This document shows, one piece after another, positions 1-49,781 of a stretch of DNA of 49,781 nucleotides (within the stretch, counting starts at the first letter, position 1; every line of letters begins with the position of its first letter). A program made the position numbers and the translations under genes. The stretch spans positions 1 to 49,781 of the forward strand of contig JAQBQL010000070.1 in assembly GCA_028287035.1 (NCBI GenBank), in the 5' to 3' direction. The notes below the pieces were generated by a model, which saw only the letters and a program-made list of their open reading frames with translations, did not search any database and was not told the DNA's origin. The stretch comes from Labilithrix sp. (GTDB taxonomy: Bacteria > Myxococcota > Polyangia > Polyangiales > Polyangiaceae).

Positions 1-747
1 GCGGCTCGCCGGCGGCGGCGCGCTCGTGGCTGCCGCGGGCGCTTCCTCCTCGGGCATCGCGATCGAGGGCGGCGGGGGCGGCGGCGCGTCGTGACGCTGC
101 GGCGGCGCGAGGGTCTTGAGCCGCGGCTTGGCGGCGAGCGGCGGAGGCGGACCGGTCACCACCGGCGGCGGAGGCGTGCGCGAGGCGGCGGCGGGGAGCG
201 GGGGCGGCGGCGCGGACACGGTGACGGCAGCCGGGGGCGGGAGCTTCGGCATCGCCACGACCGTCAGATCGCGCACCGAGAGCACGCTCTCGCTGTCGGG
301 TGCCGGCTCGATCTTCACGGAAGGCGGCGGCGTCGCCGAGTCGCGCCTCAAGACGATGGGCGCGGGCGGCGCGGGCTCCTCGGCCGGGGTCGCCTGGGCG
401 GGCTTCGCCTCGGGCACCGCGGCGGCGTCGGTGACGGGGGGCGCCTTCTCGCTCTCCACCTCGCCGCGCTTCGTGCTGGGGAGCGCGCTGTCGGGAGCGC
501 TGAGCGGTCCCGCCTTCGCCGCGTCGATCATCTCCTCCTGGGAGGCGAACGTCTTCACGGCGCCGTCGGGCCCGACGACCGTCCACCGGGCGCGCGGCGC
601 GACGACCAGGTCGACGTCCTCGACCGCGCCGCACTTCTCGCAGCGCGCGGCGGTTCGGGCTCCGTTCCGAACGAGCTCGCGCGGACCTCCGCAGCTCGCG
701 CATGGCGTCGGGGTCACAGTGCCGCTGCGCGCGTCCTTGTCTGCCAT
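1..747 (-). CDS. Zinc-ribbon, proline-rich protein (partial, C-terminus off the left edge)
   Basis: The minus frame is open from an ATG at 747 to the window edge without a stop (249 codons visible). The N-terminus carries a four-cysteine zinc-ribbon pattern, CxxC at residues 16/19 and CxxC at 36/39. A short segment follows at about residues 54-80 (RWTVVGPDGAVKTF) that looks like the GYF-type module often placed after such ribbons in myxobacteria. The rest is a long Pro/Ala-rich linker with acidic patches, which usually leads to a membrane segment or effector domain, here outside the window. Function is unknown; a regulatory or scaffold role is a guess. Plus-strand ORFs over this region have the composition of antisense shadows. 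Confidence 0.8.
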   Translation of the reverse strand, partial: MADKDARSGTVTPTPCASCGGPRELVRNGARTAARCEKCGAVEDVDLVVAPRARWTVVGPDGAVKTFASQEEMIDAAKAGPLSAPDSALPSTKRGEVESEKAPPVTDAAAVPEAKPAQATPAEEPAPPAPIVLRRDSATPPPSVKIEPAPDSESVLSVRDLTVVAMPKLPPPAAVTVSAPPPPLPAAASRTPPPPVVTGPPPPLAAKPRLKTLAPPQRHDAPPPPPPSIAMPEEEAPAAATSAPPPASR

Positions 748-878
748 CTCGACCGTGATCTTAGAACCCCCGGGGCCGGCGACCAACTAAGTCGCCGGGC
801 GGGCGCTCGCCCAGCTGCGGACCGACGCCGCTTTCGCGGCAATGTAGAATGCACGCATCATGGCGGAGGAGGTATCTG

Positions 879-1205
879 ATGGCAGCGAAGAAGAAGAGCG
901 GCGGTCGCAAGTACAGCAAGGGCGCCAGCGCAAAGGTCGCGAAGGTCATGCACGAGCGGAAGGCGGGCACGCTCCGTAGCGGCGGCTCCGGCCGCAAGGT
1001 GACGAGCAAGAAGCAGGCGATCGCGATCGGCCTGTCCGAGGCCCGGGCGGCGGGCAAGAAGGTGCCCAAGAAGAGCGGCGCGAAGAAGAAGAGTGCCGCC
1101 AAGAAGAGCACCGGCGCGAAGAAGAAGAGCGCCGCCAAGAAGAGCACCGGCGCGACGAAGAAGACGTCCGGCGCGAAGAAGAAGCGCGCAGCGTCGAAGA
1201 AGTAA
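879..1205 (+). CDS. DUF6496 family protein with histone-like lysine-rich tail
   Basis: 108 residues. The start is the ATG at 879, because GGAGGAGG at 866-873 lies 5 bases upstream; an in-frame ATG at 849 has no such site. The N-terminal half has the conserved pattern seen in DUF6496 proteins (KVAKVMHERKAGTLRSG, then VTSKKQAIAIGLSEARAAG at about residues 20-60). The C-terminal half is an AKKK/AKKST-rich tail like histone H1 or bacterial Hc1/AlgP-type tails, encoded by a 36-bp tandem repeat. Such tails bind DNA non-specifically, so a nucleoid-associated role is plausible but inferred. The function of the DUF6496 part is unknown. Confidence 0.85.
   Translation: MAAKKKSGGRKYSKGASAKVAKVMHERKAGTLRSGGSGRKVTSKKQAIAIGLSEARAAGKKVPKKSGAKKKSAAKKSTGAKKKSAAKKSTGATKKTSGAKKKRAASKK
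1077..1148 (+). repeat. 36-bp tandem repeat, two copies plus a partial third
   Basis: Two adjacent 36-bp units (1077-1112 and 1113-1148) differ at one base (T/C). They are followed by a shortened, diverged unit from 1149 and another restart at 1170. Each unit encodes twelve residues of the Lys/Ala tail (GAKKKSAAKKST). The unit length is a multiple of three, so copy-number change would keep the reading frame and only alter tail length. Confidence 0.85.
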
Positions 1206-1208
1206 GGG

Positions 1209-1529
1209 TCAGCGGTCCACGCGGCGCGCTTCACCCTTGCGGAGCGCGTCGAGGATCTGCTTGCCGAGCGCGCCGGGATCGGGCGGCAGCGGGACCGCCA
1301 GCACCTCCGCGCCGCACGCGCTCGCGAGCTCGGTGAGCTCCGGCAGGTCGGCCTTCGCGCCTTCCGCCCCCGGCGTCGCGAGCAGCACGATGAGCGGCCG
1401 GACCTCGGACATGCGCCGGCAGGCTTCCCGCGTGTCCGCGACGGAGACGGCCTGCAGCGGCTGCATCGCGCCCTTGCAGATGGTCGTCGACGCGTCGTCG
1501 AGGCCGACGAGCATGCAACGGAACATCAT
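1209..1529 (-). CDS. Small hypothetical protein, possible receiver-like fold
   Basis: 106 residues from the ATG pair at 1529/1526; a GTG about 33 bases further upstream is an alternative start. The layout of hydrophobic strands (MLVGLDD near the start, then RPLIVLLATPG and AEVLAVPLPPD) with helices between resembles a response-regulator receiver. The Asp that normally ends the third strand is absent (LLATPG), so phosphorylation is unlikely. It ends 3 bases past the convergent DUF6496 gene. No clear Shine-Dalgarno sequence is seen. Function unknown; the receiver resemblance is by eye. Confidence 0.6.
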   Translation of the reverse strand: MMFRCMLVGLDDASTTICKGAMQPLQAVSVADTREACRRMSEVRPLIVLLATPGAEGAKADLPELTELASACGAEVLAVPLPPDPGALGKQILDALRKGEARRVDR

Positions 1530-1646
1530 GCGCGTGTCGACGGTGGGAAAGTCCTGCTTCACGTGCGGCGAGCCTATCGCGGCTCTCCGGCTCCCGTCTG
1601 CCTGTGATGTCCCGTTGATGGTCCAACCTGTAGACCACGAGCAACG

Positions 1647-1660
1647 TGATCGGCCGATCA
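1647..1660. promoter_or_regulatory. 14-bp perfect palindrome upstream of the gene at 1746
   Basis: TGATCGGCCGATCA is a perfect dyad in the 216-bp region between divergent genes starting at 1529 (minus) and 1746 (plus). A weaker inverted pair, TGGTC and GACCA, lies just to its left at about 1620-1640. It could be an operator for one or both genes. This is inference from symmetry and position only. Confidence 0.3.
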
Positions 1661-1745
1661 TGCTCGGCCCGGCCCTTCGACACGGGATTTTACGGGGTTT
1701 CCCGAGCGCCGCGCCGGTGGCTCGATCGTTGCTCGAGGGCCGGCC

Positions 1746-2708
1746 ATGAAGCGTCTCCTCGGCCTGGTCTCGTGTCTCGTGACGATGGCGGCGGCTCCCG
1801 GCGTGGCGTTCGCAGACGACGGCGAGCCGACGCCGTTGCCCTCCACCCCCGCCCCCGAGGCGCGTATCAGCGAGACCGCGACGACGAGCATCGACGCGGT
1901 CCATCTGCGGAACGGCGGCCTCTATCGAGGGCGCGTCACCGAGATCGTCCCCGGCAGCCACGTCCGCGTGATGCTGCCCACCGGCGAGACCCACAAGGTG
2001 CCGTGGGCCGACGTCGAGCGCGTCATCGTCGCCTCTGCCACCATCCCGCCCGTCGGCGCCCCGGCGGCAGCTCCGGTCGAGGAGAAGGCCCCCGCGCCGA
2101 AGGTCGGTCCGCTCGCTCGCGTGCACCTGAAGACGTCGTCCACGAAGGCCGCGTATCTCTACCGCCGCGCCGCCGGCACGGATGCGTTCGTGACCGCCTG
2201 CCAGGCCCCCTGCGACGAGCTGATGCCGCTCGGCGACACGTACCGCGTCGGCGGCGGCGGCATGCAGAGCTCGAAGGAGTTCCAGCTGAAAGGCGCGGAG
2301 GGCGACACGATCAACGTCGAGGCGGACGGTCCGAGCTGGCTCGGCATCGTGGGCGGCAGCGGCCTCGTGCTCGCCGGCGGGGTCAGCGCCTACGTCGGGA
2401 CGATCCTCGCGCTCGCCGGCAATTCCGGCTGCAGCGGCTACACCTACGAGACCAGCTATGGCTACTCGAGCCGGAGCGGTTGCTCGGATCTCCGGCCCGC
2501 CGGATTCGCGGCGCTCGGCATCGGCGCGGGCGCCATCGCGCTCGGCCTCGTCATCCTCTACCCGAGCATGAAGACGGACATCGAGCAGGAGCGCGCGACC
2601 GGGCCGCGCGACGCGTTCGTGCGTCAGCCGACCTGGCGAACGGCCTCCGCCCAGGAGAGCGCCGCGCCCGGCACCGCCTTCCCGCTGGTCTTCGGCCGCT
2701 CCTTCTGA
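1746..2708 (+). CDS. Exported membrane protein with PEGA-like region
   Basis: 320 residues. A signal peptide ends near AFA-DD at residue 23. The mature part has a short beta-rich stretch (VHLRNGGLYRGRVTEI, residues ~50-65), a Pro/Ala linker, and a region at ~125-195 with the feel of the carbohydrate-type PEGA domains common in myxobacterial envelope proteins, including a close Cys pair (CQAPCDE). Two hydrophobic segments follow (~199-224 and ~253-272), separated by a Cys/Tyr/Ser-rich loop. GAGGG at 1735-1739 is a suitable ribosome site. Likely an inner-membrane protein with a large periplasmic domain; role unknown. Confidence 0.8.
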   Translation: MKRLLGLVSCLVTMAAAPGVAFADDGEPTPLPSTPAPEARISETATTSIDAVHLRNGGLYRGRVTEIVPGSHVRVMLPTGETHKVPWADVERVIVASATIPPVGAPAAAPVEEKAPAPKVGPLARVHLKTSSTKAAYLYRRAAGTDAFVTACQAPCDELMPLGDTYRVGGGGMQSSKEFQLKGAEGDTINVEADGPSWLGIVGGSGLVLAGGVSAYVGTILALAGNSGCSGYTYETSYGYSSRSGCSDLRPAGFAALGIGAGAIALGLVILYPSMKTDIEQERATGPRDAFVRQPTWRTASAQESAAPGTAFPLVFGRSF

Positions 2709-2754
2709 CGGCGCCGCGGGAACCTTCGAATCGATCCGATGTCTCGTGCGTTGA

Positions 2755-3138
2755 ATGCACGTGCATCGCCGTCTCCTCCCGGTCGTCCTCGGTTCGGGTC
2801 TCCTCCTGTCCCTCGCCGCGGCGGCCGCGCCGGCGGAGGCGCAGCGTTCCGCGATCACGACGACGCGTCAGGGGACCGACCTCACGATCGTCGTCCACGG
2901 CGTGACCGACTACTGCTCGACCAACGCGCGGACCGACGTGATCCGCAGGACCGGCGCGATTCGCATCGTGCGGGATCGCCCCACCGTCGTGTCGAGGTGC
3001 GTGACCGAGAAGGACCTCACCTTCGTCGTCCACGACGTGACGGCGGGCTCGTACACGATCTCGTACGAGCAGATCCCGCTCATCGCTCCGGCGCGTTTCC
3101 TGACCCTCGCACAGACGCGCGTGAACGTCCGCGAGTGA
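2755..3138 (+). CDS. Small secreted protein with internal repeat
   Basis: 127 residues. A signal peptide is clear, with likely cleavage after AEA at residue 29. The mature part is short and beta-rich with two cysteines (54 and 82) that could form a disulfide. The same motif occurs twice: DLTIVVHGVT at about 42-51 and DLTFVVHDVT at about 88-97. It lies 46 bp behind the preceding gene on the same strand and may be co-transcribed with it. I do not recognise the family. Confidence 0.75.
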   Translation: MHVHRRLLPVVLGSGLLLSLAAAAAPAEAQRSAITTTRQGTDLTIVVHGVTDYCSTNARTDVIRRTGAIRIVRDRPTVVSRCVTEKDLTFVVHDVTAGSYTISYEQIPLIAPARFLTLAQTRVNVRE

Positions 3139-3144
3139 TCCGTT

Positions 3145-3705
3145 TCAGTGATGCGTGAGCCGGCCGGCGACGAACCCGATCGTCGCCGCCGCGGCGAAGA
3201 ACACGACCAGCGCCGCGACGACGAGCGCGAGGACGCGGCGGCTCACGGGACGCTCGGGCGACACGAGCTGCGGGAGGAGCTGCGGCTGCGGGTGCGTCTC
3301 GGGCGCAGGGGCAGGCGCCGGCGCGGCGCTCGGCGGAACGACCACGACGGGGGGCGCGGCGGCGGGCGCGCGCCACGGCCCGTCGTCCGCGTACGAGTCC
3401 CGCGGGCCGAAGAAGGCGTCCTGCGCCTCCGCGGCGTCGCGGTCGGCGATGACCGGCGCCTCGTAGCGCGGGGTGCCGAGCGGATCGGCCCCGCGCACCG
3501 CGGGTCGGGTGCCGCTCTTCGTGCGGGCGAGCGCATCGTCGAGGAGCGCGCGCGAGATGCGCTGGGTCGCGCCCGGATCGGCGCGCGGGTCGACGCGTTC
3601 CGAAGGGACCTCCACGATTCCCTTCGGCCAGTTGGGCGCCTGCCGCTTCACGAGGACGAGCGTAGCAGCCTCGGGTCGCGCCGCCGGAGGCTCCGCGGAG
3701 CTCAC
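3145..3705 (-). CDS. Proline-rich protein with C-terminal membrane anchor
   Basis: 186 residues. There is no signal peptide. A charged N-terminal half is followed by a Pro/Ala-rich linker (~110-150) and one strongly hydrophobic helix at ~157-181 that ends four residues before the C-terminus (RLTHH). This is the layout of a tail-anchored inner-membrane protein with its bulk in the cytoplasm. It lies 55 bp downstream of the SixA-like gene on the same strand, so the two may form an operon. It ends 6 bp from a convergent gene. Family not recognised. Confidence 0.75.
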   Translation of the reverse strand: MSSAEPPAARPEAATLVLVKRQAPNWPKGIVEVPSERVDPRADPGATQRISRALLDDALARTKSGTRPAVRGADPLGTPRYEAPVIADRDAAEAQDAFFGPRDSYADDGPWRAPAAAPPVVVVPPSAAPAPAPAPETHPQPQLLPQLVSPERPVSRRVLALVVAALVVFFAAAATIGFVAGRLTHH

Positions 3706-3760
3706 GCGCTCTTCGGGGATACGGCGTGGTCCGCCGTCGCCCCCGTGACCACACGTCGGC

Positions 3761-4234
3761 TCACGCCACGAGCAGCAGCTGCCTCACGGTGTCGCCCGGC
3801 CGGAGGAACCAGGCCGGTCGCCGGTCCTCGATGACCGAGAGCTGGCCGTGGAGGAGCGGCGGGAACGTGGGCCGGCTCACCAGGAACGCGCCCAGCGCCG
3901 AGAGCCACGGCTCGTCGCCGACCACCACCACCGCCGACCCCGCCGCGAGCAGGTGCGGCGCGATCACCTGCGGAGGCGCGTTGCCGCCGAGCCCGGGGAG
4001 CACCTCGATGGTGCTCACGTAGTCGACGCGGTCCGCGAACAGCTCCGCGGTCTGGACTGCGGCGGGCAGCGGGCTCGTGAAGATGCGGTCGTAGCTCGGC
4101 TCCTCGTTCAGGCGGACGCGGTTGCCGAGCGCGCGGACGAGCTGACGTCCCTCGGACGACAGGTAACGATGGGCCTCGGGCACCCCGGGCGAGTCGTCGT
4201 TCACGAGCGAGCAGCGGAGCAAGGCGATGAGCAC
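3761..4234 (-). CDS. Degenerate SixA-like histidine phosphatase (likely pseudoenzyme)
   Basis: 157 residues, the length of SixA-type phosphohistidine phosphatases. The fold markers are present: an N-terminal strand leading to LLR, a TSPLPAAVQTAEL segment matching the family's SPxxRAxQTA, and VVVVGDEPWLS matching VGHxPxLS. The catalytic residues are changed: the RHG/RHA histidine is Cys (LLRCS), the Arg before QTA is Ala, and the second His is Asp (GDEP). Active members use the first His as the phospho-acceptor, so catalysis is unlikely. A binding or regulatory role is inferred. The gene is intact and codon use is normal, which argues against a decaying pseudogene. Confidence 0.75.
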   Translation of the reverse strand: MLIALLRCSLVNDDSPGVPEAHRYLSSEGRQLVRALGNRVRLNEEPSYDRIFTSPLPAAVQTAELFADRVDYVSTIEVLPGLGGNAPPQVIAPHLLAAGSAVVVVGDEPWLSALGAFLVSRPTFPPLLHGQLSVIEDRRPAWFLRPGDTVRQLLLVA

Positions 4235-4313
4235 GGGCGCACTCTAGCCGGAAAGTTGACCATGACGAGCGGCCCACGTTAGCGGATGGGGGAGGCGCCG
4301 GAGGAGGATGATC

Positions 4314-5891
4314 ATGAAGCTGGGGATCGACTTCGGGACGACGCGGACCGTGGTGGCGTGCGTGGATCGCGGAAATTATCCGGTGCTCACGTTCACCGAT
4401 GCGTCGGGCGACGCGCAGGACTGGTTCCCCTCGGTGGTCGCCGAGCGCCGCGGCGAGCTGCGGTTCGGCTTCGAGGCCCTCGCCACCGCCGGTGACCCCT
4501 CGTTCACCGCGGTCCGCTCGTTCAAGCGCCTCCTCGCCGACGCGTCGGCCGGACCGAGCACCGAGATCACGGTGGGCGACACGACCCTCACCATCGACGC
4601 GCTCATCACGCAGTTCCTCGCGGCGCTCAAGGTCGCGATCCTCGAGCGCTCGAACCTCGAGCTCGACGGCGACGAGGCGGAGCTGCGGTCGGTCGTGGCG
4701 GTCCCGGCGAACTCGTCGGGCGCGCAGCGGTTCGTGACCCTCGATGCCTTCCGGCGCGCCGGCTTCGCGCCGATCGCGATGCTCAACGAGCCGTCGGCGG
4801 CAGGGTTCGAGTACACGCACCGCCATCGCGACACGCTCACTTCGAAGCGCGATCACGTGGTGGTCTACGATCTCGGCGGCGGTACGTTCGACGCGTCCCT
4901 CGTGCGGATGCGCGGTCGCAAGCACGAGGTGATGGGCACCGCGGGCGTGAACCAGCTCGGCGGCGACGACTTCGACGAGGTGCTGCTCGAGCTGGTCCTC
5001 GGGAAGCTCGGCATCGCGCGCACGACGCTCGAGGCGCGAGGGCTCGAACGGCTCCTCGATCAGTGCCGCGACGCGAAGGAGCGCCTCAACCCGAGCTCCA
5101 AGAAGATCTCGATCGACGTCGAGAGCGCGCTCGGCGACGCCAGCCCGGCCGGCGCGCCGGCGATGGCCGTGATCAACGTGGCGGATTTCTACGCCGCCTG
5201 CATGCCGCTCGTGAACCGCTCGATCGATGCCATGGTGCCCGTCATGGCGAAGCTCGAAGGAGCGGCCGAGGGCGAGGTCCCGGGGCTCGACGAGATCGCC
5301 GGCATCTACGTGGTCGGCGGCGCCAGCGAGCTGCCGATCGTCGCCCGTGCGCTGCGCGAGCGCTTCGGTCGCCGCGTGCATCGTTCGCCCTATCCTTCGG
5401 CGGCCATCGCGATCGGGCTCGCCATCGCGTGCGACGAGGCGGCGGGCTTCGAGCTCACCGATCGCTACGCCCGCACCTTCGGCGTCTTCCGCGAGGCGCA
5501 GGCCGGCGCGGGGATCACGTTCGACCCCATCTTCACGAGCGACACGGCGCTGCCGGCGCGCGATGGCGATCCGGTCTCGTGCCGGCGCGACTACCGGGCC
5601 GCTCACAACGTCGGGCACTTCCGGTTCTTCGAATGCAGCGCGATCAGCGAGGACGGACGCCCGCGTGGCGACATGATGGTGTCGGGCGACATCCTCTTCC
5701 CGTTCGATCCGGCGCTCGCCGCGGGCGGCGATCTCGCCGACGTCCTCGTGGAGCGAACCGCCCGCGGGCCGCGCATCGAGGAGGAGTACTCGCTCGACGA
5801 CAGCGGCATCGTGGCCATCCGCATCAAGAACGTCGATGCGGGGTTCGAGCGGGTCTACCGCCTCGGGACGATGGGCGGCGCTTCGACGTGA
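4314..5891 (+). CDS. Hsp70/DnaK-family chaperone, short form without lid
   Basis: 525 residues. I choose the ATG at 4314 over 4308 because GGAGGAGG at 4300-4307 directly abuts 4308 but is 6 bases from 4314. The nucleotide-binding domain has the three actin-fold motifs: IDFGTTRTVVA near the start, YDLGGGTFDAS from residue 185, and YVVGGASELP near residue 332. The C-terminal ~150 residues form a short beta-type region, and the alpha-helical lid of DnaK is missing (DnaK is about 640 residues). Such Hsp70-like proteins are common in myxobacteria, often without a dedicated DnaJ. The gene diverges from the SixA-like gene across about 80 bp. Confidence 0.9.
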   Translation: MKLGIDFGTTRTVVACVDRGNYPVLTFTDASGDAQDWFPSVVAERRGELRFGFEALATAGDPSFTAVRSFKRLLADASAGPSTEITVGDTTLTIDALITQFLAALKVAILERSNLELDGDEAELRSVVAVPANSSGAQRFVTLDAFRRAGFAPIAMLNEPSAAGFEYTHRHRDTLTSKRDHVVVYDLGGGTFDASLVRMRGRKHEVMGTAGVNQLGGDDFDEVLLELVLGKLGIARTTLEARGLERLLDQCRDAKERLNPSSKKISIDVESALGDASPAGAPAMAVINVADFYAACMPLVNRSIDAMVPVMAKLEGAAEGEVPGLDEIAGIYVVGGASELPIVARALRERFGRRVHRSPYPSAAIAIGLAIACDEAAGFELTDRYARTFGVFREAQAGAGITFDPIFTSDTALPARDGDPVSCRRDYRAAHNVGHFRFFECSAISEDGRPRGDMMVSGDILFPFDPALAAGGDLADVLVERTARGPRIEEEYSLDDSGIVAIRIKNVDAGFERVYRLGTMGGAST

Positions 5892-5904
5892 CCCGGGGGC
5901 GCGG

Positions 5905-5922
5905 GTAGAGTAATTACTCTAC
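5905..5922. promoter_or_regulatory. 18-bp perfect palindrome abutting a start codon
   Basis: GTAGAGTAATTACTCTAC is a perfect 9+9 dyad whose last base is one base before the ATG at 5924. It fills the place where a Shine-Dalgarno sequence should be and none is visible. It is notably A/T-rich for this DNA and lies in the 32-bp gap between the Hsp70 stop and the lipoprotein start. It is most simply an operator whose bound repressor, or RNA hairpin, would block expression of the lipoprotein. Confidence 0.5.
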
Positions 5923-5923
5923 C

Positions 5924-7195
5924 ATGAAGCGCTCCTTCCAGGCCTCGCTCCTCGCCGCGGCCACCGCCGCCCTCGTCGTCGTGGCCTGCGGGAGCAGCAG
6001 GGACGGCTTCGACGCCGAGGGAGCGTCCCCCGGTGCCGGCGGCGCGCCGCCCGGCTCGCTCGGTACGACCGACGCGGCCGCGCCGGGTGAGCCGAAGGGG
6101 ATCGGGACGCTCTCGGGGACGGTGTTCGCGCCGGAGGGCACGGTGCCCATCTCGAACGCGCTCCTCTACCTCGCCGATGCGATGCCGGCGCCGCTCCCTT
6201 CCGGGCTCACGTGTGACAAGTGCGTGCAGCTTCCCGCGGGGACGCCGTTCACGTACTCGAAGGCCGACGGGACGTTCGTGCTCCCGGTGTTCGCGGCCGG
6301 CTCGAAGGTGCTGGTCGTGCAGAAGGGTCACTTCCGCCGCGCCCGCCCTCTCGCGGTGGCGGCGGGCGACGCTGCCATCCCGGGCGAGCTCACCCGGCTG
6401 CCAGGCGCGCCGGACGTCGCGAAGGGTGACGAGATCCCGAAGATCGGCGTGACCTACGGCGGGTTCGACAAGATCGAGAGCTCGCTCGTGAAGCTCGGAA
6501 TCACGTCGTTCGATCGGTATGGCAAGGATCCGTTCAACGATCCCAAGAACCTTCCGCCGAGCGTCGGTGAGCCGTTCGACCTCCTGAACGCGCCCTCGAA
6601 GCTGGCGCTCTACAACATCGTCCTCCTGCCGTGCGCGCTCGGCGGCCTGTCGTGCGGCGCGCCCACCGATGCGCAGAAGGACAACCTGCGCGGGTTCGTC
6701 AGCGGCGGGGGCAAGCTGTACGTCACCGACTACTCGTACGAATACGTGAACCAGACGTGGCCCGGCTTCATCACCTGGAAGGACAAGAATGGTAACGATC
6801 TGACGAAGAACAGCGCGTGGGGCGCGGGGTGCCAGGACGCGGCCTACACGAGGCCGGGCACCGCCAACGATCCTGCGCTCTCCTCGTGGCTGACCGCGAT
6901 CGGCGAGACGAGCTTCGACCTCGAGGACAGCTGGACGGTGATCTCGAAGGTCACTCCGCAGCCCGGCAAGGATCCGGACGGAAACCCCACGACGATCGCC
7001 CCGAAGGTGTGGATGACCTCGAACGGCACGGGCCCCTCGACGGTGAGCTTCGAGAGCCAGTGCGGCCGCGTCCTCTTCAGCACGTACCATGCAGAGGGCG
7101 ACGTGGACGACGCGCTGCTGGCCCAGGAAAAGGCGCTGCTGTTCATCCTGCTGGAGGTGGGCGTGTGCGTGGCCGCCCCGGCCCCACCGAAGTGA
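5924..7195 (+). CDS. Lipoprotein with carboxypeptidase-regulatory-like and GATase-like regions
   Basis: 423 residues. The signal peptide ends in a lipobox, VVAC, with Cys22. After a Gly/Ala/Pro linker, residues ~60-140 (GTLSGTVFAPEGTVPISNALLYL) look like a carboxypeptidase-regulatory (CarboxypepD_reg) beta-sandwich. The remainder includes ALYNIVLLPCALGG, an RGFVSGGGKLYVTDYSYEY stretch and a late VLFSTYHAE, which resemble the core of ThuA/GATase-like folds that lack hydrolase residues. It is probably surface-anchored in the outer membrane; substrate unknown. The ATG lies one base after a perfect palindrome and has no evident ribosome site. Confidence 0.75.
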   Translation: MKRSFQASLLAAATAALVVVACGSSRDGFDAEGASPGAGGAPPGSLGTTDAAAPGEPKGIGTLSGTVFAPEGTVPISNALLYLADAMPAPLPSGLTCDKCVQLPAGTPFTYSKADGTFVLPVFAAGSKVLVVQKGHFRRARPLAVAAGDAAIPGELTRLPGAPDVAKGDEIPKIGVTYGGFDKIESSLVKLGITSFDRYGKDPFNDPKNLPPSVGEPFDLLNAPSKLALYNIVLLPCALGGLSCGAPTDAQKDNLRGFVSGGGKLYVTDYSYEYVNQTWPGFITWKDKNGNDLTKNSAWGAGCQDAAYTRPGTANDPALSSWLTAIGETSFDLEDSWTVISKVTPQPGKDPDGNPTTIAPKVWMTSNGTGPSTVSFESQCGRVLFSTYHAEGDVDDALLAQEKALLFILLEVGVCVAAPAPPK

Positions 7196-7352
7196 AGGGG
7201 GATGCGTTAGTTCCGATTCGGAAGTGAGGCGGTGGCCGGCGCATCCTTGTGCATCTCGGAAGCCGGTCCAGCAGGCGGCCGTTTCCGGGACACGGAGGGG
7301 TCCAGCACGGTCCATGATCCCGTCGAGCTGGTGTTGAAGAAGACGCGATAGA

Positions 7353-7388
7353 GGGCAATCGTTCTCCATCTTTGAGAATCGCCCTTTT
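7353..7388 (+). terminator. Probable intrinsic terminator
   Basis: GGGC and TTCTC arms pair with GAGAA and GCCC across a short loop, with an internal bulge, and are followed immediately by TTTT at 7385-7388. The pattern fits a Rho-independent terminator for the upstream lipoprotein transcript, about 160 bases past its stop. The bulge makes the call tentative. Confidence 0.45.
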
Positions 7389-7394
7389 CAAACT

Positions 7395-7408
7395 CAGTAC
7401 GCGTACTG
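7395..7408. promoter_or_regulatory. 14-bp perfect palindrome
   Basis: CAGTACGCGTACTG is a perfect dyad just past the hairpin at 7353-7388, between two gene ends. With no gene start nearby it is unlikely to be a simple promoter operator. It might be part of a bidirectional termination region or a DNA-binding site. Evidence is symmetry only. Confidence 0.25.
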
Positions 7409-7504
7409 GAATGAGCGCATGTGAGGCAGCTCGATCTGCTCGCCGTGTTCAGTGGCCCGGCCTCCTCGCGCCGTCCGAGGTCCCGGTCGGGTGAGTCGCG
7501 CCGG

Positions 7505-8722
7505 CTACTCGGCCCACATCTTCACGTTGTCCGCCGCTGCGAAGGAGAGGCGGTGCGCCTCGCTCCATTCCGGGTGGCGTACCACCACGTGGCCGTCCGA
7601 CAGCAGCGTGTGCTTCCAGTTGCGGCGCGGGGTTCCCGGGCGCAGCAGCTTCTCCTCGACGAGGTACGGGCCGGCGTCCTTCACGAACGCCTCCAGGCCC
7701 TCGATGCGCGTGACGCGGCCCTGGCCCTGCGCCCGCTTGAAGACGATTCCCGTGTTGTACTTGCGCGCCGTGCTCGCCTCGAATCGATTCCAGCAGGAGG
7801 CTCGTGCCCATTCGCGGAAGAGATCGATATCGGACGTGTAATTCATCTGATCGACGATGTGAGCGCCGCCCGGACGACACCCGATCTCGCCGAAGACGGC
7901 CTCTCCCTTGGGGGTGAGGAACCACTCCATGTGCGTGAAGCCCGTCCCCATGTTGAGCGCCGTGAGCACGTTCCGACCCAGCTCGACCCCGCCGGCGAGC
8001 TTCGGCTGGTACATGTCGCGGACGGTGATGATGACCGGGCTCACCGTCTCCACCGAGCGCATGACGAGCGGCTTCGGGAGGTACGCCGCGACGTTCTCGT
8101 AGGCGGGCTTGCCGTCGATGCTCACGGTGTCGAACGTGAACTCCTCGCCGTCGATGTACTCCTCGCAGCTCGCCTCGCCGACCCCGCGCATGAGCGCCAG
8201 GATCCCGTCGAGCTCGCGGGCGCTCTCCACCTTGTACGTGTCGGCGCTGCCGGCTCCCGCGATCGGCTTGACGATGAGCGGGTATCCGAGCTCCTCGGCG
8301 GCGGCGCGCACCTCGCTGTCGGTACGCACCCGTCGTGAGCGCGGCACGCGCAGCCCCGCCGCCGCGACGCGCTCCTTCATCAGCTGCTTGTCACGGAACC
8401 CGCGCACCGTGTCGACCGACATGCCGGGCATTCCCCAGCGCTCGCGGAGGCGCGCGGCCAGGATGACGAGGGGCTCCCAGTTGGCGAGACAGCGATCGAT
8501 GGAGCGGCCGCGGAGCCACGCGGAGACGCGATTCATCACGTCGTCCTCGTCCATGATGCGCGGCACGGCCAGGTAGTCGTGCAGGTACGGCTTCACTCGC
8601 GCCGGAAGCGCCTCGCGCGGCGTGTCGCCCACGCCGTAGACCTCGGCTCCCACCTCGGCGAGGCCGCGCGTGTACTCGATCATCTCGGGGGGATACAGCG
8701 GAGCGAGGAAGACGACGCGCAT
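7505..8722 (-). CDS. ATP-grasp ligase (THMEWF type)
   Basis: 405 residues, typical for a free-standing ATP-grasp ligase. The N-terminal ~100 residues form a Rossmann-like pre-ATP-grasp domain (MRVVFLAPLYPPEM). The ATP-grasp core follows, with the nucleotide-binding strand EELGYPLIVKPIAGAGSADTY and an EEYIDGEEFTFDT segment. The metal-binding end has THMEWF and then GEIGCRPGGAH, where Glu, Glu and Arg are the usual catalytic ligands. Family members join a carboxylate to an amine through an acyl-phosphate using ATP. It diverges from a GNAT gene across 107 bp and is a clear paralogue of the proteins at 9514 and 17995. Substrates unknown. Confidence 0.85.
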   Translation of the reverse strand: MRVVFLAPLYPPEMIEYTRGLAEVGAEVYGVGDTPREALPARVKPYLHDYLAVPRIMDEDDVMNRVSAWLRGRSIDRCLANWEPLVILAARLRERWGMPGMSVDTVRGFRDKQLMKERVAAAGLRVPRSRRVRTDSEVRAAAEELGYPLIVKPIAGAGSADTYKVESARELDGILALMRGVGEASCEEYIDGEEFTFDTVSIDGKPAYENVAAYLPKPLVMRSVETVSPVIITVRDMYQPKLAGGVELGRNVLTALNMGTGFTHMEWFLTPKGEAVFGEIGCRPGGAHIVDQMNYTSDIDLFREWARASCWNRFEASTARKYNTGIVFKRAQGQGRVTRIEGLEAFVKDAGPYLVEEKLLRPGTPRRNWKHTLLSDGHVVVRHPEWSEAHRLSFAAADNVKMWAE

Positions 8723-8829
8723 GACGGCGGGCGGTGCTTACCACACGACTGGTTCCTTCGCGCTGGTACCTCGGGAATTTGCGTTCTGGGTCTTTCGGGC
8801 AGACCACCCGGAGGGCATGCTCGACGACG

Positions 8830-9456
8830 ATGTCCCCAACGCTCACGCCGCCCGCGTTGACCGGTCGCCACGTCGCCCTCGAGCCCCTCGCGGCCGCGCA
8901 CGCCGAGCCGCTGCTTGCCGCCGCGAACGCCTCGCGCAGCACGTACGCCTTCACGATCGTGCCGAGCACGCTCGACGGGATGCGCGCGTTCATCGCCGCC
9001 GCCCACGCCGAGCAGGAGCGCGGTGACTCCCTCCCGTTCGCGGTGAAGGACGCCCGCGGCGACGTCGTCGGTACGACGCGCTACATGGCGATCGAGCACT
9101 GGAGCTGGCCGGGCGAGCCGCCGCCTCCCGTCCCCACGGGCCCCGACGTCGTCGAGATCGGCGCGACCTGGTACGCCGAACGCGTCCAGCGCACCGCCGT
9201 GAACACCGAGGCCAAGCTGCTCCTCTGCATCCATGCCTTCGAGCACTGGAAGGTCCGGAAGGTGGTGTGGAAGACCGACGAGCGGAATGCCCGGTCGCGC
9301 GCCGCCATCCTCAGGCTCGGCGCGAGGTTCGACGGGGTCCTCCGCGCCCACCGGCCCTCGAGCGACAACCTGGTGCGGAACACCGCGTTCTACTCGATGC
9401 TTGCCGCCGAGTGGCCGGCCGCGAAGGCGACCCTGCTGGACCGCCTCGCGTCGTGA
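8830..9456 (+). CDS. GNAT N-acetyltransferase, RimJ/RimL type
   Basis: 208 residues from the ATG at 8830; the reading frame extends upstream but without a better start. The order of elements fits an Acetyltransf_3-type GNAT: LTGRHVALEPLAAAHAEPL at the start, FAVKDARGDVVGTTRY in the middle, IGATWYAERVQRTAVNTEAK as the acetyl-CoA-binding region, then VWKTDERNARSRAAILRLGARFDG. Such enzymes acetylate amino groups of proteins or small molecules. It lies 57 bp upstream of an ATP-grasp gene on the same strand and could modify that pathway's product. This link is inferred from position. Confidence 0.8.
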   Translation: MSPTLTPPALTGRHVALEPLAAAHAEPLLAAANASRSTYAFTIVPSTLDGMRAFIAAAHAEQERGDSLPFAVKDARGDVVGTTRYMAIEHWSWPGEPPPPVPTGPDVVEIGATWYAERVQRTAVNTEAKLLLCIHAFEHWKVRKVVWKTDERNARSRAAILRLGARFDGVLRAHRPSSDNLVRNTAFYSMLAAEWPAAKATLLDRLAS

Positions 9457-9513
9457 CCGCGCCCGGCGTGAGTTGACGTCGCCGCGCGGACTCGGCAGAA
9501 GTGCCGGGAGAGA

Positions 9514-10734
9514 ATGCCCCGTAACGTCGTCTTCTGCGCGCCCTTCCCGATCGAGACCACCATGCGCTTCGTGCGCGCCGTCGCGCAGCTCGAGGACGTG
9601 CGCCTGCTCGGCGTCGTGACCCAGCCGCCCGAGGGCGCCGACGCGCGGCTCTACGACGACGTGGTGCGGGTCACGAACCCGCTCGATGCGCAGGACATCC
9701 TCGACGGCGTCGAGGTGCTGACGCGCCGGCACGGCAAGCCGACGCGCATCGTCGGCATCCTCGAGGCGCTCATGGTGCAGATGGCGATGGCGCGCGAGCG
9801 CTTCGGTGTGCCGGGCAGCGGCGCCCGCACCGCCGAGCTGTTCCGCGAGAAGGCCGCGATGAAGAACGCGCTCCGCAAGGCGGGCCTGCCGGTGGCGAAG
9901 CACCGGCTCCTCACCTCCGTGAGCGACGCCCACTCGTTCGCCGCCGAGGCCGGGTTCCCGATGGTGCTGAAGCCGCCGGCCGGCATGGGCGCGAAGGCGA
10001 CGTTCCGCGTCACCTCCGAGGACCAGCTCGTGAAGGCGGTGCACGGGATGCGCGTGTCGCCGCAGAGCCCGGTGCTCGCGGAGGAGTTCCTGCGCGGCCG
10101 CGAGTTCTCGATGGAGACCATCACGCTGAACGGCCAGCCGCGCGTCCACTCGATCTCGCATTACCTGCCGACGTGCCTCGAGGTGCTCGAGAACCCGTGG
10201 ATGCAGTGGGTGTGTCTCCTGCCGCGCGAGCTCGACGCGCCGTTCTACGAGGACGCGCGGAAGATGGGCTACGCGGCCATCCAGGCGCTCGGCCTCGACG
10301 ACGGAATGACCCACATGGAGTGGTTCCAGCGCGCCGACCGCAGCCTCGCCATCGGCGAGATCGCGCAGCGCCCGCCCGGCGCGAACATCTCACGGATGAC
10401 CGGCATCGCGAACGGCATCGATCCCTACCGCGCGTGGGCGCGAGCGGTGATCGACGGCGAGCTCGACGCGCCCTGGAAGCGTCAGACGGCGGTGGGCTGC
10501 GCGTTCCTCCGCGGCATGGGCCAGGGCCGGATCGTGAACGTCACCGGCGTCCACGAGGTGCACGAGGCGGTCGGCAACCTCGTCGCGGAGGCGAACCTGC
10601 CCAACGTCGGCGCGATGAAGTCCGACACCTACGAGGGTGACGGCTACGTCATCATCAAGCACGAGGACACCGAGGTCGTGAAGCGAGCGCTCAAGCTCGT
10701 CATCGAGACCGTCAAGGTCCACTACGCGAGCTGA
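9514..10734 (+). CDS. ATP-grasp ligase (THMEWF type)
   Basis: 406 residues, paralogous to the proteins at 7505 and 17995. A pre-ATP-grasp domain (RNVVFCAPFPIETT) is followed by the ATP-binding strand AGFPMVLKPPAGMGAKATF, the EEFLRGREFSMET segment, then MTHMEWFQRADRSLAIGEIAQ and RPPGANIS. The Glu in HMEW, the Glu in GEI and the Arg in RPPG match the magnesium and phosphate ligands of the family. GGGAGAGA just before the ATG serves as a ribosome site. It ends one base from the convergent cytochrome gene. It probably forms an amide or peptide bond on an unknown small molecule. Confidence 0.85.
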   Translation: MPRNVVFCAPFPIETTMRFVRAVAQLEDVRLLGVVTQPPEGADARLYDDVVRVTNPLDAQDILDGVEVLTRRHGKPTRIVGILEALMVQMAMARERFGVPGSGARTAELFREKAAMKNALRKAGLPVAKHRLLTSVSDAHSFAAEAGFPMVLKPPAGMGAKATFRVTSEDQLVKAVHGMRVSPQSPVLAEEFLRGREFSMETITLNGQPRVHSISHYLPTCLEVLENPWMQWVCLLPRELDAPFYEDARKMGYAAIQALGLDDGMTHMEWFQRADRSLAIGEIAQRPPGANISRMTGIANGIDPYRAWARAVIDGELDAPWKRQTAVGCAFLRGMGQGRIVNVTGVHEVHEAVGNLVAEANLPNVGAMKSDTYEGDGYVIIKHEDTEVVKRALKLVIETVKVHYAS

Positions 10735-10735
10735 G

Positions 10736-11146
10736 CTACTTCCGGACCTGCGTGAGCCACGCGTAGTCGCTCTTCAGGTCCGCGTCCGAGATGCTCGCAG
10801 CATCGAACGACGGCATGTCGTCCTTGCCGTTGCGGACGGTCTGGATGAACGCGCTCTCGGTGAGGCCGCCGGGGAGGGTCGGGTACTTGGCGCCCATGCC
10901 GGTGCCGGTCGTCCCGTGGCAGCGCGCGCAGTTGGCGGTGAACGCCGCCGACAGCGACGTGGGGAGCGTGCCGCTCGAACCACTGGAGCCGCTGCTGCCG
11001 CTCGAGCCGCTGCTGCTGCCGCTGCTGCCGCTCGAAGACGAAGAAGAAGACGACGACCCGCCCGAATCGTCGCTGCTGCACCCGCTCGTCGCCGCGAGCC
11101 CGAGGAGCCCTGCCACCGCTGCCGCCGTCCAGACCACGTGCTTCAA
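10736..11146 (-). CDS. Cytochrome c-type lipoprotein with Ser/Gly linker
   Basis: 136 residues. A lipobox gives Cys23 as the lipidated residue. A low-complexity Ser/Gly linker fills residues ~24-59, then a single cytochrome c domain has the haem motif CARCH (Cys73, Cys76, His77) and a likely axial Met in DDMPSFD (Met111). This is a class I mono-haem cytochrome tethered to a membrane in the periplasm, probably an electron shuttle. It neighbours a large protein with two haem-type CxxCH motifs (from 11704), which may be a redox partner; that link is inferred. Confidence 0.88.
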   Translation of the reverse strand: MKHVVWTAAAVAGLLGLAATSGCSSDDSGGSSSSSSSSSGSSGSSSGSSGSSGSSGSSGTLPTSLSAAFTANCARCHGTTGTGMGAKYPTLPGGLTESAFIQTVRNGKDDMPSFDAASISDADLKSDYAWLTQVRK

Positions 11147-11213
11147 GATGAGACCTCCAGGAGGATCCAGGCTTTATCGAGATCGGGCCGCGAACGGCAA
11201 CCTTTCGGCCGCG

Positions 11214-11525
11214 TCACTGACCCGTCGCGTCGGCGGGAGCATCGGGCTTGCTGGCATCGACGCCGGCCTCGGTGCTGGGCGGCGGCGCTGCGTCCTCCTC
11301 TTCACCATCCCCGTTGGGATTGGGACCGTGCGGTCCGGCCCCGGGCGCGGTCGGCGGCATGGGGGCCGCGGAGCCGGGCACGAACGCAGTGCTCGACGTC
11401 TTCGTGGAGCTCGAGGCCCCCTCGTCGTCGCTCCCGCCGCACGCCGCGAGCGTCGCCACACCCGCTGCGGTCACGAGCCAGACGGAGAGCGCAAACGCGC
11501 AGCGGAGCGTCCTCGGGTGAGCCAT
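11214..11525 (-). CDS. Small Pro/Asp-rich lipoprotein
   Basis: 103 residues from the ATG at 11525; upstream frame extension lacks signal-peptide character. The signal peptide ends in LAAC with Cys29. The mature part is disordered, rich in Ser, Pro, Asp and Gly, with no recognisable domain. It is downstream-adjacent to nothing on its strand except the cytochrome gene 67 bp further on, so both may share a transcript. Function unknown; such short lipoproteins can be spacers or export partners. Confidence 0.65.
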   Translation of the reverse strand: MAHPRTLRCAFALSVWLVTAAGVATLAACGGSDDEGASSSTKTSSTAFVPGSAAPMPPTAPGAGPHGPNPNGDGEEEDAAPPPSTEAGVDASKPDAPADATGQ

Positions 11526-11703
11526 GACGTCGAGTTCTATCAGCTCTGACGAAAGTTGGAATGTGCACGCGTTGCGCAGAGACGTACCTCGTGTAGGCCG
11601 CGAGCGTCGGGTGCCCGACGTGGTCGGCGCGGGTCTCACGACAATGGCGGGCGCGGGGGCGGGCAGCTTGACCGGAAGAGCCTGGGCGAGGTCTCTTGTG
11701 CCG

Positions 11704-14136
11704 ATGAGGATCTCCACGAGGTACGCCAGCCTCAAGCTCGGGGCGGTCGTCCTGGGAACGCTCGTCGCGTCGTCCAGCGCGAGCTGCAAGTCCGAGGACG
11801 ACGACGCCACGTCGTCGAGCTGCGTGAGCACCCGTGAGTTCTTCACCACCGAGGTCTACGGCAAGGCCATGAAGAGCTGCGCCGGCTGCCACACGCCGGG
11901 CGGCGCCGCCGACCAGGCGGGCGCGAAGTTCAAGCTGCAGCGCGACACGTATCCCGACTTCGTGAGCGCCAACCTCGACGCCCTCCGCGATTACGTGAAG
12001 CTCGATTACGACGGAAAGCCCCTCTTCCTGCTGAAGCCGCTCGGCGAGCGCGATCACGGCGGCGGCGCGGTGCTCACCGAAGGATCGGAGGAGTACAAGA
12101 TCCTCCAGAAGCTCGTCTCCGATCTCCGCACCGGCAACGAGAAGAGCTGCGATGGCAACGCGCAGCTCGGCGTCGAGTACCTCGACAGCCGCGCCACCGC
12201 ACGGAAGGCCGCGATCACGCTCGCCGGCCGTTACCCGACCGACGACGAGCTCTCCTCGGCGGCGAGCGACGAGGGCCTCGAGGCGCTCGTCGTCAAGCTG
12301 ACCCACGAGGAGCTCTTCTACGATCGGCTCCGCGAGATCTGGAACGACGCGCTCCTCACGGAACGCGGGCTCGACGCGGGCGTCGGCAACACGTTCGACA
12401 ACGCGCCGATCCTCTACGACGACAAGTGGCCGGGATACACCGGCGAGAACCGGCAGTGGACGACCGCCTCGGTCACCCAGGAGCCGATGCGCTACGTGGA
12501 CTACGTGGTGCGGAACGATCTTCCGTTCTCGGATATCGTCGCGGGCAATTACCTCGTCGCCAATCCGTACACGGCGAAGCTCTACGGCGTGCCGCACGAC
12601 AAGCCGCTGGCGCCGGAGAGCTTCCTCGAATGGAAGCGCATCGACTTTGCCCCGGTGCAGAACTCGACGAGCAACGAGGGGGTCGTGAAGACCACCGCGG
12701 TGCCGGTCGCGGGCGTGCTCACCACGCCGGCGTTCCTGAACCGCTGGGAGACGACGCGGACCAACCGTGGCCGCAAGCGCGCGCGGATCGTGTTCAAGAA
12801 CTTCCTCGCGACCGACATCCTCAAGTTCGCGAACCGTCCCGTCGACTCGACCGCCCTCACCTCGGTGCAGAACCCGACGCAGAACTCCGCGCAGTGCAAC
12901 GTGTGTCACCGCGTGCTCGATCCCGTCGCGGGCGCCTTCCGCGGCTTCGACGAGAACAACATCACCCGCTTCGATCCCGCCGACCCGTGGCACGACGACA
13001 TGGTGCCCCCCGGGATCAACGGGGCGACGATGCCGCCGCAGGACTACAGCGCAGGGCTCATGTGGCTCGGCGCGCAGATCCCGCGTGACCCGCGCTTCGC
13101 GGTGGCGGTCGCGCAGGTCATGTACCACGGCATCGTCGGTGACGAGCCGCTCACGTTCCCGCAGGATCAGAGCGCGCCCGACTTCCGCGAGCGGGTCCGC
13201 AGCTACAGCATCCAGAGCGACTGGTTCGTGCAGATCGCGAAGGAGTTCACCGAGAACAAGTTCGACCTCCGCCGGCTCGTCGCCGCCATCGTCAAGAGCG
13301 CGTACTTCCGCGCGCAGTCCGGCGACACGAACCAGGACGCGCTCCACGACGGGCTCGGCCAGGGGCGCCTGCTCACCCCGGAGATGCTCGGGCGCAAGCT
13401 GCGCGCGACGACGGGCCAGTACTTCTTCAACAACGAGCTCGCCAGCAAGAACGAGCAGCGGGCGCGCGACGGCTACCTCCGCAACGACTTCGTCGAGGAC
13501 CGGGACTGGCGCCTCGTCTACGGCGGCATCGACTCGGGCGACGTCACGAAGCGCACCGACTCGATGAGCCCGATCATGCTGGCCACCGCGCAGTACACCG
13601 GCGCGATGGTGGCGTGCCGCGCGACCGCCTTCGACTTCACGAAGCCCGCCGATCAGCGCCGGTTCTTCCGGAAGGTCGATCTCACGACGACGCCGTTCAC
13701 CATCCGCACCAAGGACGCGCCCACGCAGGTGCCCGTCGACGGCGCGGAAGGGAAGATCCGCGAGACGATCGCCGCGCTCTACTTCCGCCTGCTCGGCGAG
13801 ACGCTGGACGCCAATTCCGAGGAGGTCGGCAAGGTCTACGGCCTCTTCGTCGACACCTGGAAGGACCTCGAGAACACCGACTTCGCGAAGCCGGGCTCGA
13901 ACCAGGGACTGTCCAATTACCGCTGCGCCGCGACCATCGACTACGACGCGCCGGTCACGTTCGCTCCGAACGAGCAGGGCAACCTGCAGGCGCAGTATGT
14001 CCAGCTGCGGGCGCGTCCCGACAAGGCGCCGTACGAGCCGGGGATGAAGCTCGATCGTGACGAGAGCTTCACCATCCGTTCCTGGCAGGCGGTCATGACC
14101 TACCTGCTCACCGACTACCGCTTCACGCACGAGTGA
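11704..14136 (+). CDS. DUF1592/DUF1588-like haem-motif exported protein
   Basis: 810 residues. I place the start at the ATG at 11704, because it begins an export signal with a lipobox-like end (SSASC, Cys28); the reading frame extends to 11524 but without signal character. The haem-type motif CAGCH is at residues 59-63 and a second, CNVCH, at 398-402 inside a block (CNVCHRVLDPVAGAFRGFDEN) typical of DUF1588. The surrounding helical regions resemble the DUF1592/DUF1585 proteins that occur with DUF1501 or DUF1552 partners in Myxococcota and Planctomycetota. The partner follows 11 bp downstream. A periplasmic redox or degradative role is suggested; activity is unknown. Confidence 0.8.
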   Translation: MRISTRYASLKLGAVVLGTLVASSSASCKSEDDDATSSSCVSTREFFTTEVYGKAMKSCAGCHTPGGAADQAGAKFKLQRDTYPDFVSANLDALRDYVKLDYDGKPLFLLKPLGERDHGGGAVLTEGSEEYKILQKLVSDLRTGNEKSCDGNAQLGVEYLDSRATARKAAITLAGRYPTDDELSSAASDEGLEALVVKLTHEELFYDRLREIWNDALLTERGLDAGVGNTFDNAPILYDDKWPGYTGENRQWTTASVTQEPMRYVDYVVRNDLPFSDIVAGNYLVANPYTAKLYGVPHDKPLAPESFLEWKRIDFAPVQNSTSNEGVVKTTAVPVAGVLTTPAFLNRWETTRTNRGRKRARIVFKNFLATDILKFANRPVDSTALTSVQNPTQNSAQCNVCHRVLDPVAGAFRGFDENNITRFDPADPWHDDMVPPGINGATMPPQDYSAGLMWLGAQIPRDPRFAVAVAQVMYHGIVGDEPLTFPQDQSAPDFRERVRSYSIQSDWFVQIAKEFTENKFDLRRLVAAIVKSAYFRAQSGDTNQDALHDGLGQGRLLTPEMLGRKLRATTGQYFFNNELASKNEQRARDGYLRNDFVEDRDWRLVYGGIDSGDVTKRTDSMSPIMLATAQYTGAMVACRATAFDFTKPADQRRFFRKVDLTTTPFTIRTKDAPTQVPVDGAEGKIRETIAALYFRLLGETLDANSEEVGKVYGLFVDTWKDLENTDFAKPGSNQGLSNYRCAATIDYDAPVTFAPNEQGNLQAQYVQLRARPDKAPYEPGMKLDRDESFTIRSWQAVMTYLLTDYRFTHE

Positions 14137-14147
14137 GAGGAAGCACC

Positions 14148-15545
14148 ATGAATCGTCGCGATCTGCTCAAGCTCGGTGGCCTCACCGGAATCTCGCTCAT
14201 GCTGCCGTGGGCCGGCTCCTCCCAGGCGCGCGCCGACCAGACCACGTGGGGCGGCCCCTACTTCCTCCAGATGCACGCCGGCGGCGGCTGGGACCCGACC
14301 ATCTTCTGCGACGGCAAGCTGACCGCGGCGGGGCCGAATCCCGTCTACGAGAACCGGCTCGTGACCGCGGTCCAGGAGGTGAACGGAATCCCGGTTCCCG
14401 CCGCGAGCACCGACGGCAAGTTCTATCTCCGCAGCCAGGGCCTGCCCGTCGAGGACCCGCTCCACTTCTTCCAGAATGCCGGTCGCGATTTTCTCGTGTT
14501 CAACGGGGTCGACACGCAGACCAACAACCACGAGACCGGCGTGCAGTGCCTCGCGTGCGGTCACAACGACATCGAGCTCCCGGCGCTCGCCGCGCTCTTC
14601 GCCGGAATGGTGGCGAAGGACCGTGACGTGCCGATGGCGTTCCTCGCGGGCGGTCAATACAACCGCACCGGGGACGTCGTCGGCGTCTCCCGCTTTCCCG
14701 GCGACAAGGTCGGCCTCCTCGCCGATCCCTTCCGCGCCAATCCCAACGACGAAAAGCCGCTCCTCTCCGACGTGGCGACGCAGCGCATCCTGCAGCTGCG
14801 CGGCGAACGCATGGACCGGCTCCAGGCGAAGGCCACGCTACCCCGCGAGAAGCGGACGCTGAATGCGGTCCGCGACGCGATGCGCTCGGGCGGTGCGGTC
14901 AACCTGCTGAAGACCGTGGCGGGGGCGCCGGCGCCCGGCATCGAGACCTTCACGAACGATCTCTCGGAGGCGACGCGGCCGTACCTGACTGCCACGAACG
15001 GCGGCGGTCGGGCCCGCTTCCTGGATCTCGGCGCTCCGCTCGAGACCGTCCTCCGCTGCTTCCAGGCGGGCGTCTCGGCCTCGGCCACCTTCGAGCAGGG
15101 CGGCTTCGACACCCACGGCAACCACGACGTCAACCAGCAGGACGCGATGGGTAACTTCGTGGCGCGCCTCCGCTACGTGATGCTCCGCGCCGCGCAGCTC
15201 GGGATCAAGGACAAGCTCTACGTCCTCGTCACCTCCGACTTCGGCCGCACACCCAAGTACAACACCGGCAATGGCAAGGATCACTGGAACGTGACGTCCA
15301 CGCTGGTGTTCGGCCCCGGCATCCGTGGCGGCCGCGCCATCGGCAAGTCGGACGACGGACAGAAGTCGCTGCGCGTTGCCTCGGGCAACGTCTCGCAGGT
15401 GCTGCCCGACACCGATCCCGGCGGCGAGCGCATCCACGCCTCGCACATCCATCGCGAGCTGCGCCGCGTGCTCGGCGTCGACAAGGCGGACTTCATCAAC
15501 CAGTTCCCGCTGCCCGCCGGCACGTCCCTCCCGCTGCTCGGCTGA
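14148..15545 (+). CDS. DUF1501 family Tat-exported protein
   Basis: 465 residues. The ATG at 14148 follows GAGAGGAAG at a good distance; an in-frame codon at 14133 does not. The N-terminus NRRDLLKLGGLTG is a twin-arginine signal, cleaved near SQARA at residue ~29, so the protein is exported folded. The block TSDFGRTPKYN near residue 362, followed by a conserved GKDHW, is a hallmark of DUF1501, which belongs to the alkaline-phosphatase/sulfatase-like superfamily. HETGVQCLACGHN in the N-terminal third is another conserved patch. It is translated closely after the DUF1592-like gene and probably acts with it in the periplasm. Confidence 0.88.
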   Translation: MNRRDLLKLGGLTGISLMLPWAGSSQARADQTTWGGPYFLQMHAGGGWDPTIFCDGKLTAAGPNPVYENRLVTAVQEVNGIPVPAASTDGKFYLRSQGLPVEDPLHFFQNAGRDFLVFNGVDTQTNNHETGVQCLACGHNDIELPALAALFAGMVAKDRDVPMAFLAGGQYNRTGDVVGVSRFPGDKVGLLADPFRANPNDEKPLLSDVATQRILQLRGERMDRLQAKATLPREKRTLNAVRDAMRSGGAVNLLKTVAGAPAPGIETFTNDLSEATRPYLTATNGGGRARFLDLGAPLETVLRCFQAGVSASATFEQGGFDTHGNHDVNQQDAMGNFVARLRYVMLRAAQLGIKDKLYVLVTSDFGRTPKYNTGNGKDHWNVTSTLVFGPGIRGGRAIGKSDDGQKSLRVASGNVSQVLPDTDPGGERIHASHIHRELRRVLGVDKADFINQFPLPAGTSLPLLG

Positions 15546-15548
15546 GCG

Positions 15549-16388
15549 TCAGCTCGGCGGCAGGAGATCGTGGAGGCGCAGGATCTCGAGGTCCTCGCGG
15601 ATCTCGGCGGCGCTCTCGTAGTGGGCGCCGAGGTCGAGGCGCACGTAGCGCTTGCTGGCGCGCGGCGCGCCGAAGATCGTCGGACAGAGCGAGTGGGATC
15701 CCTCGTGGAAGAACCCGCGCTCGTCGCGGTCGTGGCCGTGGATGACGACGCGGAGGTCGAGGCCCGAATGCCACGAGACGCTCGCCAGCATGGGGATCGT
15801 CACGTGATCCGGCTGGCCGTAGCTCGTGAGCAGCGCCTGCATCATCGTGGCCTGCTCGTCGGTCATGTCGGAGATCTCGAGCGGGACGTCCTCGAGGTCG
15901 GCGAGCCGCTCGAACGTCGCGTCCGGGCAGCCGTGGGTGAGGAGCACGCCGCACGGCGCCGCGACCGCGAGCAGCGCGCGCCGGAAGAGGCCGCGTAGCC
16001 GCTCCACCTGCGCCGCGCCGAGGCCGGACTCGAGCTCCGTCACCTCGTCGGTGAAGAACTTCTGCGTGTGCGGGCCGCCGACGTGCCCGTGGTCGTGATT
16101 GCCGAGCACGAAGTGCACGTGGCCGGGCGCGCGCTCCTCGAGGGCGAGGATGCGGTCGACGATGGCCATCGAGCCGTCCTCGTAATCGTAGAGCGCGGGC
16201 GAGGTGCGCCGCGCCACCGGGTCGGGCGCATGGACGACGTCGCCGAGGATGACCCAGTGCGTCTCCGGCTCGACGACGCGCGACGCCTCGAAGAGCGCCT
16301 CGAGGCGCGCGAAGTCCTCGAGGTTGCCGTGCACGTCGGTGCTGACGAGAAGGACTCCCCGCGCCGGCAGCACGCGATGACGCTTCAT
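15549..16388 (-). CDS. Calcineurin-like metallophosphoesterase
   Basis: 279 residues. All five metal-binding motifs are visible: DVH (Asp18, His20), GDVVH (Asp50), GNHDH (residues 96-100), LLTHG, and VIHGHDRDE near residue 220. These bind two metal ions and hydrolyse phosphoester bonds. No signal peptide, so it is cytoplasmic. It lies 21 bp downstream of glgA on the same strand, so it is probably co-transcribed; a link to sugar-phosphate metabolism or nucleotide signalling is possible but not shown. Its 3' end meets the DUF1501 gene with a 3-bp gap. Confidence 0.88.
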   Translation of the reverse strand: MKRHRVLPARGVLLVSTDVHGNLEDFARLEALFEASRVVEPETHWVILGDVVHAPDPVARRTSPALYDYEDGSMAIVDRILALEERAPGHVHFVLGNHDHGHVGGPHTQKFFTDEVTELESGLGAAQVERLRGLFRRALLAVAAPCGVLLTHGCPDATFERLADLEDVPLEISDMTDEQATMMQALLTSYGQPDHVTIPMLASVSWHSGLDLRVVIHGHDRDERGFFHEGSHSLCPTIFGAPRASKRYVRLDLGAHYESAAEIREDLEILRLHDLLPPS

Positions 16389-16409
16389 GCCCCGAGCGTA
16401 GCGCCGGCC

Positions 16410-17906
16410 TCAGCCGGGAACGAGCAAACCCGGCGGCCCGGAGCGGCCCGGCGCGACCATGCGGTAGACCTGCTCGTACGCCGCGACCCGGTTCTCCCAG
16501 CCGAAGCGACCGCGCATGCCGTTCGCCTGGATGCGGCGCCACTGCACGCGGTCCTTGCCGTTCCCCGTGCCCCAGACGCGCAGCGCCGCATCGAGGGCGA
16601 AGGTGAGGCCGCTCTCGTCGAAGTGCTCGAAGTAGAAGCCGTTGCCCGAGCCGCGCGCGGGGTCGAACATGGTCACGGTGTCGGCGAGGCCGCCCGTGCG
16701 GTGCACGATCGGCACCGTGCCGTAACGCAGGCTGTACATCTGGTTCAGGCCGCACGGCTCGTAGCGCGAAGGCATGAGGAACATGTCCGAGCCGGCCTCG
16801 ATGAGGTGCGCCATCGGCTCGCTGAACTGGCTGAGGTAGGCGACCTGCCTCGGGAACCGGCGCGCGAGCGACGCGAAGAACGCCGTGTACCTGTGCTCAC
16901 CGGTGCCGAGCACGACGAGCTGGGCGTTGCGCCGCGCGAGGATCCGCGGGAGCACGCTCTCGCAGAGGTCGAAGCCCTTCTGCCACGCGAGACGGGAGAC
17001 GATGCCTAGGACCGGCACCTCCGGGTCGTACGGGAGCCCGGCGGCCTGGAGGAGCGCCTGCTTGTTGTGCTCCTTGCCCTCGAGCTGATCGAGCGAGAAG
17101 CGAAAGGGGATGAGCGCGTCCTTCTCGGGGCTCCACTCGCTCTCGTCGATGCCGTTGAGGATGCCGAAGAGCACGTTCTCGCGGTCGCGCAGGAACGGGT
17201 CGAGACCGACGCCGTGCTCGGCGGTCTGGACCTCGCGTGCATACGTCGGGCTCACCGTGGTGATGGCGTTCGCGTAGAGGATCCCGTGGAGGAGGAAGTT
17301 GAGGCGTCCCTCCTGGAGCTGATCCTGGTGCAGGTGCTGGACCGCGGGGCCGAGCCCCACCTCGGCGACGACCTTCGCGTCGAACGCGCCCTGGTGTCCG
17401 ATGTTGTGGATCGTCAGCACGGTGCGCGTCTGCGCGAAGAGCTTGTCCCACGCGAAGAGCGTCCGCAGGAGGAGCGGGACGAGCGCGGTCTGCCAGTCGT
17501 TCACGTGGATCACGTCGGGGCGGAAGCCGAGCCGCTGGCAGATGATGAGCGACGCCCAGCTGAGGACCGCGAAGCGCAGGTGCTCGTCCGCGTCCTCGGT
17601 GTAGATGCCCTGGCGACCGTAGAGGCCGGCGCAGCGCACGAGGTAGACCGGGACCGTGGTGCCGGGGAGCTGCGTCACGTGCACCGAGAACACGATCCGG
17701 TGCGGGCCGAGGTCGAGCGCCGCCTCGCGGATGACCACCTCCGCGTCGTCCACGCCCTTGATCCGCGCGTACATGGGCATCACGATGCGCACGTCGTGGC
17801 CGCGCTCCTTCACCGACAGCGCGCGCGGAAGGGCCGCCGACACGTCGCCGAGCCCCCCGGTCTTGGCAAACGGCGCCACCTCGGAGGCCACGAAGAGGAC
17901 GTTCAC
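16410..17906 (-). CDS. glgA: Glycogen synthase (ADP-glucose type)
   Basis: 498 residues, the usual GlgA length. The start is the GTG at 17906, which begins the canonical VNVLFVASEVAPFAKTGG; a longer in-frame ATG start at 17948 would add 14 unrelated residues. The KTGGLGDV loop binds ADP-glucose, and the C-terminal SRYEPCGLNQMYSLRYGT block with VHRTGGLADTV is the GT-B (GT5) catalytic and nucleotide site. It adds glucose from ADP-glucose to alpha-1,4-glucan. It diverges from the ATP-grasp operon across 88 bp and precedes a phosphoesterase. Confidence 0.95.
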   Translation of the reverse strand: MNVLFVASEVAPFAKTGGLGDVSAALPRALSVKERGHDVRIVMPMYARIKGVDDAEVVIREAALDLGPHRIVFSVHVTQLPGTTVPVYLVRCAGLYGRQGIYTEDADEHLRFAVLSWASLIICQRLGFRPDVIHVNDWQTALVPLLLRTLFAWDKLFAQTRTVLTIHNIGHQGAFDAKVVAEVGLGPAVQHLHQDQLQEGRLNFLLHGILYANAITTVSPTYAREVQTAEHGVGLDPFLRDRENVLFGILNGIDESEWSPEKDALIPFRFSLDQLEGKEHNKQALLQAAGLPYDPEVPVLGIVSRLAWQKGFDLCESVLPRILARRNAQLVVLGTGEHRYTAFFASLARRFPRQVAYLSQFSEPMAHLIEAGSDMFLMPSRYEPCGLNQMYSLRYGTVPIVHRTGGLADTVTMFDPARGSGNGFYFEHFDESGLTFALDAALRVWGTGNGKDRVQWRRIQANGMRGRFGWENRVAAYEQVYRMVAPGRSGPPGLLVPG

Positions 17907-17994
17907 GCGCGCCTCTATACCAAAGCTCGTGTGACAATCGAGCCCCATAGCGCTCGCCCGGACCGAGCGACGCTGCTAGGTTGCGCCCGCCACC

Positions 17995-19224
17995 GTGGAC
18001 GTCATCCTCGTCGAGCCGTGTTTCCCCGCCAATCAACGTGAATTCGCCCGCGCGCTGCACGCGGTGGGGGCACGCGTCATCGGCATCGGCGAGCGAGACA
18101 AGTCGTCGCTCGACGACGGCCTCCGGCACTGGCTGACCCACTACGAGCAGATCGGCAACGTCACCGACGTCGGCCAGCTCGCGCGCGCCGTGGAGCACGT
18201 CCAGCGGCTACCGACCGTGAACGTCCAGCGCCTCGAGACCACGATCGAGTCGCACGTGATGGCGGCCGCCAAGGTGCGCGCCCACCTCGGGATCCCCGGG
18301 ACCACCGAGCGCACCGCCTTCCTGTGCCGCGACAAGCCGGCGATGAAGGACGCGCTCCGCAACGCGGGCGTCCCGTGCGCGGCGTCGATCGGCAGCTCCG
18401 ACCGCGCGGAGATCCGCGCCTTCGCGGAGGAGGTCGGCTTTCCCCTCGTCGTGAAGCCGCGCGACGCGGCCGGCGCCTCGGGCACGTACCGCTGCGACAG
18501 CCTGCGGGATCTCGAGCAGGCGCTCGTCAGCTGCGGCGTCGAGCAGGGCAAGAGCGTCGCCGTCGAGGAGTTCATCGAGGGCCACGAGGGCTTCTATGAC
18601 ACCCTGAGCATCGGCGGCCGCGTCGCTCACGACTTCGTCTCGCACTACTATCCGAATGTCCTCGACGCGATGCGCACGCGGTGGATCTCCCCGCAGTTCA
18701 TCGCCACGAACCGGCTCGACGCGGTCGACGCGTACGCCGAGGTGAAGGCGATGGGCCAGAAGGTCATCGAGACCCTCGGCATCGGCACCTCGGCCACGCA
18801 CATGGAGTGGTTCTATGGACCGAAGGGCCTGAAATTCAGCGAGATCGGCTGTCGTCCGCCGGGCGTGCGCGCCTGGGACCTCTATGCCGCGGGCAACGAG
18901 ATCGACATCTACCGCGAGTGGGCAATGGCGATCGTGCACGGCACGACGGGCCAGAAGCTCACGCGCCGCTACGCCGCGGGAATCATCGCGCTGCGTCCCG
19001 AGTGCGACGGGCACATCCGCGGCTACGACGGCTCCGAGGAGGTGTGGCGCCGCTTCGGCGACTTCATCATCGACAGCCATCTCCCCGCGCCGGGCACGCC
19101 CACCCAGCCCATCTCCGCCGGCTACATGGCGAACGCGTGGCTTCGCATGAAGCACCACGACTACGACACGCTGCGCGGCATGATGGACTTCGTGGGTCAG
19201 ACCCTGAAGGTCCGGGCCTCGTGA
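17995..19224 (+). CDS. ATP-grasp ligase (THMEWF type), first gene of operon
   Basis: 409 residues from a GTG at 17995. A Rossmann-like N-domain (MDVILVEPCFPANQREFARA) precedes the ATP-grasp core: EEVGFPLVVKPRDAAGASGTY binds nucleotide, EEFIEGHEGFYDT follows, then THMEWFYGPKGLKFSEIGC with RPPGVRAW supplies the metal and phosphate ligands. It is the third paralogue in this window. The stop codon overlaps the GTG of the next gene (GTGA, 4 bp), which indicates translational coupling. It likely activates a carboxylate as an acyl-phosphate and couples it to an amine; the substrates are unknown. Confidence 0.88.
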   Translation: MDVILVEPCFPANQREFARALHAVGARVIGIGERDKSSLDDGLRHWLTHYEQIGNVTDVGQLARAVEHVQRLPTVNVQRLETTIESHVMAAAKVRAHLGIPGTTERTAFLCRDKPAMKDALRNAGVPCAASIGSSDRAEIRAFAEEVGFPLVVKPRDAAGASGTYRCDSLRDLEQALVSCGVEQGKSVAVEEFIEGHEGFYDTLSIGGRVAHDFVSHYYPNVLDAMRTRWISPQFIATNRLDAVDAYAEVKAMGQKVIETLGIGTSATHMEWFYGPKGLKFSEIGCRPPGVRAWDLYAAGNEIDIYREWAMAIVHGTTGQKLTRRYAAGIIALRPECDGHIRGYDGSEEVWRRFGDFIIDSHLPAPGTPTQPISAGYMANAWLRMKHHDYDTLRGMMDFVGQTLKVRAS

Positions 19225-20219
19225 TCCGCGGCGATCTCCCGGCGGTTGTCCTGCTCGGCGCGCAGCGGTACGAGCCGACCCTCGGCGACGCGATCGACGA
19301 GCTCGGCATCCAGGGCAAGGTCGCGACCATCACCGCCGGCTGGCAGGAGCGCGAGGACGACGACGAGGATCTGCGCGAGCACCTGAAGGGCCGCGCCGTG
19401 AACCTCGCCCTGCATGCGCGCGGCGAGGAGGTGTTCCGGAACGACCCGGAGCTCGCCGCGGCGCACCGCGACCGCCAGACCATCCTGCGCCATCGCCAGG
19501 ACTTCTACCGGGTGCGCCTCGAGCACGCGCTCGATGCCCAGCGTGTCATCGACCAGCGCGCCGCGCCGTTCGACATCCTCGAGGACGAGGCGCGCAGCTC
19601 GATCGACGCCATCCGCAACATCGACGCGCTCCACCTGGAGCGCTGCGCGATGGACCGTCGCGACTTCGACGCGCGCTTCCGCCCCGATCGCCCCGAGCTC
19701 GCGCGTCACCGGGCCGAGCTCGCCGCGATCGTCGCCGACTGCGACGCGATCGCGATCGCGGGCGGCCACGTCGCCTCGCTGCTGAACCGCCTCCGCCTGT
19801 TCGGGTTCGAGGAGCTCGCGCGCGGCAAGACCATCTTCGCCTGGTGCGCGGGCGCGATGGCGATAAGCGAGCGGGTGGTCCTCTTCCACGACGCGCCGCC
19901 GCAGGGCCCCGGCTCGGCCGAGGTCATGGATGCGGGCCTCGGGTTCGTGGGCGACGTCGTCGTCCTCCCCCAGCCCGAGTTCCGCCTCCGTCTCGGTGAC
20001 CGCCAGAAGCTCAAGGTGCTCGCGCGGCGCTTCGCTCCCGCGATGTGCCTCGTCATGCCGGCGCGCTCGCGCGTCACGTGGCTGCGCACCGGTCCCACCG
20101 ACCTCGTCGGCGCGTTCGCGATCCGCGCGGACGGCACCCATTCCCTCGAGTCGCCGCCCCCGAGCGGCGCGATGAAGGCGGCGGCGCATCTCGCGTACAT
20201 GCCGCCGCGCACCCCATGA
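19221..20219 (+). CDS. Class-I amidotransferase/peptidase S51-like protein with altered active site
   Basis: 332 residues from a GTG overlapping the previous stop. The N-terminal strand (AVVLLGAQRYEPTLGDAI) and ATITAGWQERE resemble cyanophycinase/peptidase E proteins, followed by a long, highly charged helical insert (~60-165). Then come DAIAIAGGHVASLLNRLR and the nucleophile elbow FAWCAGAMAIS with Cys209 where S51 enzymes have Ser (usually SAGA). The later segment that carries the S51 His in a HFxxRGR context reads PQPEFRLRLGDRQKL, so that His appears missing. It could be a Cys-type amidase or a non-hydrolytic relative. Its position between ligases suggests it acts on an amide-linked product. 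Confidence 0.65.
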   Translation: MIRGDLPAVVLLGAQRYEPTLGDAIDELGIQGKVATITAGWQEREDDDEDLREHLKGRAVNLALHARGEEVFRNDPELAAAHRDRQTILRHRQDFYRVRLEHALDAQRVIDQRAAPFDILEDEARSSIDAIRNIDALHLERCAMDRRDFDARFRPDRPELARHRAELAAIVADCDAIAIAGGHVASLLNRLRLFGFEELARGKTIFAWCAGAMAISERVVLFHDAPPQGPGSAEVMDAGLGFVGDVVVLPQPEFRLRLGDRQKLKVLARRFAPAMCLVMPARSRVTWLRTGPTDLVGAFAIRADGTHSLESPPPSGAMKAAAHLAYMPPRTP

Positions 20220-21370
20220 CCAGCTCGCCGCTCTCCATCCACAAGCTCGTGAAGGCCTCGCCCGACGGCGCGAAGGTCGACGCCTTTCTGCAGCGCGAGG
20301 GCCGCTCGTTCCCGCTCGTCGAGGGGCCGCACGCGACGTTCGTCTGGCGCGGCGACGCCGAGGCGGTGACGCTCCGTCACTGGATCTTCGGGCTCGAGTC
20401 GGACAGCTCGCTGAAGCGAGTGCCCAATACCGATCTCTGGTATCTGGTGCTCGACATCCCGTCGAAGTCGCGGGTCGAATACAAGTTCGAGATCCATCAC
20501 CGCGGTGGCGGCAGCCAGTGGATCGAGGATCCGCTGAATCCCAATCGCGCCCGCGACCCGTTCGGCGCCAACTCGGTCTGCCAGGGCGAGGGCTACGAGG
20601 TCCCCGACTGGGTGAATCCCGACCCCGAAGCGCGGCCCGGATTGCTCGAGCCGTTCTCGTTCAACTCGCGCACCTTCGGCGGCATGCGACACGGCATGAT
20701 CTACCTGCCGGCCCGCTTCCGCAAGACGCGCCAGTATCCGCTGCTCGTCGTCCACGATGGCAGCGACTACGTGAACTTCGCGAGCATGAAGACCGTGCTC
20801 GACAACCTGATCCATCGCCTCGAGATCCCGGATCTGGTGGTGGCGTTCACCGACTCTCCGGATCGCCTCCGCGAGTATGCCAACGACGAGAACCACGCGC
20901 GGTTCCTCACCGAGGAGCTGCTCGCGGATCTCACGAGCCGTCTGCCCATCATCGATCGTCCGCAGGCACGCTGCCTGATGGGCGCGAGCTTCGGAGCGGT
21001 CGCCGCCTTCTCGACGGCGGTACGCTACCCGGGCGTGTGGGGCCGGCTCCTGCTGCAGTCCGGCTCGTTCGCCTTCACCGACATCGGCACCCGCAACCGC
21101 CGCGGACCGCTCTTCGACCGCGTCGTCGAGTTCGTGAACCAGGTGCGTGACGAGCCGAGCGCCGTCAGCGAGCGCATCTTCATGAGCTGCGGCGTGTACG
21201 AGTCGCTCATCTACGAGAATCGCTCGCTCGTTCCGCTCCTCGACTCCACCGGAATGCAGGTGAAGTTCGTCGAGGCGCGCGACGGTCACAACTGGGAAAA
21301 CTGGCGCGATCGGCTGCGTGAGGGGCTCTCGTGGCTCTTCCCGGGGCCCCTCATGTTCGTCTACGAGTAG
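20216..21370 (+). CDS. Fes-like alpha/beta-hydrolase esterase
   Basis: 384 residues from the ATG at 20216, which overlaps the previous stop as ATGA. The N-terminal ~150 residues (FVWRGDAEAVTLRHW, then PNTDLWYLVLDIPSKSRVEYKF) look like the E-set/CBM48-type domain of enterochelin esterases. The catalytic domain starts with YPLLVVHDGSDY, has the nucleophile elbow MGASFGA (Ser258) and ends with RDGHNWENWRDRL (His358). This is the Fes/esterase D architecture, which hydrolyses ester or amide bonds of peptide-like compounds. No signal peptide is seen, so it is cytoplasmic. It may release or cyclise a product of the flanking ATP-grasp enzymes. Confidence 0.85.
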   Translation: MTSSPLSIHKLVKASPDGAKVDAFLQREGRSFPLVEGPHATFVWRGDAEAVTLRHWIFGLESDSSLKRVPNTDLWYLVLDIPSKSRVEYKFEIHHRGGGSQWIEDPLNPNRARDPFGANSVCQGEGYEVPDWVNPDPEARPGLLEPFSFNSRTFGGMRHGMIYLPARFRKTRQYPLLVVHDGSDYVNFASMKTVLDNLIHRLEIPDLVVAFTDSPDRLREYANDENHARFLTEELLADLTSRLPIIDRPQARCLMGASFGAVAAFSTAVRYPGVWGRLLLQSGSFAFTDIGTRNRRGPLFDRVVEFVNQVRDEPSAVSERIFMSCGVYESLIYENRSLVPLLDSTGMQVKFVEARDGHNWENWRDRLREGLSWLFPGPLMFVYE

Positions 21371-21382
21371 CAAAGGCCCGCC

Positions 21383-22627
21383 ATGGCAGAAGTCGTCAGG
21401 AACATCGGTCTCTCGCTCGGCGCAGACATCTGCTGGCCGCTCTGCTTCGAAGCGCTCATGAAGAAGCTGGACCTGCGCATCCCCGCCGAGGACGGCTCGG
21501 GCGACGTGATCCGCTTCGAGGTCGAGCGGGTGTTCATCGAGCCCTTCGATCTGCGCCAGGGCTGCAAGTACGACGTCGTCGTGGACCGGCTCACGCACTG
21601 GTACAACACGAGCCGCGAGTGGATAAAGAAGTCCATTCTCATGGACGGGCTCTACGTGTTCAACAACCCGTGGAGCGTGCAGGCCAACGAGAAGCACACG
21701 TCGTACTGCGCGATGATGGCGCTCGGAATGCCGATTCCGGATACCTGGATGATCCCGCCGAAGAGCTACGAGCCTTCGCCGGATCTCAAGCCAACGCTCT
21801 CGCGCTACGCGAAGCTCTTCGATGTCCGCAAGATCGGCGACCGCATCGGCTGGCCGATGTTCATGAAGCCGTACGACGGCGGCGGCTGGCGCGCGGTGAC
21901 CAAGGTGGACGACGCGGCGCAGGTCTACAAGGCCTACGACGAGAGCGGCAAGGCGGTCATGCACCTCCAGGCGGCGGTGACCGGCTTCGACCGGTTCGTC
22001 CGCTGCATCGGCTTCGGCGCGCAGACCCACTGCGTGCTCTACGACCCGGACGCGCCGCTCCACGACCGTTACACGATGAAGCGCGACTTCATCTCGGCCG
22101 CGGAAGAGGAGCATCTCCGCAAGATCACGCTGACCATCAACGCCTTCTTCGGGTGGGAGTTCAACTCGTGCGAGTCGCTCCGCAAGGACGGCACCTGGTA
22201 CCCCATCGACTACGCGAACCCGTGCCCGGACTCGCAGGTCACCTCGCTCCACTGGCACTTTCCGTGGATGGTGAAGGCGTACGTGCGGTGGTCCGTCTTC
22301 TGCGCCGCGACGAAGCGCAAGATGCGGATGAACCAGGACTGGTCTCGCTTCTACGAGGTCGCGAAGCTCGATCTGTCGTTCGAGGAGAAGCTCGATCGCT
22401 ACGCAGCGATCGCCGACGCGCAGTTCGAGACCGCGAAGTTCGAGGAATTCTGCGCCAAGCACCTGGCGCAGCTCGACGCCGTCGCGAACGAGTTCTTCGC
22501 GAGCAGCGAGGCGAAGGACGCAGTCCGGCAGAAGGTCGCGGCGCTCTTCCCGCCGCACGAGATCGAGCGCTTCACGGAGCTCTTCTGGGGCCGCATCCAG
22601 GACTGGCGCGCCTCGGGCGCCCCCTGA
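21383..22627 (+). CDS. ATP-grasp ligase, RimK-like, last gene of operon
   Basis: 414 residues, 12 bp behind the esterase, with AAAGG as ribosome site. It differs from the three THMEWF-type paralogues. The N-domain ends in YVFNNPWSVQANEKHTSY, then MMALGMPIPDTW marks the core start, GWPMFMKPYDGGGWRAVTKV binds ATP, and TINAFFGWEFNSCESL with PIDYANPCPDSQV supplies the metal ligands in RimK/D-Ala-D-Ala-ligase style. A long helical C-terminal tail (~300-414) is an extra feature. It probably adds an amino acid to a carboxylate. Its stop codon touches the stop of the convergent lipoprotein gene. Confidence 0.85.
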   Translation: MAEVVRNIGLSLGADICWPLCFEALMKKLDLRIPAEDGSGDVIRFEVERVFIEPFDLRQGCKYDVVVDRLTHWYNTSREWIKKSILMDGLYVFNNPWSVQANEKHTSYCAMMALGMPIPDTWMIPPKSYEPSPDLKPTLSRYAKLFDVRKIGDRIGWPMFMKPYDGGGWRAVTKVDDAAQVYKAYDESGKAVMHLQAAVTGFDRFVRCIGFGAQTHCVLYDPDAPLHDRYTMKRDFISAAEEEHLRKITLTINAFFGWEFNSCESLRKDGTWYPIDYANPCPDSQVTSLHWHFPWMVKAYVRWSVFCAATKRKMRMNQDWSRFYEVAKLDLSFEEKLDRYAAIADAQFETAKFEEFCAKHLAQLDAVANEFFASSEAKDAVRQKVAALFPPHEIERFTELFWGRIQDWRASGAP

Positions 22628-23485
22628 TCACTCGGGCGCGACGGGCGTGCTCACGCAGCGGCCCTTCGCGCGGAACGAGGTGACGAGGCGGCGCGTCAGC
22701 TCGGCGGTGAACGCGTCGAGGTCGGCGGCCGTCGCGTCGCGGCTGTCGTAGGCGCCCGGGAACGTGCCGCGCAGGGGAGCGAGGCTCACCGCTGCGAGCT
22801 CCTCGCGGGTGACCTGCCCGTTCCGGTCGGCGTCGGCGGCCGCGATCGGGTCGAAGCGAAGCACCCCGGCCGCCGGATCCAGGTGATCGGCGAACAGGAC
22901 GCTGCTCGACAGCACCACGTCCGCCGTGTCCTTGCCGCCCGGGGTGACGAGGAGCCCGGGCCGCGTCGCGCCGTCCACCTCGCCCGCGCAGTCGGCGTAG
23001 CGCGTGTCGGTCGCGAAGCTCCACACGAGGGCCTTCGAGTCCGCGCCGCGCGTGGCGACCGCGTCGAGCGTGAGGGCGATGCCGCCTTTCACCATCGCAT
23101 CGACGTCACCCGCCGTGACCGCGCCGAGCGGGTCCGGGCCTGCGCCGTCGACCAGCGCCGCGGGTCCGATGCGGAGGGTGACGTTCTCCCACGGCCGGGC
23201 CGTCCGCACCCCGGCGAACAGCAGCGTCTGTGGCCCGCTCGCCGCCGCGTCGAACACGAGCGGCGAAGCGCTCGCCGCCACGAAGCCATCGACGCTCGCG
23301 ACGGAGAGCTCGGTGAGGGACACCCGGAGGTGGCTCACCTTCACGTTCCACCCGTCGGCAGTCGCGAACCCGCCGTTCGAGCCGGGAGACGTCGCCGTGA
23401 TCTCGAGCGACCCGTGCTCTTGATGGCTGGGTTCCGCGCAGGCGACGAGCGCCGCGCCGAGGAAGGGCAGGAGGCGAAGGTTCAT
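22628..23485 (-). CDS. Lipoprotein with EF-hand-like loop, TonB-receptor partner
   Basis: 285 residues. The lipobox is LVAC with Cys16. The mature part begins with a beta-rich domain (GWNVKVSHLRVSLTELSVAS) of the kind found in DUF4382-like proteins. Near the C-terminus DADRNGQVTREEL (218-230) has the spacing of an EF-hand calcium loop. It starts 3 bp downstream of the TonB-receptor gene, so the two are one operon. TonB receptors often have a surface lipoprotein that binds the ligand; this pairing is inferred from position. Its stop abuts the ATP-grasp stop. Confidence 0.8.
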   Translation of the reverse strand: MNLRLLPFLGAALVACAEPSHQEHGSLEITATSPGSNGGFATADGWNVKVSHLRVSLTELSVASVDGFVAASASPLVFDAAASGPQTLLFAGVRTARPWENVTLRIGPAALVDGAGPDPLGAVTAGDVDAMVKGGIALTLDAVATRGADSKALVWSFATDTRYADCAGEVDGATRPGLLVTPGGKDTADVVLSSSVLFADHLDPAAGVLRFDPIAAADADRNGQVTREELAAVSLAPLRGTFPGAYDSRDATAADLDAFTAELTRRLVTSFRAKGRCVSTPVAPE

Positions 23486-23488
23486 GGC

Positions 23489-26434
23489 CTAGAAGCTCGT
23501 GGTGATGGTGGCGAGCACCGTGCGTCCGTTCTGGACGAGGGTTCGCTGACGGAACTCGCCGCTCGGCACGACGGAGTACTTGAAGTCGCCGAGGTTGTAC
23601 GCGCCGATGGCGTACCGCGTGCTCATGCGCTCGATCTCGCCGGACAGGACGAGGTCCCAGATGACCGCCGGGTCGGTGGTGCGCTGCGGAGCGTCGGTGA
23701 CGAGCTCGTTGCGGTCGGGCCGCGGGCCCTCGATCGACACGCGCGTCATTGCCATGATGGTGCGGCCGATGATCGGGACCGCTCCCTTGAAGGAGGCGAG
23801 GTGCTCGATCGAGTTGGGGACGTCGCGCAGCGTCACGTCATTGATGTACCGCGCCTTCGAGTACGAATACGTGGCGCTCATCATCCAGCCCTGGCGCCAC
23901 TCGCGGCGCACCTCCGCCTCGGCCCCGAGCACGAGGACCTCGGCGGGCGAGTTGCTGTACTGCACGATGCCGCTGTTCGGCGCGGTCTCGTTGAGGCGAA
24001 CGAGGTCCTGCACGAGGTTCGTGTAGCCGGCGACGAGCCCGGTGACCGTCTGGGAGAAACGGTGCGAGTACTCGATCTCGGCCGAGTAGATCTGCTCGGG
24101 CTTGAGGGACGCCGGCGGCAGCTGGAAGAGCGCCGTGTAGTGCAGCTCGTAGACGCTCGGCGCGCGGAAGGCCTTCGCCCCCATCACCTTGATGTTGCCG
24201 CCGTCGTACGGCTTGAAGATCACCGCGAGCCGCGGGTTGAGCGCCGCGGCGACATCGAACTCCGGCAGGTTCGAGTAGTAGTCGAGCCGGGCGCCGGCCA
24301 CGAGCTTGAGCCGCGGCGTTGCCGTGACGTCCGCATTCACGTAGCCGGCTCCGACGGTGAACGGATCGTTCCGGCCCGCGCCGCCCGCATCGTCGAGAAG
24401 GTAGGCGCCGGCCTCGCTCTCGCCGACCTGGTGGGTCTGGAAGTGGCGGATCAGCTCGCCGCCGACGGTGAGGCGGAGCGCGTTCGACGGAGTGAAGACG
24501 AAGCGCTGCTCGAGCCCGCCCCACCGACCACGGTACGAGTCATGCGAGGTGCCGCCGCTGGCGGGCGCGTACGGCGAGGTGCCGTCGAAGTCGTACATGT
24601 TCACGTGCGCGCGCGTGAGCGACTGGATGCTCTGCGTGAGCTGCGGCTCGAAGCGGCCCTCGACCATCCCTCGCGTGTCGGCGAAGCGGGCGCTGCGGTC
24701 GCCGAAGATCGTGTCGTACTCGCCGGTCGGCAGGTACTTCTTCCGCGAGTTCAAGAACCACTGCAGCGTGAACGCCTTGTACCAGAGCCGGCCGGTCACC
24801 ATCCCGCCGTGCTGGCGGTCGGCGTCGCGCGCGTTGCCGTCGGTGGGGCGGCCGTTCGCGCCGAGCGGCGCGTTGGGGTCGCGCGGGTCGGACTGGTACT
24901 CGGGGAAGAAGAAGTCCCGCCCGGCGCCCTGCTGGCCGCTCACCGTCGCCCAGAACCCCGCGTCGGGCGAGAAGCGAACGTTGGCCGTCGCGCGCGCCTT
25001 CGTGATGCCGTACTCGAAGGTGCCGAGCGAGGCCTCCCCGTGCGTCGGCTGGTTGTGCGAACGCGTCACGAGGTTGATGACGCCGAAGAACGCGCTCGAT
25101 CCGTACAGCACCGATCCGGGGCCGCGCACCACCTCGATGCGCTCGATGTCGTCGATGTCCACGCGTGCGTCGGTGCCGACGTAGGACGACCAGATGTAGT
25201 TGTCGTTCATCGGCTGCCCGTCGAGGAGGACGAGCACCCGGTTGCCGTAGTCGCCGGGACGCGAGAACCCGCGGAAGCCGGCGGTCGTGTAGCTGCGGTC
25301 GTCCGACAGGTAGATGCCGCGGATCCCGCGGAGCGCCTCGCCGAGCGTGGGGTAGCCCATGGCGCGCAGCTCCTGGATCGAGATGATCGAGACCGACGCC
25401 GGCGCGTCCTCGACCGACTCCGTGACGCGCGAGGCCGCGCTGACCTCCTCGACGAACGCGAGCTGCGCCTCGATCTTGGTCTCCTTGCGGGAGACGTCGA
25501 CGACCTGGGAGACCGAGCGATAGCCCTGCTGCGAGACGACGACCGTGTGCTTGCCGACCGGCACGTTGAGGACGGTGGGCGTGAAGCCGACCGCGTGACC
25601 GTCGACGGTGACGAGCGCGTCGCGGATGTCGGCGCTGACGACGACCGCCCCCGTCTGCGAGGAGAGACGCCCGCGCACCATGGTGATCTGGTTGGCGGGG
25701 ATGTCGGTCGTGACCTCGCCCGTCTGGAAGCCCTCCTTCGAGAAGAAGAACGTGTGGCGTCCCGGCGGCACCGGGGCCGAGCAGGGAACCGTGCACACGA
25801 CCGGCGTGGTGTCGTCGTCGACGCGCACGACCGCGCCGGGCTCGCCCTCGAGCCGCGCCGTGCCGAGGATCTGCTTCAGCCTCAGGGTGACGGTCTGCTC
25901 GGCTCCCGCCTTCAGCACGAGCGGCTCGGACTCGGCCGGCTCGTAGCCCTGCTTCTCGACGATCACGCGGCGGCGTCCGTCGGGCAGACCGAGCGTGCGC
26001 GGGGTCGTGCCGCGGGGGCCGAGGTCCCGGCGGTCGAGGTAGACGGTGGCGCCGGGCGGGTCCGTCTCGACCTTGAGGATCGCGACTGCCGGGCTGATAC
26101 GCTGCAGGGCGTCCTCCACGCGCCGCTTCAGCTGGGGGCTCGTCTCGCCTTCGAGCGCGAGCACGTAGTAGCGGTACGCGTCCGGCGAGCGCCCGAGCTG
26201 CTCGTAGGTGCGGGCGATGTTGAAGAGGACGTTCTTGTTGGGGACGAGCCGGTTCGACGAGAGGAAGTGCTCGAGCGCTCCCTTGAAATCCTTGACCTCG
26301 TAGCGCTCGGCGCCGAGCTGGAACTGGAGATCCGCCTCGTCGGCGAGGTCGTCGGCACGCGCCGGGACGGCGCAGAGCATCGTGCCCAGGGCGACCGCCA
26401 TGGACAACAGGAAGAGCCGGTGCGTGAGCCTCAT
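23489..26434 (-). CDS. TonB-dependent receptor with N-terminal TPR and three PEGA domains
   Basis: 981 residues from the ATG at 26434, which begins a signal peptide cleaved near ARA at residue 27; an ORF start at 26509 adds no signal. Residues ~30-110 are TPR-like helices (ALEHFLSSNRLVPNKNVLF). Three PEGA-type beta domains lie at about 118-187, 190-257 and 262-326, each with a GxHTVxVxxxGY or related pattern. The plug (~330-450) includes VEDAPASVSIISIQELRAMG and VRGPGSVLYGSSAFFGVINL, and the rest is the outer-membrane beta-barrel. It imports a substrate using TonB energy. The substrate is unknown, and the normal TonB box is not obvious. Confidence 0.9.
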   Translation of the reverse strand: MRLTHRLFLLSMAVALGTMLCAVPARADDLADEADLQFQLGAERYEVKDFKGALEHFLSSNRLVPNKNVLFNIARTYEQLGRSPDAYRYYVLALEGETSPQLKRRVEDALQRISPAVAILKVETDPPGATVYLDRRDLGPRGTTPRTLGLPDGRRRVIVEKQGYEPAESEPLVLKAGAEQTVTLRLKQILGTARLEGEPGAVVRVDDDTTPVVCTVPCSAPVPPGRHTFFFSKEGFQTGEVTTDIPANQITMVRGRLSSQTGAVVVSADIRDALVTVDGHAVGFTPTVLNVPVGKHTVVVSQQGYRSVSQVVDVSRKETKIEAQLAFVEEVSAASRVTESVEDAPASVSIISIQELRAMGYPTLGEALRGIRGIYLSDDRSYTTAGFRGFSRPGDYGNRVLVLLDGQPMNDNYIWSSYVGTDARVDIDDIERIEVVRGPGSVLYGSSAFFGVINLVTRSHNQPTHGEASLGTFEYGITKARATANVRFSPDAGFWATVSGQQGAGRDFFFPEYQSDPRDPNAPLGANGRPTDGNARDADRQHGGMVTGRLWYKAFTLQWFLNSRKKYLPTGEYDTIFGDRSARFADTRGMVEGRFEPQLTQSIQSLTRAHVNMYDFDGTSPYAPASGGTSHDSYRGRWGGLEQRFVFTPSNALRLTVGGELIRHFQTHQVGESEAGAYLLDDAGGAGRNDPFTVGAGYVNADVTATPRLKLVAGARLDYYSNLPEFDVAAALNPRLAVIFKPYDGGNIKVMGAKAFRAPSVYELHYTALFQLPPASLKPEQIYSAEIEYSHRFSQTVTGLVAGYTNLVQDLVRLNETAPNSGIVQYSNSPAEVLVLGAEAEVRREWRQGWMMSATYSYSKARYINDVTLRDVPNSIEHLASFKGAVPIIGRTIMAMTRVSIEGPRPDRNELVTDAPQRTTDPAVIWDLVLSGEIERMSTRYAIGAYNLGDFKYSVVPSGEFRQRTLVQNGRTVLATITTSF

Positions 26435-26608
26435 CGAGACCTCGGGACAGCGCGTGTGATGTGAATGCGACGTTAACAGGGCGTCTGCGGGGCCGACAAA
26501 CTCTTCCATCGGACCGCCCGCGTCCTACCAGGAATGTTCTTCCCCCGGCGGAGAGCGTGGATTTTCGCGCGAAGTGCGCGAGAATGTTCGCCTCGAGAGG
26601 GAAGCGCC

Positions 26609-27487
26609 ATGCTCCACACGCCGTTCGATACCTCGGATGCGGATGTCACCGGTGAGATCCCGGGAGCGGTCGATCGGACGGCGGTGGACCTCGCGCCACT
26701 CTCGCCCGACGTGACGAGCGAGATCTCGGCGCTCGACATCCTCGAGGTGACGGCGCTCGCCGGGGCGAGCGCATCGGTCACGACGGACGTGACGGGCTCG
26801 CCGGTACCGACGGAGATCGCGCGCGTGCCGGCGGCGACGACGCGCACGCCGACGATGAGCTCCACGGCGCTGCGGGCCGCGCAGCCTTCCTCGCTCGCGC
26901 CGCTGTCGCTCGACGTGATGGCGCCGCGCGTGCCCGGCGCCGCTCACCACACGCGGGACGCGGGCGCAGCGTGGCTACCGACGTCGTCGGCGATGATCGA
27001 CTTCACCGCGGCGGCAGGCCTTCCTCGCACGCGCTCACGCGTGATCGCGTACGTGTCGGCGGTCGCCGCCGCATGCCTCGTCGCCGGAACCGTGGGCGCG
27101 GTGCTCGGGTACGCCGGATCGCGCACGGCGACCGCCAGCGCCCCGAGCAGCCCCACGGTGTTCCAGGCGCCGCGCCTCCCGACCGTGCTCGAGGCCACCG
27201 AGGAGGTCACGCAGGGTCCCGGCAGCGCGCTCCAGAAGAGCGCGCCGGAGGCCGGCGAGCCGCCGACCAGTCACGCGGCGTCGGGCGGAGCGCACGCCGC
27301 CCCGGCCCATCCCGCCACGGGCATCTTGCGCGTCCCGAGCGGGACCACCGGCGCCCTCGTCGACGGCGCGCCGCAGCGCGTGGAGGGGTCTTCTCTCGTC
27401 GTCGCGTGCGGCCATCGCCGCGTGAAGCTGCCGGGCCGCTCGGTCCGGAACGTCGACGTTCCGTGCGGCGGCACCGGCACCTTCTGA
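26609..27487 (+). CDS. Single-pass membrane protein with periplasmic C-terminal domain
   Basis: 292 residues from the ATG at 26609, placed by GAGAGGGAAG at 26595-26604; a longer frame start at 26534 lacks this. The N-terminal ~130 residues are low-complexity, Thr/Ser/Asp-rich. One transmembrane helix spans about 145-170 (VIAYVSAVAAACLVAGTVG). The C-terminal part has a Pro/Ala linker and a small PEGA-like end, GILRVPSGTTGALVDGAP with VVACGHRRVKLPGR. Similar domain ends are frequent in myxobacterial serine/threonine-kinase or FHA proteins, but no kinase domain is present. Function unknown. Confidence 0.7.
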   Translation: MLHTPFDTSDADVTGEIPGAVDRTAVDLAPLSPDVTSEISALDILEVTALAGASASVTTDVTGSPVPTEIARVPAATTRTPTMSSTALRAAQPSSLAPLSLDVMAPRVPGAAHHTRDAGAAWLPTSSAMIDFTAAAGLPRTRSRVIAYVSAVAAACLVAGTVGAVLGYAGSRTATASAPSSPTVFQAPRLPTVLEATEEVTQGPGSALQKSAPEAGEPPTSHAASGGAHAAPAHPATGILRVPSGTTGALVDGAPQRVEGSSLVVACGHRRVKLPGRSVRNVDVPCGGTGTF

Positions 27488-27491
27488 GCGC

Positions 27492-27704
27492 TCAGCTGCC
27501 GCTGCCGCCCGTCTCCTTGGGCCCGCCATGCGTTCCCTGGGTCGGCTTGCCGGTCTCGTCGGCGCCGCGCAGCTGACCATCCTCGAGCGGGGTCGTGAGC
27601 GGCTGGCCGCCGTGCTCGGCGAGGCGCTCGCGCCTCATCTTCGACTCGCCCTCGCCCTCGGGCGCGACCTGCGTCTCCGTCTTCTCGTCGTTCGGTGCAG
27701 TCAT
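27492..27704 (-). CDS. Small hydrophilic protein, 70 residues
   Basis: 70 residues. The ATG at 27704 is placed by AGAGGAGA about 9 bases upstream, a good ribosome site, and this is what makes me prefer this short frame over the upstream ORF extension. The protein is charged and Gly/Glu/Thr-rich (TAPNDEKTETQ, then GGPKETGGSGS at the end), with no membrane segment and no Cys. It looks intrinsically disordered. It ends 4 bp from the convergent membrane-protein gene. No family recognised; expression is supported only by the ribosome site and codon use. Confidence 0.55.
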   Translation of the reverse strand: MTAPNDEKTETQVAPEGEGESKMRRERLAEHGGQPLTTPLEDGQLRGADETGKPTQGTHGGPKETGGSGS

Positions 27705-27725
27705 CTTCACATCTCCTCTGACCGT

Positions 27726-27745
27726 CCGGGAATGCACGTTCCCGG
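27726..27745. promoter_or_regulatory. Inverted repeat with 7-bp arms, 6-bp spacer
   Basis: CCGGGAA at 27726-27732 and TTCCCGG at 27739-27745 are perfect reverse complements. The element begins 22 bases upstream of the minus-strand ATG at 27704, just before its ribosome site. It could be a repressor operator or a leader-RNA hairpin that controls the 70-residue gene. Confidence 0.4.
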
Positions 27746-27891
27746 CCAGGTGGAGATGCGACACTGCCTCGCGCGCGAGCCTCGCTTGACCTTCGATCTG
27801 CGGCGGCGACGCGCCCCGCAGGTCCAGCGCCGCACCCGACGTGACGAGGGCGCCACGCTGCGTTGCGATCACGCGCGCACGGTCGTGGCGC

Positions 27892-27901
27892 GTCACGTGA
27901 C
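27892..27901. promoter_or_regulatory. 10-bp palindrome upstream of the S9 peptidase
   Basis: GTCACGTGAC is a perfect dyad about 120 bases before the S9 peptidase start. It has the shape of a dimeric regulator site. Short palindromes occur by chance, so the call is weak. Confidence 0.2.
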
Positions 27902-28019
27902 CGCGGGTCCACACGGCACGCAGCGCCGCGCGGAAGACGTCACCCGTGGCGAGGCACGCGCACTGCAATAGCGGCCGCAAACGGACCCCTCGGGCGTTCA
28001 CTCCGGAGCTGCACGAACG

Positions 28020-29972
28020 ATGAAGGACGACAAGGATTCAGCCGCCCGCGCGGGACGCGGCTTCACGATCGAGGATCTGCTCTCGTTCCAGGTCCTCGCC
28101 GATCTCGACGTGTCGCCGGACGGACGGACCGTCGTGTACGCGGTGACCGGGACCGACGTCGCCGCCGACGCGACGTTCACGAACCTCTGGCGTGTTCCCG
28201 CGGACGGCGGCAGCCCCCAGCAGCTCACCTTCGGAACGTCGGTGAACGACAGCCCGCGGATCTCGCCGGACGGCTCGCAGCTGGCGTTCCTCTCCAACCG
28301 CGGCGGGTCGATCCAGCTCCACGTGATGCCGCTCGGCGGCGGCGAGGCCCGGCCCGTCACCGATCTGCCGAGCGGCGCGGGTGCCGCGACGTGGTCGCCC
28401 GACGGGTCGCGTCTGGCGTTCGCGATCGCGGTGCCCGACGGCAGCCCGGAGGACGGCCCGCGCGCCGTCCGGCGGAGCTCGTACAAGGCGGACGGCGTGG
28501 GCTTCATCGCAAACCGCCCGTCGCAGGTGTTCGTGGTTTCGGCCGCGGGAGGCGATGCCCGTCAGCTGACGAAAGGCGACGGCAGCTGCTTCGAGCCGCA
28601 GTGGTCCCCGGACGGACGGCGCCTCGTGCTCTCCCGCCAGCGGACCGGCCGCGCCGACTCGCACCGCAGCGACGTCTGGACGATCGACGTCGACACCGGC
28701 GAGGAGCGCCAGCTCACGACGCGATCGGTGCACAGCGTGTCCCCCACGTTCTCTCCGGACGGCAGCCGCATCGCGTACTACGGCGGCGAGGAGGACGGCG
28801 ACCCCCGTCGTTCGGTGTGGGTCGTTTCGAGCGATGGCGGCGACGAACGGAGCGTCACCTCGGTCGAGCTCGAGATCGCGGCATTCCCGCTGGCGATCAC
28901 CAAGCCGCCGGCCTTCAGCAAGGACGGCGCCGAGGTCGCGGTGGTCACGACGTCACGCATGCGTTCGGGCGTCTCGATGATCCGGCTCGACGATGGCCGT
29001 GCGCGCGTCGTGCTCGGCGGCTCGCGCCAGATCAGCATGGCCGCGACCTCGCACTCCGGCGATCGCATCGCCTTCGTCTGGAGCGAGCTGCACGTCTGCG
29101 GCAAGCTCGGCGCCGCACGCTGGGACGGGTCGGGCGAGCAGCTCCTCGTCGACGTCAATGCGGCGTGGGGCGAAGGTCGCGCGTGGCCCAAGGCGGAGCT
29201 GCGCGAGGTCCCGGGCACCGAGGGGCGGCGCAACGAGTGTCTTCTCCTCCTTCCGGAAGGGAAGGGTCCGTTCCCGCTGCTCGTCGACGTGCACGGCGGG
29301 CCCCATTCGTACGTGGAGCTCGGCTACCCGTACCACCCGTACTGGTACGTCCTCGCGACGCGAGGCTGGGCCGTGATGGCGCTCAACCCGGTCGGCTCGT
29401 CCTCGTACGGCGACGACATGGTGCAGCGGCTACGCGGGCGCTGGGGCATCGCCGATCTGCCGGAGCAGCTCGCGGCCGTCGACGCGCTCGTGAAGGAGGG
29501 CATCGCCGACGACCAGCGGGTGGCGATCGCCGGAAAGTCCTACGGCGGCTACATGGCGGCGTGGGCGATCGGCAAGACCAACCGGTTCCGCGCCGCGGTG
29601 TGCTCGGCGGGCGTCATGAACCTCGAGTCCCACTACGGGACCTCGGACAGCGGGTCGTACGTCGACCCGTACAACATGGCCGGTGACATCGTGGAGGTGC
29701 GCGAGCGGTACCACGAGCTGTCGCCCATCCACGCGGCGAAGGCCTGCCAGACGCCGACGCTCATCCTGCAGGGCGAGGACGACCAGCGATGCCCGGTCGG
29801 CCAGGGCGAGGAGCTGTTCCAGGCGCTCGTCCGGCGGAGCAAGGCGGAGGTCGAGCTCGTGCTCTATCCCGGCGGCGACCATCACCTCGCCGAGACCGGC
29901 AAGCCGAGCCACCGCGTCGACTATCACGGTCGCATCGTCGCGTGGCTCGAGCGGCACGTCACTCGAGCGTGA
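28020..29972 (+). CDS. S9 family prolyl-oligopeptidase-type serine peptidase
   Basis: 650 residues, within the usual S9 range. The N-terminal ~380 residues form a beta-propeller of WD40/TolB-like repeats (for example NDSPRISPDGSQLAFLSNR and FEPQWSPDGRRLVLSRQR). The C-terminal alpha/beta-hydrolase has GKSYGGYMA with nucleophile Ser507, the acid in GEDDQR (Asp587/588) and the histidine in GGDHHLAETG (His621/622). The propeller limits access to short peptides. No signal peptide is seen, so it is cytoplasmic or exported by another route. Its 3' end overlaps the convergent lipoprotein gene by 14 bp. Confidence 0.92.
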   Translation: MKDDKDSAARAGRGFTIEDLLSFQVLADLDVSPDGRTVVYAVTGTDVAADATFTNLWRVPADGGSPQQLTFGTSVNDSPRISPDGSQLAFLSNRGGSIQLHVMPLGGGEARPVTDLPSGAGAATWSPDGSRLAFAIAVPDGSPEDGPRAVRRSSYKADGVGFIANRPSQVFVVSAAGGDARQLTKGDGSCFEPQWSPDGRRLVLSRQRTGRADSHRSDVWTIDVDTGEERQLTTRSVHSVSPTFSPDGSRIAYYGGEEDGDPRRSVWVVSSDGGDERSVTSVELEIAAFPLAITKPPAFSKDGAEVAVVTTSRMRSGVSMIRLDDGRARVVLGGSRQISMAATSHSGDRIAFVWSELHVCGKLGAARWDGSGEQLLVDVNAAWGEGRAWPKAELREVPGTEGRRNECLLLLPEGKGPFPLLVDVHGGPHSYVELGYPYHPYWYVLATRGWAVMALNPVGSSSYGDDMVQRLRGRWGIADLPEQLAAVDALVKEGIADDQRVAIAGKSYGGYMAAWAIGKTNRFRAAVCSAGVMNLESHYGTSDSGSYVDPYNMAGDIVEVRERYHELSPIHAAKACQTPTLILQGEDDQRCPVGQGEELFQALVRRSKAEVELVLYPGGDHHLAETGKPSHRVDYHGRIVAWLERHVTRA

Positions 29973-30768
29973 ACTGGAAGTTCGCGCCGCCCGCCGAGTC
30001 CCACTGCGTGCACGCATGGAAGTCGACCGTCTCGAACCACAGCTCGAGCTGCTTGCCGCCCGGAGCCGGATGGAGCCTGCCGATGGTGCGTCCGTAGCGG
30101 CTCTCCTCGGCGAGCTCCTGCGGGGGCAGCGCCGCGCCGTCGACACGGCCGAACATGGTCAGCCTGCGACCGCTCTGGTTGCAGCTCTCGAGGCGGAGCG
30201 ACGCGTAGTCGACGAGGAGATCGGTCCCGGCGCGGAGCGTCCCGCCCGTCGTGACTGCGCCGTCCTTCTCGAAATGGATGACGGGAAGGCGCGCCTTGCC
30301 GACCGGAAAGTGGAAGTTCGCGCCGCCGGCGCTGTCGTACTCGGAGCAGCCGCGCGGGTTCGTGAGCTGCACGTAGATCTCGAGGTCGGTCGCGTGAAAG
30401 GGCGCGGTGAGCTCCATGCTGCTCGCGCCGTTCGAATTGGCGACGAGCTTCGAGCGGAAGCCCTCTCCGGTGGTCGTGTGCCACGAGTAGAAGAGCGTGT
30501 AGTCGAACTGCGGGCCGTGGTGCGGGTCGCCGTCGCCCTTCGTGCAGCTCGTCATGCGCTCGGGGGCGTACGTGATCTTGACGGTCTCGCCCTCGAAGAT
30601 GGCCCCCGTGAGCGAGGGGCTCGCCTTGCCTCCCGCGAACGCGATCGCGGCGGTCGCGGCCGTGAGATCCTCGTCGGACGCCGCCGCGGAGTCCGCGGCC
30701 GGCGCGGCCGAGCACGCGGCGGAGACGAGGGTGACGAGCGCGACGAGACCGACGTGGAACCTGCCCAT
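29959..30768 (-). CDS. Lipoprotein with two DUF6209-like domains
   Basis: 269 residues. The lipobox is VSAAC with Cys19. A Ser/Asp linker (SDEDLT) follows. The mature protein has two related halves. Each begins with a pattern like GxLxxGxxVxIxYxxxRxxSC and ends with a Cys, then DSAGGANF (both halves have CxxxDSAGGANFxF). The pattern matches DUF6209-type proteins, whose function is unknown. The duplication is seen directly. It probably sits on the periplasmic or outer surface. Its start faces the next lipoprotein gene across about 200 bp. Confidence 0.75.
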   Translation of the reverse strand: MGRFHVGLVALVTLVSAACSAAPAADSAAASDEDLTAATAAIAFAGGKASPSLTGAIFEGETVKITYAPERMTSCTKGDGDPHHGPQFDYTLFYSWHTTTGEGFRSKLVANSNGASSMELTAPFHATDLEIYVQLTNPRGCSEYDSAGGANFHFPVGKARLPVIHFEKDGAVTTGGTLRAGTDLLVDYASLRLESCNQSGRRLTMFGRVDGAALPPQELAEESRYGRTIGRLHPAPGGKQLELWFETVDFHACTQWDSAGGANFQFTLE

Positions 30769-30969
30769 GCGCACCAAGTAGCATCTTGTAGGCAACGGTC
30801 GAGGGCGAACTGTGGAACCCATCGAGATCGCACCGTGTTCGGGTGGATCGTGTGGGTGGTACGACATACCCCCACCTCGGCGCTTCCGCGGCGCGGCGAC
30901 CCTGGATTTGTGCCGTGACGGTGCGTGAGGAGGGCTGGCCCGCGGCGTGCGTGAGCGGCGTCTCGTCCG

Positions 30970-31725
30970 ATGCAACGTTCGCCGTCCGTCAGCCTTGTCG
31001 CCCTCCTCGTCGCCGCCTTGGCCGCCGTCGCGGGGTGCTCCGGCGCCTCCGAGGAGGACGACGCGGAGGCGAGCGGCGAGGCCCTGACGTCCCTCGGCGC
31101 CGGTGAGTACCGCGCGTACGCAGCGGTAGCAGCAGAGGCCGGAGCCGCGCCCGCCGGAGGACAGGTGACCGTGCTTGGCCTCCGCGGCGTCGCCCTCGAC
31201 GGGAGCACGCACGGGACGACGTTCCACCACGCGTTCGACGACACGCTCGTCGTGCTCGGTGCTGATGGCGCGTCGTCGTTCCGCTTCGCGGCGTCCACGC
31301 ACCCGTTCGAGAAGAAGGGCGTCAGCGGCGTGCCCGACGTGGATGGCGACCGCGTCGCCGACGTCGGCATGATCCGGCCGGGCATCTACGACGTGGCCGG
31401 TCGCGAGCGACTCATCGCGGGCCAGCCTTCGTTCGTCGTCACGCGCGAGGGCAGCGGGCGCCTGCCGGGATGGCGCGACGTCGACCACGACGGCGTCCTC
31501 GCGGCGCGCGAGCTCGCCGCCTCGGAGCAGCGCGGCGACGTCCTCACGGACGTGCTCTTCCATCAAGGGGAGGGCGGCGCCCCGGCGGCGGTGGGTTGCC
31601 AGGTGCTGCCGGCCGCCGACATCCGCGCGTTCGTCCGCGCGATCGGCGGCGCGAAGGCTCGTTTCCGCTACGTGCTCGTCGATGCCAGCGGGCTCGCGCC
31701 TGACGCGCTTCCCCACGGAAAGTAG
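30970..31725 (+). CDS. Lipoprotein with GCQ motif, possible L,D-transpeptidase-like
   Basis: 251 residues. The lipobox gives Cys23, followed by an acidic linker and SGEALT. The body has FHQGEGGAPAAVGCQVLP (His198, Cys210). An His followed by a short loop and Gly-Cys is the arrangement around the catalytic Cys in YkuD-like enzymes and in some phage-associated peptidoglycan proteins (SxGCQ), so a peptidoglycan-related enzyme is possible. It also has DVDGD and DVDHDG calcium-loop-like stretches. The following gene encodes a likely cysteine peptidase. Assignment is tentative. Confidence 0.55.
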   Translation: MQRSPSVSLVALLVAALAAVAGCSGASEEDDAEASGEALTSLGAGEYRAYAAVAAEAGAAPAGGQVTVLGLRGVALDGSTHGTTFHHAFDDTLVVLGADGASSFRFAASTHPFEKKGVSGVPDVDGDRVADVGMIRPGIYDVAGRERLIAGQPSFVVTREGSGRLPGWRDVDHDGVLAARELAASEQRGDVLTDVLFHQGEGGAPAAVGCQVLPAADIRAFVRAIGGAKARFRYVLVDASGLAPDALPHGK

Positions 31726-31732
31726 AACCCGG

Positions 31733-32608
31733 ATGTCCTCTCGTCTCCTGTCCCTCGCGCCTCTGCTCCTCGCGGCGCTCGCCGCCGGCTGCGTCACCAC
31801 CACCGAAGAGGAGGAGGAGGGCTCGTCCGAGGACGCCATCACCGCGACCGCCACGGCGCGGGAGCGTGCCCTCGTCGAGAGCACCGCGCTCACCGGGCTC
31901 ACGTTCGATCACATCACCCCGACCGGCGTGCACCTCATGCGCGGCATGGTGTACTGGCGCGAGCACCAGATCGACGACCTTCGCTATCCGGTCGCGCGCA
32001 TGTGCGCCTCCAACGTGTCGAAGGCGCTCTTCCTCGGCGGCGTGCAGAAGTACAACGCGGAGGCGGTCTACGACCTGATCCGCTCGGTCGGCGTCCGGGG
32101 CGGCGAGACCCACCGGCTCCCGCAGCCGACGAAGCTCGCGAACGGCACGCTCGACAAGCGCGCCTTCCTCGCGGAGCTCAACGCGATCGACAACGGCCAC
32201 CTGCCCACCGGGACCATCGTCGCCGGGTGCCTCACCGCGAAGTGCGATGCGATGCCGGGCGAGCAGCACGTCGGCATGATCGGCGACGTCGACGCGGACG
32301 GCACCGTGTGGGTCTGGCACAACAACTGGTATCGCCCCGAGAACGAGGCGCCCGGATCGACGAAGTGGAAGCCGTACATGATCTACGGCGAGGACCACGA
32401 TCTCTACCTGAAGAAGGGCCTGCGCCGGCAGTGGATGAAGACGCCGTGGCTCGTCATCCGCAAGGACGCGAACGGCAAGATCGTCGACGCGAAGAACCCG
32501 CTTCCCGCGATCGACGACCTCGATCCCTTCGGCGGCGGTCAGGCGCCGAAGTACTTCATGACGCTGTCGGTGATCCCGGAGCTGGCGGCGGAGCTGCACG
32601 CCCGCTGA
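31733..32608 (+). CDS. Papain-fold (NlpC/CHAP-like) cysteine-peptidase lipoprotein
   Basis: 291 residues from the ATG at 31733, 7 bp behind the preceding stop. The lipobox is LAAGC with Cys20. A very acidic linker (EEEEEGSSEDAIT) follows. A papain-like triad arrangement is visible: Cys91 in MCASNVSKALF at the head of a helix, His179 in GEQHVGMIGDVDADG and Asn198 in WVWHNNWY. This order matches NlpC/P60 or CHAP enzymes, which cleave peptidoglycan peptides. The match is by eye. The 3' end overlaps the convergent membrane-protein gene by 53 bp. Confidence 0.65.
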   Translation: MSSRLLSLAPLLLAALAAGCVTTTEEEEEGSSEDAITATATARERALVESTALTGLTFDHITPTGVHLMRGMVYWREHQIDDLRYPVARMCASNVSKALFLGGVQKYNAEAVYDLIRSVGVRGGETHRLPQPTKLANGTLDKRAFLAELNAIDNGHLPTGTIVAGCLTAKCDAMPGEQHVGMIGDVDADGTVWVWHNNWYRPENEAPGSTKWKPYMIYGEDHDLYLKKGLRRQWMKTPWLVIRKDANGKIVDAKNPLPAIDDLDPFGGGQAPKYFMTLSVIPELAAELHAR

Positions 32609-33875
32609 GCGCAGGCGTCGTGAGCACGGCGGTCAGCACGAGGACCGCCATCGGCGCGAGCTGCACGAGCAGGCGCGGCACCAGCGTGCCGCTCGCGGCG
32701 AACGAGGCGACGCGGTCGTTGCCCGACGCGATGGCCCCGAAGAGGAACGTCGCCTGGAGCGCGAGGCCGGCGAGCCGCGTGCCCGCCTGCTCGCCGAGCT
32801 TCACGAAGCCGAGCACGCGCGCGAGCACGAGGCCGGCGACCACGATCCACAGCGGCCCCCAGGACGTGATGTCCGTCGCCTGACGCGCGAGGAGCGAGAG
32901 CACGAGGGACAGGCGCGAGAGCTGCGGCAAGCCCATCGCGTGATCGGACTGACCGACGCCGCTCACCACGACGCGCAGGTGCCACGCCGCGAAGGAGACC
33001 AGGGCCACCCCGAACACCACGATCGCCTCGCGCGGGGCGCGGCGCGTGCTTCGCCAGTGGAGAAGGCCCGCGGGCACCGTCATCGCGAGCACGTGCGCGA
33101 TGCCCTCGTCCTTCAGGCCGACCACGGCGAGGGCGAGGATCGCGGCCGATCGCGTGCGGCGTCGCTCGAGCATCAGCGCGAGGGCGGCGGTCAGCATGCC
33201 GGTCTCGAGGTCGACGTACGCGGAGCGGAGGTGGATCATCACGAGCGGCGCGAGGCCGAGCCCTGCCGCGAGGGCGAGGGCGCGCCGGGTGGCGCTTGCC
33301 TCGATCGCGGTGAGGACGAAGGTGGCGGCGCAGCAGATGGTGAGCGCCTCGGCGCCGGCCACGACCGCGCTCTGGGCGGAGGAGAAGCCGGCAAGGGAAG
33401 CGACGGCGAGCGGGTGGAGGAGGGGATAGGCGACCGGGACCACGTTCGTCCCGAGCTCGAGGGCCTCCTCGACGAGCGCGCGCGGATCCGGCGACCCGAG
33501 CCGCGCCTTCGCCAGCCACACGTACTCGTCCCAGTACATGACGACCGCCGGACGGAGGGCCACCACCGCCGCGACCGCGGCGATCACGCCGGCCACCAGC
33601 CACGGCGATGCCGCCTCGGGGGCGGGGACGGCAACGGCGTCGACGCGCGCCTTCCTTCGCAGGCGCAGCGCGAGCAACGCGACCAGCGTGACGCCGGCGA
33701 CGACCGGCAAGCTGAGGGCGAGGTAGATCGTGACGACGCCGAGCACGACGCGCAGCGCCCAGCGCGCGGCGCTCACCTCGAGCTCCACGAGGGCTCGGTC
33801 CATGGCGAGGCCGAGCAGGCCGCAGCCGAGCACGCCGAGCAGGAGGTGCAGCGCGACGTTCATGGCGGCGCGCAC
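32556..33875 (-). CDS. Multi-pass membrane protein, GT-C glycosyltransferase-like
   Basis: 439 residues with about ten hydrophobic helices. After the third helix, VVMYWDEYVWLAKARLGSPDP (Asp116-Glu117) resembles the first periplasmic loop of GT39/ArnT-type GT-C enzymes, which carry an essential acidic residue there and use lipid-linked sugars. A soluble catalytic domain is not visible. The start overlaps the preceding gene on this strand (ends at 33860) by 16 bp, which suggests translational coupling. Its 3' end overlaps the lipoprotein gene by 53 bp. Confidence 0.7.
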   Translation of the reverse strand: MRAAMNVALHLLLGVLGCGLLGLAMDRALVELEVSAARWALRVVLGVVTIYLALSLPVVAGVTLVALLALRLRRKARVDAVAVPAPEAASPWLVAGVIAAVAAVVALRPAVVMYWDEYVWLAKARLGSPDPRALVEEALELGTNVVPVAYPLLHPLAVASLAGFSSAQSAVVAGAEALTICCAATFVLTAIEASATRRALALAAGLGLAPLVMIHLRSAYVDLETGMLTAALALMLERRRTRSAAILALAVVGLKDEGIAHVLAMTVPAGLLHWRSTRRAPREAIVVFGVALVSFAAWHLRVVVSGVGQSDHAMGLPQLSRLSLVLSLLARQATDITSWGPLWIVVAGLVLARVLGFVKLGEQAGTRLAGLALQATFLFGAIASGNDRVASFAASGTLVPRLLVQLAPMAVLVLTAVLTTPALSGRAAPPPAPGSPTAS

Positions 33876-34369
33876 GCGAGCCCGTCGTCACCGCACGACG
33901 GGAGCCCGGCATCCGCGGCGGCGATGGTGAGGCCGCGCCTCGGCTTCACGCCGTCGCACACCCCGCGCCGCGCGTGGGCGAAACGCGCGATGGGCTGACA
34001 TGCCTCGCACGCGCTCGTGTCGTTCTCGCAGCCATGCGTGCGCCCGTCCTCCTCGAGACGCCGCTCGATCTCCTCGAGGCGAGCGGCCGTCGCTCCGGCA
34101 CGTGGCGGCGAGTCGGCGCGGCGCACCGCGAGGGCGAGATAACCCGGCGCCGAGAGCAGGATAGCGCCCGCGAGCGCCCACTCACGCGTGCGCGCCGGCA
34201 GCTTCCAGAGCGCGGCCGCAAGCACGACGAGCACCACGCACAGCGCGATCTCGAGCGGTCCGGCAAAGCGCTCGCACACCGCGTTCGCGCCGTCCGTCAC
34301 GAGCGCAGCGACCCCGCCGTCGCAAAGGCTCGGAGGTTCTAGCGAGGAGCTGAGGCGCATCTGCGTCAC
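33860..34369 (-). CDS. Small membrane protein with Cys-rich periplasmic tail
   Basis: 169 residues. Two hydrophobic segments (ALCVVLVVLAAALWKLPAR and WALAGAILLSAPGYLALAV) at about 42-80 are followed by a charged helix and a C-terminal tail with several cysteines (GCENDTSACEACQP, then VCDG and SCGDDGLAC), which suggests disulfides in the periplasm. It is immediately upstream of, and overlaps, the GT-C-like gene. Function unknown; a partner or anchor for that enzyme is possible. Confidence 0.7.
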   Translation of the reverse strand: MTQMRLSSSLEPPSLCDGGVAALVTDGANAVCERFAGPLEIALCVVLVVLAAALWKLPARTREWALAGAILLSAPGYLALAVRRADSPPRAGATAARLEEIERRLEEDGRTHGCENDTSACEACQPIARFAHARRGVCDGVKPRRGLTIAAADAGLPSCGDDGLACAPP

Positions 34370-34463
34370 TGCGGCCCTGGATCACGACTGAACCACGGTG
34401 CGCGCGAAAACTAGCATGCAACGTGGGGTTGGATCGCCAGCGCAACACCAGTAGGACGAAGCG

Positions 34464-36284
34464 GTGCAAGGCGCTCTTGCTGCATCGCGTTGGGGAATCC
34501 TTCCCGCGGCGCTCGTGCTCACCGTGGTCCTCGCGGTGAGGCTGGGCGCGCTCGCCGGCAGCTATGCGACCCATCCCGCGAACGGGGGCGAGACTCCGCC
34601 GCTCCACGAGCGGGCGCTGCTCGGGGCGACGTTCGCGCTCGGGGTCTGCGTGCTCGGCGTACGGCTGCTCGGCGCGGTGTCGCTCCTGACGCCCGTGGCG
34701 GGCATCGTCGCGCTCGCGCTCGCCACCTTCGCGGCGCATCTGGCGGCGCGGCGGCGCGGGGTCACGCTGCCCGTTCCGTGGCGCGCGCTCGCGTCGCGGT
34801 GGACGGCGCCGCTGCTCGTCGTCTCTGCGCTCGGCCTCCTCTACGCCTTCGCCGCCGCGTACCTGCTGCCGGTCTGGCAGTGGGACGCGATCGGCTACCA
34901 CCTCCCCTACGTCGACTTCGTCCTGCAGGACGGCTCGTTCGCGAGCGTGCCCGACGACGTGCCGTACCTCAGCACGTACCCACACGCCGTGGAGCTGCTC
35001 TTCGCCGGCTGGCGGATGATGCTGCCCGACGACCGCCTGGTCGATGCCGCGCAGCTCCCGCTGGGGCTCTTCGGGGGGCTCGCGGTCGCGGCCATCGCGC
35101 GTCAGCAGGGCGCCCGCGCCGAGCACGCCATTGCCGCGGCGGTGGCGTGGCTCACGGTGCCCGCGCTCTGGCTGCAGCTGCCCACGAACTACATCGACGT
35201 GAGTGCCGCGGCCTTCCTGCTCGCGAGCGCCTTCTTCGTGCTGGCCGTGCCGACGCCGCTCCGCATGGCCGCGGCGGGCGCGGCGCTCGGTCTTCTGCTG
35301 GGGTCGAAGCCGAACGCGCCGATCGCCACCACGATCCTCTTCGTCGTCCTGGCGGTGCGGGCGTGGCGCACGCCGCACCGGCAGTGGCTCGTGCTGGTCG
35401 CGGGGCTCGCCCTCGTGCTCGGGTCCGAGTCGTTCGTGGTGACGCTCGTGCGGCACCACAACCCGATCTGGCCGGTGCACATGAAGCTCGGTCCGTTCGA
35501 GCTCCCGGGCACGCTGCCGATGAGCACGCTCCTCGAGTCCGGCGCGAACGCTCCGCGGCTGCACGGCTTCGTCGTGACGCGCGTGCTCCGCTCGTGGGCG
35601 ACCCTCGACGCTCCGCCGGTCTTCGACATGCGGTACGGCGGGATGGGCGCGCTCTTCCTGCTCGCGCTCCCGGCGGCGGTCTTCGTTGCCGTGAAGAAGC
35701 GGGCGCCGGCGCTCCTGTTCGTCGCGATGGCGGCGCTCGCGTCGCCCGATCCCGCAGTGCCGCGCTACGTGCTCGCGGTGCCCGGCCTTGCCTTCGCGCT
35801 CGCGGCGCCGCTGCTCGGCCGAGCCCGGGAGCGGTTCCAGCAGATCCTCCTGCCCCTCGCCGCGGTGGCCGCGGCGGTCGCGCTGTGGCGCGCGTCGCCG
35901 GGGCTCGTCGGCGAGGGCCCGCCGCTCGCCGACTACCTGCACATGAGCGAGCAGGAGCGCGCCGATGCGGTCGGTGCCGACGGCCGACCGACGCGGTTCA
36001 CGCGCGCACGCGAGCGCCTCCAGCCCGGCGAGATCACGCTCTTCGACGCCTCCATGGATCTTCCCTATCTCGCATGGCCCACCGACCTCTCGCGGAAGGC
36101 CGGCCGCATCGCCGACGGCGCGACCGCCGCCGAGATCACGAGGCTCCTCGACGACCCCAGGGTTCGCTTGCTCGTCGTGGGAGACGACCTGCCGGCTGGT
36201 GCGGTCGCTCGAGAGCGAGCAAGCACGTTCCTCCCACTCTTCCATTGCAAGTCCTCCTCATGCACCGTCTACGCCCGCTACTGA
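34464..36284 (+). CDS. Multi-pass membrane protein, GT-C glycosyltransferase-like
   Basis: 606 residues from a GTG at 34464. It has about eleven membrane helices and then a soluble C-terminal part from ~480. The first large loop has WQWDAIGYHLPYVDF (Asp141), the acidic loop position expected for GT39-like enzymes that transfer sugars from polyprenyl phosphate. Long helical repeats such as AAAFLLASAFFVLAVP are typical of this group. Its last 25 bp overlap the start of the large ATPase gene, so the two are probably translated together. No sugar specificity can be read. Confidence 0.75.
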   Translation: MQGALAASRWGILPAALVLTVVLAVRLGALAGSYATHPANGGETPPLHERALLGATFALGVCVLGVRLLGAVSLLTPVAGIVALALATFAAHLAARRRGVTLPVPWRALASRWTAPLLVVSALGLLYAFAAAYLLPVWQWDAIGYHLPYVDFVLQDGSFASVPDDVPYLSTYPHAVELLFAGWRMMLPDDRLVDAAQLPLGLFGGLAVAAIARQQGARAEHAIAAAVAWLTVPALWLQLPTNYIDVSAAAFLLASAFFVLAVPTPLRMAAAGAALGLLLGSKPNAPIATTILFVVLAVRAWRTPHRQWLVLVAGLALVLGSESFVVTLVRHHNPIWPVHMKLGPFELPGTLPMSTLLESGANAPRLHGFVVTRVLRSWATLDAPPVFDMRYGGMGALFLLALPAAVFVAVKKRAPALLFVAMAALASPDPAVPRYVLAVPGLAFALAAPLLGRARERFQQILLPLAAVAAAVALWRASPGLVGEGPPLADYLHMSEQERADAVGADGRPTRFTRARERLQPGEITLFDASMDLPYLAWPTDLSRKAGRIADGATAAEITRLLDDPRVRLLVVGDDLPAGAVARERASTFLPLFHCKSSSCTVYARY

Positions 36285-39200
36285 GCCTGCGCGCCCTGCT
36301 CGGGGTCGCGGTCCTCGTCTGCCTCGCTCTGCCCGCAGTCGCGACCGCCGCGCCGCCCGCCAGCGCGGCCGACGCGAGCGCGCCGAACGCGTGCGAGATC
36401 GTGGAGCGCGAGCTCGCGAGCACGAGGCAGAAGCTCGCCGAGGAGCACGCCGCCACGCTGGCCGCCGAGCGCAACACCTCCGAGTGCAACGAGGACCTCT
36501 CGACCGCCAACGAGCGCGTCAACCAGAGCAGCGCCGCGGCGACGGCGGCGCGGCGCGAACGGGATCACATCTGCTCCAGCACCGCGGCGCTCGCCGACGA
36601 GATCTCGCGCGGGCAGAGCAAGAGCGCCGCCGACACCGGCTGCATCGCGCCCGAGCAGCAGCAGCGCCTCGACCAGACCGTGCAGGGCTGGAGCGCCGCC
36701 CAGACCTGGCTCGCGCAAGCGGCTGCGTACTCGAACGGCGAGACCGACGTGCGTCCGCCGCTCCGCAACGGGGCGACGCCGCTCGACCGGCTGCTCACGC
36801 GCGCCCAGCGCGCCGGCGTGGCGTTCTCGCAGCGGCGGCTCCTCGTCGAGGCGCTCCGCCGGATCGCGCCGAACGCCTTTGCGCAGCTCCGTGCCGGCGG
36901 AGCCTCCGCGGTCGAGTCGTGGTTCGTCTCGAACGAGCCGCTCGATCCCGCCATTCTCGAGGAGGCGCACCACGCGACGCGCGGCGCGCCCGGCGCGGCG
37001 AACCCGTCGCTGACCGCAGCGCTCCGGCTCGTCGAGGCCTTCGAGCTCACCGCGTGCGGCGCCGACGCGGTGCCGCCGAAGGAATGTGCGCGGGCGCACT
37101 CGCTGCGGCAGGTCCTCGAGACGAGCGGCGTGCTCGTCCTGCGGCGGCGCATCGAGCAGATCTGGGCGACCGATTGCGGCGAGCTCGGCGGCGGCATCCA
37201 GCCGTGGCTCGACGACTTCCCGAGCTCCGGCACGAGCGGTCCGGCGTGGGCCGACGTCGCGAAGGCGGCGAGCTCGAAGCTCTTCTCCTGCTACCTCGAT
37301 GACCCGAGCGCGCGCATGCCGTACGAGGCCTGGTTGAAGGCCACGCTGCCGGCGCCGAGCTCGCTGACCTCGACCAAGCTCCGGCGCCGCGACGAGATCG
37401 AGGCGCAGATCCCGAAGGCGGGCCTGGAGGTCACGTGCGCCTCGGCGGTACGCGCCATGCAGATCATGCCGGAGCCGAAGGTGTGCGCGGCCTCGCCCGT
37501 GCTCCGCGCCGCGCTCGATCCGTGGGCCGCGGTGGCGGTGACGGCGAGCTCGGCGCCCGACACGAGCGACGCGCTCCGCTTCTGCTCGCGTTACGCGCGT
37601 CTCTGGTGGGAAGGGAAGCTGCCGCGCATCCCGGGGACGTTCCCGAGCCCGCCGGCGATCGACGAGCTGATCGCGCCGCTCGACAAGGACGCGGCGCCCA
37701 CGCCGATGACCCACCTCCGTGACCACTGCGATCAGCGCCGCGGGGGCGAGTCGTTCCCGGCCGATCTTCGCGTGCTCGCCACGATCGCGCAGGGGTTCGG
37801 AGAGCCGGTGGAGGCCAGCCCGTTCCGCTTCGATGCGCCCGCCGGCGCGCCGATCGAGCGCGTTCGCTACGACGCTTCGCAGGACTTCGCGAGCTGGCGG
37901 GCGAGGGTCTACGGCGGGGCCCGGGCCTGCGGGATGCTCGGCCTCGCCGACGAGCGCTGCAAGCGCTGCGCGGAGCTCCCCGAGGGCGCCGCCTACGACT
38001 GCGCGCTCGCCCAGCGGCTCGAGTCGACCTGGTCGACGCGCAACCGGAACCTCACCCTCGCGCTGTTCCTGGTGGTCGCCACGTACCTCGGCGTGCGGTG
38101 GCTGCGGCGCCTGCGGGATGCGCGCGGCGCGTTCGGGCCGTGGACGAAGGAGACCGTCGGACACCTCGAGGCGATCGGGCTCAACGTGCAGCAGGAGCGG
38201 TTCCGCAACCTCTTGCCGTCGCGGCAGGACACGCTCGTCATCGCTCTTCCCGACGAGCCGGCGTGGGAGCGATGGGGTAACCGCGCGGTCGTGGTGCGGG
38301 CGCGCCCCCAGGCGGCCCGCGTCCTGGAGCGTGACATCAACCACGCGGCCTTCGTGGCGCGGCGACTCGGCGCGAACGTCGCTCTCCTCGAGCATGACGA
38401 CGCGTCGTCGCTCGACATGTCGGCCATCCGCGCGATGCTCGAGTGGTCGGCGAAGGGCGGAGCACGGGCCATCCAGATCCTGCCCATCGGCGTCACGCGC
38501 GCCAAGTGGTCGAAGAGCGCGCACGATCTGCTCGACCTCGTCGAGGAGTCGTCGCTGCGCGGGGATCCGTTCGAGCAGCGCGGGCGCATCACCACGTCGG
38601 CGCAGTTCTTCAACCGCGAGCGGCTGGTGTCGGGGCTGCTCGCCTCGGCGCAGGCGGGGCACTGGACGGTCGTGACGGGCCTCCGCCGCTTCGGCAAGTC
38701 GTCGCTCACGCTGGAGGTGGCGCGACGGCTTCCCGGCGTCTCCGCCTACGTCGATCTCAGCGGCTTCGACCACGAGATCGGGGTCGGCGGCGATCCGCTT
38801 CCGGCGGTCGATGCCATCCTGCGGTTCGTGTGCAGTCGGCTTTCCGAGTCGGCGCGCGCGCGCTGGCCCTCGTGCGAGCCGCCCGCGCTGCCGCCCCGCG
38901 CCGAGCCGATCGATGCCGCGGCGCTGACCGTGTGGCTCCGTCAGCTGTCGAAGGCCTGTGCCGAGGCGTCTTCGGGGCGCTCGCCGCCGCTGCTGGTCGT
39001 GCTGGACGAGATCGAGCAGGTGCTCGCCGTCGGCCCCGACAAGCTCTCGCACGCGCTCGACGTGCTCGCGATCATCGTCGGGCGTCTGAAGAGCGCGGTC
39101 GGCGACCTCTCGGCGAGCGGCCGTGGGGCGCCGGTCGCGGTGATCCTGGCGAGCGCGCTGCACCCGCTGCTCTGGGCGCCGCTTCGCACGCTGGCCAACC

Positions 39201-39856
39201 AGTCGATCATGGGCACCTTCCCGCGGGTGTGCGTGCCGGCGCTCAGCGAGGAGGCGGCGACGTCGATGATGCGCAGCCTCGGCGCGCGCCAGGGCATCCG
39301 CTGGAGCGACGCCGCGCTCTCGCGCATCGTCACCGAGACGCAGGGCGTCCCCTTGCTGCTCCGTCGCATCGGCTCGGCCATCCTGGAGCTCTACGACCGG
39401 GAGCGGGCGCGGGAAGGCAGCCTCGGCGCCATGGAGATCGGCGTCGAGGGTGCGACCGAGGCAATCGAGCGCGAGTCGCGCGAGGGCTCGCCGATGCGCG
39501 GCTGGATCGACAGCGAGATCGCGCAGCATCGCACGGCCGCGGGCGCGATCCTGCGCCGGCTGGCGCGCGAGGACGTCGTCTCGGTGACCGAGCTCCGTGC
39601 CATCGCCAAGAAGATCGTGGCCGAGGACTTCGTGCGCACCGGCATCGACCGCACGCTGGCGCCCGACGAGGCGGCGCGGCGCGCCGAGGAGGCCGCGAGC
39701 GTGTTCATCCAGATCCTCGACGAGACGGGCCTTCTCGTCGCGTCGGGCGATCTCACGTCGCCCGACGGCTACTCGCTACCGCAGGGCGCGATCCGGCGCG
39801 TGCTCGCCGACCAGCCGAGCGTCAGCGCCTTCCCGGTCGTCGACCCGTCGGCCTGA
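36260..39856 (+). CDS. Transmembrane protein with periplasmic domain and cytoplasmic P-loop ATPase
   Basis: 1,198 residues. The ATG at 36260 begins a clear signal peptide (LLGVAVLVCLALPAVATA). A coiled-coil-like, Cys-containing region (~45-115) and a large helical domain follow in the periplasm up to one transmembrane helix at about 595-615 (NLTLALFLVVATYLGV). The cytoplasmic half has a mixed alpha/beta domain (~635-770) and then a P-loop ATPase: Walker A GLRRFGKSS near 807-815, Walker B LLVVLDEIE near 911-919, and a winged-helix-like tail. The Walker pattern fits the archaeal-type/STAND ATPase group (PF01637-like). An exported sensor joined to such an ATPase is unusual. Confidence 0.8.
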   Translation: MHRLRPLLSLRALLGVAVLVCLALPAVATAAPPASAADASAPNACEIVERELASTRQKLAEEHAATLAAERNTSECNEDLSTANERVNQSSAAATAARRERDHICSSTAALADEISRGQSKSAADTGCIAPEQQQRLDQTVQGWSAAQTWLAQAAAYSNGETDVRPPLRNGATPLDRLLTRAQRAGVAFSQRRLLVEALRRIAPNAFAQLRAGGASAVESWFVSNEPLDPAILEEAHHATRGAPGAANPSLTAALRLVEAFELTACGADAVPPKECARAHSLRQVLETSGVLVLRRRIEQIWATDCGELGGGIQPWLDDFPSSGTSGPAWADVAKAASSKLFSCYLDDPSARMPYEAWLKATLPAPSSLTSTKLRRRDEIEAQIPKAGLEVTCASAVRAMQIMPEPKVCAASPVLRAALDPWAAVAVTASSAPDTSDALRFCSRYARLWWEGKLPRIPGTFPSPPAIDELIAPLDKDAAPTPMTHLRDHCDQRRGGESFPADLRVLATIAQGFGEPVEASPFRFDAPAGAPIERVRYDASQDFASWRARVYGGARACGMLGLADERCKRCAELPEGAAYDCALAQRLESTWSTRNRNLTLALFLVVATYLGVRWLRRLRDARGAFGPWTKETVGHLEAIGLNVQQERFRNLLPSRQDTLVIALPDEPAWERWGNRAVVVRARPQAARVLERDINHAAFVARRLGANVALLEHDDASSLDMSAIRAMLEWSAKGGARAIQILPIGVTRAKWSKSAHDLLDLVEESSLRGDPFEQRGRITTSAQFFNRERLVSGLLASAQAGHWTVVTGLRRFGKSSLTLEVARRLPGVSAYVDLSGFDHEIGVGGDPLPAVDAILRFVCSRLSESARARWPSCEPPALPPRAEPIDAAALTVWLRQLSKACAEASSGRSPPLLVVLDEIEQVLAVGPDKLSHALDVLAIIVGRLKSAVGDLSASGRGAPVAVILASALHPLLWAPLRTLANQSIMGTFPRVCVPALSEEAATSMMRSLGARQGIRWSDAALSRIVTETQGVPLLLRRIGSAILELYDRERAREGSLGAMEIGVEGATEAIERESREGSPMRGWIDSEIAQHRTAAGAILRRLAREDVVSVTELRAIAKKIVAEDFVRTGIDRTLAPDEAARRAEEAASVFIQILDETGLLVASGDLTSPDGYSLPQGAIRRVLADQPSVSAFPVVDPSA

Positions 39857-40375
39857 GGGCCTCCGGGGAATCGTTCGGATCCCTGCCGGTCGGCGAACGG
39901 CGGGGGAGGTGGGGGCGGGAATCGTTCGGATCCCCCCCGGAATTGCGCGCTGCGGGGGATGCGTCAGGGGGCGGGAATCGTTCGGATCCCCCCCGGAATT
40001 GCGCGCTGCGGGGGATGTATCAGGAGCCGGGAATCGTTCGGATCCCCCCGGGAATTGCGCGCTGCGGGGGATGGGTGAGGGGGCGGGAACCGTTCGGATC
40101 CCTGCCGTTCTTGCCGGGCCCCGCGTTGCGCCGTGGCGGCGTGCCCCGCTTCAGCGGGCGAGGTCGTGAGGGATCCGAACGAATTTCCGGCCTCGCGCCC
40201 TCCCGGGGGACGCGGAGGTCGTGAGGGATCCGAACGAATTCCGGGCCTCGCGCCCTCCTGGGGGACGCGGAGGTCGTGAGGGATCCGAACGAATTCCGGG
40301 CCTCGCGCCCTGCCGGCGGACGCGGAGGTCGTGAGGGATCCGAACGATCTCAGCGCCGCAGGCGGCGCGTTCCGC
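39857..40375. other. 519-bp non-coding region filled by an inverted repeat array
   Basis: It lies between the 3' ends of the ATPase gene (plus) and the glycosyltransferase gene (minus). Nearly all of it is two arms of 55/56-bp repeats in opposite orientation, listed separately. The frames that run through it change with each 56-bp unit, so no protein is supported. Confidence 0.8.
39866..40346. repeat. Repeat array with forward arm (five) and inverted arm (four)
   Basis: The 11-mer CGTTCGGATCC occurs at 39872, 39923, 39979, 40035 and 40091 (intervals 51, 56, 56, 56). Its reverse complement GGATCCGAACG occurs at 40171, 40226, 40281 and 40336 (intervals 55, 55, 55). The centre of symmetry is near 40135. 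Units within an arm are nearly identical over their full length, but the two arms share only a core of about 14 bp, AAT[T]CGTTCGGATCC. Forward units contain ATCCCCC and GGGGGAT, which can pair around a loop. Read from either flanking gene the core has the same orientation. It may be a bidirectional terminator or a dispersed palindromic element family. Confidence 0.85.
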
Positions 40376-41707
40376 TCAGCGGGTGCCCCAGCGCTCGTCG
40401 CGGACCGTCAGGATGGCCCACGGCAGGATCCACTGGAGCATGAGCACGCTGAAGACGGCGTAGAGCACCCCGTACAGGAACCGGAAGCTTCGCTCGATAC
40501 GCAGGTAGTAGAGCGCCGAGAACAGCGCGCCGAGCAGCAGCGCGACGGTCGAGTGCGCCAGCATCGTCAGGTCGACGTTGAAGATGGTCGACGGGAGCTC
40601 GACGATCGCCCAGAAGACCAGGAGAAGGCGCGTGTTCGTCACGACGAAGCTCACCACGGGGAGCACGCGGTTCTTCTCGCGGTACTTCGTGAACATGAAC
40701 TTCGCGAAGCTGAAACCCTCCACGACGTAGCTGCGGTCCCAGCGGACGAACATGCGGGACATCTGCCCGTACGTGGTCGGCGCGAGCGTGTGGACGAGCG
40801 CGGTGCGCTGGTAGACCGTGTCGTAGCCCTGGCGAAGCACGATGTTCGTGAGCGCCTGGTCCTCACCGTGGTTCACGGGCCGGCCGAGGAAGGTCTGGTT
40901 CGCCCACTCGTCCAGGAACGGAAGCACCACCTCGCGACGGAACGACGACAGCGCGCCCGGGCACGTCGAGACGCAGCGATACGCCGACTGCGCGGCGCGC
41001 CCGAAGTCGAACGCGAGCGCGTACTGCACCTCGAGCATGCGGCTGATGACCGTGTCGCGGTTCAGCACCGCGACGCGGCCGGCGACGGCGCCGACGTTCG
41101 GGTCCGCGAGGAGCGGCGCGACCATCTCGTGGATGGTGCGCGGGTCGATCTCGCTGTCCGAGTCGATGGTGACGAAGATCTCGCCGGTCGCGGCGCGGAA
41201 CCCGGCGCACAGCGCCTCGCGCTTGCCCTTGTTGCCGGGGAAGCGAACGAGCTTCACGATGTCCGCGAACTCGCGCCGGATGCGCTGCATGTGGAAGAAC
41301 GTGTCGTCGCGGGATCCGTCGTCGACGACGATCACCTCGAGCAGGTCCTTCGGGTAGTCGCACGCGGCGACGGAGCGGACGCTGCGCTCCACCATGGGGC
41401 CCTCGTTGAAGGCCGGGATGATGATGCTGACGCGCGGCAGCTTCGCGCCTTCCGGCATCTTGAAGGGCCGGTAGCGCAGCCACAGCAGCGAGAGCAGCGC
41501 CGTGTAGGCCGACTGCACGAGGATGATGATGCCGATCGGCTGCGACAGCATCGCGAGCGCCCAGTTCGAGAACGCCGCCAGGCCGTGCTTCGAGAACGAG
41601 CCGTTCGCGAACAGCATCCAGAAGACGCTGACGAACGCGCCGACGAGAGGAAGGACGCCGAGGGAGGCGGCGAGAGAACGCCGGATGATTCCGCGGGGCC
41701 ATTTCAT
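40376..41707 (-). CDS. Hyaluronan-synthase/NodC-like family 2 glycosyltransferase
   Basis: 443 residues from the ATG at 41707; upstream frame lacks signal features. Two N-terminal helices precede the GT2 core: VVDDGS (Asp129, Asp130), IDSDSE (Asp182, Asp184), GEDQ (Glu282, Asp283) as catalytic acid region, and FVRWDRS (Arg322, Trp323) as a variant of the processive Q(Q/R)xRW motif. Several C-terminal membrane helices follow. The order matches bacterial hyaluronan synthase and NodC, which polymerise sugars from UDP-sugars and export the chain. The acceptor and product are unknown. It faces the repeat array at its 3' end. Confidence 0.88.
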   Translation of the reverse strand: MKWPRGIIRRSLAASLGVLPLVGAFVSVFWMLFANGSFSKHGLAAFSNWALAMLSQPIGIIILVQSAYTALLSLLWLRYRPFKMPEGAKLPRVSIIIPAFNEGPMVERSVRSVAACDYPKDLLEVIVVDDGSRDDTFFHMQRIRREFADIVKLVRFPGNKGKREALCAGFRAATGEIFVTIDSDSEIDPRTIHEMVAPLLADPNVGAVAGRVAVLNRDTVISRMLEVQYALAFDFGRAAQSAYRCVSTCPGALSSFRREVVLPFLDEWANQTFLGRPVNHGEDQALTNIVLRQGYDTVYQRTALVHTLAPTTYGQMSRMFVRWDRSYVVEGFSFAKFMFTKYREKNRVLPVVSFVVTNTRLLLVFWAIVELPSTIFNVDLTMLAHSTVALLLGALFSALYYLRIERSFRFLYGVLYAVFSVLMLQWILPWAILTVRDERWGTR

Positions 41708-41820
41708 CGAGCGGCAGTGTAGCAGGGCCCTGACGCGACGCAGCACCCCAGCGCCGAATTCGCCGCGATCGACGGTCACGGGCGCGTGCCGGGCCCGGAT
41801 CAGCATGCTAGAGCCCGCGC

Positions 41821-43668
41821 GTGTCCCGCCTCCTCCTGCGCCTCGGCTCGCTCCTCCTCCTCGCGGCGGCCGCCTCCTGCAGCCCCGCCAGCGACGGCGC
41901 GCCGACCGACGACGGCGCCGGAGCCCCGCCCGACACGTGCGCCGCCGGCACCATGGCCTCGCTCGAGACCGGCGGCTGCGAGCCGGTCGGCCCGAGCTCC
42001 TGCGCCACCGGCTTCGCCCGTGACGAGAGCGGCTGGGGTTGCACCGCCATCCTTCCTCCGGCCGCGTGCACCGGCGCGACCCATGCCGTCATCGGCGAGA
42101 CGTCGTGCGTGCCCATCGACGACTGCGACGCGCCATTTCCGCCGAAGGGCGCGACGGTCGTGCACGACTCGGCCGAGCTCGCATCGGTGCTGGCCGTCGC
42201 GAGCCCCGGCGCGACCGTCGCCCTCGAGGCAGGCACGTACGGCACGATCACGACCGACCAGGACGTCACGCTCGTCGGCCGCTGCGCCGCGAAGGTCATC
42301 GTGCAGGGCCCCGGCGCCCGCGGCGTCTTCATCCAGCAGGACCGGCACATCACGGTGCGCTCGATGACCATTCGCGGCTTCGACGGCGGGCTGGTCGCCG
42401 CGTATTACGAGCCGCACGTCGACGCGTCGAGCCTCGTCCTCGAGGACAACAAGATCGGCGTCCTCTCCGGCGAGGCGCACGTCACGCTCTCGAACAGCGT
42501 CATCCGCGGTCACGCGTACACGAAGACCGAGACGCCGCGGGACATCGGCGCCACCGTCCAGCAGGCGGGAACGATCGTCCTCGACGGGGTCGAGATCAAC
42601 GACGCCTCCACGGCGTTCGCCGCCTACGACGCGCCCGGCTCCATCGAGGCGAGGCGCTCGGTCGTCCGGTACGATGGTCCGGCGGCGGCTGCCGACGCGG
42701 TGATGGCGTACCGCGGCGGAGCCGTCGTGCTCCGCGAGAGCGCGGTCCGGCTGCGCGCGGCTGCCTTCGCCGCGATCGGCACCGATCTCCCGGACCTTCC
42801 GCCGGTGAAGCTCCCCAAGCCGGGCTCGCTCCGCGTGATCGACAGCGACATCGTCCAGAGCGGCTTCGATCGGAGCGACCGGCCGCTCGGCCGCTATGGC
42901 GACCGCGGCAGCGTGGCGCTCGAGGGCACGACGTTCGTGCACCAGTCCGGCGTCGCCTTCCTGGGCGGCGAGAGCGGGACGAGCATGACGTTCACCGACA
43001 GCGTGATCCGCGCGTTGCCGACCGCCGGTCTCCCACGCGTGGCCCTGATGGCGCTCGAGGGAACGAGCGCGAAGCTCACGCGCTCGGTGATCGTCGACGC
43101 ATGGCAGACCGCGCTGCTCGCCGCCCACCCCGGCGCGGTGCTCGCCCTCGACCATTCGCTCGTGACCGGCACGCACTTCGGCGCGGCAAGCCCGTCGGGC
43201 GACGTCGGCGGCGTCAGCATCGCCATCACCGTCGGCGACGGCGCCACGTTCGCGGCGACCGACAGCACCATCTCGGGCAGCGCGCACTACGCGCTCGTCG
43301 CCGAGAACGAGGCCACGGTGGAGCTCACGCGCTCGCTCGTCCAGGACACCACGAACGACGACGCGCTCGGCGGTGGGGTCGCCGTCACGATGGCGTATGG
43401 CGCACGCCTCGCGATGCAGGACAGCGTCGTGCGGAGCAGCGCCGGCGCCGCGCTCCTCTTCATCGAGGGATCGGCGATTGTGCAGAATACACGCGTCACC
43501 AGGAACCAGGTCGGCATCCATCTCGACGGCACCTCGCTCGTGGAGGTGCAGCAGCCGCCCGAGACGAGCGAGGCCACGCAGGTCGTCTTCTTCCGGAACG
43601 TGTTCTCGAGGAATGTCGAATACGAGCGCACCGGCCCGGTGGCCACGCCCTCGTGGGCCCAGCCCTGA
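41821..43668 (+). CDS. Right-handed parallel beta-helix lipoprotein
   Basis: 615 residues from a GTG at 41821. The lipobox is AASC with Cys20. The first ~90 mature residues are Cys-rich and disulfide-prone (ten Cys in pairs). From about 120 the protein is a run of short strands typical of a right-handed beta-helix, as in pectate-lyase-like folds (GATVALEAGTYGTITTDQDV, then repeated S/T-x-I-x-G units). I see no catalytic triad that I could name. It is probably a surface-anchored polysaccharide-binding or adhesive protein. The next gene begins 3 bp after its stop on the other strand. Confidence 0.85.
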   Translation: MSRLLLRLGSLLLLAAAASCSPASDGAPTDDGAGAPPDTCAAGTMASLETGGCEPVGPSSCATGFARDESGWGCTAILPPAACTGATHAVIGETSCVPIDDCDAPFPPKGATVVHDSAELASVLAVASPGATVALEAGTYGTITTDQDVTLVGRCAAKVIVQGPGARGVFIQQDRHITVRSMTIRGFDGGLVAAYYEPHVDASSLVLEDNKIGVLSGEAHVTLSNSVIRGHAYTKTETPRDIGATVQQAGTIVLDGVEINDASTAFAAYDAPGSIEARRSVVRYDGPAAAADAVMAYRGGAVVLRESAVRLRAAAFAAIGTDLPDLPPVKLPKPGSLRVIDSDIVQSGFDRSDRPLGRYGDRGSVALEGTTFVHQSGVAFLGGESGTSMTFTDSVIRALPTAGLPRVALMALEGTSAKLTRSVIVDAWQTALLAAHPGAVLALDHSLVTGTHFGAASPSGDVGGVSIAITVGDGATFAATDSTISGSAHYALVAENEATVELTRSLVQDTTNDDALGGGVAVTMAYGARLAMQDSVVRSSAGAALLFIEGSAIVQNTRVTRNQVGIHLDGTSLVEVQQPPETSEATQVVFFRNVFSRNVEYERTGPVATPSWAQP

Positions 43669-43671
43669 GCG

Positions 43672-44412
43672 CTACGGAGAACGGATCGAGCAGCTTGCGA
43701 CGCGGGTCTGGCCCTCCGGACAGCTGACCGTGGTGACCGAGCACGACGACACGGCGGTCTCGCGCACGTCGCACACCCGGGGCTCGCACGAGCACTGGTC
43801 ATGGTACGAGCAGCAGGAGCTCGTCTCGCACGTCGACTGGTCGCCGACGCTGTTCGTGAGGAGGCAGAAGCACCCGTCCTTTGTCGAGGAGCACGCGAGC
43901 GGCCGGCACGTGCACTCGAGGCCCGCACCCGGCCAGCCGTCCGGCGCGCAGCAGAGCGCGTCGGGGTACGCCTTTCCGTTGCACACCACGTCGTTCGCGG
44001 GCGATGCCGCCGTGGGCACCTGGCAGGCGCAGGCCGCCCCGGGGGCGAGCAGCGGCTCCTTGCAGGACGTCACCGAGGTCCCGGCGCGCGTCACACAGAC
44101 CTCACCACACGCCTCGGTGATGCACTTCGCGACGGCGAACCGGTCGACGTCGGCGCGCAGGACCCCGCATCCCTCGTCGCCGCGGGCGGCGCAGCCGTCG
44201 AGCGCGACGGCCGTGGGTTCGCAGCTCGCGTCCCGGCAGCACGTGTCGACCTCCGCCTGGCAGTGCGCGACCACGCAGGCCCCGCACTGCGTGTCCTCGC
44301 CCTCGAACCGGCACGTGGACCCGTAGAGCGCGGGGTCGACGGCCACGATGCAGCCGACCAGCACGACGCTTCCGAGCGCGGAGAGCGCGGTGCGGAGCGG
44401 ACGGCCGGACAT
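43672..44412 (-). CDS. Cys-rich lipoprotein
   Basis: 246 residues. I place the start at the ATG at 44412 (MSGRPLRTALSALG), which gives a normal lipoprotein n-region and lipobox VLVGC with Cys21; an alternative ATG at 44424 adds four residues. The mature part has about thirty cysteines in groups, including DTQCGACVVAHC and SSCCSYHDQCSC, the signature of an extracellular disulfide-stabilised protein. No domain is recognised. It starts about 100 bp from the divergent EreA-like gene. Confidence 0.75.
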   Translation of the reverse strand: MSGRPLRTALSALGSVVLVGCIVAVDPALYGSTCRFEGEDTQCGACVVAHCQAEVDTCCRDASCEPTAVALDGCAARGDEGCGVLRADVDRFAVAKCITEACGEVCVTRAGTSVTSCKEPLLAPGAACACQVPTAASPANDVVCNGKAYPDALCCAPDGWPGAGLECTCRPLACSSTKDGCFCLLTNSVGDQSTCETSSCCSYHDQCSCEPRVCDVRETAVSSCSVTTVSCPEGQTRVASCSIRSP

Positions 44413-44446
44413 CGCGAGCAGCATACGCGAGCGGCGCGTGGCCGGA

Positions 44447-44460
44447 GGGCGGCAACGCCC
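44447..44460. other. GNRA-loop hairpin in the divergent promoter region
   Basis: GGGCG at 44447-44451 and CGCCC at 44456-44460 are perfectly complementary around the tetraloop GCAA, a stable GNRA loop in RNA. It lies between the divergent starts of the Cys-rich lipoprotein and the EreA-like gene, so it could be a leader structure in one of the transcripts. In this GC-rich DNA chance hairpins are common. Confidence 0.25.
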
Positions 44461-44510
44461 GCGGCGTCGTCCACGAGCGCGCTGGCATCGCCGTTGCTTT
44501 GCCATGGAGC

Positions 44511-45866
44511 ATGGCCAGCCGCGCACCGCGCCTTCGCTTCGAGGAGCCCGCGAGCCCCTCTGCCGACCATCTCGCCGGGCTCGTACGGCCGTTCCTGCGC
44601 CCGCTCGCGAGCGACGCCGACCTGGACCCGCTCCTCGCGCGCATCGGCGACGCACGCATCGTCCTCCTCGGTGAGGCAACGCACGGCACGAGCGAGTTCT
44701 ACGAGTGGCGGGCCCGGCTGAGCCGCCGCCTCGTGCAGGAGAAGGGCTTCTCGTTCGTCGCCGTCGAGGGCGACTGGCCGGAGTGCGAGCGCGTGAACCG
44801 CTACGTCAAGGGCGAGGCGGGCGCCGGCCCGAGCGCACGGGAGACCCTCGGCGTCTTCGAGCGGTGGCCCTCGTGGATGTGGGCCAACGAGGAGGTCGCG
44901 CGCTTCATCGACTGGATGCGCGACCACAACGGCGACCGCCCTGCCGAGCGCCGCGTCGGCTTCTACGGCCTCGACGTGTACAGCCTCTGGGACTCGATGA
45001 AGGAGGTCGTCGGGTACCTCGGTCGGGTCGACCCCGCGGCCGCCGCCGAGGCACGTCGCGCGTACGAGTGCTTCAGGCCGTACGGCGAGGACGCCGAACG
45101 CTACGCGATGAGGTCCCGCCTCGTGCCGAGCGCCTGCACCGACGAGGTGGTGCGCGCGCTCACCGAGGTGCGCCGCGCCGCGGCCCACGGGCCCGACGGA
45201 AGCCGGGAGGGGTTCTTCCACGCCGAGCAGAACGCCATCGTCGCCATGAACGCCGAGGCCTACTACCGGGCGATGGTGAGCGGCGACGCGGCGTCGTGGA
45301 ACGTGCGCGACTCGCACATGGTGGAGACGCTCGACCGGCTCCTCGCGTTCCACGGCCCGGGCTCGAAGGCCATCGTCTGGGAGCACAACAGCCACGTCGG
45401 CGACGCGCGGTACACCGACATGACCGAGGACGGTGAGGTCAACGTCGGCCAGCTCGTACGCGAGCGTCGCGCGCACGAAGGCGTCGTCATCGTGGGCGCG
45501 TCGACCCACCGCGGGACGGTCATCGCGGGCGACGAGTGGGACGCTCCGATGCGGGTCATGAACGTCCCGGAGGCGCGCCTCGGCAGCTGGGAGGACGTGC
45601 TCCACCGCGCGTCCGAGGGAGGCGACCGGCTCGTGCTGTTCCCCGAGGAAGCGCGGCGCGGCGATCTGCTCGTGCCGCGTGGCCACCGCGCGATCGGCGT
45701 CGTGTACCACCCGGGCTACGAGCGGTTCGGCAACTACGTGCCGACGGTCCTGCCGTGCCGCTACGACGCGCTCCTGTTCGTCGACGCCTCGCGCGCCCTC
45801 GAGCCCTTCCGGCTCGACGAACGAGCCCGTCACGACGCGCCGGAGACGTTTCCCTCCGGCATGTAG
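44511..45866 (+). CDS. Erythromycin-esterase family hydrolase
   Basis: 451 residues from the ATG at 44511; an in-frame TTG at 44499 is a less likely start. The N-terminal motif VLLGEATHGTSEFYEWR (Glu55, His58), EGDWPECERVNRYV and VWEHNSHVGDARYTDM are the conserved catalytic blocks of the EreA/EreB family, which hydrolyse lactone esters through a catalytic His and Glu. Chromosomal members often have unknown substrates and do not give macrolide resistance. No signal peptide, so it is cytoplasmic. I do not claim resistance. Confidence 0.85.
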   Translation: MASRAPRLRFEEPASPSADHLAGLVRPFLRPLASDADLDPLLARIGDARIVLLGEATHGTSEFYEWRARLSRRLVQEKGFSFVAVEGDWPECERVNRYVKGEAGAGPSARETLGVFERWPSWMWANEEVARFIDWMRDHNGDRPAERRVGFYGLDVYSLWDSMKEVVGYLGRVDPAAAAEARRAYECFRPYGEDAERYAMRSRLVPSACTDEVVRALTEVRRAAAHGPDGSREGFFHAEQNAIVAMNAEAYYRAMVSGDAASWNVRDSHMVETLDRLLAFHGPGSKAIVWEHNSHVGDARYTDMTEDGEVNVGQLVRERRAHEGVVIVGASTHRGTVIAGDEWDAPMRVMNVPEARLGSWEDVLHRASEGGDRLVLFPEEARRGDLLVPRGHRAIGVVYHPGYERFGNYVPTVLPCRYDALLFVDASRALEPFRLDERARHDAPETFPSGM

Positions 45867-45894
45867 CGGCGGAGACGGCGTGCTACGAGGCCTC

Positions 45895-47190
45895 ATGGCC
45901 GCTTCGCTCGTTCGCTCGTCCCGCGCCGTCGCCCTCACGCTCGCCGCGCCCGCCGCGGCGCTCGCCGCCGCGCTGCTGGCCGCGGCATGCTCGTCGTCGG
46001 ACGCAGCCGTGGCAGCCAGCGACGGCGGGACCTCCGACGCCGCGACCTCGGGCCCGGACGCCGCCGCGAGCGACGCCGCGAGCAACGACGGCGGAGGAGC
46101 CGGCTGCGCGCGAACGCCCGCGCCCGAGAACCGCGCCCGCAAGGTGGTGCTCTCGCATCCGTTCCTCGCGTCCGGCGACAAGGCGAACGACTTCGAGGTG
46201 ATCGATCTCGCGGCCGACGGCACGCTGTCGAGGCCGGCGACGCCCGTGAAGTTCCAGATGGGCGTCGCCATCGATGCTCCGATCGTCTTCACGCCCGACG
46301 GAGAGATCGGCCTCGTGCCCCAGGACGACGGCACGATCGGCGTGTTCCGGCTGCCGGCCGGCGGCGGCGCGCCCGTCGTGGTGCAGGCCGCGTTCGACGG
46401 CGGCTTCTACGCCGGTCACATCACGCTCGCGCCCGACGGGAGCCACGGCTGGGTCACGGACGAGAACACCACCGACAACGGCGGCGGCGTCTACGGGATC
46501 ACCATCGCGTGCGACGGCACCGTCACCTCGCAGGGCCTCGTGGTGCCCGGCGGCAATGCGCATGCGCTGGCCTTCCTCCCGGGCGACCCCGCGAAGGCGG
46601 TCCTCGCCGCGCGCGCCGCGTTCACGTCACCCGCCGGCACCGACGTCCACCTGGTCGATCTCGCGGCGGGGAAGACCCTCGGCAGCGTCGCGGCCTTCGG
46701 CGACGACAAGGCGATCGTCTCGAGCCTCGTCGTGATGCCCGGCGGCAAGCACGCGCTCGTCGCCGACGACGGGCTCTCCGCCGGCAGTCGCCTCGCGGTG
46801 GTCGCGCTCGACGGCTCGGCCCTGACCGCGGTGCCGCCGCTCCTCGTCACCGACTATCCCGCGGCGCTGATCGCATCGCCCTTCGGCAATGCCGCGCTCG
46901 TGCTCAACGGCGACGCCGCCGACGCGATCCACCTGCTCTCGTACGACGCGACGCGCGCCGCTCCGTTCGTCCTCACCGGCGAGGTCGCCTACGCGTTCGG
47001 CAAGCCGCAGATCCCGAGCACCGCGTCGCTGCTGGAGCGCGGCACGCTGCGCGGAACGGTGATCATCGGCGAGAACAGCGCGGTGCGCCGCATGGTCTTC
47101 AACGCCGATGGCACCGTGAAGGACGCCCAGAAGCTCGCGTACCCGGACACGATCGAGGACATCGTCGGCGTCGTCGGCGTCCAGCCCTGA
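45895..47190 (+). CDS. Beta-propeller lipoprotein
   Basis: 431 residues from the ATG at 45895 (a GTG at 45880 is possible). The lipobox gives Cys32, followed by an Asp/Ser/Gly/Ala-rich linker typical of Polyangia. The remaining ~350 residues form repeated beta blades with patterns such as VFTPDGEIGLVPQDDGTIGVF and ITLAPDGSHGWVTDENT, like YVTN/lactonase-type or TolB-like propellers. No catalytic residues could be assigned. It is anchored in the envelope. It converges with the next gene with a 2-bp gap. Confidence 0.8.
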   Translation: MAASLVRSSRAVALTLAAPAAALAAALLAAACSSSDAAVAASDGGTSDAATSGPDAAASDAASNDGGGAGCARTPAPENRARKVVLSHPFLASGDKANDFEVIDLAADGTLSRPATPVKFQMGVAIDAPIVFTPDGEIGLVPQDDGTIGVFRLPAGGGAPVVVQAAFDGGFYAGHITLAPDGSHGWVTDENTTDNGGGVYGITIACDGTVTSQGLVVPGGNAHALAFLPGDPAKAVLAARAAFTSPAGTDVHLVDLAAGKTLGSVAAFGDDKAIVSSLVVMPGGKHALVADDGLSAGSRLAVVALDGSALTAVPPLLVTDYPAALIASPFGNAALVLNGDAADAIHLLSYDATRAAPFVLTGEVAYAFGKPQIPSTASLLERGTLRGTVIIGENSAVRRMVFNADGTVKDAQKLAYPDTIEDIVGVVGVQP

Positions 47191-47192
47191 TC

Positions 47193-47531
47193 TCAGGCGG
47201 CGCGGAGCAGCACGGCGGCGAGGACGAGCGCGGCGCCGAGCACGAGAAGGAGAGCCACGACGAGCGCGCGCCCGTACCGCGAACGGAACTGCGGGGCCGG
47301 CTCGTCGAGGTCGAGGGCGAGCGGACGCGCCTCGTGCTGCCTCGGCCCGGTGTAGTGCACCGCGCTGAAGCTCGCCGGGCTCGGGTTGGCAGGCGGCGGC
47401 GGCAGCGTCGCGTCCGCATCGGCGAGCAGCATGTCGGCCGCGAGCTCCGACATCGAGTCGACCTTCCGCGTCTGCGTCAGGTGGAGGTCGGGGGGCACGT
47501 CGGCAGGTCGCGGCTGCTTCTTCGCGATCAT
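47193..47531 (-). CDS. Small protein with C-terminal membrane anchor
   Basis: 112 residues. It has no signal peptide. A Pro-rich cytoplasmic part (PPPPANPSPASFSAVHYTG) leads to one hydrophobic helix at about 88-110 and a short end (LLRAA). The layout is the same as for the protein at 3145-3705: cytoplasmic body, C-terminal tail anchor. No clear ribosome site is seen. Function is unknown. Confidence 0.6.
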   Translation of the reverse strand: MIAKKQPRPADVPPDLHLTQTRKVDSMSELAADMLLADADATLPPPPANPSPASFSAVHYTGPRQHEARPLALDLDEPAPQFRSRYGRALVVALLLVLGAALVLAAVLLRAA

Positions 47532-47653
47532 CGGCGGGGAGCCGGACTCTGCCACGGCACACGCGCGGACGCAGCCCGGATCCTGCGCCGTCCGCGACCG
47601 GCTGCGGGATCGCGCAACTTGCGCACGCTCGCCCACATCGGAGGGCGGGCGTC

Positions 47654-48199
47654 CTACGGCACGTCTATCCCCCAGCGCCCGCACGGCTGCCCGTAGAAGT
47701 CGAACTCGCCCAGGTACGTCATCCCGAGCTTCTGGGCGACGCCGCTCGAGGCGGTGTTGCCGCTTGCGATGTTCGCGATGAGGCGTCGCGCGTTCCAGCT
47801 CTGGATGGCGAAATCCCTGGCCGCGATCGCCGCCTCGGTGGCGATGCCCTGACGCCAGAACTGCGGGTAGACGGTCCATCCGAGCTCGACGACGTCGGGG
47901 TGACCGTCGCGAAGGAAGCCGCCGACCGTGCCGGCGACCTCGCCGGTGTCCCGCGTCTCGAGCATCCACCAGCCCTTTCCCTGGAGCGCCCACGTGCCGA
48001 CCCCCGACGCGAAGCTGCGCCACGAGTTGCGCCGGTCGGTGATGCCCGCCAGGAACTTCGTGGCCACCGGATCCGCCATGTAAGCGGCATATCCGTCGAA
48101 GTCGCCGGGGCGAAACTCGCGGAGGAGGAGGCGCTTCGTGACGAGGCGCGGGATCTGGACGACGAACGGCTCCGCGAGCTCGAAGGACGGCGCTTCCAT
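47654..48199 (-). CDS. GNAT N-acetyltransferase, RimJ/RimL type
   Basis: 181 residues. The order of elements fits Acetyltransf_3: LVTKRLLLREFRPGDFDGY at the start, WWMLETRDTGEVAGTVGGF, then ELGWTVYPQFWRQGIATEAAIAARDFA as the acetyl-CoA-binding motif, and IASGNTASSGVAQKLGMTYLGEF. It diverges from the esterase/GCS2 genes across about 80 bp, a neighbourhood similar to the GNAT beside the ATP-grasp gene at 9514. It could acetylate an amine in that pathway, but position is the only evidence. Confidence 0.85.
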   Translation of the reverse strand: MEAPSFELAEPFVVQIPRLVTKRLLLREFRPGDFDGYAAYMADPVATKFLAGITDRRNSWRSFASGVGTWALQGKGWWMLETRDTGEVAGTVGGFLRDGHPDVVELGWTVYPQFWRQGIATEAAIAARDFAIQSWNARRLIANIASGNTASSGVAQKLGMTYLGEFDFYGQPCGRWGIDVP

Positions 48200-48280
48200 G
48201 ACCGGCAGACTACCTCTTGCCGGCGGTGAGCGTCACCGCTAAGACGGCGCGTTTTCACGCTTTTCGAGGGCTCATCGCGC

Positions 48281-49027
48281 ATGTTCGAGACGTCTCGCTG
48301 GTACTCGTCGCGCCTGTCGTGCGACGTCACGTTGAACCGCTGGGGTCACGCCGGTCAGCCCGTGCTCATGTTCCCGACCGCGGGCGGTGACGCGGGCGAG
48401 ATCGACCGCTTCCTCATGGTGAAGGTGCTCGAGCCGCTGCTCGCCGCCGGACGGATCAAGCTCTACTCGTGCGACAGCGTCGCGGGGCGGGTGTGGTTCA
48501 ACAAGGAAGGCTCCCCCGAGCACCGCATGTGGATGACCCACCAGTTCCACCAGTACGTGAAGCACGAGGTGGCGCCGGCCATCCGCACCGACTGCCGGAC
48601 CCCCGATATCGGCATCTGGGCGGCAGGCTCCTCGATCGGCGCCTTCCACGCGGTGGCGGTGACGTGCCGGTTTCCGGATCTCTTCCATCGTGCGCTCGGG
48701 ATGAGCGGCACGTACGATCTGATGCGGTTCATCGAGCGCCCCGAGCCCACCGACTACTTCTTCGTGTCCTCGCCCCTCCACTTCGTCCCCACGCTGGCCG
48801 GCCTGCACCTCGACGTGCTGCGCACCCGGTACATCCATCTCGCCTCCGGCGAGGGCAAGTGGGAGGACATCAACGAGAGCTTCCGCATGGGGAAGGTCCT
48901 CGGCGACATGGGCATCCCCAACTACGTCGAGTCGTGGGGCAAGCAGATGGATCACGACTGGGTGACGTGGCGCGCGAAGCTGCCCGGCATCCTCGACGCG
49001 TGGACGAAGCCCGAGACCGAGAGCTGA
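48281..49027 (+). CDS. Fes-like/esterase D-type alpha/beta-hydrolase
   Basis: 248 residues, lacking the N-terminal E-set domain of the esterase at 20216. VLMFPTAGGDAGEIDRF is the strand and oxyanion region, AAGSSIGAFH gives the nucleophile elbow (Ser118), and KQMDHDWVTWRAKL the histidine (His225). The His-Asp-Trp-x-x-Trp-Arg signature is shared with the esterase at 20216 (His-Asn-Trp-x-x-Trp-Arg). It is followed 6 bp later by a GCS2-type ligase. It probably cleaves or transfers an ester or amide of the ligase product. Confidence 0.82.
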   Translation: MFETSRWYSSRLSCDVTLNRWGHAGQPVLMFPTAGGDAGEIDRFLMVKVLEPLLAAGRIKLYSCDSVAGRVWFNKEGSPEHRMWMTHQFHQYVKHEVAPAIRTDCRTPDIGIWAAGSSIGAFHAVAVTCRFPDLFHRALGMSGTYDLMRFIERPEPTDYFFVSSPLHFVPTLAGLHLDVLRTRYIHLASGEGKWEDINESFRMGKVLGDMGIPNYVESWGKQMDHDWVTWRAKLPGILDAWTKPETES

Positions 49028-49033
49028 ACCAAA

Positions 49034-49781
49034 GTGGCCATCCAGGACGACGTCGACAACACGCACGAGCACAAGACGACGACCGGCGAGCTGGTCGGCG
49101 ACGAGCGGCGCCGCTTCATGCGGACCCTGCTCATCGAGCTGCGGGCCCTCGAGCGCATGCTGAGCGAGGGCATGTTCGAGCGCGGCGTCGCGCGCATCGG
49201 CGCCGAGCAGGAGATGTTCCTGGTGGACCGCGAGTACCACGTGTCGCCGTCGGCCCTCGACGTGCTGAAGCGCCTCGACGACCCGCACTTCACGACCGAG
49301 CTCGGCCTCTTCAACCTCGAGATGAACGCCGACCCGCAGCCGTTCGCGGGCAAGGGGCTCGCGCAGCTCCAGGGCCAGCTCGAGACGCTCTACGCCAAGG
49401 TGCAGAAGGCGGCCGCCGAGCAGGACGTCCAGCCGGTGCTCGCCGGCATCCTGCCCACCATCGGCAAGGCCGACCTCTCGCTGAAGAACATGGTCCCGAA
49501 CCCGCGCTACCTCACGCTGAACCGCGTGATGACCGCGGCGCGCGGCGAGGGCTACGACATCTCGATCAAGGGGCTCGACGAGCTCGTCGCCAAGCACGAC
49601 TCCCTCATGTTCGAGGCGTGCAACGCGAGCTTCCAGGTGCACCTGCAGGTCGCGGATCCGGACCGCTTCGGGCACGCCTACGACATCGCGCAGCTCTTGC
49701 TCGCGCCGGCGCTGGCGCTCGGCACCAACTCGCCGACCCTCTTCGGCAAGCGGCTCTGGGCCGAGACGCGCATCGCGCTCT
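49034..49781 (+). CDS. GCS2-type carboxylate-amine ligase (partial, 3' end off window)
   Basis: 249 codons from a GTG at 49034, open at the right edge. VARIGAEQEMFLVDREYHV (Glu58, Glu60) is the N-terminal acidic motif of the glutamate-cysteine ligase 2 family, which binds metal and ATP. GLFNLEMNADPQPFAGKGL and SNPRYLTLN-type blocks and FQVHLQVADPDRF continue the fold. The family joins a carboxylate to an amine with ATP, for example glutamate to cysteine, but many members have other substrates. The close esterase and the other ligases in this window point to a specialised product rather than glutathione. Confidence 0.85.
   Translation, partial: MAIQDDVDNTHEHKTTTGELVGDERRRFMRTLLIELRALERMLSEGMFERGVARIGAEQEMFLVDREYHVSPSALDVLKRLDDPHFTTELGLFNLEMNADPQPFAGKGLAQLQGQLETLYAKVQKAAAEQDVQPVLAGILPTIGKADLSLKNMVPNPRYLTLNRVMTAARGEGYDISIKGLDELVAKHDSLMFEACNASFQVHLQVADPDRFGHAYDIAQLLLAPALALGTNSPTLFGKRLWAETRIAL

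Follow-up and report, generated by a model that had tools for sequence, protein, structure and literature searches.

An apparently undescribed, widely conserved module of bacterial genes for ATP-grasp ligases, esterases and a predicted S51-fold protein, with a link to a distinct glycogen synthase clade

What is made or processed by a compact operon in which two different ATP-grasp ligases bracket a cyanophycinase-like protein and an esterase, and do its four genes form the whole system? This question is raised by the genes Aw, B, C and D of Labilithrix sp., located within a 49,781-nt stretch of DNA that was analyzed at its full length (referred to below as the window). The identified genes are listed in Table 1. 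The ORFs bear out exactly what the initial annotation had described, namely four plus-strand genes with two short overlaps and one short gap: the stop/start overlaps are 4 bp long (Aw/B, GTGA, 19221-19224; B/C, ATGA, 20216-20219) and C and D are separated by 12 bp (between 21370 and 21383). In the ORF list of the window, the GTG start of B is internal to a longer ORF. Rfam and tRNA scans detected nothing in the 49,781-nt window, defence-system models matched none of the eight proteins tested, and no relative of D was present in the plasmids searched.

Table 1. Genes of the module and associated genes identified in the window.
Gene	Position	Strand	Length (aa)	Start codon	Description
Am	7505..8722	-	405		second L-amino-acid-ligase-type ATP-grasp protein
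Ap	9514..10734	+	406		third L-amino-acid-ligase-type ATP-grasp protein, divergent from Am
GlgA	16410..17948	-			glycogen synthase, module-linked clade; transcribed divergently from Aw
Aw (gene 1)	17995..19224	+	409	GTG	L-amino-acid-ligase-type ATP-grasp protein
B (gene 2)	19221..20219	+	332	GTG	predicted peptidase-S51/cyanophycinase-fold protein
C (gene 3)	20216..21370	+	384	ATG	Fes/CE1-like serine esterase with N-terminal Enterochelin_N/CBM-like domain
D (gene 4)	21383..22627	+	414	ATG	predicted RimK-fold ATP-grasp ligase
f3	48281..49027	+	248		second, smaller esterase, GxSxG
f5	49034..49781	+			GCS2-type glutamate-cysteine-ligase-like protein, CBS domains in full-length relative; cut by window end

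Conservation of the neighborhood was analyzed in 80 loci, for which the sole selection criterion was an encoded relative of D; these are the best 80 of 559 confirmed stretches, a set biased to close relatives and containing some near-duplicates. Among the best 80 of 559, 78 loci have C on the strand of D and at most 1 kb 5′ of it, so the absence of neighborhood conservation in relatives, which had been named at the outset as evidence against the operon, is not what was found. B lies within 5 kb of D in 70 of these loci (tblastn). With non-module genes allowed to intervene, and with many of the 80 loci truncated at contig ends, B-C-D are consecutive among the module genes in 70 loci and Aw-B-C-D, on one strand, in 39. 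The four-gene arrangement is far beyond chance. Related loci thus support a conserved unit composed of an S51-like protein, a Fes-like hydrolase and two ATP-grasps of different kinds, and the suggested role of this unit in making and processing an amide-linked small molecule is probable.

The original four-gene boundary captures a conserved unit and is at the same time too narrow, as it omits Am, Ap, f3, f5 and the link to GlgA (Table 1). It is strongly supported that the module comprises at least seven genes (Aw, Am, Ap, B, C, D and f3), joined in many lineages by GlgA; f5 and f6 are optional extras. Permuted operons bring the same genes back together, as seen in loci L089 (Am<>Ap-GlgA-Aw-B-C-D-f3), L086 (B-C-D-f3-Aw-Am) and L081 ([Am-Aw<>B-C] + [D-f3-Ap]). 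In the best 80 of 559 D loci, f3 is present in the flanks of 58 and f5 in those of 31; in 51 loci f3 is encoded on the strand of D and no more than 1 kb 3′ of it, with at least 1.5 kb of sequence available there in 73. Three loci of Acidimicrobiia contain Am, Ap, Aw, C, D, f3 and f5, with neither B nor GlgA nearby, and a search run without a positive control did not find B in the genomes of these three loci.

The initial annotation had proposed a search for co-occurrence across Myxococcota, which was run on 235 genomes. D was strongly matched in 71 of them (81 genomes had a match at E ≤ 1e-20, of which the 10 weaker than E 1e-60 were excluded). As raw genome counts, uncorrected for kinship, B and f3 are present in all 71 D-strong genomes and in 2 and 14, respectively, of the 164 genomes without D, the f3 search at E ≤ 1e-30 also recovering other esterases. 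For Aw, Am and Ap, the corresponding counts are 70, 67 and 68 with D, and 3, 4 and 5 without it. One of 74 genomes was dropped from the B counts (E 7e-19), and the thresholds for D and B were chosen after the match lists had been viewed. Strong matches to Aw, Am and Ap were obtained in 73, 71 and 73 of the 235 genomes, respectively. In 30 of the 71 D-strong genomes, B and D are unlinked, being located on separate contigs or over 10 kb from each other.

Outside this phylum, D was detected in 1 of 229 genomes of a gammaproteobacterial sample, the one on which the sample was centered, indicating that the module is rare in Gammaproteobacteria; in the family of this centre genome, Aw was found in 18 of 81 sampled genomes. 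Among 20 genomes picked for a D locus without Aw, or as checks, Aw (E ≤ 1e-100) was present in 14 and not found in 6, which reflects either incomplete bins or real absence.

These distributions bear on the idea of a stand-alone four-gene secondary-metabolite operon with no relation to glycogen. Although the gene overlaps in the window and the one-strand order Aw-B-C-D in 39 of the best 80 of 559 loci (consecutive among module genes) are in line with it, Am, Ap and f3 show the same phyletic pattern as the four genes and rejoin them in other genomes. Moreover, D is at least 61% identical across the best 80 of 559 loci, which resembles core metabolism more than a patchy secondary metabolite. We consider this idea improbable.

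Three of the module proteins are related ATP-grasp ligases. Aw (36.3 bits; cut-off 27) and Ap match PF02222 above the cut-off, and Am matches PF18130 and PF02786 above theirs. By sequence, the nearest solved relatives of Aw are the L-amino acid ligase 4wd3 and BacD, and 4wd3 is the best solved relative of Ap. Seven presumed ATP-grasp catalytic positions are invariant in 33 (Aw), 24 (Am) and 25 (Ap) aligned rows; conservation of presumed catalytic residues extends to the fourth ligase, D, and to the esterases C and f3. The mutual identity of Aw, Am and Ap is 29-33% (31% for Am vs Aw), and each paralogue has separate orthologues in Myxococcota and Pseudomonadota. Am is 45-83% identical to 24 orthologues (from Myxococcota, Pseudomonadota and other loci) and Ap 40-71% identical to 20.

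Since the window copy of D has no Pfam match, its fold was assigned from the predicted structure, which is of the RimK ATP-grasp type; Dala_Dala_lig_C is recognized at E ≤ 0.05 in 19 of 43 relatives, and comparison with solved structures by sequence gave weak matches only. The best fold match of D is RimK, with the graspetide ligase PsnB also close, and the helical C-terminal part (about residues 311-410) extends past the stretch that aligns with RimK. With NCBIfam rimK_fam, D scores 19.9 bits (cut-off 143.4). Such fold matches would suit a system in which the ligases tag a protein or a ribosomal peptide, as RimK or graspetide ligases do, with B, C and f3 serving to take the tag off or to mature it. 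However, ORF clustering, which had a minimum of 90 aa and would overlook short precursors, brought out no precursor or target gene that is conserved, and the solved proteins closest to Aw and Ap are L-amino acid ligases of the small-molecule type, which makes a tagging system quite improbable.

The window copy of B matches Peptidase_S51 (PF03575) at 17.6 bits, below the cut-off of 23.9, and its fold was therefore likewise assigned from the predicted structure. The model indicates a peptidase-S51/cyanophycinase fold, with cyanophycinase and pseudo-CphB as the nearest structures and a long helical insertion at about residues 64-172. PF03575 is matched at E ≤ 0.05 by 37 of 41 rows of B relatives (best 1.3e-8), and sequence comparison with solved structures returned chance-level matches only. 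The former designation of B as class-I amidotransferase-like was abandoned: the class-I glutaminase Pdx2 first appears at Foldseek rank 21 (E 0.2), and the sequence around the nucleophile, AWCAGAMA, lacks the Q of the GxCxGxQ-type motif of class-I glutamine amidotransferases. The hallmark of S51 peptidases is a catalytic serine. The corresponding position is Cys209 in the window and S, C, T and G in 33, 5, 2 and 1 of the 41 rows, respectively; given this cysteine and the variability of the nucleophile, B was not filed as a serine peptidase and only the S51 fold was assigned. Judged from the alignment, the rows with Thr (2) and Gly (1) would speak against an essential hydrolase.

C matches Esterase (PF00756; 65.3 bits, cut-off 22) and Enterochelin_N (PF11806; 27.7 bits, cut-off 27.1), and its profile matches comprise enterochelin esterase 2b20, feruloyl esterases and one entry titled CE1 with an N-terminal carbohydrate binding module (CBM). 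The evidence for a CBM in C is weak: at E ≤ 0.05, 10 of 28 rows match CBM_20 and 3 match CBM_48, and the window copy matches CBM_20 with E 0.04. Ser258, Asp356 and His358 are invariant in 28 of 28 rows. The Fes-like label given to C earlier is upheld by the two Pfam matches, but neither by the NCBIfam equivalog for enterochelin esterase (108.3 bits; cut-off 222) nor by siderophore context, as the identified conserved neighbor families of the D loci include no siderophore genes. A siderophore pathway, with C as a true Fes and with import of the iron chelate by a TonB-dependent receptor (23489-26509, two genes away), would agree with the matches of C to enterochelin esterase models. It was rejected as highly implausible, since the receptor is not conserved, being matched in only 2 of the best 80 of 559 loci, and the equivalog score of C is so far below the cut-off.

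The second esterase, f3, is 48-73% identical to 29 relatives and had no match by sequence among solved structures; its Ser118 and His225 are the same in all 30 aligned rows. The f5 frame is open up to the window edge, and its product is 74% identical over 240 residues to f5 of locus L017, which matches PF04107 and PF00571.

The GlgA protein of the window scores 516.8 bits with TIGR02095 (cut-off 328.45) and contains KTGGL and EPCGL, which we take to be active-site motifs of GlgA. Its true start is probably the GTG at 17906, the listed ORF beginning 14 residues ahead of the conserved N-terminus. In a tree in which the linked rows were mostly from the 80 loci and regions fetched for the module, and the unlinked rows were hand-picked, all 36 module-linked GlgAs sampled fall into one clade of 39 rows (100/100), with 35 others outside. 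Duplicate rows (L125, L133 and L089) were left out, L123 and L132 were counted as linked (next to Aw), and four “near” rows (by the module but beside GlgB/GlgC, or a second copy) were set apart. The clade spans Myxococcota, Pseudomonadota, Planctomycetota and an acidobacterium; KTGGL is present in 37 and EPCGL in all 39 of its members, and Glu122 is a signature residue (39/39 vs 2/35 of the others). Three rows labelled as unlinked belong to the clade: the GlgAs of L127 and L131 share the contig of the module (about 9 kb and 16 kb from Aw, respectively), whereas that of L110 lies on a different contig.

Glycogen genes (GlgA, GlgB, GlgC, GlgP or GlgX) were found in the flanks of 40 of the best 80 of 559 D loci. 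In L060, GlgC, GlgP, GlgX, GlgA and GlgB surround the module, as they do in L061 without GlgC in view; GlgC, GlgB and GlgX are above NCBIfam cut-offs. GlgA is located 12-188 bp from Aw in at least 18 Myxococcota genomes, a lower bound based on 24 Aw positions examined among the 73 Aw genomes, 18 of which had a GlgA within 600 bp. The sole GlgA (E ≤ 1e-40) of four sampled pseudomonadotan genomes is that of the module, and several module-bearing Myxococcota genomes have two or three GlgAs. GlgA occurs in 92 of the 164 Myxococcota genomes without D, and D-positive genomes such as G061 and G066 have their GlgAs elsewhere, in other clades. Since GlgA is not near the three Acidimicrobiia loci, and TIGR02095 matched nothing at E ≤ 1e-40 in G014, the Acidimicrobiia genome tested, GlgA is not universal in the module. 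The coupling of the module to glucan is well supported, though not universal, and it changes the possible purpose of the pathway.

We propose, with a probability of roughly 0.45, that this cytosolic module builds and turns over a peptide-like, amide-linked compound connected with alpha-glucan (glycogen) metabolism and possibly attached to the glucan. As to the chemistry (substrate, product and bonds), we infer the following steps: (i) Aw, Am, Ap and D would activate carboxylates as acyl phosphates and form successive amide (or ester) bonds; (ii) the dedicated GlgA might move glucose from a sugar nucleotide onto the resulting unit, or the unit might be attached to a glucan made by GlgA; (iii) C, possibly recruited by its CBM/Enterochelin_N-like domain, and f3 would release or rearrange ester-linked groups; and (iv) B may hydrolyze or sense the peptide part, its activity being uncertain because the nucleophile varies.

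Alternatively, the ligases may make a soluble, peptide-like compound for storage or for use under stress (an osmolyte- or cyanophycin-like di- or oligopeptide), which would be degraded by B, C and f3, with the glycogen genes only co-regulated, as both are carbon/nitrogen reserves, and no covalent link. Cyanophycinase and pseudo-CphB as the nearest structures of B argue for such a compound, as does the persistence of ligases together with esterases in Acidimicrobiia and other loci without a nearby GlgA. On the other hand, a merely co-regulated GlgA would be expected neither to form its own clade tracking the module through several phyla nor to lie so close to Aw (12-188 bp) in at least 18 Myxococcota genomes. 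This is a serious possibility, although we lean against it.

Glycogen is generally seen as a glucose-only polymer. A bolder version of the proposed glucan connection, which we regard as unlikely, is a glycogen-type alpha-glucan that is elongated by the dedicated GlgA and carries covalent amino acids or short peptides, attached by the four ligases and stripped by C, f3 and B. If true, some attachments would be made via ester bonds to sugar hydroxyls, and a mixed carbon-and-nitrogen reserve polymer, or peptide-primed glycogen, would exist in several bacterial phyla.

In the parts of the open literature searched (including PMC2922099 and PMC8939145, with the 2009 amidoligase survey outside the scope), we found no description of the module, in keeping with the initial annotation, which had not recognized it as a described pathway, and no joint mention of GlgA and ATP-grasp proteins. 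The named relatives of B and D among the matches listed are annotated as hypothetical protein, uncharacterized protein or ATP-grasp domain-containing protein. The gene set is widely conserved and apparently so far undescribed in bacteria. A GlgA subfamily found across phyla with four presumed amide/ester ligases, two esterases and a predicted cyanophycinase-fold protein would point to a modified glycogen or a metabolite tied to it, and provides a concrete, testable gene set where the products of ATP-grasp/esterase neighborhoods are otherwise guessed at.

Several known systems resemble parts of the module. ATP-grasp amidoligase operons, reportedly surveyed by Iyer and colleagues (2009), and N-acetylglutaminylglutamine-type peptide osmolyte operons likewise combine ligases with hydrolases and are predicted peptide makers; we know of no glycogen synthase partner in either. 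As in the L-amino acid ligases (4wd3, BacD and BL00235), an ATP-grasp domain and presumed catalytic residues are kept in Aw, Am and Ap, but the module unites three distinct paralogues that remain far under the BacD equivalog cut-off of 850 bits (Aw 34, Am 36.4 and Ap 33.7). D shares its predicted fold with the RimK/LysX-ArgX family and differs in about 100 extra C-terminal residues, mostly helical, and in its score under the rimK_fam cut-off. The predicted fold of B is that of the S51 family (cyanophycinase, pseudo-CphB and peptidase E), from which B departs by its helical insertion and by Cys in place of Ser in the close relatives of the window copy; its partners are L-amino-acid-ligase-type ligases, whereas an S51 cyanophycinase is presumably accompanied by cyanophycin synthetase. 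C has the esterase domain, N-terminal domain and active-site Ser and His of Fes and of CE1 esterases with an N-terminal CBM, but it scores under the Fes equivalog cut-off, and the TonB receptor of the window is not conserved next to it. Finally, the module GlgA resembles GlgA (GT5) in its TIGR02095 score and in the motifs kept in its clade, and is set apart by forming a separate 100/100 clade with signature residues, whose genes adjoin Aw, Ap or Am.

The genes Aw, B, C and D belong to one conserved gene set (the module), whose ligase and esterase active-site residues are conserved and which is associated with glycogen genes and a dedicated GlgA. When genome contigs were scanned with D, a RimK-fold ATP-grasp, 559 stretches were confirmed, and the best 80 of these were taken as loci. 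Their D proteins are at least 61% identical to that of the window, and they come from Myxococcota and from records titled Gammaproteobacteria, Acidobacteria, Gemmatimonadota, Planctomycetota, Acidimicrobiia/Ilumatobacter, Eisenbacteria and alphaproteobacterial genera (the taxon of some loci was taken from record titles, and metagenome-bin titles may be wrong). Among these best 80 of the 559, 78 have the Fes/CE1-like esterase C on the strand of D and no more than 1 kb 5′ of it, 70 have the S51-fold protein B within 5 kb of D, and 51 have the second esterase f3 within 1 kb 3′ of D (73 had enough 3′ sequence). The flanks of the same 80 also contain the L-amino-acid-ligase-type ATP-grasps Aw (53 loci), Am (26) and Ap (27), GlgA (35), any glycogen gene (40), the GCS2-CBS gene f5 (31) and the deacylase f6 (20). 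Among module genes, B-C-D are consecutive in 70/80 and Aw-B-C-D in 39/80. When the 30 of these loci with at least 9 kb on both sides were considered, the counts were C 29, B 28, f3 25, Aw 23, GlgA 17, Am 14, f5 14, Ap 13 and f6 10.

Strong matches among 235 Myxococcota genomes numbered 71 for D, 73 each for B, Aw and Ap, and 71 for Am. The 71 genomes with D contain B (71), Aw (70), Am (67), Ap (68), f3 (71) and GlgA (70), and the complete D, B, Aw, Am, Ap and f3 set is present in 65 genomes; the corresponding counts in the 164 genomes without D are B 2, Aw 3, Am 4, Ap 5, f3 14 and GlgA 92. Fisher's exact test gave p = 1.4e-58 for the association of B with D, a value that ignores kinship and so is not a true probability. 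More telling are unlinked pairs and reassorted operons. In 30 of the 71 genomes, B and D are separated by more than 10 kb or lie on different contigs (28 on different contigs, some of which may be near each other, since draft contigs are short). In Labilithrix luteola, a cultivable, non-pathogenic myxobacterium that bears the module, the locus tags of D and B are next but one to each other. Rearranged operons with the same genes were found in 20 regions from 15 genomes, with the orders (<> denoting divergent genes) Am<>Ap-GlgA-Aw-B-C-D-f3 (L089), B-C-D-f3-Aw-Am (L086), Am-Aw<>B-C followed ~9 kb further by D-f3-Ap (L081), and B-C-D-f3 with Aw-Ap<>Am on another contig (L097/L098).

ORF clustering and tblastn traced Am, Ap, f3 and f5 in the window.

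Further features of the window
Feature	Position	Strand
Am, ATP-grasp ~30% related to Aw	7505-8722	-
Ap, ATP-grasp ~30% related to Aw	9514-10734	+
Gene pair with 4-bp overlap, PSCyt3/PSD4 (DUF1588/DUF1592) and DUF1501 domains, between Ap and GlgA	11524-15545	+
GlgA, ORF as listed	16410-17948	divergent from Aw
TonB-dependent receptor with PEGA-domain stretches and TPR-like repeats, second gene past D	23489-26509	opposite to D
f3, second esterase	48281-49027	
f5, GCS2-type ligase fused to CBS domains	49034 to window end (49781)	

Identity to their own counterparts in other phyla is 58-81% for Aw, 45-83% for Am and 40-71% for Ap, whereas these counterparts are only 28-37% identical to the two other ligases. 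Three separate ligases are thus maintained together. An IQCH/PGM1-type ATP-grasp adjoins the module in four gammaproteobacterial loci, L068 (14019-15560), L060, L061 and L071, and is a fifth ligase in these genomes; the L068 protein matched the model of BesA (L-propargylglycine-L-glutamate ligase) with E 2.6e-48, under the model cut-off. The f5 gene (also at L017:12303-14270) is followed in some loci by f6, of AstE/AspA type, and f5, with f6 in some loci, is possibly a separate small unit joining the module in Myxococcota and Ilumatobacter. Among the best 80 of the 559 D loci, tblastn found no match for either gene of the PSCyt3/PSD4-DUF1501 pair, and the TonB-dependent receptor was not conserved (matches in 2).

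The window GlgA scored 516.8 bits to TIGR02095. In its listed ORF 14 residues precede the conserved N-terminus, and with the GTG at 17906 as start codon the divergent GlgA/Aw gap would be ~88 bp. Positions of Aw and GlgA were compared in 24 Myxococcota genomes, and in 18 of these the two genes are 12-188 bp apart. Around the module lie GlgC, GlgP, GlgX, GlgA and GlgB in L060, and GlgP, GlgX, GlgA and GlgB in L061 (GlgC not in view); both also carry f11, a PGM1/BesA-type ATP-grasp. GlgB adjoins Am in L055, and GlgC lies near the module in L053.

In a tree of 74 GlgAs, all 36 module-linked proteins fell in one clade (support 100/100, inner branch 0.33) with only three others; outside it were 31 unlinked GlgAs and four near the module but beside GlgB/GlgC or a second copy. 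Several genomes contain one GlgA of each kind. Clade members carry the motifs KTGGL (37/39) and EPCGL (39/39) and signature residues such as Glu122, present in 39/39 members versus 2/35 other GlgAs. Four of the pseudomonadotan genomes sampled (G003, G004, G006 and G012) have no GlgA at E <= 1e-40 other than that of the module. Three Acidimicrobiia loci contain Am, Ap, Aw, C, D, f3 and f5, with B and GlgA absent nearby; B was not found in their genomes (in a search without positive control), and the one Acidimicrobiia genome tested gave no TIGR02095 match at E <= 1e-40. GlgA was likewise not in view in several Myxococcota regions, e.g. L084-L087. We conclude that the module-linked GlgA belongs to the module in the lineages where it is linked, and is not universal.

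The residues that we take to be catalytic do not vary among the aligned rows of Aw (33), Am (24), Ap (25), C (28) and f3 (30); in D (43 rows) this holds for 7 of the 8 positions checked. The nucleophile position of B (window B-209, by alignment column) is occupied in 41 rows by Ser (33), Cys (5, including the window), Thr (2) or Gly (1), and such switching is unusual for an active-site residue. Given this variation, most lineages probably have a B with amidase activity, and in some the protein may be non-catalytic. C has relatives in Fes as well as in CE1 feruloyl esterases bearing an N-terminal carbohydrate-binding module, and a weak CBM_20 or CBM_48 signal was observed in a minority of its relatives. 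No signal peptide was apparent by eye in the translations, and the module may be cytosolic.

These observations suggest a pathway in which the ligases would assemble a short peptide-like unit, GlgA would act on this unit or on a glucan carrying it, and C, f3 and B would undo the bonds. ATP-grasp enzymes are known to form ester as well as amide bonds, as in the case of D-Ala-D-Lac ligases and microviridin ligases. It is therefore chemically plausible that sugar hydroxyls carry aminoacyl esters, which would account for the two esterases. In the main rival explanation, the product would be a soluble peptide that serves as a reserve or osmolyte and is only co-regulated with glycogen.

The survey of Iyer et al. 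2009 would be the likeliest to mention this neighbourhood. No description of the gene combination was found in the open literature searched, that survey lying outside the search, and the module is provisionally regarded as undescribed. Every module enzyme falls in a known superfamily, and in kind the module is an ATP-grasp ligase pathway; a categorically new polymer would be the bold reading.
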